Of a stretch of DNA of 64,000 nt, positions 1-64,000 are shown piece by piece (within the stretch, counting starts at the first letter, position 1; each line of letters starts with the position of its first letter). The DNA lies in the NCBI GenBank assembly GCA_946803715.1, contig CAMPET010000062.1:115644-179643 (forward strand). Direction: 5' to 3'. Source of the stretch: Beroe ovata. Its lineage: Eukaryota; Ctenophora; Nuda; Beroida; Beroidae. Under the pieces are notes generated by a model. It saw only the letters and a list, made by a program, of their open reading frames with translations. It made no database searches and was not told the origin of the DNA. The translations under genes were made by a program, and so were the position numbers.

Positions 1-155
1 TGTTTGGTAGTGGTGTACCTCAGTTTGCCTTGTTCCAGGTTATCTGCTGTGTTTGGTAGTGGTGTACCTCAGTTGTACCATGTTCCAGGTTATCTGCTGT
101 GTTTGGTAGTGGTGTACCTCAGTTGCAGCCGACAAGTCCTCCTAAACTGTACTGA
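1..155. repeat. ~50-bp tandem repeat at left edge
   Basis: A unit starting TGTTTGGTAGTGGTGTACCT recurs at 1, 50 and 100 (about two and a half copies). Each copy ends in a pyrimidine-rich stretch with CTCAG or CCAG, so every unit carries a potential splice acceptor. The last copy runs into the first coding exon of the TBC1D31-like gene at 123. The array probably continues to the left of the window. Confidence 0.8.
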
Positions 156-3100
156 TATCAAGGACTTCGAGGTACACAGTATTTTCCACAAAATGAACAA
201 TACAACACGCACATTATTCCTATTTTCATTCTATATATTTGATACAATGACGTCACTCCTATTTTGGGTATTTTCTCAGTTCTATTTCCACAACCGTAAC
301 CGTGTTCTGGTATCCCGAATGGTGACGAATGCGTACTCGCTATGGGAATCTTGCCCCCCTGACATACACCCGCGTGCCCACTTGAAGTCGTTCAGTCCGC
401 TCGTCAGGGGGGACTACCCCATATTCAACTGTTATCCTGAGCAAGTGGTGAACTACCAACTCAAGGAGAGGGAGCGCATTCACAAAGAGGAGTTAGAGTA
501 CATCAAGGAAAGGTGAGATTATAGTGAGAGACATGATCGCTCCCAGGCTATACCGTGTGTTATAGATCTGCTGTGTGAGAGACATGATCTCTCCCAGGCT
601 ATACCGTGTGTTTTAGATCTGCTGTGCGTCATGACAAGTTTAGATATAGTGACCTCACGTTCATGTGTGTGTGTGTGTGTCAGGCAGCTTGCGGAGGAGC
701 TAAAGTCTCACACGGCACAGCTACAGCAACAGGAGGAGGTGTGGAGGAGGGAGCAACAGTTGCTCAGTGAAGCGGAGCAACAACGCCGACAGATCCTTCA
801 GTCGGAGGAAAACAAGCTCACAGAGCAGAGACTCAGGTATATCTGTCACTGACACAGCTAAGAGATAGTTCTGAGTATGTGTGTATGTTTGTGTGTGCGT
901 ATATGCGCGACGTGCGTTGGGATAAGTAAGCTTTCATTGATACCACTTTCCTTGACAGCACTCCCCTTGACATTACTCCCCTTGACAGCGCTTCCCTTGA
1001 CAGCACTTTCCTTGACATCACTCCCCTTGACATCACTCCCCTTGACACTTCTTCTCTTGAAAGCACTTTCCTTGACATATTTTTTTCTTGACACCACTTT
1101 GCTTGAACTACTCATATTGACAGCACTTTGCTCGACAGCACTTTGCTTGACAGCATTTTCCTTGACACCACTTTGCTTGACACTATTTTGCTTGACAGCA
1201 CTTTGCTTGACAGCACTTCCATTGACAGCACTTTGCTTGACACCACTTTGCTTGACAGCACTTNTTCTATATATTTGATACAATGACGTCACTCCTATTT
1301 GACTCTATAGTCTATATGACGTTACTCTATATGACGTCACTCCTATTTCGGGTATTTTCTCAGTTCTATTTCCACAACCGTAACCGTGTCCTGGTTTCCC
1401 GAATGGTGACGAATGCGTACTCGCTGTGGGAATCGTGTCCCCCTGACATACACCCGCGTGCCCACATGAAGCCGTTCAGCCCGCTCGTCAGGGGGGACTA
1501 CCCCATATTCAACTGTTATCCTGAGCAAGTGGTGAACTACCAACTCAAGGAGAGGGAGCGCATTCATAAGGAGGAATTAGAGTACATCAAGGAAAGGTGA
1601 GATTATAGTGAGAGACATGATCTCTCCCAGGCTATACCGTGTGTTATAGATCTGCTGTGCTATAACATGTGTTATAGATCTGCTGTGCGTCATGACAAGT
1701 TTAGATAAAGTGACCTGAGTGTGCACTCACGCTCATGTGTGTGTGTGTGTCAGGCAGCTTGCGGAAGAGCTAAAGTCTCACACGGCACAGCTACAGCAAC
1801 AGGAGGAGGTGTGGAGGAGGGAGCAACAGTTGCTCAGTGAGGCGGAGCAACAACGCCGACAGATCCTTCAGTCGGAGGAGAACAAGCTCACAGAACAGAG
1901 ACTCAGGTAAATCTGTCACAGACACAGCAGAGAGATAGTTCTGAGTATGTGTGTATGTTTGTGTGTGCGTATATGCGCGACGTAAGCTTTCATTGATACC
2001 ACTTTCCTTGACAGCACTTTCCTTGACAGCACTTTCCTTGACAGCACTCCCTTGACAGCACTTTCCTTGACACTTCTTCTCTCGAAAGCACTTTCCTTGA
2101 CATAATCTTTTCTTGACACCACTTTGCTTGAACTACTCATATTGACAGCACGCACTTTGCTTGACAGCACTTTGCTTGACAGCACTTTGCTTGACAGCAC
2201 TTNCTTTGCTTGACAGCACCTTCCTTGACACCACTTTGCTTGAACTACTCATATTGACTCCACTTTGCTTGGCAGCGCTTCCCTTACCAACACTTTGCTT
2301 GACACCACTTTCTTCGACAGCTCTTTCCTTGACAGCGCTTCGCTTGACATCACTTTGCTTGACAGCACTTTCCTTGACAGCATTTTGCTTGACAGCCCTT
2401 GCTTGGCATCACTTTCCTTGACAGCACGTTCCTTTACAGCACGTTCCTTGACACCACTTTCATTGATAGCATTTTGCTTGACACCACTTTGCTTGAAACC
2501 ACCTTCCTTGACACCACGTTCCTTGACAGCACTTCGATCGACAGCACTTTGCTTGACACCACTTTGCTTGAACTACTCATATTGACTCGTCTTTGCTTGG
2601 CAGCGCTTCCCTTAGCAACACTTTGCTTGACACCACTTTCTTCGACAGCACTTTCCCTGACAGCGCTTTGCTTGACATCACTTCGCCTGACAGCAATTTG
2701 CTTGACAGCACTTTCCTTGAAAGCACTTCCCTTGACAGCATTTTGCTTGACACCACTTTGCTTGACACCACTTTGCTTGACAGCACTCCGCCTGACAGCA
2801 CTTTACTTGACGGCATTTTGCTTGACACCACTTTGCTTGACAGCACTTTCCTCGACAACACTTTGCTTGGCAGCACTTTCCTTGACAGCACTTTCCTTGA
2901 CACCACTTTGTTTGACACCACTTTGCTTGGACAGTCCTCACCACTTTGACACTACTGCAATTGGTTTGGCACTTGGATCAAACACTCGTGTTGTCTTGTG
3001 TTCGCTAACATATTATAGTACCACAGCCCACAGACTCAGACAATGCTAGGTTGCAATGCTAGTTCACTTAAACCACGGCCCTCAGACTACAAGCAATGAA

Positions 3101-4791
3101 GAGGGAACTGAGATTGCGAGAGGTACAGGTACTTGATACCGCCAGGAAGAACTTCATAGCCACGGCCGAGTTGGAACATAAGGACAAGCTCAAGTATCTC
3201 GAGGAGGAGGTGATATATTGTAACTTCATGTTGTGATTTGTGAAGTCCACGATTTGATGACGTATTCTCCTCAAATCTACAAGCCGATTTTCTGATTTTG
3301 ATTACTGATAATGTGTGCGTTGAAGCAACAAATTTTTGCAGATCAAGAAGAAAGCTTTACTCAGAGATCTCGAAACAAAGGGAGCTATAGAAGAAGTTGC
3401 ACTAAAGGAATTGGAGATAGAAACCCAGAAAGGATTCATGGAGCAAGAACTGGCACGGTAGGTAGCAGTCTCTAATTGCTCCTCCTCATTTACTTTTGTC
3501 ACGGGTTTGACGTCATTAACTCTCCGAGCCATTAACTCATTAACTTAATCTCAGCGAGTTGTTTGTATCTCGTAAGAGAGAAGAGGCAATGACAGCAACT
3601 CAACAAGATAGAGCCGAACTGTTACGACGACAGCAGGACATCGATTCTTGTATGACAGAGGATTTTGCTACTATCAGAGTTCAGGTTTGAATTCCCTTAG
3701 TCACTCAGCAGTGTGTTTGTGCAATGGTAATGGCAGTATTACATTGTGATTCAATCACTGCTCTCATTACCATTGCTAGGACTGCAGAACTGACAGAGCA
3801 CTCTGTGTGTGTATAATACAGGACCGAATTGTGCGTATGCAAATGTAGTGACAGAATCTCAACATTCCCAATTGCTACTAACGTGTTTCTATTACCAGGA
3901 TGCTCAGCATGATCTGGCCAGGAGTGCCGTGAAGTCGATGTCACTGAAACACAAGCAAGACGGCGAGCGGGCGCGACACATCAACGCCATATACACGGAG
4001 ATGGCACTTAGCAACATCCGCGATAAAGAGGCTAAAGATAGAGTCGATAAGGAGAAACTTGAAACTGTTGTGAAGAACGCAACAAAAGACATTGTGAGTC
4101 ATTGCTATTGTAGTAAACACTGCTCCAGTTGAATTTGGCGGTTTTTATTTCGGACTGTCGCAATGTACTATGGGATTTGTGTATGGCGCGAACGCGTTTT
4201 TACAGACAAGCAGTCCTTTTTCGCAGTTTGTGTTTACACAGACACGCGCGCGCGCACTTCGGACTTAGTTAGAATTTATACTACTACTATAGTTACTATA
4301 GTTAGAATTTGCCCCAAAAATGACCGTTTCAAGCGGCTTGACTCCTAACTCTTGTTTGAACCTGCCTGCCTGATGAGAAACGGTCTAATACCTCTTCTTC
4401 AGCACAGTGAGATACTTGATCAGCGAAAAGCAATCGAGGAACAGCGACAAGAAACTCTAGCGACCGAGAAAAGAGTAGAGGATCTCTACAACGAAATAAA
4501 ATTGATGAGAGGTTAGCACAATTAAATCCACAGAACATGACGTTAGGTTAGACTTAGTGTAATCTAGTGAAACCTAGGTTACAACTCGTCGAGGTGTTTG
4601 AGGAACTATTTTCAGATCATGATAAGGAGAATATTGATGAGAACCAGTATGACCGAATAGTTTTGAACAAGCGTCGTGAATCACTAGACAGACAGCACGC
4701 CGAAGTGTTACAGCATGTCAAGGAGTTGAGACACAAGATGGTGGACGACAATCGCTCAGAATTGACCAGCCCCACTGCTTCGGTACGGTAG
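123..4791 (+). CDS. TBC1D31: TBC1D31-like (WDR67) centrosomal/ciliary protein, 3' part
   Basis: Only the C-terminal part of the gene is here; the expected WD40 repeats and most of the TBC domain lie to the left. Exons I can splice in frame are 123-171, 280-512, 684-836, 3086-3209, 3342-3457, 3555-3684, 3899-4093, 4403-4511 and 4616-4791. The first two give the end of a TBC domain (DFE then FYFHNRN) followed by a segment of the form DIHPRAH...PLVRG.YPIFN.YPEQVV and ERERIHKEELEYIKER, which I recognise from TBC1D31. The rest is a long charged coiled coil rich in Glu, Lys, Arg and Gln. TBC1D31 is a centrosome/centriolar-satellite protein linked to ciliogenesis. Exons 2 and 3 have second copies at 1364-1596 and 1754-1906, next to an N. 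The last exon could instead use a donor just before its stop (GTACGG at 4783), so the end is tentative. The family call rests on remembered motifs. Confidence 0.77.
229..1985. repeat. Two near-identical copies of a ~0.7-kb exon-bearing segment around an N
   Basis: Sequence from 229 to about 910 reappears from 1265 to about 1985, immediately after the N at 1264. Both copies contain the same two coding exons with intact splice sites and identical lengths (233 and 153 nt); the copies differ by substitutions, a ~55-bp insertion near 1304 and small indels. The proteins differ at only two positions seen (LKS versus MKP). Splicing both pairs together would break the frame, because the second exon ends with two bases left over while the first exon needs phase 0. 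Unmerged haplotypes are the simplest reading. Confidence 0.8.
936..2945. repeat. 15-bp minisatellite, consensus CTTGACAGCACTTTG
   Basis: Units of about 15 bp, mostly CTTGACAGCACTTTG/C with variants (CACC, CATC, CATT in the middle), run through 936-1263, 1990-2202 and 2204-2940. Because 15 is a multiple of three, every frame on both strands stays open for long stretches and yields pseudo-peptides such as repeated LTALC. The array fills the intron between the exon ending at 836 (or 1906) and the exon at 3086. Two N joins (1264, 2203) lie inside it, as expected where an assembler cannot cross a repeat. Confidence 0.93.
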
Positions 4792-8602
<3,811 letters not shown>

Positions 8603-8624
8603 TAATGTCCGTATTACCCAACAT
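8603..8624. repeat. Left terminal inverted repeat of the Harbinger element
   Basis: This 22-bp end is the exact reverse complement of 11751-11772. A related copy of its core (GGTATTACCCAAC) recurs inside at 8759-8771 and a weaker one (TATTCCCCAA) at 8691. Confidence 0.92.
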
Positions 8625-8958
8625 TTAAGGTCGTCTTTAAACGAAATTTAAAGCTGAGGTGAGCTTTAAATGAATTTAAAGACGAGTTCGTATTCCCCAA
8701 ACTGAAAATAAAGGTGAGCTTTAAATTTAAAGATGACCTTTAAAGGTGACCTTTATGCGGTATTACCCAACGAATTTAAGGCCGAGGTCAGCTTTAAATT
8801 CGGTAAAGGTCACCTTTAAATCGCGAAAATTTAAAGATGACCTATGGGCTACTTTAAATCAAAAAGGTCGCCTTTAAACACCCCTTTTCATGGATTCTCA
8901 TGGTCAATGACAAGAAACAACTCACATATTGGTTCAAGTTGAAGTAAAATGATACAAA

Positions 8959-10122
8959 TTACTGAGTTTCATCCAAGTCCTGCATCTGTTGAAGACTTTG
9001 TAGAAAGCCCCCGAATTTGTCAGTGACCTCGTTTCCGCCACACTGTTGCTGCATGACAGTTCTGAGATGTTCTAACGTGTCCATGTACGCTTGGTGTCTC
9101 TCAACCATCTGCTGTTTCTGCAAATTGCGCAGGTCAATCTTTGACTTATGATCCTCAAGCATTTGTTGCTTGTGTAGCATCTCTTTGTCCAACTGAGCTT
9201 CGTGGATTTTTAGCATGTGTTGCTTCTGACAATCCCAGATATCTATCTGTGCTGCATCAACCTCCTCTCGTGTGAGTGTACGGCCGCTGTCAGTTTTCCT
9301 CTTCTTTGGGGTAGGGGTAATGAAAGCTTGGGTTAGTTGCTCCTTTGGAGCATGGGATATCATTATTTCATCAATTGTATCGTCCACAGTAACATCGTCA
9401 ACTCCATCGTCACCGTCAGCACTTACGTCAATCTGATCATCAGAGCCAGTGTTCGAATTGGATGTACTGGAGGGGGCAGAGGAGTATGAAATTGATAAAC
9501 AATCGCCATCATCGTCAGATGGATTCTGTAGTGATGATTTCACCACATTCATTATATCCATCACCCGCTCTTCTATAGCAGAAAGTTTCAACTTCGGGTC
9601 CGGTGCAGCTCCAGTTTTAGTGAGATGCTTTTTCTGAGCATCCGATTTCTTCTTACAATCTGTCTTCAAATTGTCCCACTTCGCCTTAATGCTTTCAATT
9701 GCCCTGGGAGTGAAACATATTTTATTGTTGTATGCCTTTTCAATTTCTTTCCAGGCATTGTTCTTCATATTCAGCTCTCTGAAGCCTCTGTTTGTGGCTT
9801 TGGACTCAATAACAGTTCGATGCTTGGAGACTTCATCGACTAGCCAACGAGTTTCCTCTGCACTCCAGTTTTTTGCTTTCTTGGCCTTTGCTTTAGCAGA
9901 TTGCTTATTTTTCCCAGTCCCGACAACAATCACTGGTTCAACTTCATCCGACTGCGCATGTACATTGTCGATGTCTGTCATTTCCTGATGCTGAGAGATC
10001 ATATAATATTTTAATGTTTCGCATGAAAAAATGCGAAGATTACTTATGATAATGATTATTAACTGAATACCTAACAAGAATGAAAGAGACTTGTCAGAAT
10101 AATTAAGTTTTGTAAAATGCAA
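8959..10122 (-). CDS. Harbinger-associated Myb/SANT-like DNA-binding protein
   Basis: An open frame of 387 codons. Residues about 84-165 form a Myb/SANT-like domain (NWSAEETRWLVDEV, later NNAWKEIEKAYN, then AIESIKAKWDNLKTDCKKK), the trihelix type usual for the second protein of PIF/Harbinger elements. It is followed by an acidic, Ser/Asp-rich linker and a C-terminal Gln/Lys-rich coiled coil (about 285-370) with several QKQQM/HK repeats. The first 40 residues are hydrophobic and AT-derived, so the true start is more likely Met41 or Met48 (codon 9979-9981). In this family the Myb-like protein helps bring the transposase to the nucleus and to the transposon ends. It lies 40 bp downstream of the transposase gene on the same strand. 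Confidence 0.87.
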   Translation of the reverse strand: MHFTKLNYSDKSLSFLLGIQLIIIIISNLRIFSCETLKYYMISQHQEMTDIDNVHAQSDEVEPVIVVGTGKNKQSAKAKAKKAKNWSAEETRWLVDEVSKHRTVIESKATNRGFRELNMKNNAWKEIEKAYNNKICFTPRAIESIKAKWDNLKTDCKKKSDAQKKHLTKTGAAPDPKLKLSAIEERVMDIMNVVKSSLQNPSDDDGDCLSISYSSAPSSTSNSNTGSDDQIDVSADGDDGVDDVTVDDTIDEIMISHAPKEQLTQAFITPTPKKRKTDSGRTLTREEVDAAQIDIWDCQKQHMLKIHEAQLDKEMLHKQQMLEDHKSKIDLRNLQKQQMVERHQAYMDTLEHLRTVMQQQCGGNEVTDKFGGFLQSLQQMQDLDETQ

Positions 10123-10162
10123 ATTTCAATTTTCAGCCGTCATAGATTTACAGGAGAAATTC

Positions 10163-11260
10163 TTACTGAAATCGAGATACAATCGTTTCTCGTACATCTT
10201 CTCCATCAAAGATGAAGTCTTTACCAGGTCGAAAGGGGTCATCGTCATAGCAGGTGCCTTCTACAACCGAGACTCCTCCACCTGGGACTGGTTGCTTCAA
10301 ATCAATACATATGTTATTCAAAACTGCTGTAGCTATGATGATTGTCAATGTTGTATCCACTTTGCACCTCATCCCTTTTGAAAGTATTGGGAATCGTCTT
10401 TTCCAGTTCCCTATACTCTGCTCAACAAACACCCTACTCCTACAGAGAGCTCTATTAAAACGCCCTTTCATCCTGGTACTGCAGGGATAGTCAAATGGAA
10501 CCATTAATTGGCTTGAGAGGGGATAGCCACTGTCTCCTAATAGAATACCTTCTCGAAGGCCAGATTCGAAATCCATACACAACTGCGAATTGTTCCAGAT
10601 ACGACTATCGTGCACACTACCAGGCCAACGAGCCACAACATTCGTGAGCTTGTGTTTGTGATCACATACAACTTGGCAATTGATGCTGAATACGCCTTTT
10701 CTGTTTCTGTAGAGTTCGGAGTCTTGACCACCAGGACTTTGGATTGGAATATGAACGCCATCAACTACCCCACAGACACCGGGAAAGTTCGAGTAGCTAA
10801 GGAAGAAGTTTTGAACTTCTTTGAGGTTATCGCCAGTGGGGAATTTTATATGTTGAGGAGCCAAAGATGCAATTATTCGTGATACACGTGGAATAGTCTT
10901 AGACACGTATGACTGGCTTACACCAAACAGATCCCCATTGTCTATTTGAAAAGCCCCATTCGCATAGCAACGTATGGTAATTGCAAGCTGAAGAATTTTG
11001 GGAATTGGAGAATTTCGTCTAGATGAAAACTCGCAAAGCTGAGACTCGACTAGAGAGTAAACAAACTGGAATCCATCCTTTCGCATTCTAAATCGCTGAA
11101 AAAATTCTGTATCGTCCCATCGGTGCAGAGGATTACAACGGTCACCAATGGGCCTATAAACTCTTACTTTACGTTGAGAAGTGGTGTCAATGAAGTCTGC
11201 TGTATGCAATATACTACAGATTATCGAAATTCCATCCATTAGCCTGAAGCAAGCTATCAT
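10163..11260 (-). CDS. PIF/Harbinger (HARBI1-like) DDE transposase
   Basis: Single open frame of 365 codons, the usual size for the family. The N-terminal part has the NPL..W.D.EF..RFRM..D motif of Harbinger transposases, then a helix-turn-helix-like region (LFGVSQSYVSKTIPRV, about 111-126). The DDE_4 nuclease core is complete: first Asp in GVVDGVHIPI (D167), WPGSVHDSRIW around 212-222, second Asp in LGDSGYPL (D243) and the Glu in VFVEQSIGNWKRRF (E280). These residues should carry out cut-and-paste transposition. No frameshift or stop interrupts it. A domesticated HARBI1 gene is unlikely, because terminal repeats and the Myb-like partner are present. Confidence 0.93.
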   Translation of the reverse strand: MIACFRLMDGISIICSILHTADFIDTTSQRKVRVYRPIGDRCNPLHRWDDTEFFQRFRMRKDGFQFVYSLVESQLCEFSSRRNSPIPKILQLAITIRCYANGAFQIDNGDLFGVSQSYVSKTIPRVSRIIASLAPQHIKFPTGDNLKEVQNFFLSYSNFPGVCGVVDGVHIPIQSPGGQDSELYRNRKGVFSINCQVVCDHKHKLTNVVARWPGSVHDSRIWNNSQLCMDFESGLREGILLGDSGYPLSSQLMVPFDYPCSTRMKGRFNRALCRSRVFVEQSIGNWKRRFPILSKGMRCKVDTTLTIIIATAVLNNICIDLKQPVPGGGVSVVEGTCYDDDPFRPGKDFIFDGEDVRETIVSRFQ

Positions 11261-11750
11261 GTTATGATGGGTTTTATTTCTTGATAGAAAGTACGAAAAT
11301 CAAGGTACCATCAAATAAAAATTTCCTTAGCTTATTATTACTGAATTGGTGTCGAATTATTATTCATCATGTCATAATTAGCTATAGATAGTCGCTAAAA
11401 CGTGTATAAGAGCTGTTAATTGTGAAGAACTGCGAAACAATCAACCGAAACATAAACACGAACCGGAACGCAATGGAGGAAGTTGATTGTTTCTGAACCC
11501 TGAAATATTGGTGAAGAGATATCAAAATAGTTGTCAAACCGGTTTTCCGGAAATAAGGGGGAGTTTAAGGACGACCTTCGTTGGGTAATACCAAAAAAAA
11601 GTAAATTTAAAGGTCACCTTTACGTAAAAATTTGGTCGTCTTTAAATTTAAGGTCGACCTTAAATTTGTTGGGTAATACCTCAAATTTTTAAATTGCCAA
11701 ATTTTTATAACTCGCCTTTAAATTTAAAGTTGAGCTCATCTTTAAATCGC

Positions 11751-11772
11751 ATGTTGGGTAATACGGACATTA
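11751..11772. repeat. Right terminal inverted repeat of the Harbinger element
   Basis: Perfect inverted match to 8603-8624. Inside it, GTTGGGTAATACC recurs at 11580-11592 and 11668-11680, so the right end carries at least three copies of the same core. Confidence 0.92.
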
Positions 11773-12831
11773 GTATAGGACACAATGTAGTGCATTAGCA
11801 TATACAGTATAGTATTACTGTAGAATAACGGATCTTTAATTCAATCGTATAACAAAAAAGTTAACAGACCTTCAAAGTTTACCAAACTTCTAAAGCTGGG
11901 AATGCAATCATTGGAAAAAAGGTCACATATAATTGCTTGATAATGTTGTTAAGTTGGATGTCTTGGCCTCAAAAATTTACCCCAACCGAAGGTATTTGTG
12001 AAGTCAGGTACGGGTGTTGCGTTGTTCCTGTTGCGAGAATCCTCAGCATCTTTCCAGCTTCTCTTTTCTTCATTATACCTAATTACGTGTGTGTGTTTGT
12101 GTGTGTTTGTGTGTGTGTGTTTGTGTGTGTCTGTGTGGTTGTGTGGCACACTGTGTGTGGAGTGTTTCGATCGTCTCGCTGGGTTGATTTCAATGCAGCG
12201 TTATGAGTGGTTTTGACTTTTGCTTTCAGCACGATTCAATAATTTGAATTTTTGCTTCAGATGCGCCCACGTTTTTCAGCATATCTTCGTCATCACGTAT
12301 CCCTAACCATTTTTCCATGGGTTAGAACTGGAACCCCTTTGAAATTTGACCGTGCACCAGTGCTCATGATGTCCATGTCAAAGCTCCCAATTGAGTTGAA
12401 CACGTCAGTGGTGTCATGGGAACGATAAATAGGCCAATCACAGGACGGGTAGTCAACAGTCACGTGACTAGCTGTTTAATTTCACAGGGCAAATACCTCA
12501 CTTTCCAACATCTTATCCGTTTGCAACATTCCTCAAGAAACCAGTTGCTTATCAAATCGGTTTGTATAGGATACGTATCGTGCTGACTGCTGCCCGTCTC
12601 TCACCCAATCATTTCACCCTCAAATCCCTGTTTCCGTTTATTCCAAACATGAAAGTCATTGGAAGTTCCAGTGTTGGTGTTTTACCTCCCAATGGAAATG
12701 GTTAGGGGAACGCTAGTATGGTTTTTCATTAATCCCAGAACCTACACTCAATTAGTACACCCCTCCTGCCTAAGGAATGTATAATATCCGTGTTGTGCAG
12801 ATTATCATGATGGGAAGACTGCAGTGTAATN

Positions 12832-13420
12832 ATGATATGGCTGATACACCATATAACACAAGATTCCAGATCCGCATTTGAAATCCAAATCCCATGGGGT
12901 GTCAATCATCATCTGAAAAATTACTTCAAATGGAGATCAGATACCCCATGGGATTTCAGGAATAACAAATCCAATTTAATGGGATGGGATTAGCCTATTG
13001 TACGCACTACGCAATCGATACGATAATATGCGTGGGACTTCTAAAGAACGGTAAAGATCTGGATGTGACAGCGATTGATGATGAGAACTCATATACAACC
13101 GATGAAAATCAAGAAACGCTGTCACGTGATTGAAATCCCTCCCCAATGAAACCACTCGATGATACTGTACATTGTAGGGGAATCACTTCTATGTTGCTTC
13201 AATTTGCTCGCTATTCAATCTTTTTCGAATTTTATCTTAGATTCTCCATGTAGGTTTTTGAAATTATTTTGGAACCTACGTAACGTAGTTCAAATTGCGT
13301 ACAACGTAGGCTACGTTGTACGCAATTTGAACTTTTCCACAAAAAGGCTTTGTGAGATCCATCATGATTGATAGGAATATAATACTGCTCCAAGTGACCT
13401 CATAGTACCCTTGGACACCC
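12832..13420. other. 589-bp piece isolated between two Ns, with hairpins
   Basis: This piece has an N at each end and no visible gene. It contains a hairpin with two perfect 21-bp arms and a 3-base loop (13288-13332), and an inverted pair AATCCCATGGGG / CCCCATGGGATT in 12880-12965. It may be an allele-specific insertion or a misplaced contig. Confidence 0.6.
13288..13332. repeat. Near-loopless perfect 21-bp hairpin
   Basis: 13288-13308 and 13312-13332 are exact reverse complements separated only by GGC. The neighbouring TACGTAACGTAG adds a second small palindrome. Such structures are typical of short hairpin MITEs. Confidence 0.85.
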
Positions 13421-13675
13421 NTCTTTAATTCAATCGTATAACAAAAAAGTTAACAGACCTTCAAAGTTTACCAAACTTCTAAAGCTGGGAATGCAATCAT
13501 TGGAAAAAAGGTCACATATAATTGCTTGATAATGTTGTTAAGTTGGATGTCTTGGCCTCAAAAATTTACCCCAACCGAAGGTATTTGTGAAGTCAGGTAC
13601 GGGTGTTGCGTTGTTCCTGTTGCGAGAATCCTCAGCATCTTTCCAGCTTCTCCTTTCTTCATTATACCTAATTAC

Positions 13676-13706
<31 letters not shown>

Positions 13707-14855
13707 TGTGTGTGTCTGTGTGGTTGTGTGGCACACTGTGTGTGGAGTGTTTCGATCGTCTCGCTGGGTTGATTTCAATGCAGCGTTATGAGTGGTTTTG
13801 ACTTTTGCTTTCAGCACGATTCAATAATTTGAATTTTTGCTTCAGATGCGCCCACGTTTTTCAGCATATCTTCGTCATCACGTATCCCTAACCATTTTTC
13901 CATGGGTTAGAACTGGAACCCCTTTGAAATTTGACCGTGCACCAGTGCTCATGATGTCCATGTCAAAGCTCCCAATTGAGTTGAACACGTCAGTGGTGTC
14001 ATGGGAACGATAAATAGGCCAATCACAGGACGGGTAGTCAACAGTCACGTGACTAGCTGTTTAATTTCACGGGGCAAATACCTCACTTTCCAACATCTTA
14101 TCCGTTTGCAACATTCCTCAAGAAACCAGTTGCTTATCAAATCGGTTTGTATAGGATACGTATCGTGCTGACTGCTGCCCGTCTCTCACCCAATCATTTC
14201 ACCCTCAAATCCCTGTTTCCGTTTATTCCAAACATGAAAGTCATTGGAAGTTCCAGTGTTGGTGTTTTACCTCCCAATGGAAATGGTTAGGGGAACGCTA
14301 GTATGGTTTTTCATTAATCCCAGAACCTACACTCAATTAGTACACCCCTCCTGCCTAAGGAATGTATAATATCCGTGTTGTGCAGATTATCATGATGGGA
14401 AGACTGCAGTGTAATTGAATTAAGTAATCAGGTGTCATATACCCCATGAATTTATCATCGGCGCCCAGCTGCAGGAGAGACCAGGATTTTGAGACACATA
14501 CTGTTTACATTTTCAAAGTGGTTGTGCATATTTTGAAGAAGTTCTAGATTTTCCACTCTCTCTGTTTCTTCTAGGCTTTTTCCCTTGTGCTACATGAATC
14601 CTTTTCCTTTTCAATCCACAGCTGATGAAGTAGAAGTATATAGTTGAAGTATATACTCCCAGTATACTTGAAAATGATCAATCTCGGCTCTCCTGATTAC
14701 ATCATGATCACATTGCACACATTGCACTGATATCTGTAAAAACACAAATCACAATAACGCCTCATTCATCGCGCTCCGTCGCGGAAAATGTCGTAATTTG
14801 ATGTGAAAATCAACTTTAGACTCTGCTTGGGGTCTTGAATGACGCAACTCTGTAC

Positions 14856-14863
14856 TATAAAAG
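14856..14863 (+). promoter_or_regulatory. TATA box of the four-exon membrane protein gene
   Basis: TATAAAAG lies 123 bp before the ATG at 14986. A start of transcription near 14885-14895 would give a 5' leader of roughly 95 bases with no upstream ATG that I noticed. This is the clearest TATA box in the window. Confidence 0.6.
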
Positions 14864-14985
14864 CTGTTGAAAATCGAGAACCTATATTGTTTACCGCACT
14901 GTTCATTTTCATTTATTTCTCTCGGTTATTGCAGGAATCACTCTTCATCAATCTATATTATTCTCAGATCTGAGATCAAGCCATC

Positions 14986-16223
14986 ATGTCATTGAAGGAC
15001 AGTACGGACCGCGTATATGTTCCTGTTGACTCCATACTGAACGATTCACACGGTACATCGGAGCGGATACATGGAGTACACTCGTCCTGTTGTTGTAGAT
15101 GCAGATCATGGGGCGTGTACAATTGGTTGCCACTCCTCAACACCGTGATTCTTCTACTCGTGATAGCAGGGCTAGTGATATATCATGTGATGGGTGGCGG
15201 CAGCACGGCTTGCCAAAGTGCCGCACCCTGCCACGCCCAAAGTATCGCGGTTAACTATGAGGAGCAGAAAGGGGCTGTATACCCTGGAGTAAAGATCATT
15301 TCACACGAAGGTGAATATACCGACAGGATTCATCGCATGATTTGAGCATGCATTTCTCCGTCCAATCTCGGCTATAACATTCTCTAATGCCCAGAAACAT
15401 TGATTGATCCTCCTGCTGTCACGTTGACTGATATGCCCAGTGATGCTACTGCAACGTCAGAGTCTGATTACACACCGACAGGTATTGTAACATCAAGTGT
15501 TTCACCACTAAAATAGGAATTTAATTACGGTAATAAATTAGTTAATAAGTGAGCTACTCTGGCTTGTTTTGACCATCTCTTCAATTTCAGAATTAGAAAC
15601 TTCCCAAGAATTGGTTACCTCTCAAGGATTGTCAACATCATTGGTGTTTTCCTCGACACCTGAATCCCCTGAATCTGGTTTGTGAATCTTGTTCTCATTG
15701 AGTGTTCTCATATCCCAGCCTGCAGTTCACCCATGATCTCCGCAAACAGTACTCGCATTAACCTCCTCTTTTCCTCGCAGAAGAGGATGGAAGTGTCAGG
15801 CGTGGACGGGCAGAAGGACGGCAGTCATCTCGGAGAGGAGGGGCAGGTGAAGGGAAGAAAGGACGTCGACGAGGACAAAACAAGGATGATAATGTGGACA
15901 GTGGAGCTGGAAGGAATAGCAAAGTGGACCGTGGAGACGGACGTAATAGCAAAGTGGACAGTGGAGCTGGGCGGAACAGCAAAGTTGACAATGGAGCAGA
16001 GGATAATAGCAATCAGCTGAGGTTAAAACTGGATTATGTTTGTCAGGAAAAGTCGTATGGAATGGAAGAGCACAACCACATGATATGTAAAAGTGATATA
16101 GGACCGGGCGAGGATACATTCAAGGTCGTATCGGATTTACATTTGGATGAAAATCTCGGTGTTAAGAAGGTCTTGTGTTGTTCGATAAATGTGACTCTAG
16201 TCAAGGGAGGGAAGGGGAGGTGA
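14986..16223 (+). CDS. Unrecognised single-pass membrane protein, four exons
   Basis: Exons 14986-15310, 15395-15481, 15591-15677 and 15781-16223 join in frame with GT/AG borders and give 313 residues. I do not recognise the family. Residues about 47-68 are a hydrophobic helix, preceded by a CCCRCR cluster (35-40) that could be palmitoylated; with no signal peptide and positive charge on the N side, a type II orientation (C-terminus outside) is likely. Exons 2 and 3 are both 87 nt, both phase 1-1, and encode Thr/Ser/Pro/acidic stalk sequence. Exon 4 starts Arg/Gly-rich, carries about three copies of a 10-residue unit (GAGRNSKVDS-like), then a more complex C-terminal region with Cys residues (YVCQEK, MICKSD, LCCSINVTL). 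It might be a ligand or adhesion stalk protein, but that is a guess. Alternative: a lineage-specific gene. Confidence 0.7.
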
Positions 16224-16493
16224 GGGGAAAGCAGTCGAACACAGTCACACTGTGCCTACATCCCCCTATGAGTAGGGGTCTACACCACATTTCGAATACG
16301 ATGATAACCCATCAGCAGAGAATCAGTGTGTGTCCAATCAGAACTCAGAAGCAGTGTGAGAGTTAGACGTCACCAGACATATGGCACCACTACCAGATTC
16401 ACATTGCTGTGCAATAGCATTAGCTTATTGATATGCTAAACAATGACGCTGCCGCAAAAGTTGAAAATGAAACCCATGCTCATGTTTTATTCT

Positions 16494-17310
16494 TGGCTGT
16501 CGATGATAGCCCCTGTCGAGAATTTCATTGCGCGCGCGCCGCTGGGCCTAGCATCGCCAGGCAAGCTGGGCCTAGCATCGCCAGGCAAGTTTTCTTCTTG
16601 ATGACGACCAAAGACCATGAAACTGAAAGCATATATTTAGAAAGGCCCACTTTTCTACACTGTCCCACGTGAACTGGAACAATGATATAATTGAAATTGA
16701 ATCAAATTCAATTTTAATTTCATTCCTGGTAATTTAGTGGTACTACTACTTTTGTTCACTGTTACTGTTAGTATTCAGTATAAGTAATTTGTTTCAGATG
16801 TTCATGTTATCTGTCATCATATTGAGCAAAGCATGATTGTTTTGTTTGTCTGCAGATTTCATCTGCAGACCTCTGTTTCTCGCGCACAAGACGCCCGCCT
16901 TCATTGACAAGTAACAACTGAAGGCCGAAACGATGACTAGGAGCGCGGCGTGCGCGCGCTTGTCGATTGTAGGATTTCACCCTACCCTTGCTGGCGGGAT
17001 TTTATCCCTGGCAAGGGGCGGATTAAAATCGCGCGCACCGACGGTAGGGTAAAATCTTTATACAAGCTTGTCGATCGATGATAGACCATGAGCTGTGGAG
17101 AATTTCGTCGCGCGCGCGCAACTTATCCTTCGCGGCTTGCATCAGCGGTCTGGCATCGCCCGACAAGACAGGGTCTATCATCGATCGACAAAGCGAGCGC
17201 GAGAAATTGAAGCCGAGGTCAAACTCAGCGACTCGTTAACGACAAAAACTGTTTCGGCCTTCGATGAAGGCGCGCCGCGCGCAAGAAACAGTGGACAGTA
17301 GATGACATTT
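16494..17310. repeat. CpG-rich dispersed repeat, copy cluster 1
   Basis: GGCTGTCGATGATAGC, then CTGTCGAGAATTTCATTG, then a run of GCGC and two copies of CTGGGCCTAGCATCGCCAGG. The same words occur at 45394-45745. 16850-17310 adds GAGGTCAAACTC-, TTCGGCCTTCGATGAAGGCG- and GAAACAGTGGACAG-like words that recur at 45500-45710 and 54590-54620. Long alternating GC tracts make these strongly self-complementary. No transposase gene is attached. Confidence 0.75.
16968..17057. repeat. Short hairpin repeat (MITE-like), copy 1
   Basis: TGTAGGATTTCACCCTACCC at the left pairs with GGTAGGGTAAAATCT at the right (allowing mismatches), with CTTGCTGGCGGGATT and GGCAAGGGGCGG inside. Length is about 90 bp. Confidence 0.65.
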
Positions 17311-17949
17311 GGCATGAACTATCATCGACATTCCATCGAATGATGAAATATCGTAATACTGCACAGAATTGAACCGTGCGAGAAGTGGAGCTTTGGGGAG
17401 AAAAACGGAAACGTCAATTCTTATTAAATACTGTTATATGTTGAATCTGAAACAATGTTTTTGCTATTTTGCTAATTCTGAAGGTTAATCGCGAAAACAG
17501 CAACCTTGTAGGTGGTTGAAAGACTTAGGTCATTAATTAGACTTAACTCTCAAAAGTTTTCCTTAATATATTTCCGTCCTCGGGCCTGCTTAATCCCGCT
17601 CTAGTTTGGCACTATGTCCTATGAGTCTGCCTTACTTTAGTTCATAGTTACTTCTTAGTCGGAGGCAGGAGCTGATGGATATCTGGGATTCGAATAAATT
17701 CCAGCCATTTGCCAATTGCCAGAGTTATCGAATTCCGGCTTCGGGCTGATGCCTGTGGCCTGGGCCTGTCATCTTTAGCTTTAACTCGAATGACAAATTT
17801 GACGAAAGGCGTAATTGTTACAGTATCGCTTACATTTCAAAGGTCTTATATTTAGGTGCAGCTGATCTATGATCAGACTTTTTCCGCTTACGGCCGCTTT
17901 ACTAACAGCTTTACTAACTAGCTTTCTACTCTTGGATTGTTGTTAATTG

Positions 17950-18029
17950 GTAGGATATCTCCCTACCCTTGGCAAGGAATCAGGCTGAATCTTGATTGCA
18001 CAGTGCCGACAGTAGGGAAAAACCCTACA
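17950..18029. repeat. Short hairpin repeat (MITE-like), copy 2
   Basis: GTAGGATATCTCCCTACCCTT at the left and AGTAGGGAAAAACCCTACA at the right form inverted ends around CGGCACTG-type sequence, matching copy 1 in layout. A left-half copy is at 18154-18185 (TGTAGGATAACTCCTATCC). Confidence 0.65.
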
Positions 18030-18644
18030 ATTGTTAATTGATTTGTTGTTAATTGATAAAGATCTTGTACTTTTGTAATCAGTATTGAGACTTTGGAAAA
18101 AATGTGCAAAGAGTTTAAGTCTAGGTTAACTTCATGAATCAGTAGTTGCTACTTGTAGGATAACTCCTATCCTTGCTTGCCCGATTTCATTGTAGCTGCA
18201 ATTTTAGATGGTATAATGTAGCACAGCAGGGGGAGAAGCCCCACAAGGTTGCTTCATATAATGCTCAACAAAATTTTGATGCAAAGCTATTTAATTCAGT
18301 TCGTATCCAATATTGGCTAAAGCACTCTCACTTAATGGTTTTATCATTGACCATAACATTGATGATTGAAATTAGTGACGCAAAGTCAAGGGTGAATCAA
18401 GCCAATTGTATACCTGGATGATAAAATGACAAGTTGAAAAAGATGCTCACTGCATGTATTCATTGTAGTTGCCTGCTTTTATTTGTCCCTTATCAATCCT
18501 TTTTTTGTTCCAAGTGTGGACATATCAGGATCCCAACAAAGTGGGGGCCTCGCTTCTTTAATTGATTGGAAAAAGTAATGTTGAAATATTAAAATTCATA
18601 GGTTGATATTCAATTCTAGTGAAGATGTGACCTGAATAGATAAG

Positions 18645-21600
18645 ATGACTGTCCACTGTGGTATCAAGATCTCCCCAGATAACATCCTTATCAAAGATGC
18701 CCAGAAGAATTCAACTTTCAATGTTGACATAACTCTTCAAAATGTGTCAAAGAATTCAAAGCTGATCCGTTTGCGTGGCCCAGAAACTCAGGTCAGGGAA
18801 CCCTTAATTGCTGAATCTCCACTATTTCTCTTAAAAAGTACATGGGCAAGCACAATAATTGATCTTGTTTTGCTTAATTTTTGCTTCATGATATTTCATC
18901 TCCAGTATTTCGTTCTACGAGCACACTGTGAAGAACAGTTGGTAGCAAGTGGCTTATTGATCAATGCAACTCTCACTTTCACCTGCAATGAGGAAATTCA
19001 GAGAGATGATAAGATAGTTGTATTTGTTGACAATGAACCAGTCACTGTCCCTATATCTGTGTGAGTTGAGAATATTTATCACTTAGTGAAATTATTGCAT
19101 CACATCCAATGCCAAGATATGCTTTATTGCTTGAAGATTGATCTTGCAGAACATTTAGATGCAGCCAATCATAACTTTTTCATTCCAGGTTGCCCCCTTG
19201 TCCAAAGCTAGAATTTGAATCTCCAGTCAGCTTTGGGATTTCTATACCAGATGGGTTAGTTCTCACACGATATGTTGACATAAAGAACAATGGAAAACGG
19301 GCTGGAAACTTCAGGATAGATTATGCTGGCGACCAGCCAATCAAGATCTTCCCTTGTGTAGGAACAATTGAACCGGGCTGCTCCAGAAATATAAAGGTAA
19401 TTTGTGCAAAACATGATCTGAAAGATTAGTGAGTGTAATCTGTGGGTACTCCATGTCACCATCAGTCATTACGACATTATTCAACACTGCTCTCTCCACA
19501 GATAGAGTTCACCAGCAAGGAACTGGGAGCGTGGGAAGAGATTGCAGGTGTTGAGTTAGAAGGTGCTGGTTACATGGAACTCAGGATGCATGGACAAGTG
19601 AGACCAAGCTCCCTCATGCTGCTCAACATATCAGGAAACTCTCACATGCAACTCATCAACTTCGGCTCAACGCTGTTTGAGTGTGAAAAGTTCCAGGTAT
19701 ACGTATTTTGCCAAAATTTAGGTAGTTCCACCAATAATTGAATGAAAGGCAGAAGGATGACCGGAGGCATATGACCAGTAATATCAAACCGATCTATCCT
19801 CAGCCAGCAGTATTGTATAACAATGGTCCAACATCGCTGGGATTTGTTATAATTTTGGAGGAGGGTGGAGTAGCTCAGGAGATTAAATCAGGAGAGGACA
19901 AGTCTGTACCAAGGACACTCACTAGCTGCATAACTGCTTCTCCAAACCAGGTGATAATTAATTGTCATGAGGATCGAAATTGTTAATATAGAGTGTTTTG
20001 TTCCAATCAAATAACTGTCGATCAAAATTGGTGTCTAAAGGAAGTGATGTCGAGATAATGTCAAGTTGTTTATGCATTCCTGCATCAATGTCTCTCTCAC
20101 ACACACTCTCCTTTTCAGGGTGGTATTGGTCCATACGAGAAAGTTGTAGTGAACTTCTGTTTCGCCCCCTCTGCTCGGTTCCTGCAGAGTGACTGGGAGA
20201 GGAGTAGGGTAGCGGGCAAGGAATTTGTCCTCTTCATGCACATTGTCCCCATCACCACAGTCCCTGCCGGGAAAATGATCATTGATGCTCAATACATTAA
20301 ACAGAGTGGGTTTATGTGTGTGTGTGTGTGTGTGATCAATCATAACAATCATTTGTCATGGTACTCTAATGTGCACTCTAGACAAAGTATTATCATAAGT
20401 CAGAATAGGTAATATCTAGGTCTTATGTGCGCTCCTGATCTACTAATTCACTCTGAGAATGGCAGAACAAGTTGGACCTAACGAGACTCTCATTCCAGAC
20501 AAGTTGACACCACTGCTGGAGGTTGGTGTCACAGGGAGAGCTGTTGAGGTTGATGTAACGGTGTCCCCGGATGTACCACACGATTTGGGTTGCTGTGAAG
20601 TGGGAAGTCAAACTACCACCACACTGACCCTCACCAACAATAACACTATACCTCTCCAGGTTTGGAACAGAGTTCGGGACAGGATATTTGCACTTATAGA
20701 TTGTCTGTTCCCTGATTATCTCGGAATTTATCTGAGGACCGCCGAGAAAATTGTCTGAAATCATTATCAAGCTAACTTACAGTGTATTTAAATACCTGTT
20801 GTTTCAGTTCAATTTCTCGAGGATAGCACAATTCATAACCACGCCCTGTTCCGGAAAGCTGCTCCCTGGTGTTGAGACAGAGATAGAAATCACCTTCTCT
20901 CCATCTCAATTTGGGTCATTCTCCAAAAAGTAAGTTCTCTGCCTTCTCTCAATTCTGTGTAATTGACGGTTCCTATTCGGGTAAATTGTTTTTTCTGAAA
21001 TGTGATGGAAAATCGTTCATTTCAACAGGGTTCAGCTTGACATATTGGGCATCGGTAACTTTATCACGGACACCACTGATGAAACAGAGCCAAAGATAAT
21101 AGCACAGGGCAAACACAAAGTTCTCAAACGAATAACAATTCAGGTGACTGTTTAGATATTGATTATGTGACAGTATGTGACAGTGTATGTAATTGAGTGT
21201 AACGGTAATGTCGGATAGACATTGTTTTACTTCACCCTGTTTTGATAGTTTCTGGAGTAATTGATGTCATTTCTGAAGTACTTGATGTTACTATTGAGAC
21301 CACATGATGTAACATCCTATTCTTCAGTTGAAAGGACTGTGCAAAGTCTCCAATCTCAACAAGCAAAGTAAGATAGAGGAAATTGCCAGTGGTGCCAGGA
21401 AGAAGACCAAATTCCAGTTGTACAGTTCTATAAGGCCCAGTAACGACCGTGTCCATTCACTGTGAGTGTTAGCTGCAGTAAACAAGATCTTACTATTCCT
21501 TATTCTGTAACAGAAGTTAATAGCCCATTCGCACTTCTTATACCTGCTTCAAGATATACCTACTTTTCGTTCCTACTAAGCATTGCTTTCGAAATGACGA

Positions 21601-24600
21601 TCAGGTTATCATGATGCTCGCTTGAGAAAAATTGAGGACATAACCTATCTTGACTGTTTCTAGAATTGATTGTTTCTAGAATTGATTCTAGAATTGTGAA
21701 TTTTCAGTTTTCTATTTTGTAGCTGATTGCCATTAATATAATCTTGACTGTTTCACAATCAAGTCAACTTTTAGGACAACTTTCACGAAACAAGAACGGT
21801 ACTCGTATGTGGACCAAGACTACGCGTATACAGAAGAGGAGAAAGTTGGGAGAGAAGTCCATAGAGACAAGTACAAGCAGTACATCGACTCTCTGCGGAC
21901 TAATAGATTGGAGAAGATCAAACACCGGTACTTAAATGTGATTCTGTGTCTGTCAAATTGTTATCAGATTGTTGTCAGTCTGTTGTCAAGTGTTGACATT
22001 GTTGTACAAGTTTGGTAACAGTGCGACAGCACGGATAAAATACCCAGCGAGCTCCTCACATTTGACAATGAGAAAGACATGGGGATGAAGCCAGCCTGTG
22101 GACTGCTACCGCCCAAGATTGTGGACTCCCAAGTCAAGCAACATACTAACGTCACTACTCCGCCAGGTTTGACCTTGTACCCGATTAGTTTGAGGTAGAA
22201 AACGTACATAACTTTCATAATTGATGACATTACAAGCAATCCGTTGATTTTCAGAAGGTCTTACGGAAAAAGTCTTGACATCCATAGAATTGTCAAGTAG
22301 ACAAGCGAGTATCCAAAATACAACGTGTACCACCAACAACCAGCCCACGACAACTCAAGAAAAGAAAGAGTGCAACATGAGACTCACCCCTCAGCAAATG
22401 CACCAGGTTTGGAATTGAGAAGTTTCAAATCTTAATATCTTAAACAATCCTGAATTGCCACTCGTACGGTTGGGTGGTCACAAATTTATGTTTGGTTTAC
22501 GGTGCGCGCGGAAAGGAATATGTAAATAGCTGCGCGCGTCACCATGAATACGAGAAATTAAATCAAATCTCTGAATTCATGGTCGCGTTTTACGCTTGGG
22601 CAAAATTTCAAAAAAAGCGTACACATCATGCATGTGAGAAATGTAAGTGTGACGCAACTTCTCACTAATTTCAGATCGTCATTGGTCCATCTACCATTGA
22701 TTTCGGGGAGGTAGCAATTCGCACTGTGAACACGAAGCCGTTAGTGATTGTCAACCATCTTGACATTCACATCTTCATTCAAATCGACATTGACTGTCGT
22801 GAATTACGACAGTCCCTGCCCCTGACCCAAGTTATCCCTCCACGAACTTTGTCGAAAGTTGATGTCGTTTTCGAGTCTCAGAAATCGGGAATATTCCAAA
22901 GGTAGGAAGGGAATAATTAGGTCCAAACTTTACAGTCCATCTGCCGGTCATTTTCTTAACTAAGATAACATTTTGAGATTTTGAAAGATTGCATTATTGT
23001 AGCCCATATTCTATAACACCAGGAGTGTCGTATACACCGTGAACAACCATATCAAACAACACATCAATGTCCATGCGAAGATTGTAACACCAGAGATATC
23101 GTTATCAGCTACAGACATTGTACTGAAACCAACATTGGGTGTACCCCAAACATACGGTATGTCTGCTGTTGAGCTACTTTACACGTTAATTTACGGGCAC
23201 TCGGCACGTGTCTGTAATAACGTGTCTATACCATGGCACTGTCAGTCGACTATTACACTGTGGTTTGATACCCACATCTATTCCACTATTACAACAGCTA
23301 TATCAATAAGAACTCTCTCCCATACAAAGCGCCCTGTTTCCACTGTCTAAATCTCCACGCTCTAGACTCTACAGGTTACAGTGAGGTTGTGAAACTCACG
23401 AACAAGACTAACGGACCCGCTGAGTTCGCGTGGCGTCCCGACAAGATCAGCCCGTTTGCTGTCCGTCCGTCACAGGGTACTGTCGAGCCGCACAGTACGC
23501 TGAACTGTGAGGTCCTGTACTTCCCCTCTGTTACATCTCCACTGGATGCTGTGTTCACACTTGATGTTGTGGAGGGGAACACAGCAAAGCTCAACTGCAT
23601 CGCTGAATTCGCCACGTGAGTCCCCGTGTGTGTGCAGTGTGCAAGTGGCACGTGCAAATTGTGTGCTCCATGTTCAAAACTCTCCATTTCATAGGTGCCC
23701 TACTCCCCTCTCTCATACACTCTCACTTCAGCCCCTCTGTCTCGTTTGTTGAGCGGCGTTTAGGGGTCGGTGTACTGCCGTTACACGTCGTCCACAAAGC
23801 CACGGCAGCCCTGAAAAACACCGGATGCCACCACGCTTTCTTCCAGGTATACCCACGTGTCAAGATCACGTGTTAGTTGCTACGTGATAATAGGTTTTTA
23901 CTCATCAAGTTACTCAATTAGATATTTCTCCATGCCGCAATGATCATATGTGAAATATATAACGTGACGCAGGTCTTGAACCCGCAACCTACCCCGTTCT
24001 GTACGGTGAAGCCCGACTCTGGCTGTATTCCTGTCGGGGGCATGGTCAACTTAGAGCTGTCATTCTTTGTTGTGGACATTGAGAAGTTTGATTTCAAGAT
24101 CGATGTCAAGGTGAGAATTTAAAGAATAATGCATTTTAATGAGTGGTAAGTAGTCATGAAAATCAGACAAGAATCACGCTACGAATACCGCTTCATCTCC
24201 CGAATACAGATCAGAGGAGGGAAGAGACAAACACTCCGGGTTGGTGGGTCAGTGGAACCACCCATGGTCGAGTGTGACCTCGACACCTTCTCCTTCAACG
24301 GGGTCCACGTCGGGTCGACACTCTCCCAGACATTCCACCTGGTAAACCCCATGTCATCTGAGGCGGAGATTGTGTACAACCTTAACAAGTACCGTGACTT
24401 CCGTCTCGAGATTCCGCACAGAAACTTCGCAGGTATGTCACATTTTCTTCCCTTTTTCCGAAATTGTACCACCTCATTGGAAAGTGTAAATATCGTCATT
24501 AAAATCTTAATTTATGTGCATTTGGCGTTCCTCTCCAACTCCAATAAACTCTCAGATGACGATAAGAAGAATTATGTGGAGGATAATTTCTACCACATCT

Positions 24601-27600
24601 ACCTGAGCCCTGGGGAGAAGGTCAAAATAGACCTGATCTTCGAGCCTAAACAGGTTTCAAATCCCGGTGAACTGTGCATAAATTCGCATCTTTTACTTTT
24701 AGAAAAACTCAGGTACGGAGTTACACGTGGGTTGCAGTCATTTAAATCAATCTCAGGTTGCAAGCTATGATTTCAATCTGCCAGTTCTGATAAACGACAT
24801 GATAGCTCCCCCACCTCCAACCAGGAAACTGGGATCCGCCATGTCTCAACACCGGACTAGCATGACTGAGGTATATGATAGTGATCAGTGATCACTGCTG
24901 TCTCGTCAGAGGGAATTATGGGGGCCATCGAAATTATTATAGGAGCAGATGATAACTTCCAACTTGGTGGAAGTTATCATCTGCTAACTTCCACCAAGGA
25001 CAAGATGATAAGGACAAAACCAACGAGTTGGCATCTCAATTCGTCGTACCTCAGTTCGTCACCCCCTATTCACCCTCCTCCTCTCATCCCCCAGGCGGCC
25101 TGTCTACTCAACACACCCTGTCGAAGAGTCACTGCCACAGCAATGTATCCCGTGCTGTCAGTGGATAACCTGGATATTGCATTCACCACTTCCCCCTTTA
25201 GTGCTACAGGAGACTCAGATTCTGCCAATATCAAGGTTTGGAAAATATCCAGATTCGAGATTCAGTCTTTTCTGTGCATCAGCGGTTTTACCATTGATTC
25301 ACTGATATAGAAACATGCTTTATCACATTTTCACGTCTCAGGGTGTCAATATCAAGAATGAAGGACAGGAAGCTGTATCCTTCTCCCTTGATATCCGAGA
25401 ATACAGCCATACTTTTGAACAGAAAATCTTCAGGTGGATTCTGCACTTTTGCTTGACATATTTCTTCTCTCGCTCTACCTCTAAACCGCTTTGTTTTTCG
25501 TGGACCTGTTATTGAATCTAAATCTAATGATTTATCTTAGATTTGTTGATGAGAAGGGAAATGAAAGTGAAACACCAACGAAAGATGTTGGTCAAGTGAC
25601 ATGGAAAACTTTGAAACCTGACGAAACAACCTTCATTGGCTTACAATTCTGTCCAAGTATGCCATTATTTACTTTAGATGATAAGATAATAGAATCGTCT
25701 ATCAGAAGGATCGTTGATCAGATCAGGTTTTGCTTTTGGTCTTTTACTCATACAAATCCATTTCTCTCTTTAGAGGGTGACTGCAGCTACACAATGGAAC
25801 TTCCACTTATATTGGAGGGTGTCACGCGTTACCCATACCGCGTGATATCTGTCACTGGGACCATGGAGCCACCCACACTTCTCTTCTCCTCCCAGTCACT
25901 CATGCTGCTACCCACTCCGCTTTCTGCTAACATTTCAACCTCTCTTGATATCACTGCAACCAACTACAGCTGGTGGGTCACCATCTGTACTAAATGCTTA
26001 GTAAAACTTACATACTTTTATCGTCATAAACATGATTTATGGATAGATCAGCAATACTGAAGTTAACAAATCCACACCAACATGTCTAGAGAATTGACAT
26101 GAAAAATTCTTCCCACCCTCAGCCCGGTAGTCATTGACATCTCAATAGACGAGATCAGATCGGATGAGGGTGAGATTATCACACCCATATCCGTGAGTCC
26201 AGACAAGATTCAGCTCCCTGCCTGCTCCGCAGACAATCCCTCACAGGATGTTTCCATGGAGATCAACTATTGTGCGGACAAGAGCACCAGCTTCGTGACC
26301 AACATCCACTTCAAGGATCCATTCGGGAAAATGTTTGAGTTTTGCTTATACAACTTTCATCTTTTAATTCCCAAAGATATCCCAAGATGACACTATCCTT
26401 GTTCTATTCTGTTTTCCAACTTCAGATCACTAGATCAGCTGATCATCTCATATTTTGCAGATTCTCGGTGTCTGTGACAGGGACCTCAGACAACTGTCTC
26501 CTCACCAACTACCCGTTCGTCAACTCCAACCCACGATTCCATCTGGTATCTGGTGAAACCGAGTACACACAACAGGTAATCAGCTTACACAGAATGTCCC
26601 CCAAACTTTTGCACCACACTGTAATTCTAGGTGGCATTGTGAACCCCTCTATTAGCTTTATCCTAGAAAATCTAAACCTCCCCACCTTCTCCAATCCCCA
26701 CCCCTGAAATATTTCTCCTTTCATCTCCACGCTGACTCCCAGTACACGCCACCAACTGCCACACCCTCGACGGCGTCCCTCCTCTCTGCCGTACCTGGAC
26801 AGCACTGTGAATCTGCGCCACCTCTATACACTCCCGCTTCTACACTCAGTCTTAGAGACGGCGCAAAGAACGCATTCAGGGCGTATGTCACGCCACTGAA
26901 GACTCAGGCGGTGGCTGAGGTTAGACTTAGAGTCCAATTCATAACATCGCACTCTACTGCTACGTTCATATTGCTCATCTGTCATTAAATCACGAACTTT
27001 ATATCAGCACGCTTATCACACACTGTAAATCACACACTGTAAATCACACATGTACAACACACTCTAAATCACTCCCATTCCCAGAAGGAGGAGGAGGAAG
27101 AGGATGAAATGAAGGAGGAAGAGGGATTCCTGCTCCAAGTTCTGAACAGTGCTGAGCGATGGATATCACAGATGGGTTGGAGCAACCTGCCAAACCCTGT
27201 TGCTATCCCGCACACCATCTCCCAAACCGTGTTGCTCAAAAAGGGAACGGTTAGTACGTGTTTTCAGCTGTTGTCCATTAGAACAACAATCGTGACACCT
27301 GCTCCAAAAAGTGACACCAGCTACAAGTGGCATATTACCCTAAATCACCCTATATTCAGGTGACAAATGACGGAGGGAAGCGGAAGAGTGTGTTTGAGTT
27401 GATACATAACCTCTGTGGTAGAGCTATACCTGGCATCCCCCTCAATCCACCAATCCCCAGCAACTCCCAGGAGAGAGTCAAGCTCCTCCACTGGCAACTC
27501 AACACAATGCTGACCTTCCTCAGGTTGGAAATCCTCGTCATATGCAGCGTGTACTCAAGATCAATCCTACACCCGAGTTTTTCTTTCCGTCCTGCAGTTT

Positions 27601-30600
27601 CGTCTGAGCCTACTCCTAGTCAAGTCTAAACAAACGGTGTGCCCTATGAACTGTGATATCCAAGTATGACGATATGTACTGATTATCCCACTTTTCCAGG
27701 GTGCAAGGTGCTAAGCTGACACACGTGAAGGCTGAGTGGTTCTTCAGTCCGTCTGACTTCCTTTTGTGGTCTCATCTCTCTAACTATGAGAATGGGTGCC
27801 CTGTGGAAAGTGAGACAGATCTACTGGTCAAACATGACAAGTACTCCAGTCAGGTACATATTGTGTGTTGTGGTATGAAATCGCAGTGAGAGGGAGAGGA
27901 ATGGGATATTGGGGTGTTTGAGTACGAGTTTGATACTAGGAATCGATAATGATCCAAGGTACGCTTCAGGCTTGGGTTGATCTGGTACTGCAGTTAGCGA
28001 AAGTATTTGTCCTGGTTAAGGTGAAGCCGTCAAAGTCTCTGCAAGTGAACTCCAACGCATATAAATCGTGAGTTAAATCTCTCCATCAATAATCAATAAC
28101 TCTCCGTTTTTCATTATAACTCAGAAGAAAGGAATTAAGTCTCTCACATTGTCCCCCTACTCAGGCTGGCGAGATCTGTGTACAGCACAGAGGAGCGAAC
28201 TCTCCTGTCCTGGTTGTCTCACCACTACGAGACACAGAGGAAAGTGATATGGGCTGAGAACCCACCCCCAACACGCTGGATAGTGTCCTTTGACAACGAT
28301 TTGTTGGATGGATTGGTGCTTGCCACCCTCCTCTCAGCTTACTGCCCATTCCTGGTTAGTGAACTATTGCTAATTGTTACTGTTAGCATCTCAGGTCACC
28401 ATGAGATTATGATATTCATCACATAATCATTATTGTCAGTGACGGCTGACCATATCATTATCATTCATTTTGTTCTGCCGTGCAACGTATACAGGACATG
28501 TTTGAATCGGTATCCGATTATTCACTCCTCTCTCCATTATCCTCCGTCAGGTGAATCTCCACTTCTCGGACATGTACCTGAATGTCCGGAGTCCCGAGGA
28601 GTGTTTCCATAACGCCCTCTCCGTGATCCACTCACTCCGGACACTGGGTATAGACTACGATATCCATCCCACTGATATCATGCAGCCTAATGCCATCAAT
28701 ATGCTCCTGTTCATGACACATCTCTACATCACTCTGCCCCAATACAAGTTAGTGTCAGTTCAAGTCAGTATCAGTGCCAATTAGTGCCAAATTCAATGAT
28801 TGGAAAGTCCGAACTGTCCCCCATTTTCGAAACTCATTGGCAAAGAATGTCACTTACTACTTATGTCATTGGTACCATACAACATCAGACAACTGTCAGC
28901 ATTAATGTTTGCCCCATTTCAGACCCAAAACCACAGTAATGTTTGAGGGAGCTCTCCACCAGCCCATCATGAAGGAGTTGAAGATACAGAACCCGTCCAA
29001 CAAACCGATATCTTACAACATCTCCATTGTGGGAGAGGACAAGGAGTCATTCTCAGTGCAGCCCAGTTCACTTTCCGTGAGTCATTGCTGTATTTTGGAA
29101 TCTGCATTGCAAAATCTTTCATTTTACGAAGAAACTGTCTGATGGGCTCTCTCTCATTTCATTCCATGTATCCCCTTAGTTCTGGCAGTTTTCCAATCTC
29201 TGCTCCCCTCACACTAGGTCGGAGCTAACTCTCACGGTGTGGTCAAGGTCCGCTTTGCCAGTAACTGGTTACACCCATGTGAGGGAGCACTGGTGATGGT
29301 GTCACGACGAACAGGACTCGCCTGTGGTAACACCCTGGTGTTCACTCTAGCGTCCATCGTCAACGATATACTTCCAGTGGTATGTCGACCTGATCAATTC
29401 ACTGTTCAAGGCAGGACCATTTTCGCTGAACATGGTCCTACCTATCTATTGCAAATGAAATCTATCATGCAAATACCATGCACTTATACTTTCGTATGTT
29501 TTGCAATGACATGTTACCACTGACAACATGTTTACACTGGTATGTTAACATATTCCTGTAATATGTGCTCAGAGTACACATCATGTTGAGAGTCCTGTGT
29601 ACAAGACACAACGATTTCCACTGAGCATCAACAATCCCCTTGTTGGAGGGGGAACTTTCAAGGTAGGTATCGGTTCTTTGAATAGAGAAATGAATTCTTC
29701 AGAATGCCTCTAAACTGATATTGATTTGAACTTACTTTATTCAATACCTAGTACCTACTTACCGGATATTTTTGAAAATAACGGTGAATCCCCCAGATTG
29801 TTTTGGTTGAGAGTAAAGGACTGAGAGAGGGACTCAAGAAGAAGGCACAAAGTTCAGGCTCAGCCTCTCATACCACTATCGGAACATTTGACCCTAGCAC
29901 AGGTTTGTTTCAATAAAACATCTCACCCCACTGAGACTTTTCACTTTATTTCCGTACTATACCCCTTATCATCACATCATCTAGCCAACCTATAATTATT
30001 CCTTGATTGCATACTGCTCAACGATAATGAATCCCTCTCAATTTCAGCTATTGTTCCCTCCAACTCCCCCTCTTCGTTCTGGTGTACTGACACCACTGTG
30101 GAACTGGCTCCCGGGGGAACTGCTACCCTGGAACTAGAGTTCCTGCCCCTCTCACCCGGGACTAGGAACTGTGCTCTGCTCTTCTCTTGTCCTGGGGTCG
30201 GGGAGTTCATCCAGGTACAGTATAATTTCCTGAGGTGGAGTTGTCACGAAGTCATGTGGTGTGTAGGGAGGTGTAGTGTGGAGGGAAGAGGGTGTCAAGT
30301 GGTGTGAATTGTGAAATTGAGGTGTCAATGACACATCGATTTCACAATTCATGGTACTTCTGGTTCTGATGTGGAATCTCTCGACAAAATGCTTCCCTTT
30401 TTGTGGTTAACCTGAACATTTCATCAGAATATAGAAGGGACTGGACTCTATCCAGAACCAATGTGTATCACCAAGAAGAAGAATATTCGTCTCAACTCCC
30501 CAGTTGATAAACTCAGACAAGATATGCTAGGATCAGGTATAGTTGCCGGGACTGCCACATTGCGACTCTATAGTCTAAGTTATCTCTGTCAACTCCCTAT

Positions 30601-33600
30601 CTATCTCACAATTCACCGATTCTTTACTCCTCAATCCATACCACTATATACTCTCTCCTCAATTCCTCACTTCTCAATTCCTCACTTCTCAATTCCTCAC
30701 TTCTCAATCCCTCACCTCCCTCACTATCCAGGAAGTGACGTTGTCACCCGTTATCGATGTGACCCTGACAAGGAACTACAGGAAGTGATACACGTCCCAG
30801 TGGAAAACCCTCAAAAAGTGGCTGCTCTCATCGAAACAGCGCAGCACAGAATGAGTGATATTGAGGTGAATGGATGCAGAGTTCAACTTAGCTTTGATCC
30901 AGAAAAATCCTGAAAAATAGTAGTACTGAGGACGTTCAAGGATTTTCGCGAGTTTTTTTTTTTGCAGAAATCTAACTTCCTTTCTACAGATCCGCAGACG
31001 GAAATTGACTGGAACACTAGCTAGTGCAAGTCTGGCATGTCTGGAGATGGGTGGTAAAGACACCAACATGCCTGACGAGTCTACATTCTTCAGAGTGTAC
31101 TCAAATAGCAAGCACTTCGAGTTCCCAGAGTCCATACCCATTGATCCTGCGGCTGGAGCTAAACTTCCATTCACGTTCAAGGTGACACCCCACCCCCTTA
31201 TTACAAATTAACCCTCCTCTAGTAGCACCAGTCTCACACCTATGTCTTATTTAATCACTTAACTAGTGTCCTCACCACTTACCCCTCACCCCAAGGCTGA
31301 CGGACAAGGGTTCTATCCCACCAAAGTGGTCCTGGTGAACAACAGTGACATCAGAGTGTTTGAGTTGGAGATAACGTGCACACCCAGCACCACACAAGCC
31401 GAGATACTGTTCAGCTCACCTGCCATGCAGAGCGTCGTACAGGATATACCAATCGTGAGTGTTAACCTGCAGATGTGACAATCTATAAATAGCGCAGTTG
31501 GAAACAACGAAGTTCGATCTCCTATATATAATGGTCATGTTGCTATAGTCTTGATGCTCTGACACTCGCAGTGTGGGTGTGAGAGCACCGTGGCATACAC
31601 AGACAATCGTCCATCCTCTGTATGATAACTTTCCTCAGATAAACGAGACCCAATACGACTGGAATCTGTCGGCTGTCATAGAGGGAGAGGCATACTTTGG
31701 ACCGCCGACAATGGTGGCCAAATCTGCCACCACCACACTCTATCCTCTCATGTTCAAGCCGCTTTACCAGGGCGAGATTGAGGTAGGTGGAATTAAAGGA
31801 TAAGACGTTGACATTTTGTCTGAGAGTCATGGCAGTGCTTCAATGAAGCTTATCTTGATCTTACGCCCCATCACAATACAGGGCGAGTTGACACTGACGA
31901 ATGTTGCGAATGGTACAGTACACAAGTTTAGACTGACTGGTACCGGACTGAAGCCTCTTCCACAAGAAACTGTGACACTACGTTGTCATGCCAGGCAGAA
32001 ATCGTCTCACACTGTCTACGTTCATAACCCATCCGAGCGGAGAAAAACCTTCCAGGTTCGTGCAGGACCAAATCAGCTTTCCTCACAAAAACAGTGGTCA
32101 TTTTTATAACATAGCATGTTAAAATATCTCCACTTTTGATCGGAGACTTCAGTAAAAATCTGGTGTATGATCCCATATTTACTCCGCAGGCATTCACAGA
32201 CATGGACTGCATTGTGGGACTACACGAGATAACTATAGAGGGAGGCATCTCTGCCCCGTACGAGATCACAGCCTACCCTATCAAGCAGGGCCACTACTCG
32301 GGTGTGTTCAGTTTTGAGTCAATGAGGAGTCCCGGGTCGCCCAGTGGTCGGGAGAGTGTGAGCAGCAACACCACTGAGTCACACAGTGTCTGGTATGCGA
32401 TAGAGGTCATTGTCGATCCGCCTCCACCGGAGAAAACTGTCGATCTGTTCTGTGAAGCGAAGAAAGCACTAACGTTAGAGGTGAGAATTGGTCACGTGAC
32501 TACAGAGTGATATGTCATTTTGTCACTGCACTTGCCTCTGTGACTGTATTACCATGGAAACTACCATACTCTTTCTTACAGCTGTCGATCTCCAATCCTA
32601 CCGATAACGGAGTGGTGTTCTACGTTACTCTTGAGGGAGAGGGGATATCAGGGGCACCCACTGTGTCCGTGGGTCCGAGAACAGAGGCAAGCTACGAGAT
32701 CCTGTACAAGCCACACTTTATTAGGAAGAGTACTGGGAAAGTTGTGTTTGTCAGCAAGGAATTGGGTGAGTGTGTGAATCAGAAATAAAGATTCCTTTGT
32801 CAGTCAGTATAGTAATACTCACTAACTACTAGAGCAGGCAACAAAATGTTCTCTTACGGTTGTGCTCCTTCATAATATTCATTATTGCTTATCGTTCAGG
32901 AGAGTTCTGGTACGATTTGAAGCTGAACGCTGAAAAGCCACGGCCTGTAGCACTACCTCACATGATTGCTGAGCTGGGTAAAACAGCGAGGACCAAGATA
33001 CCTATCCAAAACGACACACCGGACACCTCCTTGGTGAACATCACCCTGTCCAACTCTTCCCACTTCGTGTTACACAGCCAGAAGAAGGTGGCAGTCCCTG
33101 GCAAGAGTCAGATAGAGGTGGAGGTTACCTTCATCCCATCTGCTCTCTCATTCGGAGACAACCAGTCCTGTCTCATTGAGTTCTCTAGTCCACAGGTGAG
33201 GAGATAATAGACATGTGGGATGAGCAATGAGCATTTGTTCTGGCACTTAGTTAGATGCAGTAGTCTGGTCTGCCTTCATATTACCCCGCTGACCAGTTAC
33301 AACTTATACCCTCTCTCTACAGCTTGGTGAGTGGTCATACACGATACAAGGCCAGGGCTCCCGCCCTACTGTGATGGAACCTCTCAACATATCATGTAGT
33401 CTGGGAGAGGTCACCCAGACACTCCTACCCTTCAAGAACCCCCTCAACCAGCCTATCAATGTGCACTGCAAACTCATTGACAAAACCAAAGTAGAGAGCA
33501 AAGGTGATTCTTTTTTAATCTACTAGAAATTTAAATAGCCCATAGTAAGCGGTTTTCAAACAATGAAACATACTATCCTTTAAGTGAAACCCAAGTGGCG

Positions 33601-35164
33601 TACCTAATTGGCATTCCCATTAACCACAATACCCTATCTCTCAATCACCCCATCCACACAGAGGAACTATTCGTGTTGTTGGTGGAGGAAGACACCCCGA
33701 TAACTGTGTCCGAACGAGGGGTGCTGGAGCTACCTTTCACCTTCAAACCTGTGAACATGGTCCATGCTGCTGCTCACATTGTAGTCGAGGTAGTCGAGGA
33801 GGATAGCCCTGTGGACGGTGTCAAGTGGCAGTTCCCTGTCAAAGGTGGGTGTCATGATCTACCACATTGACGGGGAGATAATTGTGTACAAGGTTGAGAT
33901 TGGGGATGATGATTGGCAGGGAGTGGATTGTATATGATATCGCGGCTGTTTCAGGTACACCAGTGTTCAATGTTAGCAAGACTTACCAGCCGCCAGTGAT
34001 AAGCTGCAAAGCTAAGGAGCGCAAGGAATGCTTCATGGAGATTCTGCTGGACACCAACTCGGTACAACCATGCCCCAAAACACGGTACACCGAGGCAGCA
34101 ATCAGGGACACGCCCAGCGAGCTGAGAGAGGGATGGACAAAGACATCGTCCAGTAAAGAGTTCACTTTTTCAATAGATGAGGACAGTCTCCTGACAATTC
34201 AACATTGTTCAACTTCGTCAATTCTGCCACCTGGTCTGGAGCTGCTTACTTATACACTGGTTTTCGCACCAGGCAAACCTACCAAGTTAGTCTTAGTTCA
34301 TTGATATTGATCATCCATTCAGAAAGCATTCTTACGAGCAACAAGGTGCCAGAACAGTTCTGACAACTTCATGATATGAGCTCAGACCTCAGTCAATCAA
34401 GAATTCCAGCAAACAAAATGTATTGAGGAGCCCATGAAACATATAGCCGTCCTCAGGAAAACAGTGAATCTGACAGTACAGAGTTCCGATGGAGGAAAGT
34501 GGGTGTTCCCATTTACCATCCACTCGCTTCCTGCTGACCCTGATGACACCATTGTCATCAGGGCATCGGGTCTCCACAAGGACTCAGTCGTAGGAATGAG
34601 ACTCAACAGTCTGACTAAGTGAGTATTTCATGCTATCACTCCAAATGACCATCGTTTATCTAATTCCAAATCCAAACGCTCTTATTCCTCCACTTTACTC
34701 TTCCTCAAATATGACTCCACCTTGCACTCTTGCAGTGCCGGTGTGCCATACGAGGCGTATCTGGAGAAGGGATCAGATCCTGATTTCCGAGTGTATCCTA
34801 GTGCCGGCAACCTACTTCCTATCGGAACCGAGGGTACACTCATCTGTGTAGCGTACAAACCAACGCTTTACGGCAAGGTTCACAACGCTAAGCTCATCAT
34901 TCAGGTATAGTCTACTTTTTCAATTTATTGGTTTGGTATCATGATTCTTGAAGTGATTGTGAACAATGAAACTAATTCATATCCTCCTCATTCTAGACAC
35001 CAGACAATCAGTGGACATATGTTGTCCAAGGACAAAGTCCAGCGTTCAGTGTCCCAGTGGGCGTCACCACCACGCCCCAGAGAGCCCCACAACCTAGTCC
35101 CGTAGTGAAGAAGAACTTTATCAGACAAAACATGCGAGTACTGGCTGCCCAGAAAACCCCATAG
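18645..35164 (+). CDS. CFAP47: CFAP47-like cilia/flagella protein, complete gene, 55 exons
   Basis: The exons splice in frame throughout to 9009 nt (3002 residues); human CFAP47 is of similar size. The protein is a chain of beta-sandwich ASH/MSP-like repeats (as in HYDIN) with one calponin-homology domain at residues about 1660-1789, and ends in NFIRQNMRVL-type sequence as I recall for CFAP47. The family is an axonemal protein needed for sperm flagella. Start: first ATG of the open exon. Exons: 18645-18791, 18906-19060, 19189-19396, 19502-19696, 19804-19950, 20119-20309, 20458-20659, 20808-20929, 21029-21143, 21328-21461, 21775-21927, 22030-22166, 22255-22406, 22675-22901, 23023-23156, 23375-23615, 23732-23846, 23973-24110, 24210-24432, 24556-24653, 24757-24870, 25095-25235, 25342-25433, 25541-25656, 25774-25972, 26123-26332, 26461-26575, 26743-26919, 27085-27249, 27360-27523, 27700-27853, 27970-28067, 28165-28354, 28551-28747, 28923-29076, 29218-29379, 29573-29662, 29797-29902, 30048-30214, 30428-30536, 30732-30865, 30990-31181, 31296-31454, 31639-31782, 31882-32055, 32190-32480, 32582-32765, 32900-33195, 33323-33503, 33662-33844, 33955-34285, 34323-34345, 34393-34618, 34736-34904, 34997-35164. 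The weakest call is the 23-nt exon 52. Confidence 0.9.
24944..24985. repeat. Perfect 18-bp hairpin in a CFAP47 intron
   Basis: AGCAGATGATAACTTCCA and its exact reverse complement are separated by ACTTGG. It lies in the intron between exons 21 and 22. A third partial copy (TAACTTCCACCAAGG) follows directly. Confidence 0.85.
28165..28747 (+). other. CFAP47: Exons encoding the CFAP47 calponin-homology domain
   Basis: Two exons (28165-28354 and 28551-28747) encode one CH domain. Recognisable pieces are ERTLLSWLSHHYE at the first helix, FDNDLLDGLVLATLLSAYCP in the centre, and DIMQPNAINMLLFMTHLYITLP in the last helices. In CFAP47 this domain is embedded mid-protein between ASH-like repeats, and its position here (residues about 1660-1789) is similar. 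Confidence 0.85.
34323..34345 (+). other. CFAP47: Candidate 23-nt microexon of CFAP47
   Basis: Exon 51 ends with two bases of a codon (donor after 34285), while the exon starting at 34393 needs one. Direct joining breaks the frame. The 23-nt segment 34323-34345 has a CATTCAG acceptor and an AAG|GTGCC donor, encodes KKHSYEQQ with its flanking bases, and restores the frame so that the whole CDS is divisible by three. The flanking introns would be only 37 and 47 nt, shorter than any other in the gene. A 1-bp sequence error is the alternative. Confidence 0.45.
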
Positions 35165-36488
35165 TTCATTGGACAATGACCAATGTGCATTCTACACACC
35201 GTGTATATGTACAGACCTTGTACAATTTATACACGTTGTAGGTACAATGTATAATGTAGTTGTACATATCTTGTACAATTATGTTCCTACAATACACATA
35301 CCTACCTTGTACATTCATGGTCATTGCACATACCTACTATGTGCAGACCTTGTACAATGTACATTGTACCTAGGTTGTACACCGATATAATTACTTGTAC
35401 ATTTTACTGTTTACATAAAATGTACCGTGTGCACTGTGCATACTTTGTTATTGTACAATGTACACACCTAGTAGTACTAATACGATGTGAATGTATATAC
35501 GTACTTTGTATAAAAAGATTTTCGGTTATGATAGAGATGAGAATATTATTATCATGGATTTCTTCTGTGTCTATTCATATCGGATACTGTTTCAACATAT
35601 TTTAGCGGGAAAGTTGTGTTTCATGAAACACAACCATCATACTATAGTTTGGGTTGACACCATTTCCACCGTTTCTCACTCTGAGTATGAGGGACTGGTG
35701 ATCACTATCAGTATTAAAGTAGAATGAGATTTTAGTTACAGACCTTTAAGTCACTATCGCAGTGTCGCAGACTGGGAGACAATTGATTTGATTTCAGCGT
35801 AAAGTATTTAAAATTAAATTTTGTAGTTACTTGTTCAATGTTCCTCTTGTAAAACTAAATGAACTGCTTTTTCCTCTGTCTCTCAGTTTTAAGATAATAC
35901 AGGGTGTGTTACAAAAAAGTGGACAAAAGTAAACGTCCATATATCTAAGCTTTTATTAGGAGTTTCTGGATGAAATTTGAGAGTCTTATAGGTATTGGCC
36001 ATACATTTATCCCACCAAAATTTCACTAAAATTTAAGTGCATTGGCACTTTCAAACAAGGAAGAACAAATATTTTGAAATTCTTAAGTTAAACTTGAAAT
36101 TGTGAACATCAACGAGCATAATTAATAATTAACAACTTGAAGTTCCAACTTGAACATGAACTAAATAAAACTAACTAAACTAATTATAGCTTATGACGAT
36201 CGTGAACTTGAAAATACTGAAAACTTGATAACACTGAAAACTTGAAATTGTAAACAACTTATGAACTTGTAAACAACTGACAAGTTTGAAGTTGAAATGT
36301 TGAAAAAGTATGACATTTTTCTAAAATTTTCTAACATTCAAGTTAAGCACTCAGTCAATGAGCTCAGTCACTGAGCTGATTCTGAATATTCTGACCCATG
36401 CACCAACAGCCAACATGAATCTTGAAAAGTTAACTATTTTCCAAAAACTAAGTTTTCAGTTCAAATCATCCATGCATCAGTATAACTA
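35165..36488. other. Intergenic, convergent ends of CFAP47 and the cassette locus
   Basis: No credible exon. 35200-35520 is dense in TTGTACA/TGTACAAT words (weakly periodic, palindromic). At 35899 a sequence ACAGGGTGTGTTACAAAAAAG resembles the terminus of some DNA or LTR elements, but I see no partner end. 36050-36340 is AT-rich with repeated AACTTGAA-like words. Confidence 0.55.
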
Positions 36489-36667
36489 TCAGGTTGATAC
36501 ACTTACAGTATGGAACTTTGTTATGTGAATTGCCAAGTTCGCTTTTCTTGTAAAGGAACGTTCACAGAAGGGACATCTGTAAGCAACTTTAGAGTGGACT
36601 GATTTGATGTGTCTACGTAGGGCCGAGGAAGCGGAAAATTTCCGGTAACATGTATGGCAAACACGGT
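36489..36667 (-). CDS. Cassette A: two C2H2 fingers, terminal exon
   Basis: Acceptor TTTCAG before 36667, then two bases completing a codon, then two fingers of the form C-x2-C-x12-H-x4-H (CHTC...SALRRH and CPFC...NLAIH), and an in-frame stop at 36489-36491 shortly after. An alternative donor (ACT|GTAAGTG at 36506) sits just before the stop, so this exon could also splice on. It is the last of ten DNA-binding cassettes of the locus and would be the farthest from the shared 5' exons. Confidence 0.7.
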
Positions 36668-37218
36668 CTGAAAGTGATTATGATATTATGATTAATTTTC
36701 GGAGGCATCTTGATCTATAATCGGTATCCAGATCCCTTGTTCTATGAGTATGTTTTATTGCTGCTGCACTGAGCACGTTGTGAACGTCTATCGATACAAA
36801 AGAGTTCATCAGAATCTAAAACTCTACAAGAAGCTAATGAAATACATTTCAAACACTCGACTTCAAAAAGTAATTCTAACGCTCTTTTTCTCATTCTCGA
36901 GACATTTGGTTCAGTCCACACTTCAGTCAGTGAATGTGATAGTCCATCATTGAATGGAATTCCATTGCTGTAAATTTTCCCCGCGAGATCTCGTCGTGTC
37001 CCTCATCACGGCATCGAGTATGCCCAGTATGGAGTCATTGGTCATGATCCTCATCCAGTCCCACATTCACTTTTAGTTAACTTTCCTCTATGCTCTAGAA
37101 CCTGAGGGTGGGCTTACATTCATTTTCAGTTGATTAAACAGGGAAATTGGACAATCGACATGAAAACCGTAAACTAGAACTGAATTTGAATTAACATTGA
37201 GAACAGTGTACCTGAATC

Positions 37219-37469
37219 TTATTCCATGGCCCCGGCTATGCTACACTGTGACACATGACAGTCCCCACGAACATCGCTGTGTTTCCCACACGTCATAGTG
37301 TGGACTTCTACGTACTCCTTCCTAGAGAAATCCCGTCCGCACACTGTGCACGGATACCTCCGTAGTTTGTAGTGGCACTCCAGGATGTGCCGCTTGAGGT
37401 TATATTTACCTTTCGCTGGGACACAAGACCGGGACATAAAGTCGCAATGTGGACAGGAAAATTCTCCTC
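37219..37469 (-). CDS. Cassette B: two C2H2 fingers, terminal exon
   Basis: Acceptor ATACAG before 37469; phase identical to the other cassettes (two bases complete a codon). The first finger is unusual, with a longer spacer (CPHCDF MSRSCVPAKGKYNLKRH ...H); the second is CTVC GRDFSRKEYVEVH with a Cys in place of a final His (H-x3-C). The frame ends in SIAGAME and a stop at 37219. Nuclear DNA binding is the expected role. Confidence 0.75.
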
Positions 37470-37639
37470 CTGTATATTTGGAAATTGGAAATAGAAGACG
37501 GTTACGGTGAAATACTATAGAATGTACTAGTACTACATGATGACAGTCAGCACCATGATGGTGTCAACATAACTTTCACATTATGTAGATTTAGAAGTCA
37601 TGTTATTGTTAAGACTATAACACTCAGTGAGAGGGATGC

Positions 37640-38090
37640 ACTGGGTGGTGCCAGATGGTCCCCGAGAACCAGACTTTGACACAACACTACTCGTTACAAT
37701 GACACCACTCTATACACTGACATTGTCAGTGCATAGAGTGGTGTCAGTGAATCGAGCGGTGTCAGTGTTGACATAGCCACTGTATACACTTACACCGCTA
37801 TTTACACCGACACCTATCTATTCACTGGCACCGCTCTATACACACACCCCTCTACACAATTACACTGACACCACTCTATACACTGACACCGCTCTATACA
37901 CCAATACCACTCTATACACTGACACTACATTATACACTGACACCACTCTATACAGTATACACAGACACCGCTCTACACAATTACAATGACACCACTCTAT
38001 ACACCGACACCGCTGACCGTATTATACAGTGACACCGCTCTATACACTGACACCACTCCACTGGAGTGGTGTCAGTTTCAAGTTCATACT
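37640..38090. repeat. ~20-bp degenerate minisatellite, consensus CACTCTATACACTGACACCG
   Basis: Many diverged copies of CACTCTATACACTGACACC(G/A) run across this stretch, first partly inverted (37720-37780, AGTGTATAGAGTGGTGTCAG-like) then direct. It lies between cassettes B and C and has no coding signal. Confidence 0.8.
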
Positions 38091-38492
38091 CTGGTACCAC
38101 TACCATCCTCGGACCTCAGATAAACGCGGTAATTCAGTCCCTTGAAAACCCTAACAGCAAGGAATGAGAAGAAATTAGAGAATTTGATAAACATAAAATA
38201 AACAGCGTATATAACTGGGAATGGAACTTTGAGTGATCCATTTCAATATCAAAATTCGCTTTCAAAATTCGCTTTCAAGATAAACTTTAAATTCACTTCG
38301 GAAGATACTCAATCCACGAATTCGTGAGCGTTTATTTAGTCCCAAAGTCAGTCCATATACTATGTCCTATGATAGTGGGATAGAAACTCTTCATGGCATT
38401 TAGATGAAGTTTAGTTCAATCCTCAATCCTAGAGTCGAGCGCCACCGAGCTTGCGTTTAACGATGGAAAACCTCGCACGAGTTTGATCATCA

Positions 38493-38704
38493 CTAGGGGA
38501 GTCTGTGATGCGAGTGTGCGAAGCACTTTCGGTAATGACGCTTCCGCTGATTCGAGTAAAGGAATCCTGCCTTGCAGTTCTCACAGAAGTACTTGTTGAT
38601 CTTGAGGTGAACCGCCTCGTAGTGTATCCGGTAGTGGTGGGTCCGACACGAGCCCCAGAACTGCCGCCCACACGCGCTACATGTCACGGGGTTGGGTGGG
38701 TAAT
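38493..38704 (-). CDS. Cassette C: two C2H2 fingers, terminal exon
   Basis: Acceptor TTTCAG before 38704, same splice phase as the others. Encodes CSAC GRQFWGSCRTHH... and CENC KAGFLYSNQRKRH..., the first finger with extra residues before its final His. Stop at 38493. A minus-strand AATAAA lies at 38331-38336, about 155 bases beyond the stop, which fits a terminal exon. Confidence 0.75.
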
Positions 38705-39014
38705 CTGAAAATGGACCCATTTCATTGGACGACAGGATGATACAACTGTGATAATATAACTGTGATATAAGGGGGGCTATGTGATAGAATTAGACGACGG
38801 GAGGTGATGAACAATCGACTGTCCGATTTTCTGTATTCGAATCGTCCCAAAATTATGATTTGATGCGGCAAGAGGGGTTTGCGGTATTTGCTTTTGCCTT
38901 TATCATAAACAGAATACAACTTTACTGAAAAGTGTCAACTATGATCTAAGATAAAGAAGTGTCATACTAACATAAGGGTGTCAATCTAAGATAAAGAAGT
39001 GTCAATTACAGTTT

Positions 39015-39310
39015 CTAGTCCGCTGTGTGAAATCTCGCCACATGGTCCTCGAGGTTTTCTTTCCTAACGAGATGTTTTCCGCAGTGGACACACTGGTAGC
39101 GTTTATTCTTGAAATGGACTTCCTCAACGTGCCGGATAGTATTGGTCACCAAAGATAGGGCCTTACCACACACGCCACACCTCATGTCAGGGGTGACGTG
39201 GTGAGAGAGAATGTGACGGCGGAGACACCGTCTACTTGTGATGGCTGGGATTGAAGAGGGGCAGTAGGGACAAGTGATGGCGCGATGCCTGGAGCCGCCA
39301 ACTACAACAG
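39015..39310 (-). CDS. Cassette D: three C2H2 fingers, terminal exon
   Basis: Acceptor ATTTCAG before 39310, same phase. It encodes three fingers: CPYC...CLRRHILSHH, CGVC...TIRHVEEVH and CVHC...NLEDHVARFH; the latter two have the C-x2-C-x12-H-x4-H spacing. Stop at 39015 three residues after the last His. It is the only cassette seen with three complete fingers. Confidence 0.78.
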
Positions 39311-39611
39311 CTGAAATATAACATGACACACATCAATACACTGTTATCAGAGCAAACCAGTAGGTATTATAGAGACTACAATAGAATCCGTTCAAATACT
39401 AGAATAAGTTTCAGATAGTTAAAACGAGTGTCAGATAATAGTCAAAAACAATGTCAAAATCACTTTACTGCTAATGAATGTCCCCATTAAACGAAGTTAC
39501 TTTAAAATATCCCCAAGGTATGATATAAAATATCCCCGAGGTATGATACAAAATATCCCCAGGGTATGATAATGTTTCCAAGATATCCCTAAAATAGCAT
39601 GAAAATCAAGT

Positions 39612-39988
39612 TTAGATCAGTCTACCCGCTCTTCTCAGGTTTCGTATGATTTCAGCATACTTCGGGTCCTGTAAAGCAGCCTTACAGCTCTCTGATAGAT
39701 TATTCCGGTCCTTTTGATTCTTCTCCAGAACTTTGAACCGTTCTTCATCAACGATCTTCATCTCAGCTACACATTTCAAACTGTAGAACGTGGATCGCGA
39801 CACCCCTATACCACGCAACACTTTGAGCAGACTGAAGTGCCGGCCACCGCACAGTTTCTTTGCCAGCAGTACCTTCTTGTAATCCTTGTGAATTGACTTG
39901 GTCTTCTTGTACGATAGGTATACCAGGTGAACACTCTCAAAATGCAGTTCTAGTTCAAGTGCAGCCTGGGTGGAGTCGACAGGTCCAA
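39612..39988 (-). CDS. Cassette E: helix-turn-helix-like domain, terminal exon
   Basis: Acceptor ATTACACAG before 39988, same phase. No zinc finger. The core LLKVLRGIGVSRSTFYSL, AEMKIVDEERF, then a Ser/Leu/Cys segment (LSESCKAAL) and C-terminal LRRAGRLI before the stop at 39612 match cassette J along their length. GVSRSTFY looks like the turn and recognition helix of a helix-turn-helix. I know no named family for the whole domain. Confidence 0.7.
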
Positions 39989-40457
39989 CTGTGTAATTGC
40001 ATTTATTTGAAACATGCTCCACCTTAATTAGTGTAATTGAAGTCGTTGAAAAGAGTGGTGTGGTGAGTTATAAAGAATGATTTCTTTACCGAGCACTTTT
40101 GATTCAGATTGAAAAGTGATACGCTGTGATGAACGTGTCCTTAAAAAGATAAGACAAACAGTAACACCGTAATACATAAAAATAAAATGACCTCTCAAAC
40201 AAAGAAGCAGATTGCTTGAACGCTAGGAGCGATGTCCAAAGCTAGCCCATTAATTTCTTTAAAAATTGGATTGTTGGGTATTAAAACAGAATAATGATAA
40301 TGCATCATGTCCAACTGTAAATAATAATGTCAAAGTATAAAACAATTAATTGAAAGAAAAAGGTCTCCCCACTATTGAGTACTCAGTCCACCTCACTTCA
40401 TGTCACGTGCGGCAACATGTGTTTGAGTCACGTGTGTGCGTGTTGGAGTCACATGAA

Positions 40458-40627
40458 TTACCCATGTACCATCCTCACGTGTTTCGCTCTGATATCACTC
40501 CGGGAGAATGTTTTGGAACACGATGGACAAACAAATCGCCGCTCTCGAAGATGCACCGTTCGGATATGACGTTTCAGGTCGCCCAGACGTTTGATAAATC
40601 GCTGACAGACAGGACAGTGTCTACCTT
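40458..40627 (-). CDS. Cassette F: two C2H2 fingers, terminal exon
   Basis: No ATG-initiated frame covers this exon. Acceptor ATTTCAG before 40627, same phase, then GRHCPVCQRF..., fingers CPVC...DLKRHIRTVH and CPSC...IRAKHVRMVH (both C-x2-C-x12-H-x4-H), Gly and a stop at 40458-40460. The tight ending, one residue after the last His, is like that of cassette D. Confidence 0.75.
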
Positions 40628-40854
40628 CTGAAATTGTTGACAGAATTCAAGCTATGGTGCTGTAGTCAGGATGTCAAATTCCACTTAAGATGGCTGAATT
40701 TTGACGTAAAATTTCATGATATCATACAATTCCGGAAAAAAACTTTCACCCAACAAAATACTTATACTGGTTTTAAAAAGCAAAAAATATTAGAGAAATA
40801 CAACATACATAAAAATCTTGTCAAACCGCACTATACATGGTCATTGGTCAACAA

Positions 40855-41045
40855 TCAATGTCCGGTATCCAGCAAGTCTCTATGGACAGTTTTCTGGTGT
40901 CTCATGAGATTTGAACGTCGACTGAACTTCCTAAGGCACGTATCACACCCGTAAACTGTATCCCGGTCGTGGATTTCCGCTACATGATTCCGGAGACCGT
41001 AGATACTCACGAATAGCTTCTCACATATTTCACATTTGAATTTCT
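40855..41045 (-). CDS. Cassette G: two C2H2 fingers, terminal exon
   Basis: Acceptor CCCTCAG before 41045, same phase. Fingers CEIC...GLRNHVAEIH and CDTC...NLMRHQKTVH with C-x2-C-x12-H-x4-H spacing, then RDLLDTGH and a stop at 40855. Confidence 0.78.
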
Positions 41046-41202
41046 CTGAGGGATATAAAGTCTGTTCACGATGTGAAAATGAAGTCTCTTTCAACTACGG
41101 ATAAATGCCAGATAGTTATAACAGATTAATCGCTAACGAAAAAGATTTTAAGTAAAACCATATCGCTACGCCGTCTAATCATCACGGAAGTTGAGAGTCA
41201 AA

Positions 41203-41477
41203 TTATCCGCTTCTGGAACGACTTTTGAACAACTTCCTTTTCTCTGCCATATTAGCTTCGTATCTCCTATTTGAGAAATACTTCCGCAATCGTTTCATAT
41301 CACACATCATCTCGGTGGCGAGGTGTTGCAGCTGCTCCTCTGTCGGCTTTCCGCCCGACAACTCCCACATTTTGTTGAGCTGCGCCATCTGGACACTGGA
41401 GAATGTCCTCCTTGTTCTCCCAGCAAGCATGTTCCCTCCCCACATTGCGGTGTGCAGAAGTCCAAGTCGGCCAGACA
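41203..41477 (-). CDS. Cassette H: homeodomain-like, terminal exon
   Basis: Acceptor ACCTCAG before 41477, same phase. The encoded peptide contains RTRRTFSSVQMAQLNKMW, then a middle helix (EEQLQHLATEM) and a third helix ending RLRKYFSNRRYE. This matches a divergent homeodomain: Phe and the Asn-Arg-Arg of the recognition helix are kept (usual WF.NRR is YFSNRR here). A Lys/Arg/Ser-rich tail ends at the stop at 41203. It sits among zinc-finger cassettes and shares their splice phase, so it is best read as another alternative DNA-binding end of the same gene. Confidence 0.75.
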
Positions 41478-41742
41478 CTGAGGTATGGTGCTTTTCATAT
41501 TGGGTGCCGATAAGTGGGAACTTGACTCAGTGGTTATGTTGTGAGGTTGGTGATGAACATAACATGAACTATTATCGGTGAATTGACTGTATGGGACTAT
41601 GTTTGTACAATACAAATGGAAACAACGACTTCGAAGCAATAATAAGAAAGTTATACACGACAAATAAGGAGAGAACATCATATTAAATTAAGTTTCTAAA
41701 ACTATATCTATGGTCTAAGATGTTTATTGCGAAGAAAGTGAA

Positions 41743-41987
41743 TCACGGTTTTCGAAATTTCATCAAAATCTTATCTTTATTATTAGCGAACAGAACGTCT
41801 TTGGAGTGGTAATACATGTGTTTCTCAAGGAGTGTGTGGTTAGCAAAAGTTGCCCGACAAAATTGACAGTGGTGTTCTGAACTGGCTTCAGGGTGAAGAG
41901 CCTTCATGTGCCGCTTAAGGTTGTTCCCTGTGTTCCGATTCCCTTTAAAAACACGGTGACAAATGTGGCACTGCAAATCTTGGGATT
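41743..41987 (-). CDS. Cassette I: two C2H2 fingers, terminal exon
   Basis: Acceptor TCCCCAG before 41987, same phase. Fingers CHIC...NNLKRHMKALH (spacer lengthened by a NRNTGN insert) and CQFC...LLEKHMYYH, then a basic tail and a stop at 41743. A minus-strand AATAAA at 41723-41728 follows the stop by about 15 bases. Confidence 0.75.
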
Positions 41988-42199
41988 CTGGGGAATAAGT
42001 TCGGTACAAAGGGAGGATAAGTGAGGGAGCCTGGTGATTGTTCCGGAATGCTTTTGAGAGATGATTTGGAAAATGCGCACTTCGCTGTGCTGAATCAAGG
42101 TATGAATCTATTCCATCATGCAAAATCAAAACAATGGTCGCGCGTCAAATGCGCGCGGAGTTGGTGCTTGACAATTTTGCTTACTAAAATAAGAACAGC

Positions 42200-42773
42200 G
42201 GAAATTGCTAGTTCCTTTAGTTAATGCTGCAAATATGTCCCACTCCATAACACATTTTAGGTCGCACTAGGATGATACAAACTCGTTCCACTAAGCTTGT
42301 CAGGCATACATTCAGGGGGGATGGGGGATGCTGTTAACGGGTAAACGAGTGAAACTACCAAAATTTCAAAGTATATCGAAAATTTATTTCAAAACAATGA
42401 GGTGCAAAATTACAGCCATCGTTACAAATACTAAACTAAAACGCGTTATGAAAATGTCCTCAAAACTATAATTCTTAATTGCCGGAAAAAAATAAACCAC
42501 GAACCGCCAGAGGATATGGAACCTACAGCATTTTCATGTGGCTCCTATGACGTGATGTTCTAAAATTTCTTCAGAATGAGCACGGGTGTGTGAATAGTTG
42601 GAGAATGTGGGAGAAGAAAAGGGAGATGCTTTCAGAGGCTGAGTAAATTATTCTGAGTCTCCAAACGACATGCTTTCAATTTGAGGAGTACAGTATACGA
42701 GAAGCGAAACGAAATGAAGCTTGTTTTAACTGTACCATAGTGGCTAGAACAACAATTTGGGAGCGTATCCAGG
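42200..42773. other. Non-coding gap between cassettes I and J
   Basis: No exon with DNA-binding motifs or splice signals is visible on either strand. The sequence is AT-rich and single copy as far as I can tell. Confidence 0.5.
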
Positions 42774-43111
42774 TTATTTGATCAAATCACCGAATCGTCT
42801 CATATCATAAGCAATCCTGGCGTTCTCTGATTCCCCCAGCGCCTTCCTACATCGCAAAAGCAAGGTACCCGGGTCAGGATGGGTAAGTTCCAGTCTGGTA
42901 TACTCAGCACTGTTCACTATTTTCATTTCAGCGATAGCTCTCCACTTGTAGAAGGTCGATTTTGGGAAACCAAACGCTTTCATGACATGCTTGATGGGTA
43001 CACCTGCTTTCTGCTGAGATATGACCATTCTGTAGACGGAGTGAATGGCATGTGCTGCCTGATTGTGCTTCCCCCGTCTGTACAAATGAGCAGAGAACCC
43101 CTGGACGCTCA
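42774..43111 (-). CDS. Cassette J: helix-turn-helix-like domain, terminal exon
   Basis: Acceptor CTATTTAG before 43111, same phase. The core AGVPIKHVMKAFGFPKSTFY, KWRAIAEMKIVNSAEYTRLE, a RCRKALGESENA segment and the terminal MRRFGDLIK align with cassette E, so the two are paralogous exons. The stop is at 42774. This is the cassette closest to the shared 5' exons. Confidence 0.72.
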
Positions 43112-43735
43112 CTAAATAGAGAGGACAATTCTATAGTGAATTTATCAAATGCTAGCCATCGAGTGCAGCTATGAGTGGTAAGAGTGCAGCTTTGAGTGAC
43201 GTAAGCGGGAACGTTGGTGGCTTCTTGAATACTGAACCCCATCGATATAAAAATTTGTCGTTTGGAGACGGGCGAAGAATCAATGAGTACATTCGGCTAT
43301 AGGATACAGTGCAATCTGACTCCAACTCATCGGTAAAGAATATCATCTAAACAGCATTCAAGCGTCAAGTATATTGGAGTTCAGTCTTCAGATCGCACTG
43401 ATCTATGTCAATGAAAAGGAATATAAAAATTATAGTGTTGATCTAATGGCAGTGGCGAACAGGGCAATATGTTGATTGTTGATATGTTTCCTAACACATA
43501 TACTACAGAAGTGCACAGCGCGGTAATCCTTACATCCCTATCGCCACTTTTCATTAGACCCCCACTTTTCAGCTTGAAACTCGGGCATTTTAGTCCACAT
43601 ATGGCAGATACTGGATAGCGGAGTTAAAAAAGGGAATCATAATTGGGTGAAACCATAATGAAGGGTAATATGGCGCCGATTCAATAACAGATAGAGAAAT
43701 GTCCGAGTTTCAAGCCACAGAGAAAGTTGACTTAC

Positions 43736-45008
43736 TTGTGCTCGATGGTCCTTTACTGTTGCTGTTGACATCGGTTCCAGATTCGGTTTGACTTTTTCTG
43801 CGATGATTGGATTGTGAGTTTGCTTCCTCTTTTCACAGCTGTAACGATGCAAATTGCAAGCACACGAAAATAAGGGTAACTCACGTGTTCGATTCCAAGT
43901 TGATACCCGAGGGCCCAGGCCCGTTACCGGAAGTGATACTTCCCACCATCGTGAGTGGGTTGCTCGATCCCCTCTCAAGGAAAGAGGGCGGTAAACTGGA
44001 GAGTGACGCGGTGGGCACGAAGTTCTGTAGTCCCGTATTGTTTGATATGGTCGATACCAAACTTTCAAATTCCCCCTGGGTCACCAACTCAGGGGCTGCT
44101 TTGGTTTCCTCCTTTATCTCGACCACCTCTTCATTCTTCACATTCCTGGCACTGGCGACGGGTTGCGTGGCAGGGGGCAGGATTGTGGATTGGGTTGCAG
44201 ATGGTTGAGCACTAGACGGTAGCTGGATGGCGGGTGTGTTTGGAAGAATGCAAGAGTTGGCTAAGTTTGTCTCGTGAGTAGTTCGAACTGGCTGTTGTAC
44301 AGGCACTGGTGGTATATTTGATGTCGGGGGTTTCTGTATTGGAATGGGTGGTAGTATTTCGGCCACAGTAAGGGATGTATCGAGTTTAGATGAGTCTGTT
44401 ATCGGCGTGCTGTTGGCATGTGGAACAGGCAGTGACGGAAAGGAGGGGTTGGTGTTTTGTACACTTGATATCTCCTGGTTTATTTGCTGCAATTCTGCTG
44501 ATAGAAGGGAGGTAGGGGCTTCCACTTCCATCAATCCTGTCGAGGTGAGAGTGGAATAAGTCACCAATCAACTGCCGAAATTAATTCGGTACATCTAAGA
44601 CTGTACATCCAGCGTTTGTCTTACCAGACGCATTTTCCTCAATCGATGGTACGTCACTGTACATTTCCTCATTTTCTTCAACATCTGTAGCTTCAGACAC
44701 GGCTTCTATCACAGGAGCGAGGTGCTGCACTGAAATGAGAACTTGATTTAGCTTCCCTTCTTAAACTAAGTTAGCATTTGTTTGCGATGTAAAACCCTTA
44801 CCATTGGATTATGGAATGGCAAGTAAGTGTTCAGTAGATATACAAATATCTCACCTATGGAGATCACTCTGACAGCAGTATCAAGCAAAAACATTAGAAA
44901 TTCATTGTCACTCTTCTGATTGAAATGGAATTCTTGTTTTTGTTTCAGATAGAAGTTGTGAACATCGGTGTTGTAGAAAATGGGGAAGGGACCAGCTGCG
45001 GAAGCCAT
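43736..45008 (-). CDS. Shared 5' exons of the DNA-binding cassette gene
   Basis: Exons 44855-45008 (start ATG at 45006-45008, MASAAGPFPIFYNTDVHNFY...), 44625-44729, 43885-44536 and 43736-43838 join in frame. Exon 1 encodes an N-terminal segment rich in aromatic and Lys/Gln residues; it does not look like BTB. Exon 2 is acidic. Exon 3 (217 codons) is a Pro/Ser/Thr/Gln-rich linker with an acidic EEVVEIKEE patch, typical of a transactivation or spacer region. Exon 4 is basic (CEKRKQTHNP). Exons 1 and 2 end in phase 1, which fits the cassettes directly; exon 4 ends in phase 0, which does not. A cryptic donor inside exon 3 (TCGG|GTATCA, exon end 43907) would also give phase 1. Joining to the cassettes is inference from position, strand and phase. 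Confidence 0.6.
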
Positions 45009-45336
45009 AGCTGAGGTATGCAATTATAGTTTAGCAATGAACTGTAAAAATGATCGAATTGAATTGAGTTGTGCAATTGGAGGAAATATCAGATGTGTCG
45101 CAGTTCTGTCTTAGTCGTTACTAAATTAAAATATCACATCACAGATACAAAACACGAGTTTGAGTCAAAACACGAGAGAATTCAAAGTAAATTTTGACCA
45201 ATATGCAGCCAATAGAAATGCTTTAAACAGACTTCATATATCGAGACAAAAAAGTCGGGTTTGCCTTCATGATAGGAAAGTGTTCATCCAACGCGAATCA
45301 TGCATCGAGTCCTGCGCTGATGTGCGCTCAGGCCTA

Positions 45337-45750
45337 CGACAATTTGTCTTCGCGCGCGCAACTCATAACGTGGCGCGCAATTTATTAATTTCATTGGCTG
45401 TCGATGATAGCATCTGTCGAGAATTTCATTGCGCGCGCGCCGCAAATTATTCTCAGACAGCTGGGCGTCAGCTTGTCAGATCTTTTATCTGACTTCTGTT
45501 TCATCGAAGGCCGAAATTGTCAGATTTTATCTGACCTCAGTTTCTCGCGCGCGGCGCGCGCGCCTTCGATGAAGGCGCGCGAGAAACAGGTCAGGTAACA
45601 TCTGACAAGGCCGAAACACTGAAACAGGCCTGTTTCGGCGCGGCCCCAGGCGGCCTTGATGAAGGCGCGCGCTCGCGCGCGAGATCGAGAAACAGGTCAC
45701 GTCAGGTAACATGAACATCTGACAACGCGTCAGCTGGGCCTAGCATCGCC
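45337..45750. repeat. CpG-rich dispersed repeat, copy cluster 2
   Basis: Shares GGCTGTCGATGATAGC and CTGTCGAGAATTTCATTG (about 45395-45442) and CTGGGCCTAGCATCGCCAGG (45735) with the cluster at 16.5 kb. 45500-45710 contains several inverted GC-rich words (CGCGCGCGCCTTCGATGAAGGCGCGCG-type), repeated GAAACAGGTCA and CTGACAAGGCCGAAAC. Strong potential to fold into stems. Confidence 0.75.
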
Positions 45751-46385
45751 AGGCATTAATTTTTATGATCATCCCTAGCCGCAAATCAGCTGGACAGTGG
45801 GCCCAGCATAGCGACCGCCAGGCAACCAAGGACAGATCATGTCATGAAATAAAATCCGACACGAGAAATAAACCGGATCAATGCATTAAATACTAATCAT
45901 TTAATACTAATAGTATTACTTTTCATTTACTATAGGATTACTATAGGATTTTAATACTCATAACAAATATAGCACTGGTACAGGTGTTACCCTGTTAAGA
46001 AAACATTCAAAGATACTGTTATTGCTTATCAAATATCGCAATTGATTATCAGAGACAAACTTCCTGGAACCACATCGGTAAATAAATACTACTTATAATA
46101 AAAAGCAAAGGCAAGACTGGTAAATCTAGAAAAAAACAAAAACAATCAGTCATCGGATCACGGATAGTCTGAAACCAGTCATACACCAAATTCAATGTAC
46201 TGATTAAAATTGATCCTGTAGAACAAATTAAAATGTTCTTATATTCACTTATAGATAAAATCGGCATCGCTTACTTGGTTAATGATTGATAATGATGTAA
46301 CAAAAAAATTCTGTCAGAGACCATTAAAAATTCTTGTGAGAACGGGATTCAGGCGGAAATTGTGATCACAGACCGAAGTTACGCA
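45751..46385. other. Non-coding stretch after the CpG-rich repeat
   Basis: AT-rich sequence with no convincing exon. It holds one further TAGCATAGCGACCGCCAGGC fragment of the CpG-rich repeat at about 45807. Confidence 0.5.
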
Positions 46386-46889
46386 TCAGCGACTGATTGA
46401 AGTCGAGGTTGAGTTAGCGTCGTAAAACGTGTCGTCTTGGCAACGTGACGTAACACCATGGTCACGTGACTCCACACTATCACGTGACATGGTATCAGCA
46501 CGCGTTGGTACTCTGTTTGTAATCCTGTCAGCTATCTCTTCATATGGCGGGGGCGAATGTAGGCCCAAGTCTGTGACATGAGAAACCTCCCCCTGTGCTG
46601 AGCTTTTGTGCGGCGTACAGTACGCCATTTCATCGTATTCAGCGAACGACACTTGCTTCTTCAGTTTCCGCTTCCCGTCCTGTGCTGTGACGGTCTGAGT
46701 TACATCCCGGAGTGCAGACCTGCCGACTATTACTGTCGCGTTCTGCACTTTACTCCTACTCACAGATATTTCATTGAGACGCTTCATGTCCTGATGTAAG
46801 ATATGCATATCAGATAACTGCAGTAGAGTTGCCCCAGAAGGGTCCCTACAAAGGGTCCCTACAGTGTAGAGGGAATTGGTATCGAACAT
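46386..46889 (-). CDS. Unrecognised 167-residue protein with PPxY motif, intronless
   Basis: Open frame of 167 codons with good amino-acid complexity. I do not recognise it. It is hydrophilic, with a basic stretch KRKLKKQVSF in the middle (possible nuclear signal or phosphorylation site), a SPPPYEEI motif (PPxY, a WW-domain ligand) at about 112-119, and a Ser/Thr/Asp-rich tail. CTATAAGG lies about 65 bases upstream on the minus strand, a possible TATA box. It might instead be the last exon of a longer gene, but I see no clear acceptor in frame just upstream. Confidence 0.45.
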   Translation of the reverse strand: MFDTNSLYTVGTLCRDPSGATLLQLSDMHILHQDMKRLNEISVSRSKVQNATVIVGRSALRDVTQTVTAQDGKRKLKKQVSFAEYDEMAYCTPHKSSAQGEVSHVTDLGLHSPPPYEEIADRITNRVPTRADTMSRDSVESRDHGVTSRCQDDTFYDANSTSTSISR

Positions 46890-47080
46890 TCGTCAGTATA
46901 AAAACCCAGAGGATCTATTGTAGTAATTGTCTAGTGTCTTCCTTATAGCTGTTAGCTCTCATGGGCATTGTCAAAATATTTTACTGCTAATATGCTATAG
47001 CGTCCAGTGAATAAACCAAACAGCAGGGGAATTTAGAGTCATTTGCCTTTGAATTGCACACAAATAAACTCGCCGTATAC

Positions 47081-47792
47081 TCATGGTTCTTGGTCATGAG
47101 ATTTAACGTGTGACAATGCGATGCTTTCATTCACTACAACGAATGGGGAATTCTCTAGTCTCACATTGCTGTAGGAGTCGATGGCTAAGGTCCTGGATAC
47201 ATCATTCCACTTGTTGAACTGATCAACCCTGGCTTTAACATCCTCACATCGAGATGGTGGGATTTTAGGCGGGGAAGGCAGGTCTTCTAGACAAACCTAG
47301 TTCAGAGTGGGGTCGATTGAGTGATTTGAGAATGTGAACTCAATAATTGAACCTAAATGTGATCACAAAACTTACTGTGTGATCTAGAGTTGTAGTTGCA
47401 GCAGATTTGCTACGCGGTGTAGGCTGGGATGATATTGTCGTTTCAGCATCATAGAACTCGTAACCTAGTGACAACTTCGTTACGAAATAGTGTAGAGAAA
47501 GCAATTACAGAGACCCTCAAGCTACGAAATACATGATAGGGGTTGCGCATTTTGAAACCAATGAATGCGCGCGCGTTTCAATATTTTAATTTGCCGCCCT
47601 GCGCGCCTACCATCGCAGGAATGTCCTTCGGCGTTGACCGCCATTATCTTTTTATGTTTAGCTAGGAACGTATTAATGCTTGATAATGAATCTGGCATTT
47701 CTAGGCACATGGCCTCAAATATCGTCTGGATATAAGATAGACTATGTCTCACCGGTGATACTGTCAAGAATGATTGCAGTGTCCTCGCCCAT
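47081..47792 (-). CDS. Small conserved-looking protein, three exons (114 residues)
   Basis: Exons 47753-47792 (ATG start, MGEDTAIILDSIT), 47376-47464 and 47081-47296 join in frame with GT/AG borders to 345 nt. The sequence has YEFYDAETT near the N-terminus and a well-ordered C-terminal half: LPSPPKIPPSRCEDVKARV, DQFNKWNDVSRTLAIDSY and ENSPFVVVNESIALSHVKSH. It looks like a real folded or helical adaptor-type protein, but I cannot name the family. The ATG is preceded by a TAG|GTG acceptor-like site, so an upstream non-coding exon is possible. It lies about 560 bp downstream of GINS3 on the same strand. Confidence 0.6.
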
Positions 47793-48348
47793 CACCTATA
47801 AACAGAGCCGTCGTTAGTTGGATATTACATTACCTTGAAAATATAATAACAGAGATAAAAACCTCGCTTTTTCCAAGAAGTTCAGTCATATAATGAAAAC
47901 AACCAGTCAAACTGATATGGTTATTAGTTATCATTGTTCACAGTTATATTTGACATTTGGTTCTTCATGACATATAGATGAATAGCAAGGAAAAGTTTTT
48001 GCAAACTGCAATACAAAGCATATGATGACAATAATGACTGATGATGATAATGATAATAAGTGAAGCAGTAAAATTACACACATGTGTTGAAATAAACAAT
48101 ATTTTATTTGAAAACACAGTTGCTGTCATAAATTCCTGTAGAAATGAAACTCTGAAAAAGAAAGTTCGGATATCGGCGAACAGTGATGCCAAACCAGGAT
48201 CCAGATTAATCAGTTCACCGATAACAATCACCGATACCAATAGTAGCGTCGATAAAAACATCACATTCCATATCTTAGTTATCACACTCACCGTCATCAT
48301 TAGTCAACAATCGGCATCGTTCATCACTGATGAGACATCAGTTCCCCC

Positions 48349-49571
48349 TCACATTATCTGATCTCGTTTCCGTTTCCTAGTCTGTAGAACTAGGTTTGAG
48401 GGGGCGATGATGTGCGCCCTTCGCCTCAACCACTTATCCAGCATTTCCATGGTTACACGGTTGATCTCAAACAGTTTTCTTTCGTGCACCGACAACTTCT
48501 GACACATTGCACTCAAGTCTTGGTTCTTGCAGTTCTGTGAACTGTCCATGATTTTCTTGAACCTGCCGACGAAACTTTTCACCAGAGAGACAGCCACGCG
48601 CGGGCACTCGGGGTGGGGAAGTTTGATCAGCTTTATCCCGGTCTCGTAGAAATACATAACCTGGGGGTATTGAGTGTAGCCACAGTGGAGGGAATAGCTG
48701 GTTATTGGGGTGTTAGTACTGGAGTTGTGATGTTAGGGAAGTGAGCTTTGAGTGTAGCCACAGTGGAGGGAATCGCTGGTTATTGGGGTGTTAGTACTGG
48801 AGTTGTGATGTTAGGGAAGCGAGCTTTGAGTCATTGATGTGTCGTTATGACATGATCCCTGTCTTTAGGAATGAATTGATGTCATGAATCCATCATCTTG
48901 TCACATTGGGAGACTTGTGACGTCATGGAGCACCTTCACAAGAGTATGTCATTCGTAAAAAACGATGACTCAATATTCCCTATAAAAATGACAAATTCTC
49001 AATATCATAATCACTGTTATATTAAGATAAATATATTAACAAAAAATAAACGAACTGGGACGACAAACAGAGGCATTGACATCTCGTTTATCATTCACAT
49101 CAGTCATAACACTGTGAGTGTGGGTATAACAATATGAGAAAGTGACCTGTTTGAACAGATCCACGACGGACGAATCAGCCAGCAGGATATTCCTGCTGGT
49201 CTCCTGGTACGGTTTGGGCAGCTCGCACGATACGAAGTCCTTGTTAGCGAGGTATCCTGCCATCCAGAGAGGTAGCTCCATCTTGCTCCCAGAGACCAGA
49301 TGCTCATTCTGATTACTAGGGTCGAGAAATCCTAGGATGGAGGCATAAAGTTATATTCACATAGGTGGCAGGTAGTAACTGTGTGTGCAAGTGGAATTTC
49401 AATGGAACAAATCTCAGAGAAGAAGTGAGTGCCGTGCATACTACCTAGCCCAAACATCGATCTCTTTAGCACACACGAGATTTTCTGCTGCTCTGCTAGG
49501 ATGCTGTCAATACTGAAGTAATCCTCAGGTATCACATCGTCAACCTGGCTCTGACCTATTCCACTAGACAT
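48349..49571 (-). CDS. GINS3: GINS3 (PSF3), GINS complex subunit of the CMG helicase
   Basis: Exons 49445-49571, 49147-49331 and 48349-48660 join in frame to 207 residues; human GINS3 is about 216. N-terminus has PEDYFSIDSILAEQQKISC, matching the family's ENFLSLDDIL start; exon 2 has KMELPLWMAGYLANKDFVSCELPK and the VVDLFKQ end; exon 3 has VKSFVGRFKKIMDSSQN, the most diagnostic stretch, and a basic C-terminus (RKRKRDQIM). GINS (SLD5-PSF1-PSF2-PSF3) joins CDC45 and MCM2-7 to form the replicative helicase in the nucleus. The start is the first ATG of the open exon. Confidence 0.92.
48672..48836. repeat. ~80-bp tandem duplication in a GINS3 intron
   Basis: AGTGTAGCCACAGTGGAGGG...TTAGGGAAG occurs twice in a row (from about 48674 and 48753) with only single-base differences (ATAGCTGG / ATCGCTGG). 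It lies between GINS3 exons 2 and 3. Confidence 0.85.
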
Positions 49572-50167
49572 GACCTGTTGTTATAGTGGTCGATGCTTGG
49601 AGTTAATACTGGAAAGTGTCATTTTTGCTGGGAATTGTCATTATATGCTGTTTACGTTGCTATTTTTAGAACATTTATTATTCCCTCCAACTCTTAGGGT
49701 CACTAGTCCATGTTTGAACAATGTCACTCAAGTATTGAGTACATTGGAATAAGTGTAAAGAGGATCAAATCCGATGGGAAAAGTTTGGTGAAAATTCCGT
49801 CCTAGACCTCAATATACATGTAAAAAATAATAGATCTGTAGATGATATTAAACATATTTAATGAAACTTGCCATATTTCACCGCCCTGAACTTAATTCCA
49901 AGAATGAAGACAAAACATTACAGACAATGAGTTATATTCACAAAAGACAGAGAGTTTGACCCTTCCCTTTGCCCTACGAGATGTCCTGAGTCTAATATTT
50001 GGGTGTTTGCTACTGGGAAAAACACGCCACTCTGTCGCCCCTGCACACAAAGGAAAGCTTGGCGTTAGCATCCTTCATTGACAATGCGACAATATGTCAT
50101 ATTTAAGGGCACGTTCTGTCCGAACAATCATTTTTACAGTTGATAATTCCATCAAGAAGCAAGGACG

Positions 50168-53100
50168 ATGTTCAAATTTGTCGTTCCAGCACTTTTCCTG
50201 GTGAGCACGGTTCTGTGCGATGTGTTCATGCAGAATCCAAGGGGATCCAATAACAGGTACTAGATGCAGTGATAATGTGCCCAATCATCGCTCAGGATAA
50301 TATGAACAACAATTCACCACTCTGTCCTCGCAGATTGAACGGCGTGAACGCGAACAGGAAGAATAATAACCGACTGTTTGACTCGCAGAACAACGCTAAA
50401 GGAGGGTACAACAAGGGTGATCTCACTGCTGAGGCAGCCGGAGCCGATGCGAGACGATACTACTCCATGGTACTACAGTGTGATGATTAGACGATGAGTC
50501 AGTGATGACTCTGTGATGAGTCAGTGATGACTGAGGTTACGTTTTTGTGAATATAAATCATAAATATAGGGGACTGAGTAAACTGACCACAAACTAATCC
50601 TATAGCAATACTACGCAAGTGGACCAAGTGAAGCTGAGGCCTCCAAGCTGGCAGTGGAATGGACCAACCAACATGGCTGTGGTGACAATCCCAAAGTAGT
50701 CTGCAACATTGTGATTCAGGTAACTCTCTCGGTATACAGTGTCTAATTTAGTGTCCCTACACGTGCAGTCACGTGTAAAGGACTGCCACGTGTAATGGAC
50801 AACCAATCGATCTAGACACGAATATAGCTCTAACTATGAATGATGTGCAGTACATGTGCCAAAACAACGGTACTGAAGAGGATCATCCCGGGTACGGAGA
50901 CCCGGAAACTAATAACATAAGGCGAGGCTACTACATGAGGGACGGTACCGCTACAACAAACCAGGTTCGCGTGGGGTAGGTACATCACCAATCACAATAC
51001 TCCCGGACAACCTTCATTCTATCATGAGCATCAACCTTGCCCAGGGATACAGGCCATACAACAACAAGCTGGAGAAGGAAGCTGCGGCTGGTTACGATAG
51101 GAGGACCACAGCCCTCTTCAATGAAGCACTGAGAGACGAAAGTGGACTGCACGAATCGTGGTGGTGGTATGAGACTTGCCGTCAGAGAGAGAGGAATGGA
51201 GGTGAGAACCTATCATACACTCCAAACTGTCGGTATTAGCAAATAGGGCGCTGTCTCAGTTTCCTGACGCGTGGTTTCCTAGGGATCAATAATACATTTC
51301 ATCTGAATTATACGCACCGTAATACAAAACAACATGTCAGGTCTATTCACGGCCGATCAGAACCTGAAGAAGGACAAACTAGGTTTCGCACCAGCATCCA
51401 AGACACGTCAGAACAATGGCGGCGGTAAGAGCGGATATGAATGTGCTGAGGAACGGGATTACTACCCCTACTGGACACCAACAAACCAAGACAAGTATGT
51501 AACCGTGAATCACGGAGTCATGGAGACATCAAGAGATGTAACAGGGACATCTCTTGATATGGCAGTGGTAGTAACTGTGAAACACCTCAGGGATGTTTCC
51601 ATGTTCGAGACAACACCATGGCTCGATCTGGCCTGGTTGGGTGACACCTCAAAGTGTGACTACATCAAGCAGAACTCGTACAACAGGAACTCAAAGTTCA
51701 GGTGCATCATCACCAGGGGTAATAGGGACCACGAGAGGTACATATCTGAGGAATCATGCACTGGGGCAGGAGGAAATTGGGTTGAGTTCACTTCCTTCCT
51801 GGAGATCCTGGATGATATCACGAGCGAGGCTGATTGTAATGCCGCTAGCCAGACAGACTCCAGGAATAATATCTTCTGGGGAAAGACTAGGGTGAGTCAA
51901 AACAACCAGTGACAGATTTGATATGGACACCCTCTATTATGCTGACAATGAGATATAGGTCCTCCATTTAAGCAATAAAGTAACATCATCCAATCATCAA
52001 GAGTGATAGCGAGGAATACAAGTGCATCGTTCAAGCACCAGAAGTTGTGTGTGATAGAGCACCCACCTCACGAGTCAATCATCTGGGTATGTACCGAGCA
52101 GGTCGCAGGAGCTCAATCAGTCATAATTGCTGCAATTTCAAACTGTTAAGTTTCGATCTCCAAAATTTCACTATTTCCAGGAAATGCCATCAACACCGAA
52201 GATACTGGCATCAACAATTCACAGTTTCACATGGAAATGCCTCACTTCCCTAGTGGCGAAGCAAAGCGATGTGTTCTTAGACTGCGATACAACATCTCAA
52301 CCACTGACTATGACATTTGGAATACCGATTCATCATCAAACAATGAGTTAGTCAAAACTTTTGAATATATTATTGATCTGTGTTTTGGGCATTCAAAATG
52401 AAATAATTTAATCTAAATTTACCATTCAAATGGCTATCCACAGCGATAGTGTCATCGAAGACAACCCAAGACTCGATATTCTTGGCAATGGCGAGAAACT
52501 TCACATCAACCTCAACACCAACCAACTTGGCAGAACTTTCCAGGACAGATCTCATGTGTTTGTTGTGAGTGTTCCACTGTTAGATGTTTAATAATACAGG
52601 GAAATCATAGTCTACAGTCTTGTGTAATGCTACTACCTGTTTTTACTCCATGTGATAAACGAGATATTTCCCTGCAGGTTCTCCCCAGAACAGAAGAAAT
52701 GGCTGGCAAGACTCTTTATAATTTGAATGTCAGAGGAAAGAGGGGAAACTGCGAAGAAACTCTCCCATCTACAGAATATGACTTTGTACCAAACAATTTG
52801 AAAATCAGTCAGAATGACTTGCTACACATCCAATGGACCGGAAGTAATACACACACCAACAAAAACGATGGGAACTCTGGTCAAGGAAATGCAGGTTGGT
52901 TATGTGAAGGAAGAATCATTTTGGGGTCTCTAAACAGATAACCACGGGGGAGTGTTAAATAGCAAATGGAATGAAACACAAAGTTCGGGATATACCAATC
53001 TGAAATGAGAATCAATCAATACAATATATTTGAGCAGACATATGAAACACATTGAAATAGAAACTCCTAATATGAATACAAACTAACCACTGAGGCGGAA

Positions 53101-53891
53101 GATATCGAACCAGTAAATAGGAAATGTCAATGACCTAGAATGTCATAATCCTAATAAAGAATAAGATGTTAGGATAAAGGTATTGAAATACCACAGGGCA
53201 AATAAATAAGATTATAACAGGGAGTACACTGAAGAAATCACTATTCACTGTTGTAATTACCACACAAATCTTTTCTAACAGGAACTGACAGAAACAACCT
53301 GCTCCAGATGGAGGAGCTTGGCAAGAACATGCCCTACAGCTTGAAAGATGCAACATTTTGGGACAATGTGGAATCTCTAACAAACCCTGATGCATCAGCC
53401 ATGGATATTGCTGTAGGATTTGCAACATCTGGTTTCTATTGTGGTAAGTCTTATGCCCTGTTGAAATCGTTCAACACCAATTTCAAGCCTGAACAAACTT
53501 GTATCAAAAACATATCAATTTTACAATATTGAAACACACTTCAAAGAAAGTTTTACTTCTTTGGACCACAGATAGGTTCACTTTGTTTTCACCAAGCACC
53601 TACCAGGGGCAAGTGAGACAAGTATGTGCCCAGCATCAGAAACATTGGCAGCTGGGAAGGAGATCAATGAAGATATGAACAATGTTTCACCAAGCTACTT
53701 TGGACATGTGCTCAAATTCAAAAGTGCAGGGACATTGTATTACATGTGCAGCAGGAATAACAACTTCTCTAACAGGTCAGAATATTTTTACCACTGACCA
53801 TGTACTTTACAATGAGAAACTCCAGGAAACTATGTCTTCCAATATTCTAACTTGCTTCAGGTCACAAAAAGGAGCATTAGTTGTGGCATAG
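50168..53891 (+). CDS. DD3-3-like secreted protein, 14 exons
   Basis: Exons 50168-50256, 50334-50469, 50606-50719, 50851-50964, 51045-51201, 51341-51494, 51591-51891, 52002-52086, 52181-52346, 52444-52564, 52678-52894, 53282-53443, 53607-53775 and 53861-53891 join in frame to 671 residues. A signal peptide (MFKFVVPALFLVSTVLC) precedes DVFMQNPRGSNNR and NRLFDSQNNAKGGY, the hallmark of the DD3-3 family first known from Dictyostelium. Other family marks: HGCGDNPKVVC, YMCQNN, HESWWWYETC, ECAEERDYYPYW, SRVNHLG, RCVLRLRYNIST and the C-terminal YYMCSRNNNFSNRSQKG. The molecular function of this family is not established to my knowledge; a secreted or cell-surface role is inferred. The intron 51495-51590 is 96 nt, has no stop and may be retained. 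The donor of exon 4 (CAG|GTTCGC) is weak and was chosen by phase. Confidence 0.87.
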
Positions 53892-54559
53892 GATGGAGTT
53901 GAGCAACCTATCCATACAACATAATATAAATATCATGAAGTTGAAGAAATATGACCCAGATATTGTCTGCCAGATATTATTTGGCAGATATTATCTGGCA
54001 GATAATGATGAATATAAGATACCTAGATCTAAGAGTTTGATGCATTCCCCTAGAGTACATGCCTAGGGTCACTTTACAAAATGATTTCACTTAAGTTTAG
54101 AAGTTTACTAACTGCATTCATATTCTATATTGCTTTATTGCTTGAAATGATAGTTTCCTTTGCTTCAGCTTACTAAAAATTGCCAAGTAGTGAAATCTGA
54201 ATTCAATCAAACTAATAGATGACATGTAGTTTCAAGTCTCCTCTTACTTGACAGCTTAGACTTTTAGAAACCACAAGTTTCAACGTGTTAACTTATAAAA
54301 ATCTGCATAACTGAAAAAGTCATTTAATTTCATGACTGACACTTCTTGCACATTGATTAAGCATATCAACATGAACTAAACAAATGACCAAATAAATATT
54401 ATATGTACTAACCAATGCTCCACTAATTAGCTGATATCAAACTTGATACAATACTCAAATGAATAACAAGAAATTTTATACATATGATAACAAACTGATG
54501 GATTAAATCTTTTCCGTATTTGTAATGTGTAAACACATTTGATATTTATTATTATGTCG

Positions 54560-54800
54560 ACATTTTTCGCGCACGCGCCGCTAACCATTGCCGCGCGCAA
54601 GAAACAGTGGACAGATAACATCTGGCAACCTAACCACTAACGCAAACGCTCAACGACGCGCGCAATAAATTTCTTGCCAGGGATAGAATGCCGCCATCAT
54701 GCCAGTAAAGATAAAAAATAATTTCACGATTGCTTGCCGGATGTAATTTTCCATATTGTCGTGTCTAAGCTGTATCTCCCCGCGCGCGTGCCTTCGATAA
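54560..54800. repeat. CpG-rich dispersed repeat, fragment 3
   Basis: Contains GCGCACGCGCCGCTAACC, GCGCGCAAGAAACAGTGGACAG (also at about 17277-17300) and CTTGCCAGGGATAGAATG. It is a further fragment of the family seen at 16.5-17.3 kb and 45.3-45.8 kb. Confidence 0.6.
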
Positions 54801-54856
54801 TCGATATCATTTTAAATTTTGTTTTAACATAAACAACACATTTACTTGACTGTGTT

Positions 54857-54914
54857 TGGTTGAGCTGTGGATAAGAACTGCTTTCTCCCAATCGGGAGGT
54901 TGCTGATTCGAGTC
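54857..54914 (+). repeat. tRNA-like RNA polymerase III promoter, possible SINE head
   Basis: TGGTTGAGCTGTGG (54857-54870) resembles a tRNA A box and GATTCGAGTC (54905-54914) a B box, at canonical spacing. The flanks do not form a proper acceptor stem, so a working tRNA is unlikely; a tRNA-derived SINE or decayed tRNA is more likely. Confidence 0.4.
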
Positions 54915-55959
54915 TCGGGCATCGGGGAAATCCTCACTCGTAAAAGCGGTAACTGTGCCAAGCTAACCTTGCCAGTCCACCTTTTCCGATTTCTGTACTA
55001 CTGATATTCAAGCATGCATTTCATAGGGTGTAGCTCGTGTATGACAATATGATCAGCACATCTACAACAACAAAATAAAATTGCGATGAATTTAATTGCC
55101 ATTATTTTGTTTAGCATGTTGCAAGGTGGAGCAAGGCCCTGCTGCTATTAAGTGAAGGCAGAGTGGGCGAAACAAGTGTCTATCATTGAGAAGCAAGTCT
55201 TGATTCAACTATATTTCAGAAAAAGATACTTCAAAAAAGATATTTCACAAATACCATTCTTTTAGAACATTCTTGATTTAGCCAATACCAATCCTGTCAT
55301 TCATGATAATATCTACCTGCAAAGGTTTCATTCATGCCAATTTGCTTCACTGCCTGCAATATTTTGTCCTTAGCAGGTGGCTCTCTTAGCAGATGTTAGA
55401 TTTAACTTGGTGCTAGCCCTCAGCACAATTTTGAATGCCCACACATCTAGGTATCCCTATTATAATTTGGCATTCTCTCTTTTATTATTATTATATTTTT
55501 TGTGCGTTCACTGCATACTGCAAGTTGCTATGGAAGCGTATGAGTTGCACGTGCAAAAAGAAGTAGCCTGTAGGCTAGGGCGAACCAAAAAAACCCGAGT
55601 TTCTCCAATCAATGCGAACCCCTGCTCATCCATTGCTCCCTAGCCTCAAAATCACCCACAAAAAATTTTTTTGTCCAACTCGGTCGGGAAATGCCTGCAC
55701 ATGCCACGCCCATTTTTCCATGTTGCTTATACAGGTAAAATTCTTAAAATTGCCATTTTGAGCACGAAAGAGATGAGATAGCTTTGTGGTAGTGTTCTAA
55801 TCAAATATAAACCGTAGAAAAAGGATAACTTTAGTCAATGTCTCATGTCTCTACGACGTTGCCTTCGCCCATTTCCGATGACCACGCCCATTGGGCGTGG
55901 TCGCGCACCAGCCGAAGGTCATAGAGACTTGCAAAGACCATCAAACNAACCGCAACGAG

Positions 55960-56072
55960 ATCTGAACGATACGGATATGAAAGTATATTATGATACGGAC
56001 GCGGACAATCACAATAACATTGAATTGTGATTGTCCGTATCCGTATCAATATCATTATCATATCGTTCAGAT
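55960..56072. repeat. ~50-bp imperfect inverted repeat
   Basis: ATCTGAACGATACGGATATG...GGACAATCACAAT on the left pairs with ATTGTGATTGTCC...ATCGTTCAGAT on the right, with small internal differences, around a short loop at about 56016-56024. A separate 11-bp-arm palindrome (GACCACGCCCA) is at 55880-55902, and an N lies between the two at 55947. Confidence 0.75.
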
Positions 56073-56116
56073 CACGTTCGCGCGTTTGCCGATGTTATTG
56101 TTATGGGGCGGTACCG

Positions 56117-56221
56117 ATGGTGAAAAATGGTGAAAAATGGTGAATTTTCCATTTTTTTCGCTCAATTCACCATAGAAATTCTTCACCATTTTTCACCATT
56201 TTTCACCATTTTTCACCATTT
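56117..56221. repeat. Inverted tandem array of ATGGTGAAAA units
   Basis: Three direct copies of GGTGAAAAAT run rightwards, then after a short AT spacer four copies of the reverse complement (TTCACCATTT) follow. The whole would fold into a long hairpin. Confidence 0.85.
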
Positions 56222-56389
56222 CAAATTTAAATTTTTTATCTTTTTGCAAAATTGATTTAACAAGTTAGACCCAATTATGACATCAAATTTCTTCGATGTT
56301 TTGACGATAATTGAGACTTGCTTAACTCTAAAAATCGCGAATTTGACATTTCATCCATGCTTTCTCCCCGGAAATGGTGTCAACCCAGA

Positions 56390-57260
56390 GTCATAGAGTT
56401 GTTTCACAAATGAGTGGCCCCTTCGTCACAGACACCTTTCATGACGTATCGCATACTGGTGTCAACCCATGAACTGAAGACAGCATGTTATTAAAAATGA
56501 ATGGCACATTTGTCCAAGACTTACCACATACTGGTGTCAGGTGTCAACACATTCCTATATCAAAGATATACATTGGTGCCAAATATTCACGAATGAGTGG
56601 CCCATTTATCACGAGGACTATTGTCAACGTGACTATGCATAAGAGTTATGCAGTGGCGTCAGGAAGTTATGACGAATAAGTAGCCACTCGTCGCACACCC
56701 CTGTCATAACGTATCGTATACTGGTGTCAACGCATTTCTACGTCTGACTTATGCTAATGCAGTTGTGCCAGCGAATTATGACGAATGAGAAGCCCAATCG
56801 TCACAGACCCCTGTCATGACATACCGCATACTGGTCTCAATGCATTCCTACATCAGGGTTATGTAGTAGTGTTAGTTGTGACGAATGAATAGCCCAATCG
56901 TCACGACGTCACAGACAGCTAATCCTATCACGAGGTACCACATACTGGTGTCAACGAATTCCTTCGTCCGACTTTCGCAGTGGTTTCAGCAATTTATGAC
57001 GCATGACTATATATATAGCCCATTCGTTCGAGTCCCCTGTCATAACGTACCGCATACTGGAGTCAACGCATTCCTATATCAGCGTTATGCGGTGGTGGCA
57101 GCACTCAGCAAGTTAATATGAATGAGAAGCCCATTCGTAACAAGAACATGGCATGACGTAGCTACTGTAAAGTGGTGTCAACGGATTCGTTCGTTAGACT
57201 ACCTATAGAGTTATTGCTTATTCAGTGGTGCCAGCAAGTTATGACGAATGACGCATACTG
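56390..57260. repeat. ~114-bp satellite array
   Basis: Key words CATACTGGTGTCAACG, GTTATGACGAATGA and CCCATTCGTCACAGACCCC recur with spacing about 112-120 bp (for example at 56717, 56829, 56943, 57055, 57175). At least seven diverged copies. The same family appears inverted in an intron at 62480-62820. Confidence 0.82.
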
Positions 57261-57512
57261 GTATTACATTTTGTCTGTCAGAATTTCTAATGGTCCTTGA
57301 ACAATGGTAGAATTTTCAAGTCAATTGGCCAATCTGCTTGGAATGCAAGCTAAATTCTCAAATGCTCACACAAATTTACAAGATTTCAGCACATTAAGCC
57401 CTCATTAACTTGGAGACCGATTATCAATTTGATATGGAATTTTAATTTTCCTAGTTTTTGATGGCCCTCGAGTTTCAGCTTACTCAGCGGCTATTGATTA
57501 ATTACTCCGCTG

Positions 57513-58440
57513 ACGCCCCTTTTACCCCCAAAATGCCCCTTTCCGCCCCCAAACTCTAGAAGTGCCCCCTTTTCGCCCCCAAAATCCCTCTTGTACCCCT
57601 CTGTGCCCCAAGAGCGATACCTTTTTGCCCCCTTTGTGCCTCATTTGTGCCCATTTGTGCACCCTTTTCGCCCCCTTTGTGCCCCTTTTTGCTCCGATTT
57701 CAACCATCTCCTACACACGTTCCCAAATTGCCCCCTTTGAGCCCCCTATGTGCCCCTTAAATGCCCCCATTGTGCCCCTTTACAGAAAGCGTTCCCAAAG
57801 TGCCCCCTTTCTGCCCCTTTTGTGACTCCTATGTGCCCCCTTGCTGGAAGAGTTCAAATCAGGGTGCAGAATGGGGGCGAAAATGGTATGTAGGAGACAG
57901 CTGAAATAAGGGGCAAAAAGGGGGCACAATTGAGGCGAAAAGGGTGCACAAAGGGGCACTTTGGGGGCAAAAAAGGGACATTTGGAGGCGAAAATGGCCC
58001 CATTGCGGAAAGCGTTCCCAAATTGCCCCCTTTGTGCCCCGGCCCTTCTCTGCCCCCTTTGTGCCCTTTCTCTGTCCCCTTTTCTGGCCCCTTACGTTGT
58101 ACCTCTTTTATGCCCCTAGCGAATTAGGTTGCACAGTGACGATGGGGGCAAAAAAGGGGGCAATTTGGGAACTTGTGTGTAGTAGACGGCTGAGAAATGG
58201 TCAAAAATGGGGCACAAAAGGGCCACAAAGGAGCGAAATGGGTGCATAAAGGAGGCACAAAGCGGGTACGAAAGGGGCAAAAAGGGGGCGCCCTTGGGGC
58301 ACGCATCGGGCAAAAAGGGGGCACTAAAGGGGCATTTTTGGGGCGAAAAGGCGGCATTTTGGGGCGAAAATGGGAAACTTTTAGGCGAAAATGGGGCACT
58401 TTGGAGGCGAAGAGGGGCATTTTGGGGGCGAAAAGAATGA
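57513..58440. repeat. Alternating C-rich and G-rich low-complexity arrays
   Basis: C-rich units (TTTGTGCCCCC-like, with variable spacing) occupy 57513-57860 and 58015-58120; G-rich complements (GGGGCAAAAAGGGGGC-like) occupy 57868-58010 and 58140-58440. The strand switches three times, giving nested inverted repeats and runs of four or more G. Confidence 0.85.
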
Positions 58441-58967
58441 CCCATTCAGCCTTCACGTTTGGGAGCTATACTCATTGCTCACTCTTATTGTCCAGTTAGT
58501 GATAGATGAGGATTGAGGGGTTATGTCAACACCTCACTTGGGAAGGGATTATCAGATTGTTTATTGAAAGGATGTTCAAGTTTCTGATAATCCTAGATTC
58601 TTATGGTCCTCTAGCTAGGGTAGAACTAGAAGTTTCAAGTCAATCCATCCATCCGTTGAGTAGCTATTCTCAAATGCTCACTCAAATTGACCCGTTTTTC
58701 ACAGATAAGGGGTGATGTTGATCCTTGATTTGAAAAGATATCATCACACATCAGCTGTTAACACAAAACTTTAGCTGTCAGAAGTTTATGACAATCGGTC
58801 AATCAGTTTTGTAGCTATCTCCGATTACCCACTTTTAAGACCTTATTATTCGTATTTTATTAACTTCAAATGGTTCAAATATGGCCAGTGACCCGGGAAA
58901 ATGGTGTTTGTGACGTCCTTAAGTGACTAGGAGGCATCCAAAGTTCACAATTTCTTGAAAAAAATAN

Positions 58968-59345
58968 TCTCTTACAGCACTTTCATCTTGACATCATTTT
59001 CTCCCTTGACATACCTTCTCTTTTGACATCACACCTTCTTTGACACCACTTGCCCCTGAACATAACTTCTCTCTTGACATCACTGCTTCCTTGACAGCAC
59101 TTCCCCCTTGACATCACTTTCCCCTTGACAGCAGCCCTCCCTTGACACCACTTTTCGACTGACATCACTTTATCCCTTAACATAACTTTTTTCTCGACAC
59201 CACTTTCCCTTGACATCGCTTTTCGATAGACTGCATTTGGTCCTTGGCACCACTCTTCCCTAGAAGCCGCTTCGTCCTCAACACCACTTTTTTCTTGCAA
59301 TAAATTTTCGCTTGAAATCACTTTTTTTTCTTGGCATCACTTTAA
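58968..59345. repeat. 16-18-bp minisatellite related to the one at 0.9-2.9 kb
   Basis: Units CTTGACATCACTTTCCC-like (variants CTTGACACCACTT, CTTGACAGCACTTCCCC) start right after the N at 58967 and run to about 59345. They share the CTTGACA-CACTT core with the minisatellite in the TBC1D31-like intron. It sits just upstream of the first TTC7 exon seen. Confidence 0.85.
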
Positions 59346-59387
59346 TCACTTTTTCCTAACTTATTCTGTATCTATATTCTCTCCCAG

Positions 59388-61011
59388 ATTGACTGAAGAG
59401 AAGTTGAAGTATAACCGAATGTGTATTGCTAGTCTCAGTGAGTCCTATTCACTGGACCAAGGGTGCTCCCAGACTTTATACCACCTTGCTCTTCGCCTGG
59501 CATGTGTTGGGGAGCTCAAGAAATCTCTGAGGTATAAGATCACCAGTGATATTTTGCTTGCATCAGTAAAACTGTGTCCATCTTAAAGACTACGTCAGTC
59601 CCCCTCAAACCCACTCATGAATCCCCACACTACCACACACCGTGTTCCAGGTTCGCCCACAAGGTGGAGCAATGCCCAGGGGTGGTGAGCATGGTGGACG
59701 TATCCCACCTCATAGCGCTCGTGCTGTCCGCACAGAACAGGATGGAGGAGGGACTGAAGATGATCACTGTCACCCTCCTCAACTACCCTGACAACCTGAA
59801 TCTCCTCATTACCAGAGTCCTCATGGAGAGGAGTGTCCTGGGGGGACAACAAGCTCTTGTCACCTGCAAAGAGGTGAACACCAGATATTCGTGTGTAGAT
59901 GTGTGTGTGTGTGTGTCTTGCTTGAGTCGCGAGTTTGGTATTTTCTATAGAATGGAGGTTGCGGAAGCTGAAATTACTGGAATTTTTTCTCGCAGATTTT
60001 ACTGCCTCTCCTTGACAAACTAACTTCATGCTCGTCTAAAGAATCTGAAACTTACCTTCCTTATTCAGACCAATGGACATCAGGTGAGATTAACAGAATG
60101 TAAGACACTTCTCTGTGGAATATCGTCAGAAATGTCTATTACTTTCTGACTGCTGACTATTGACCATTCATAGCTTATTTGTTCTCAGGGAAATTTCAGC
60201 TGTCACAATGGAGTGACAAGGTGTCTACCCATACGACAGCGAGTTTCACTGGCTCCACCATAGCTACCCTGCCTGCCGAGAGCATCTGTGAGAGTATAGA
60301 TAGTGCGGTGGGGTGTGACCACGCAAACTGGGGTTACCAGGTGAGGAACCAGTAATTAGAGAATACCAGTGATCATGGAGATACCAGGTAGAAGATACCA
60401 TGTGTTAGGGTGAGTTCTGAGTACCAGGTAGTGAGCACTGCAGGTGTTCGTCACACTTGTTGAATATTATACACCGATTGTTCTTACTTTCTTATTCCCA
60501 GGCAGAAGTATGGTACACGATAGCCGAGATTTTCCTGTCAGAGAACATGTTGGACGATGCCCAGAAGTGTGTGGATGAGATCAAGCAGCTATTCCCCCTG
60601 TCACACCTCGTCTCCTACATGAACGCCAGACTCCGGGAACAGGAGGGTGAGTGTTTGCGTGAGATTGCTGCTATTCATTGATGAGAGATACTAATCCACA
60701 CTCCCACAGGTAAGACGAAAGAAGCGGAGGAGCAGTATGTAAACGCTGTCACACTCTCGCCCCACCATGTCCCCTCGCTAGTCGCACTGGGACGTCACCA
60801 CCTGGGTCTCCGCCGGCCCACCCTGGCCGAACACTACCTTGTGGAAGCAACACACCTCCAGCCAGACGAGCACGAGGCGTGGCACCATCTCGGTGTCCTC
60901 CATCAGGAGCAGGGTGCACACGTGAGAGCGAGCAACTGTTTCCTAACTGCACTCAGGTTTGAGAGTTGTGCCCCCATCCGACCCTACAGTGTCCTCAATT
61001 GGAGACTCTGA
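59388..61011 (+). CDS. TTC7: TTC7-like protein, 3' part (TPR repeats)
   Basis: Exons 59388-59531, 59651-59873, 59996-60083, 60189-60340, 60502-60646 and 60710-61011 join in frame to about 350 residues. Tetratricopeptide repeats are clear: TLYHLALRLACVGELKKSLR, the AEVWYTIAEIFLSENMLDDA repeat, KTKEAEEQYVNAVTLSPHHV, and the last AWHHLGVLHQEQGAHVRASN with CFLTALRFE. Order and C-terminus fit TTC7A/B, the scaffold that joins PI4KA, FAM126 and EFR3 at the plasma membrane to make PI4P. I cannot separate A from B. The N-terminal half is absent: the upstream intron runs into a minisatellite and an N, and no TTC7 exon is seen in the preceding 5 kb. Stop TGA at 61009-61011. Confidence 0.83.
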
Positions 61012-61691
61012 GCCGGGGACTTTGAGACCAGATACACGCTACATTGGCCCTACATTGGGCCTCCACTCAGATTTAGGATCTGTAGTCAGTTACTTTTGAG
61101 AGGCGTGTTTATTTTCTTGATGTTACCCCTTTGATATCAATCAGTGACTTTTGCCAATGCCCAATATTCGATATACTTTTGCCAATGCCCAATATTCGAT
61201 TTACTTCATGGCAAAGCATTCGACCATGCAAGCATCTGACTGTTGAATTGCTCAATGCTTTCTGACCTTTTTCATTGCTACTGCTTTTGAGAAGCATTTC
61301 TTATTCATTATTTTATTAAGACGGTTTGATGATTTGAAAATGAAAAAGTTCAAGTGAGAATAATGTGATAATGATATTTTGTGTTAATGTTACTTTTGAT
61401 TTTTTGACTTGTTGTGAAAGTCGTGACTCTAGCAAATGGTTCTGATGAATAGTTATCTTGATTTTCTCTTGCTGATTCAATATGTAACCAACATTATCTA
61501 GACACAACTATTCGTTGTCATTTAACCTTCATAGTACATGTGATTCTCAACTAACATTCTTCTCAACTAACATTCTCAACTAACATTCTTCTTGTCATTT
61601 AGTGAGATGTATGTACCTCAGTAGAGTTGTAAAGCACCTCAGGACCCCTACTACATCAATCCATAGCACAATTCACAGTCAAGTGAAGAGA
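61012..61691. other. Intergenic between TTC7 and IARS1
   Basis: About 680 bp without an exon. A 31-bp direct repeat (ACTTTTGCCAATGCCCAATATTCGAT) occurs twice at 61147-61205, and AACTAACATTCT words repeat near 61550-61590. The IARS1 promoter should lie here; no TATA box is clear. Confidence 0.55.
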
Positions 61692-63739
61692 ATGGTCTCA
61701 CAGGTAAGGCACTGACTTCTCATTCATTATACATCAGGACGGTTGTATTCGTCTCTATCTTCACACTCACTCTGACTCATCCACAGGTGCCAGACTCCGT
61801 GTCCTTTCCAAAGGAAGAGGAGAAGATAATCCAGTATTGGAAGGAGCATGACACTTTCTCCAAGAGTCTCGAACAGAGCAGGACTGCTAAACGGCCCGCG
61901 TATACATTCTACGATGGTCCACCTTTTGCAACGGGGCTCCCTCACTACGGGCATCTTCTCGCGGGATCTGTCAAGGATATTGTTACCAGGTGAGATGGTT
62001 TCTCTCATGGTGAGATGGTTTCTCTCATGGTGAAATGGTTTCTCTCATGTTAACCTGGCTGATAGCAGTGACCAACTGCCAATTATTTGACCCACCTATC
62101 TCTCTGACCTAACAGACCCATTTACCAACACTATGCCACATAGACTCACTATTTCCACTCCCCACTCTCTCCAGGTACGCCCACCAGAACGGGTTCCACG
62201 TGGAGCGGAGGTTTGGCTGGGATTGTCATGGTCTCCCAGTAGAACACGAGATAGATAAGAAACTAGGTACGGGTCACAACTCGCGGATGATGTATATTAT
62301 TCATGCCATATAGATACAATGGTCTTGAATACCCATTTGATTCCCAGTAGTTTCTGTTGATTTTTGTGGTACCCAACGTAGCAGGAAAACTCCAAGACTA
62401 CCCAATAGGCAGGCACGTAGCCAGGCACCAATCTGTCATTACATGGCTGCGTAACGATTGAGGTTGTCATTCGATAGAATATACTGACACCACTGCATGC
62501 CAGGGACGTAGGCATGCGATGGAATGCACTGACACCAGTACGTCAGAATAGGGCCTTGTGACGATTGGGGTACTCATTCGTCACAACTCGCTGACACCAC
62601 TGGCCACTGCATACCAGTGACGGGAATGCTTGCGATGGAATGCGCTGACACCAGTACGTCAGAATAGGGCTGTATGACGATTATAGGGTACTATATAATT
62701 CGTCACAACTTGCTGACACCACTGCATACTGGTGACGTAGAAATGCTTGCGATGGAATGCACTGACACCAGTACGTCAGAATAGGGCTGTGTGACGATTG
62801 GGGTACTCATTTGTCAGGGGTGAAGTTCTGCTCAAGAGGGTGAAGTTCTTTCATCAGAGGTCCGATTTTTCCGTGGCCCCCTCTGCCTATGTGCCTACCA
62901 AAAGGTTCTCTGAGAGCTTTGTTGCCCTAGCAAATTGTAGCGGGGGAAGTTATAAGATCCCATCTCAGGAATAACTGGTCCGGGAGACGTGTACAAGATG
63001 GGGATAGACAAGTACAATGCCGAGTGCAGGGCTATTGTCATGCGCTACTCACAGGAGTGGGAAACCTCCGTCACACGACTCGGGAGATGGATCGACTTCA
63101 AAAATGTGAGTGGCATATTGAACATTCCACAATCTCAATAACTTGCACCAGTTGAATTGCCATCCCAAACTTCTCAATGTTTGAGAAGCTTTTCTATGCT
63201 GTAGCCGAGACACATAACGAAGTTCCCGTGCACTATAATCACAATACCCGTGTTTCCAGGACTACAAGACTCTGTATCCATGGTTTATGGAGTCTGTTTG
63301 GTGGGTGTGGTCACAGCTCTTCACGAAGGGTCTCGTGTACCGCGGATACAAGGTCATGCCATACTCTACCGCATGCAATACCCCTCTCTCAAACTTCGAG
63401 GTGAACCTCAACTATGTGGACGTGACAGATCCAGCTGTCATTGTCAACTTCCCCCTGGACGGTCAAGAGGACGTGAGTCTGGTTGCCTGGACAACCACGC
63501 CCTGGACACTCCCTAGCAACCTGGCACTCTGTGCCAACCCAAAGGAGACCTATGTAAAGATTCTGGATAAAGTTCGTAACGAGAAGTTTATCTTGATGGA
63601 AGCAAGGTTGTGTGCGTTGTATAAGGAGGAAACAGAGTATGAGATATTGGAGAGGTTTCCTGGATCGAGCCTCGTGGGCAAAACCTACAAACCCCTCTTC
63701 CCTTACATGGCAGAAATGAAGAAGAGCGGTGCGTTCAAG
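61692..63739 (+). CDS. IARS1: Cytosolic isoleucyl-tRNA synthetase, 5' part
   Basis: Exons 61692-61703 (MVSQ), 61787-61989, 62175-62266, 62969-63105 and 63260-63739 join in frame. The protein starts with [18 protein letters not shown], then [20 protein letters not shown] with the class I HIGH signature as HYGH (residues 57-60), [17 protein letters not shown], and the start of the editing domain with [18 protein letters not shown]. These match eukaryotic cytosolic IARS, which charges tRNA-Ile in the multi-synthetase complex. The KMSKS motif and the anticodon-binding part are beyond the window. The last exon ends with a normal donor at 63740, but 30 bp later the N at 63769 begins a repeat of earlier sequence, so the true continuation is missing here. 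Confidence 0.95.
62480..62820. repeat. ~117-bp satellite copies in an IARS1 intron
   Basis: GAATGCACTGACACCAGTAC and GTCAGAATAGGGC recur at about 62523, 62638 and 62757 (spacing about 115-119). The reverse complement matches the satellite at 56.4-57.3 kb (GACGAATGAGTACCCCAATCGTCAC against GACGAATGAGAAGCCCAATCGTCAC). Confidence 0.8.
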
Positions 63740-63769
63740 GTATGTGTTGACGGGTATGTTTCGAGCGAN

Positions 63770-64000
63770 TAATCACAATACCCGTGTTTCCAGGACTACA
63801 AGACTCTGTATCCATGGTTTATGGAGTCTGTTTGGTGGGTGTGGTCACAGCTCTTCACGAAGGGTCTCGTGTACCGCGGATACAAGGTCATGCCATACTC
63901 TACCGCATGCAATACCCCTCTCTCAAACTTCGAGGTGAACCTCAACTATGTGGACGTGACAGATCCAGCTGTCATTGTCAACTTCCCCCTGGACGGTCAA
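63770..64000 (+). repeat. IARS1: Second copy of IARS1 exon 5 after an N
   Basis: From 63770 on, the sequence repeats 63236-63466 base for base as far as I can follow, including the TTTCCAG acceptor and the start of exon 5 (DYKTLYP...). The copy begins directly after the N at 63769. It is most simply an unmerged overlapping contig. Confidence 0.85.

Follow-up and report, generated by a model that had tools for sequence, protein, structure and literature searches.

RESULTS

A Beroe ovata gene with ten probable alternative ends

In the 64,000 nt of Beroe ovata DNA analyzed here (the window), one gene apparently couples the same front half to any of ten different ends, a reading of the sequence to which we assign a probability of about 0.86. 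The arrangement is best read as alternative terminal-exon splicing, which would be convergent with that of lola and mod(mdg4). A single pre-mRNA of this ctenophore transcription-factor gene would carry, besides four constant exons, ten terminal exons (cassettes) that are mutually exclusive, and the exon 4 donor, one base into a codon, would be spliced to exactly one of ten acceptors. The chosen cassette would complete the codon, encode a (mostly DNA-binding) domain and supply its own stop, so that each mRNA would give one protein consisting of the common helical module, a linker and a single end. The common exons are as follows.

44855..45008, minus strand: common exon 1, coding from the ATG at 45008; N-terminal module, part 1; donor GTGAGATA
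44625..44729, minus strand: common exon 2; N-terminal module, part 2 (QHLAPVIEAVS); TTTCAG acceptor, GTAAGA donor; conserved in alignment A2
43885..44536, minus strand: common exon 3; Pro/Ser/Thr-rich linker; acceptor and donor present
43736..43797, minus strand: common exon 4, 62 nt; ends A/GTAAGT, one base into a codon

A first-pass annotation had placed the common part at 43885-45008. The upstream exons are real and number three (45008-44855, 44729-44625 and 44536-43885), but the exon at 43797-43736 had been overlooked. Exon 4 is required, because only with it do all ten spliced frames close correctly: when it was included, 10/10 frames read through to a single terminal stop, and when it was omitted, all ten products shifted frame and stopped 2-61 residues past the junction. 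By ending one base into a codon, exon 4 sets the entry phase of every cassette. Exon 1, which has an AG acceptor-like site 2 bases 5' of its ATG and nine additional matches elsewhere in the genome, is under constraint (dN 0-0.12, dS 0.3 to saturated). Exon 3 has homologues in five of the other array genes, and the linker of the homologue P0009 is a low-confidence region of that protein's predicted structure. Downstream of exon 4 lie the cassettes.

42774..43111, minus strand: cassette 1, weakly helix-turn-helix (HTH)-like; HTH_23 19.4 bits, under the cut-off of 24.6
41743..41987, minus strand: cassette 2, two C2H2-type fingers; zf-BED 22.0 bits against a cut-off of 20.6, zf-C2H2_4 26.9 against 27
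41203..41477, minus strand: cassette 3, homeodomain; PF00046 E = 4.3e-7, 30.1 bits, over the cut-off of 22.9
40855..41045, minus strand: cassette 4, two C2H2 fingers; Pfam, over cut-off
40458..40627, minus strand: cassette 5, two C2H2 fingers; Pfam, over cut-off
39612..39988, minus strand: cassette 6, helical domain with 37% identity to cassette 1; CCDC106 21.7 bits, under the cut-off of 30.2
39015..39310, minus strand: cassette 7, three C2H2 fingers; Pfam, over cut-off
38493..38704, minus strand: cassette 8, two finger-like motifs by cysteine/histidine pattern; 54% to gene 6 cassette 1, a finger cassette
37219..37469, minus strand: cassette 9, two C2H2-type fingers; zf-C2H2 22.5 bits, under the cut-off of 25.2
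36489..36667, minus strand: cassette 10, two C2H2 fingers; zf-C2H2 45.6 bits, over cut-off

The coordinates first proposed for these ten exons were exact at both ends in every case, and the features ascribed to them were borne out: an AG precedes each exon, each length is 2 modulo 3, leaving two leading bases to complete a codon, and each is open from its third base to a terminal stop (10/10 for all three). The further claim that every cassette encodes one DNA-binding unit held in part. Cassettes 3, 4, 5, 7 and 10 exceed a Pfam cut-off, as does cassette 2 by zf-BED only (zf-C2H2_4 falls 0.1 bit short), whereas cassettes 1, 6, 8 and 9 fall under cut-off or have no match. A Pfam C2H2 model is thus over cut-off in four of the seven finger cassettes (4, 5, 7 and 10; not 2, 8 and 9), and cassette 8 has zero Pfam matches at E ≤ 0.01. 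For cassette 6 there was no Pfam HTH match, and its structure model (pLDDT 72.8) gave 38 Foldseek matches at E ≤ 10 and none at E ≤ 0.001. When cassettes 6 and 3 were used to look for homologues, 105 and 8 candidates, respectively, were considered and none matched at E ≤ 10.

Splice phase is conserved across six arrays

The Beroe ovata genome holds at least six such arrays, including that of the window gene, with 64 open cassettes counted. Among their ends are C2H2 fingers, a pair of homeodomains and two units with weak likeness to HTH domains. Gene 3 unit 6 was left out of the count of 64, the phase test, the analysis of in-frame ATGs, donor words and dN/dS, and the cassette-likeness comparison, and was kept in the 65 tails of the polyadenylation test and the upstream stretches of the word test. 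Gene 5 unit 1 was left out of the contact-position test and the cassette-likeness comparison, and gene 4 unit 1 of the contact-position test.

The probability that the ten window exons share one phase by chance is 5e-5, the first exon setting the phase. We then applied an acceptor profile built solely from these ten exons to 53 held-out finger cassettes from the five other arrays (gene 5 cassette 3, a homeodomain, and gene 3 unit 6 left out). The best acceptor was in the window phase, phase 2, in 43 of 53 (binomial P = 1.2e-12); another phase scored best in the other ten (phase 1 in four, phase 0 in six), and some in-phase acceptors are weak, three scoring below 0. This profile comparison is the phase test; the acceptor lists for genes 2-6 were picked among phase-2 sites, with those of gene 5 units 1 and 3 read by eye, and hence do not test phase. 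Candidate ORFs at the array loci fell into phases 0, 1 and 2 as 6, 9 and 34 when they encoded fingers, and evenly, as 25, 26 and 21, when they did not (P = 6e-5). The exon 4 counterparts in genes 2-6, with edges set by eye and frames checked by script, are 56-65 nt long and each break off after the first base of a codon (A, A, A, C and A), such that genes 1-6 each combine an exon 4 donor at this position with cassettes that begin with two leading bases. A reading of the array as chance ORFs was considered and rejected.

Among 91 fingers we found 87 distinct contact sets. Entropy at contact positions -1, 2, 3 and 6 (3.15, 3.60, 3.39 and 2.78 bits) is similar to that at the neighbouring positions -2, 1 and 5 (3.30, 3.32 and 3.16), so the 87 sets reflect diversity without an excess at the contacts. 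Different ends may reach different targets.

How one cassette is chosen was sought in the flanking sequence. Upstream words in genes 1, 3 and 4 did not rise above the highest of 100 shuffles, and the longest complements to the donor intron were 7-11 as against 7-10 in one shuffle; on these measures no cassette-selection device was found. After the stops, AATAAA and ATTAAA occurred 7 and 5 times in the 65 tails (8.9 and 11.2 expected); as they are not enriched, separate polyadenylation for each cassette is unsupported.

The common part carries a ctenophore module and no BTB match

The window gene has a conserved N-terminal module of about 60 residues, centered on Y.KQK.EF.F....D..F..FLLD.A..VI. 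Its alignment, A2, holds 13 sequences (gene 6 and the C52 copy left out) and 21 invariant columns. The module had no match over cut-off among Pfam and PDB sequences. It may be an interaction or oligomerization module through which isoforms could mix. The absence of a visible BTB domain was supported: Pfam found none in the common 324 residues, and of at least 33 BTB places scored genome-wide, none falls within an array; the closest is about 24 kb beyond gene 3. A protein search with the N-terminal part returned 11 matches, and all six that carry an organism name are ctenophores. In one homologue, P0008, the module is joined to a SIX domain and a homeodomain; none of 17 SIX-like matches in the Beroe ovata genome is at an N-module locus.

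In Drosophila lola, too, many alternative ends follow one shared 5' part: 17 of 20 isoforms carry different C-terminal C2H2 fingers, and the shared part is a BTB domain of the TTK type, which is reported to be Arthropoda-specific (accessible text of PMC11426971). The same text describes at least 30 isoforms of mod(mdg4), made by trans-splicing on a constant BTB part and ending mostly in FLYWCH domains. By its sequence, the window gene appears to share with both the joining of common 5' exons to one of many DNA-binding terminal exons. It differs from mod(mdg4) in its ends and from both in lacking a BTB match, and from lola also in its different module, its homeodomain end and its membership among at least six such genes. 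The initial proposal of an independent system rests on the distinct N-terminal module and on the ctenophore-only origin of the organism-named matches.

Isoforms annotated in a relative share a common part and differ in their ends

In Bolinopsis microptera, isoforms X5, X6, X8 and X15 of LOC134813369, which are database models known by their names and sequences, are identical over residues 1-373, and their differences are confined to the end that bears the fingers. Like the window gene, LOC134813369 has the N-module and linker in common and isoforms with different C2H2 pairs; its four retrieved isoforms end in C2H2 only, and window cassettes 6 and 3 matched no relative at E ≤ 10. The peptide KNISDAGLNVSSIKGQANP, made up of the 19 residues that lead up to the LOC134813369 switch, is identical in Beroe ovata gene 4. 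The homologous proteins P0001-P0005 have one cassette apiece, and their first differing residues (M, I, T, S and I) could all be encoded by codons starting with A, the base that ends exon 4 in five of the six genes. P0002, a protein of 472 residues, joins the N-terminal part to one cassette on a contig of 1,496 nt, a length that leaves no room for introns. That cassette has 70% identity over 73 residues to gene 4 cassette 14, which in Beroe ovata lies 9 kb and 13 units past exon 4. The Bolinopsis models, the P0002 contig, the phase across six arrays and the lack of a BTB match in the common part together support the lola/mod(mdg4)-type logic without BTB first proposed for this locus.

Bolinopsis LOC134821797 and Mnemiopsis ACHWQZ_G001731 also join the N-module to a finger pair and match the C34 copy (84-87% over the fingers, in a comparison that set P0001 against one contig only); each retrieved protein has a single finger pair, unlike the window array. 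At C34, 5-6 kb downstream, are two more ORFs that encode fingers and have phase-2 acceptors, so a small array may exist there. The Mnemiopsis loop-anchor proteins CTEP1 and CTEP2 are ctenophore-specific C2H2 proteins, here likened to the window gene by their description in the accessible text of PMC12221973.

Cis-splicing and its alternatives

Constant exons 1-4 and the cassettes might instead be separate RNAs joined in trans, as in lola and mod(mdg4), which we consider unlikely. Ctenophores have spliced-leader trans-splicing, and trans models keep a small probability on that account: in Hormiphora the leader is common, on 56% of Iso-Seq reads (accessible text of PMC8527503), and the Beroe ovata genome has 12 occurrences of the leader end with an assumed donor, AATTTGAGGTAAG, against four of the reversed control, with five of the 12 in tandem on C127, about 1 kb apart. 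However, the constant part and the cassettes follow one another in order on a single strand, all within 8.5 kb, and the opposite strand of all six arrays has no standard-spacing finger motif. Cis-splicing is thus sufficient, needs no second mechanism and is what we infer for Beroe ovata.

Less probable still is the reading that the array is real but many of its cassettes are decaying duplicates, with few cassettes in use. Gene 6 has a stop-broken HTH-like remnant, gene 3 an unclear unit and gene 4 a stub with a single finger, and these, like the few or no relatives of cassettes 1, 3 and 6, would fit decay. Yet each of the ten window cassettes has an open frame and an acceptor, one gene 4 cassette shares 70% identity with that of a relative, and dN/dS is about 0.25 (0.12/0.48) in the sole pair with unsaturated dS among ten hand-picked cassette pairs.

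We rejected, as very improbable, the view that the cassettes are separate small genes, each having a promoter and start of its own or a start supplied by a spliced leader. Nested intronic genes are numerous in Hormiphora, and clusters there that seemingly share a 5' exon are attributed to leader mapping (PMC8527503, accessible text); moreover, an in-frame ATG lies somewhere ahead of the domain in 20 of 64 cassettes. But the other 44 have none, the phase conserved across six arrays would be pointless in separate genes, and the Bolinopsis isoforms have 373 coding residues in common rather than a short leader. Splicing of several cassettes into one long multi-finger protein has next to no probability and was also rejected: a GTRAGT donor-like word lies between domain start and stop in 4/64 cassettes, but all ten window cassettes have a single entry phase and end in a stop, and P0001-P0005 are single-cassette proteins.

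DISCUSSION

The swapping of DNA-binding ends through terminal exons is best known in arthropod TTK-BTB genes, and we found no description of the window gene's array system in the literature searched. Judged on sequence, the window gene is a member of a ctenophore array-gene family with a common part unlike that of lola or mod(mdg4). We tentatively suggest that ctenophores, independently of arthropods, built such a system on a non-BTB chassis, on which terminal-exon choice would swap C2H2, homeodomain and HTH-like ends; the roughly 64 ends of at least six genes may mix via the N-module, and some may be ctenophore-specific chromatin-loop tethers. If true, whole classes of DNA-binding domain would be exchanged on one chassis in a small genome.

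Anatomy and reading frame of the window gene

The ten terminal exons located in the first-pass annotation proved exact: read by script, all ten follow an AG acceptor, begin with two bases ahead of the frame and then stay open up to a terminal stop. Its common stretch at 43885-45008 does hold three exons but was incomplete, as a fourth exon at 43797-43736 was absent from the earlier list.

Common exons of the window gene (window positions)
45008-44855, minus strand: common exon 1
44729-44625, minus strand: common exon 2
44536-43885, minus strand: common exon 3
43797-43736, minus strand: common exon 4, 62 bases

The last codon of exon 3 is split after its second base; exon 4 resets the register, and its own last codon is split after the first base. 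Splicing through exon 4 gave 10/10 products with a single stop, located at the end (380-449 residues). Joining exon 3 directly to the cassettes, as we call the alternative terminal exons, shifted the frame in 10/10 and brought a stop 2-61 residues past the junction. An alternative exon-4 acceptor before 43838 was rejected for its wrong phase. Between cassettes 8 and 9 lies a diverged 18/43-bp tandem repeat (37684-38058).

Domains of the alternative ends

The proposal that each terminal exon encodes one DNA-binding unit held for four finger cassettes (4, 5, 7 and 10) and one homeodomain cassette, all over Pfam cut-offs, but less well elsewhere: finger motifs occur in seven of the ten window cassettes, three of which fall under the C2H2 cut-off, and two mutually related cassettes (37%) are only weakly HTH-like. 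A second homeodomain end (70.2 bits) was found in gene 5, its in-phase acceptor read by eye. Among 91 standard-spacing fingers, there were 87 different combinations at the four positions that we take to be base contacts; across these fingers the four were no more variable than neighbouring positions, and position 6 was arginine in 45.

A family of array genes

Searching the 77.8-Mb assembly (534 contigs) gave ten exon 1 matches, the window's own included, and six of these ten genes carry arrays: the window gene (gene 1), four on contig C24 and one on C66. Genes 1-6 hold 10, 6, 18, 23, 3 and 4 open units with an in-phase acceptor, 64 in total, a count that includes one single-finger stub in gene 4 and leaves out one further, unclear unit in gene 3. 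Gene 6 also has an HTH-like cassette remnant broken by an in-frame stop (C66:289653-289838). Because acceptors outside the window were picked among in-phase sites, that list is no phase test, and phase was therefore examined separately in 53 held-out finger cassettes, using a profile built on the ten acceptors of the window gene, with all phases allowed. The best AG was in phase 2, where two bases complete the codon begun by exon 4, in 43/53 (phase 1 in 4, phase 0 in 6). Exon-4 counterparts in genes 2-6 are 56-65 nt long and 5/5 end one base into a codon (edges by eye, frames by script). A script run over the other strand of all six arrays found no standard-spacing finger motif.

The best match lay within the same gene for 34 of 63 cassettes, and genes 3 and 4 shared seven reciprocal best pairs; cassette similarity between arrays is loose. 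Exon 1 differs by 0-0.12 amino-acid changes per site, with synonymous change from 0.3 to saturated, and on these comparisons is strongly constrained.

Relatives in other ctenophores

With residues 1-110 as query against 5.8 billion proteins, we obtained 11 matches at E<=10. The six with a named organism were all ctenophore: Bolinopsis microptera accounts for five, Mnemiopsis leidyi for one. Bolinopsis isoform models X5, X6, X8 and X15, from one gene, have residues 1-373 in common, followed by differing C2H2 pairs, and X15 represents a cluster of 27 member sequences by cluster count. P0002, another match, lies on a contig of 1,496 nt, which leaves no room for introns; it joins a near-identical N-terminal part to a different cassette, which is 70% identical over 73 residues to gene 4 cassette 14 here. 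Past the shared part, these five proteins first vary at M, I, T, S and I, which could all derive from A-initial codons, A being the base given by exon 4 in genes 1-4 and 6 (C in gene 5).

In the literature searched we found no published description of this array family. PMC12221973 describes CTEP1 and CTEP2, C2H2 proteins that are specific to ctenophores and sit at loop anchors; they are possible members of the array family.

N-module copies outside the six arrays

The conserved N-terminal part (N-module) also occurs elsewhere, with copies on C34, C72, C80 and C52. The one on C34 carries a finger pair matching that of its counterparts in Bolinopsis and Mnemiopsis; downstream of this gene are two finger ORFs with phase-2 acceptors (L032, C34:310394-310747 and 311379-311696), possibly a seventh, small array. 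On C72, a homeodomain split over two exons (L028, C72:131676-132651, minus strand) lies 2.4 kb downstream of a same-strand N-module exon and is a candidate gene partner. In the protein match P0008 the N-module is combined with a SIX domain plus a homeodomain; no such pair turned up at this genome's N-module loci.

Other features of the window and genome

At window 8959-11299 the minus strand has two adjacent ORFs, one for a Myb/SANT-like protein (PF13873), the other for a DDE_Tnp_4 transposase (PF13359); we take them to be the gene pair of a Harbinger/PIF element. Many exon-like plus-strand ORFs occupy 18636-34304; the one tested (24150-24767) matched Cep192_D4 under cut-off, and by resemblance the ORFs may belong to a HYDIN-like ciliary gene. 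A partial class I tRNA synthetase (PF00133) lies at 63239-63772 on the plus strand, and long 15-bp repeat arrays with long ORFs on both strands at 931-1263 and 2000-2934. Elsewhere, C127:168125-172038 holds five tandem copies of AATTTGAGGTAAG spaced ~1 kb apart, perhaps a spliced-leader gene cluster.

Proposed mechanism and comparison with lola and mod(mdg4)

We favor alternative terminal-exon splicing of the common part to one cassette (probability about 0.86), in which the joining of exon 4 to a single cassette is the best-supported step. That the array is real and many of its cassettes are decaying duplicates, with few used, seems very improbable. As to cassette selection, upstream words in genes 1, 3 and 4 stayed at or below the maximum of 100 shuffles, and stretches complementary to the donor intron were of about the length seen in one shuffle. 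AATAAA was not enriched after stops (7/65 tails versus 8.9 expected), and so under alternative terminal-exon splicing the downstream cassettes may be retained in a long 3' UTR.

For P0009, a further match, the model of the N-module shows two helices, at residues 11-23 and 31-62 (block pLDDT 58-77); the linker after them is mostly of low confidence. Linkers retain an IEIKEE/VDIKEE-like stretch, which in our view resembles a SUMO-acceptor motif. By comparison with BTB domains, whose multimerisation is described in PMC11426971, the N-module may serve in self-association. The same paper gives different C-terminal fingers for 17/20 lola isoforms and at least 30 isoforms for mod(mdg4), and describes the TTK-type BTB domain as Arthropoda-specific (PMC11426971). 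The window gene shares the working principle of both; however, lola and mod(mdg4) are built on a TTK-type BTB domain. For the window gene no BTB match was obtained, and of the BTB places scored genome-wide, at least 33, none falls within an array, which supports the earlier suggestion of a lola-like logic without BTB. Judged from its sequence, the window gene works like lola and stands outside the lola family.
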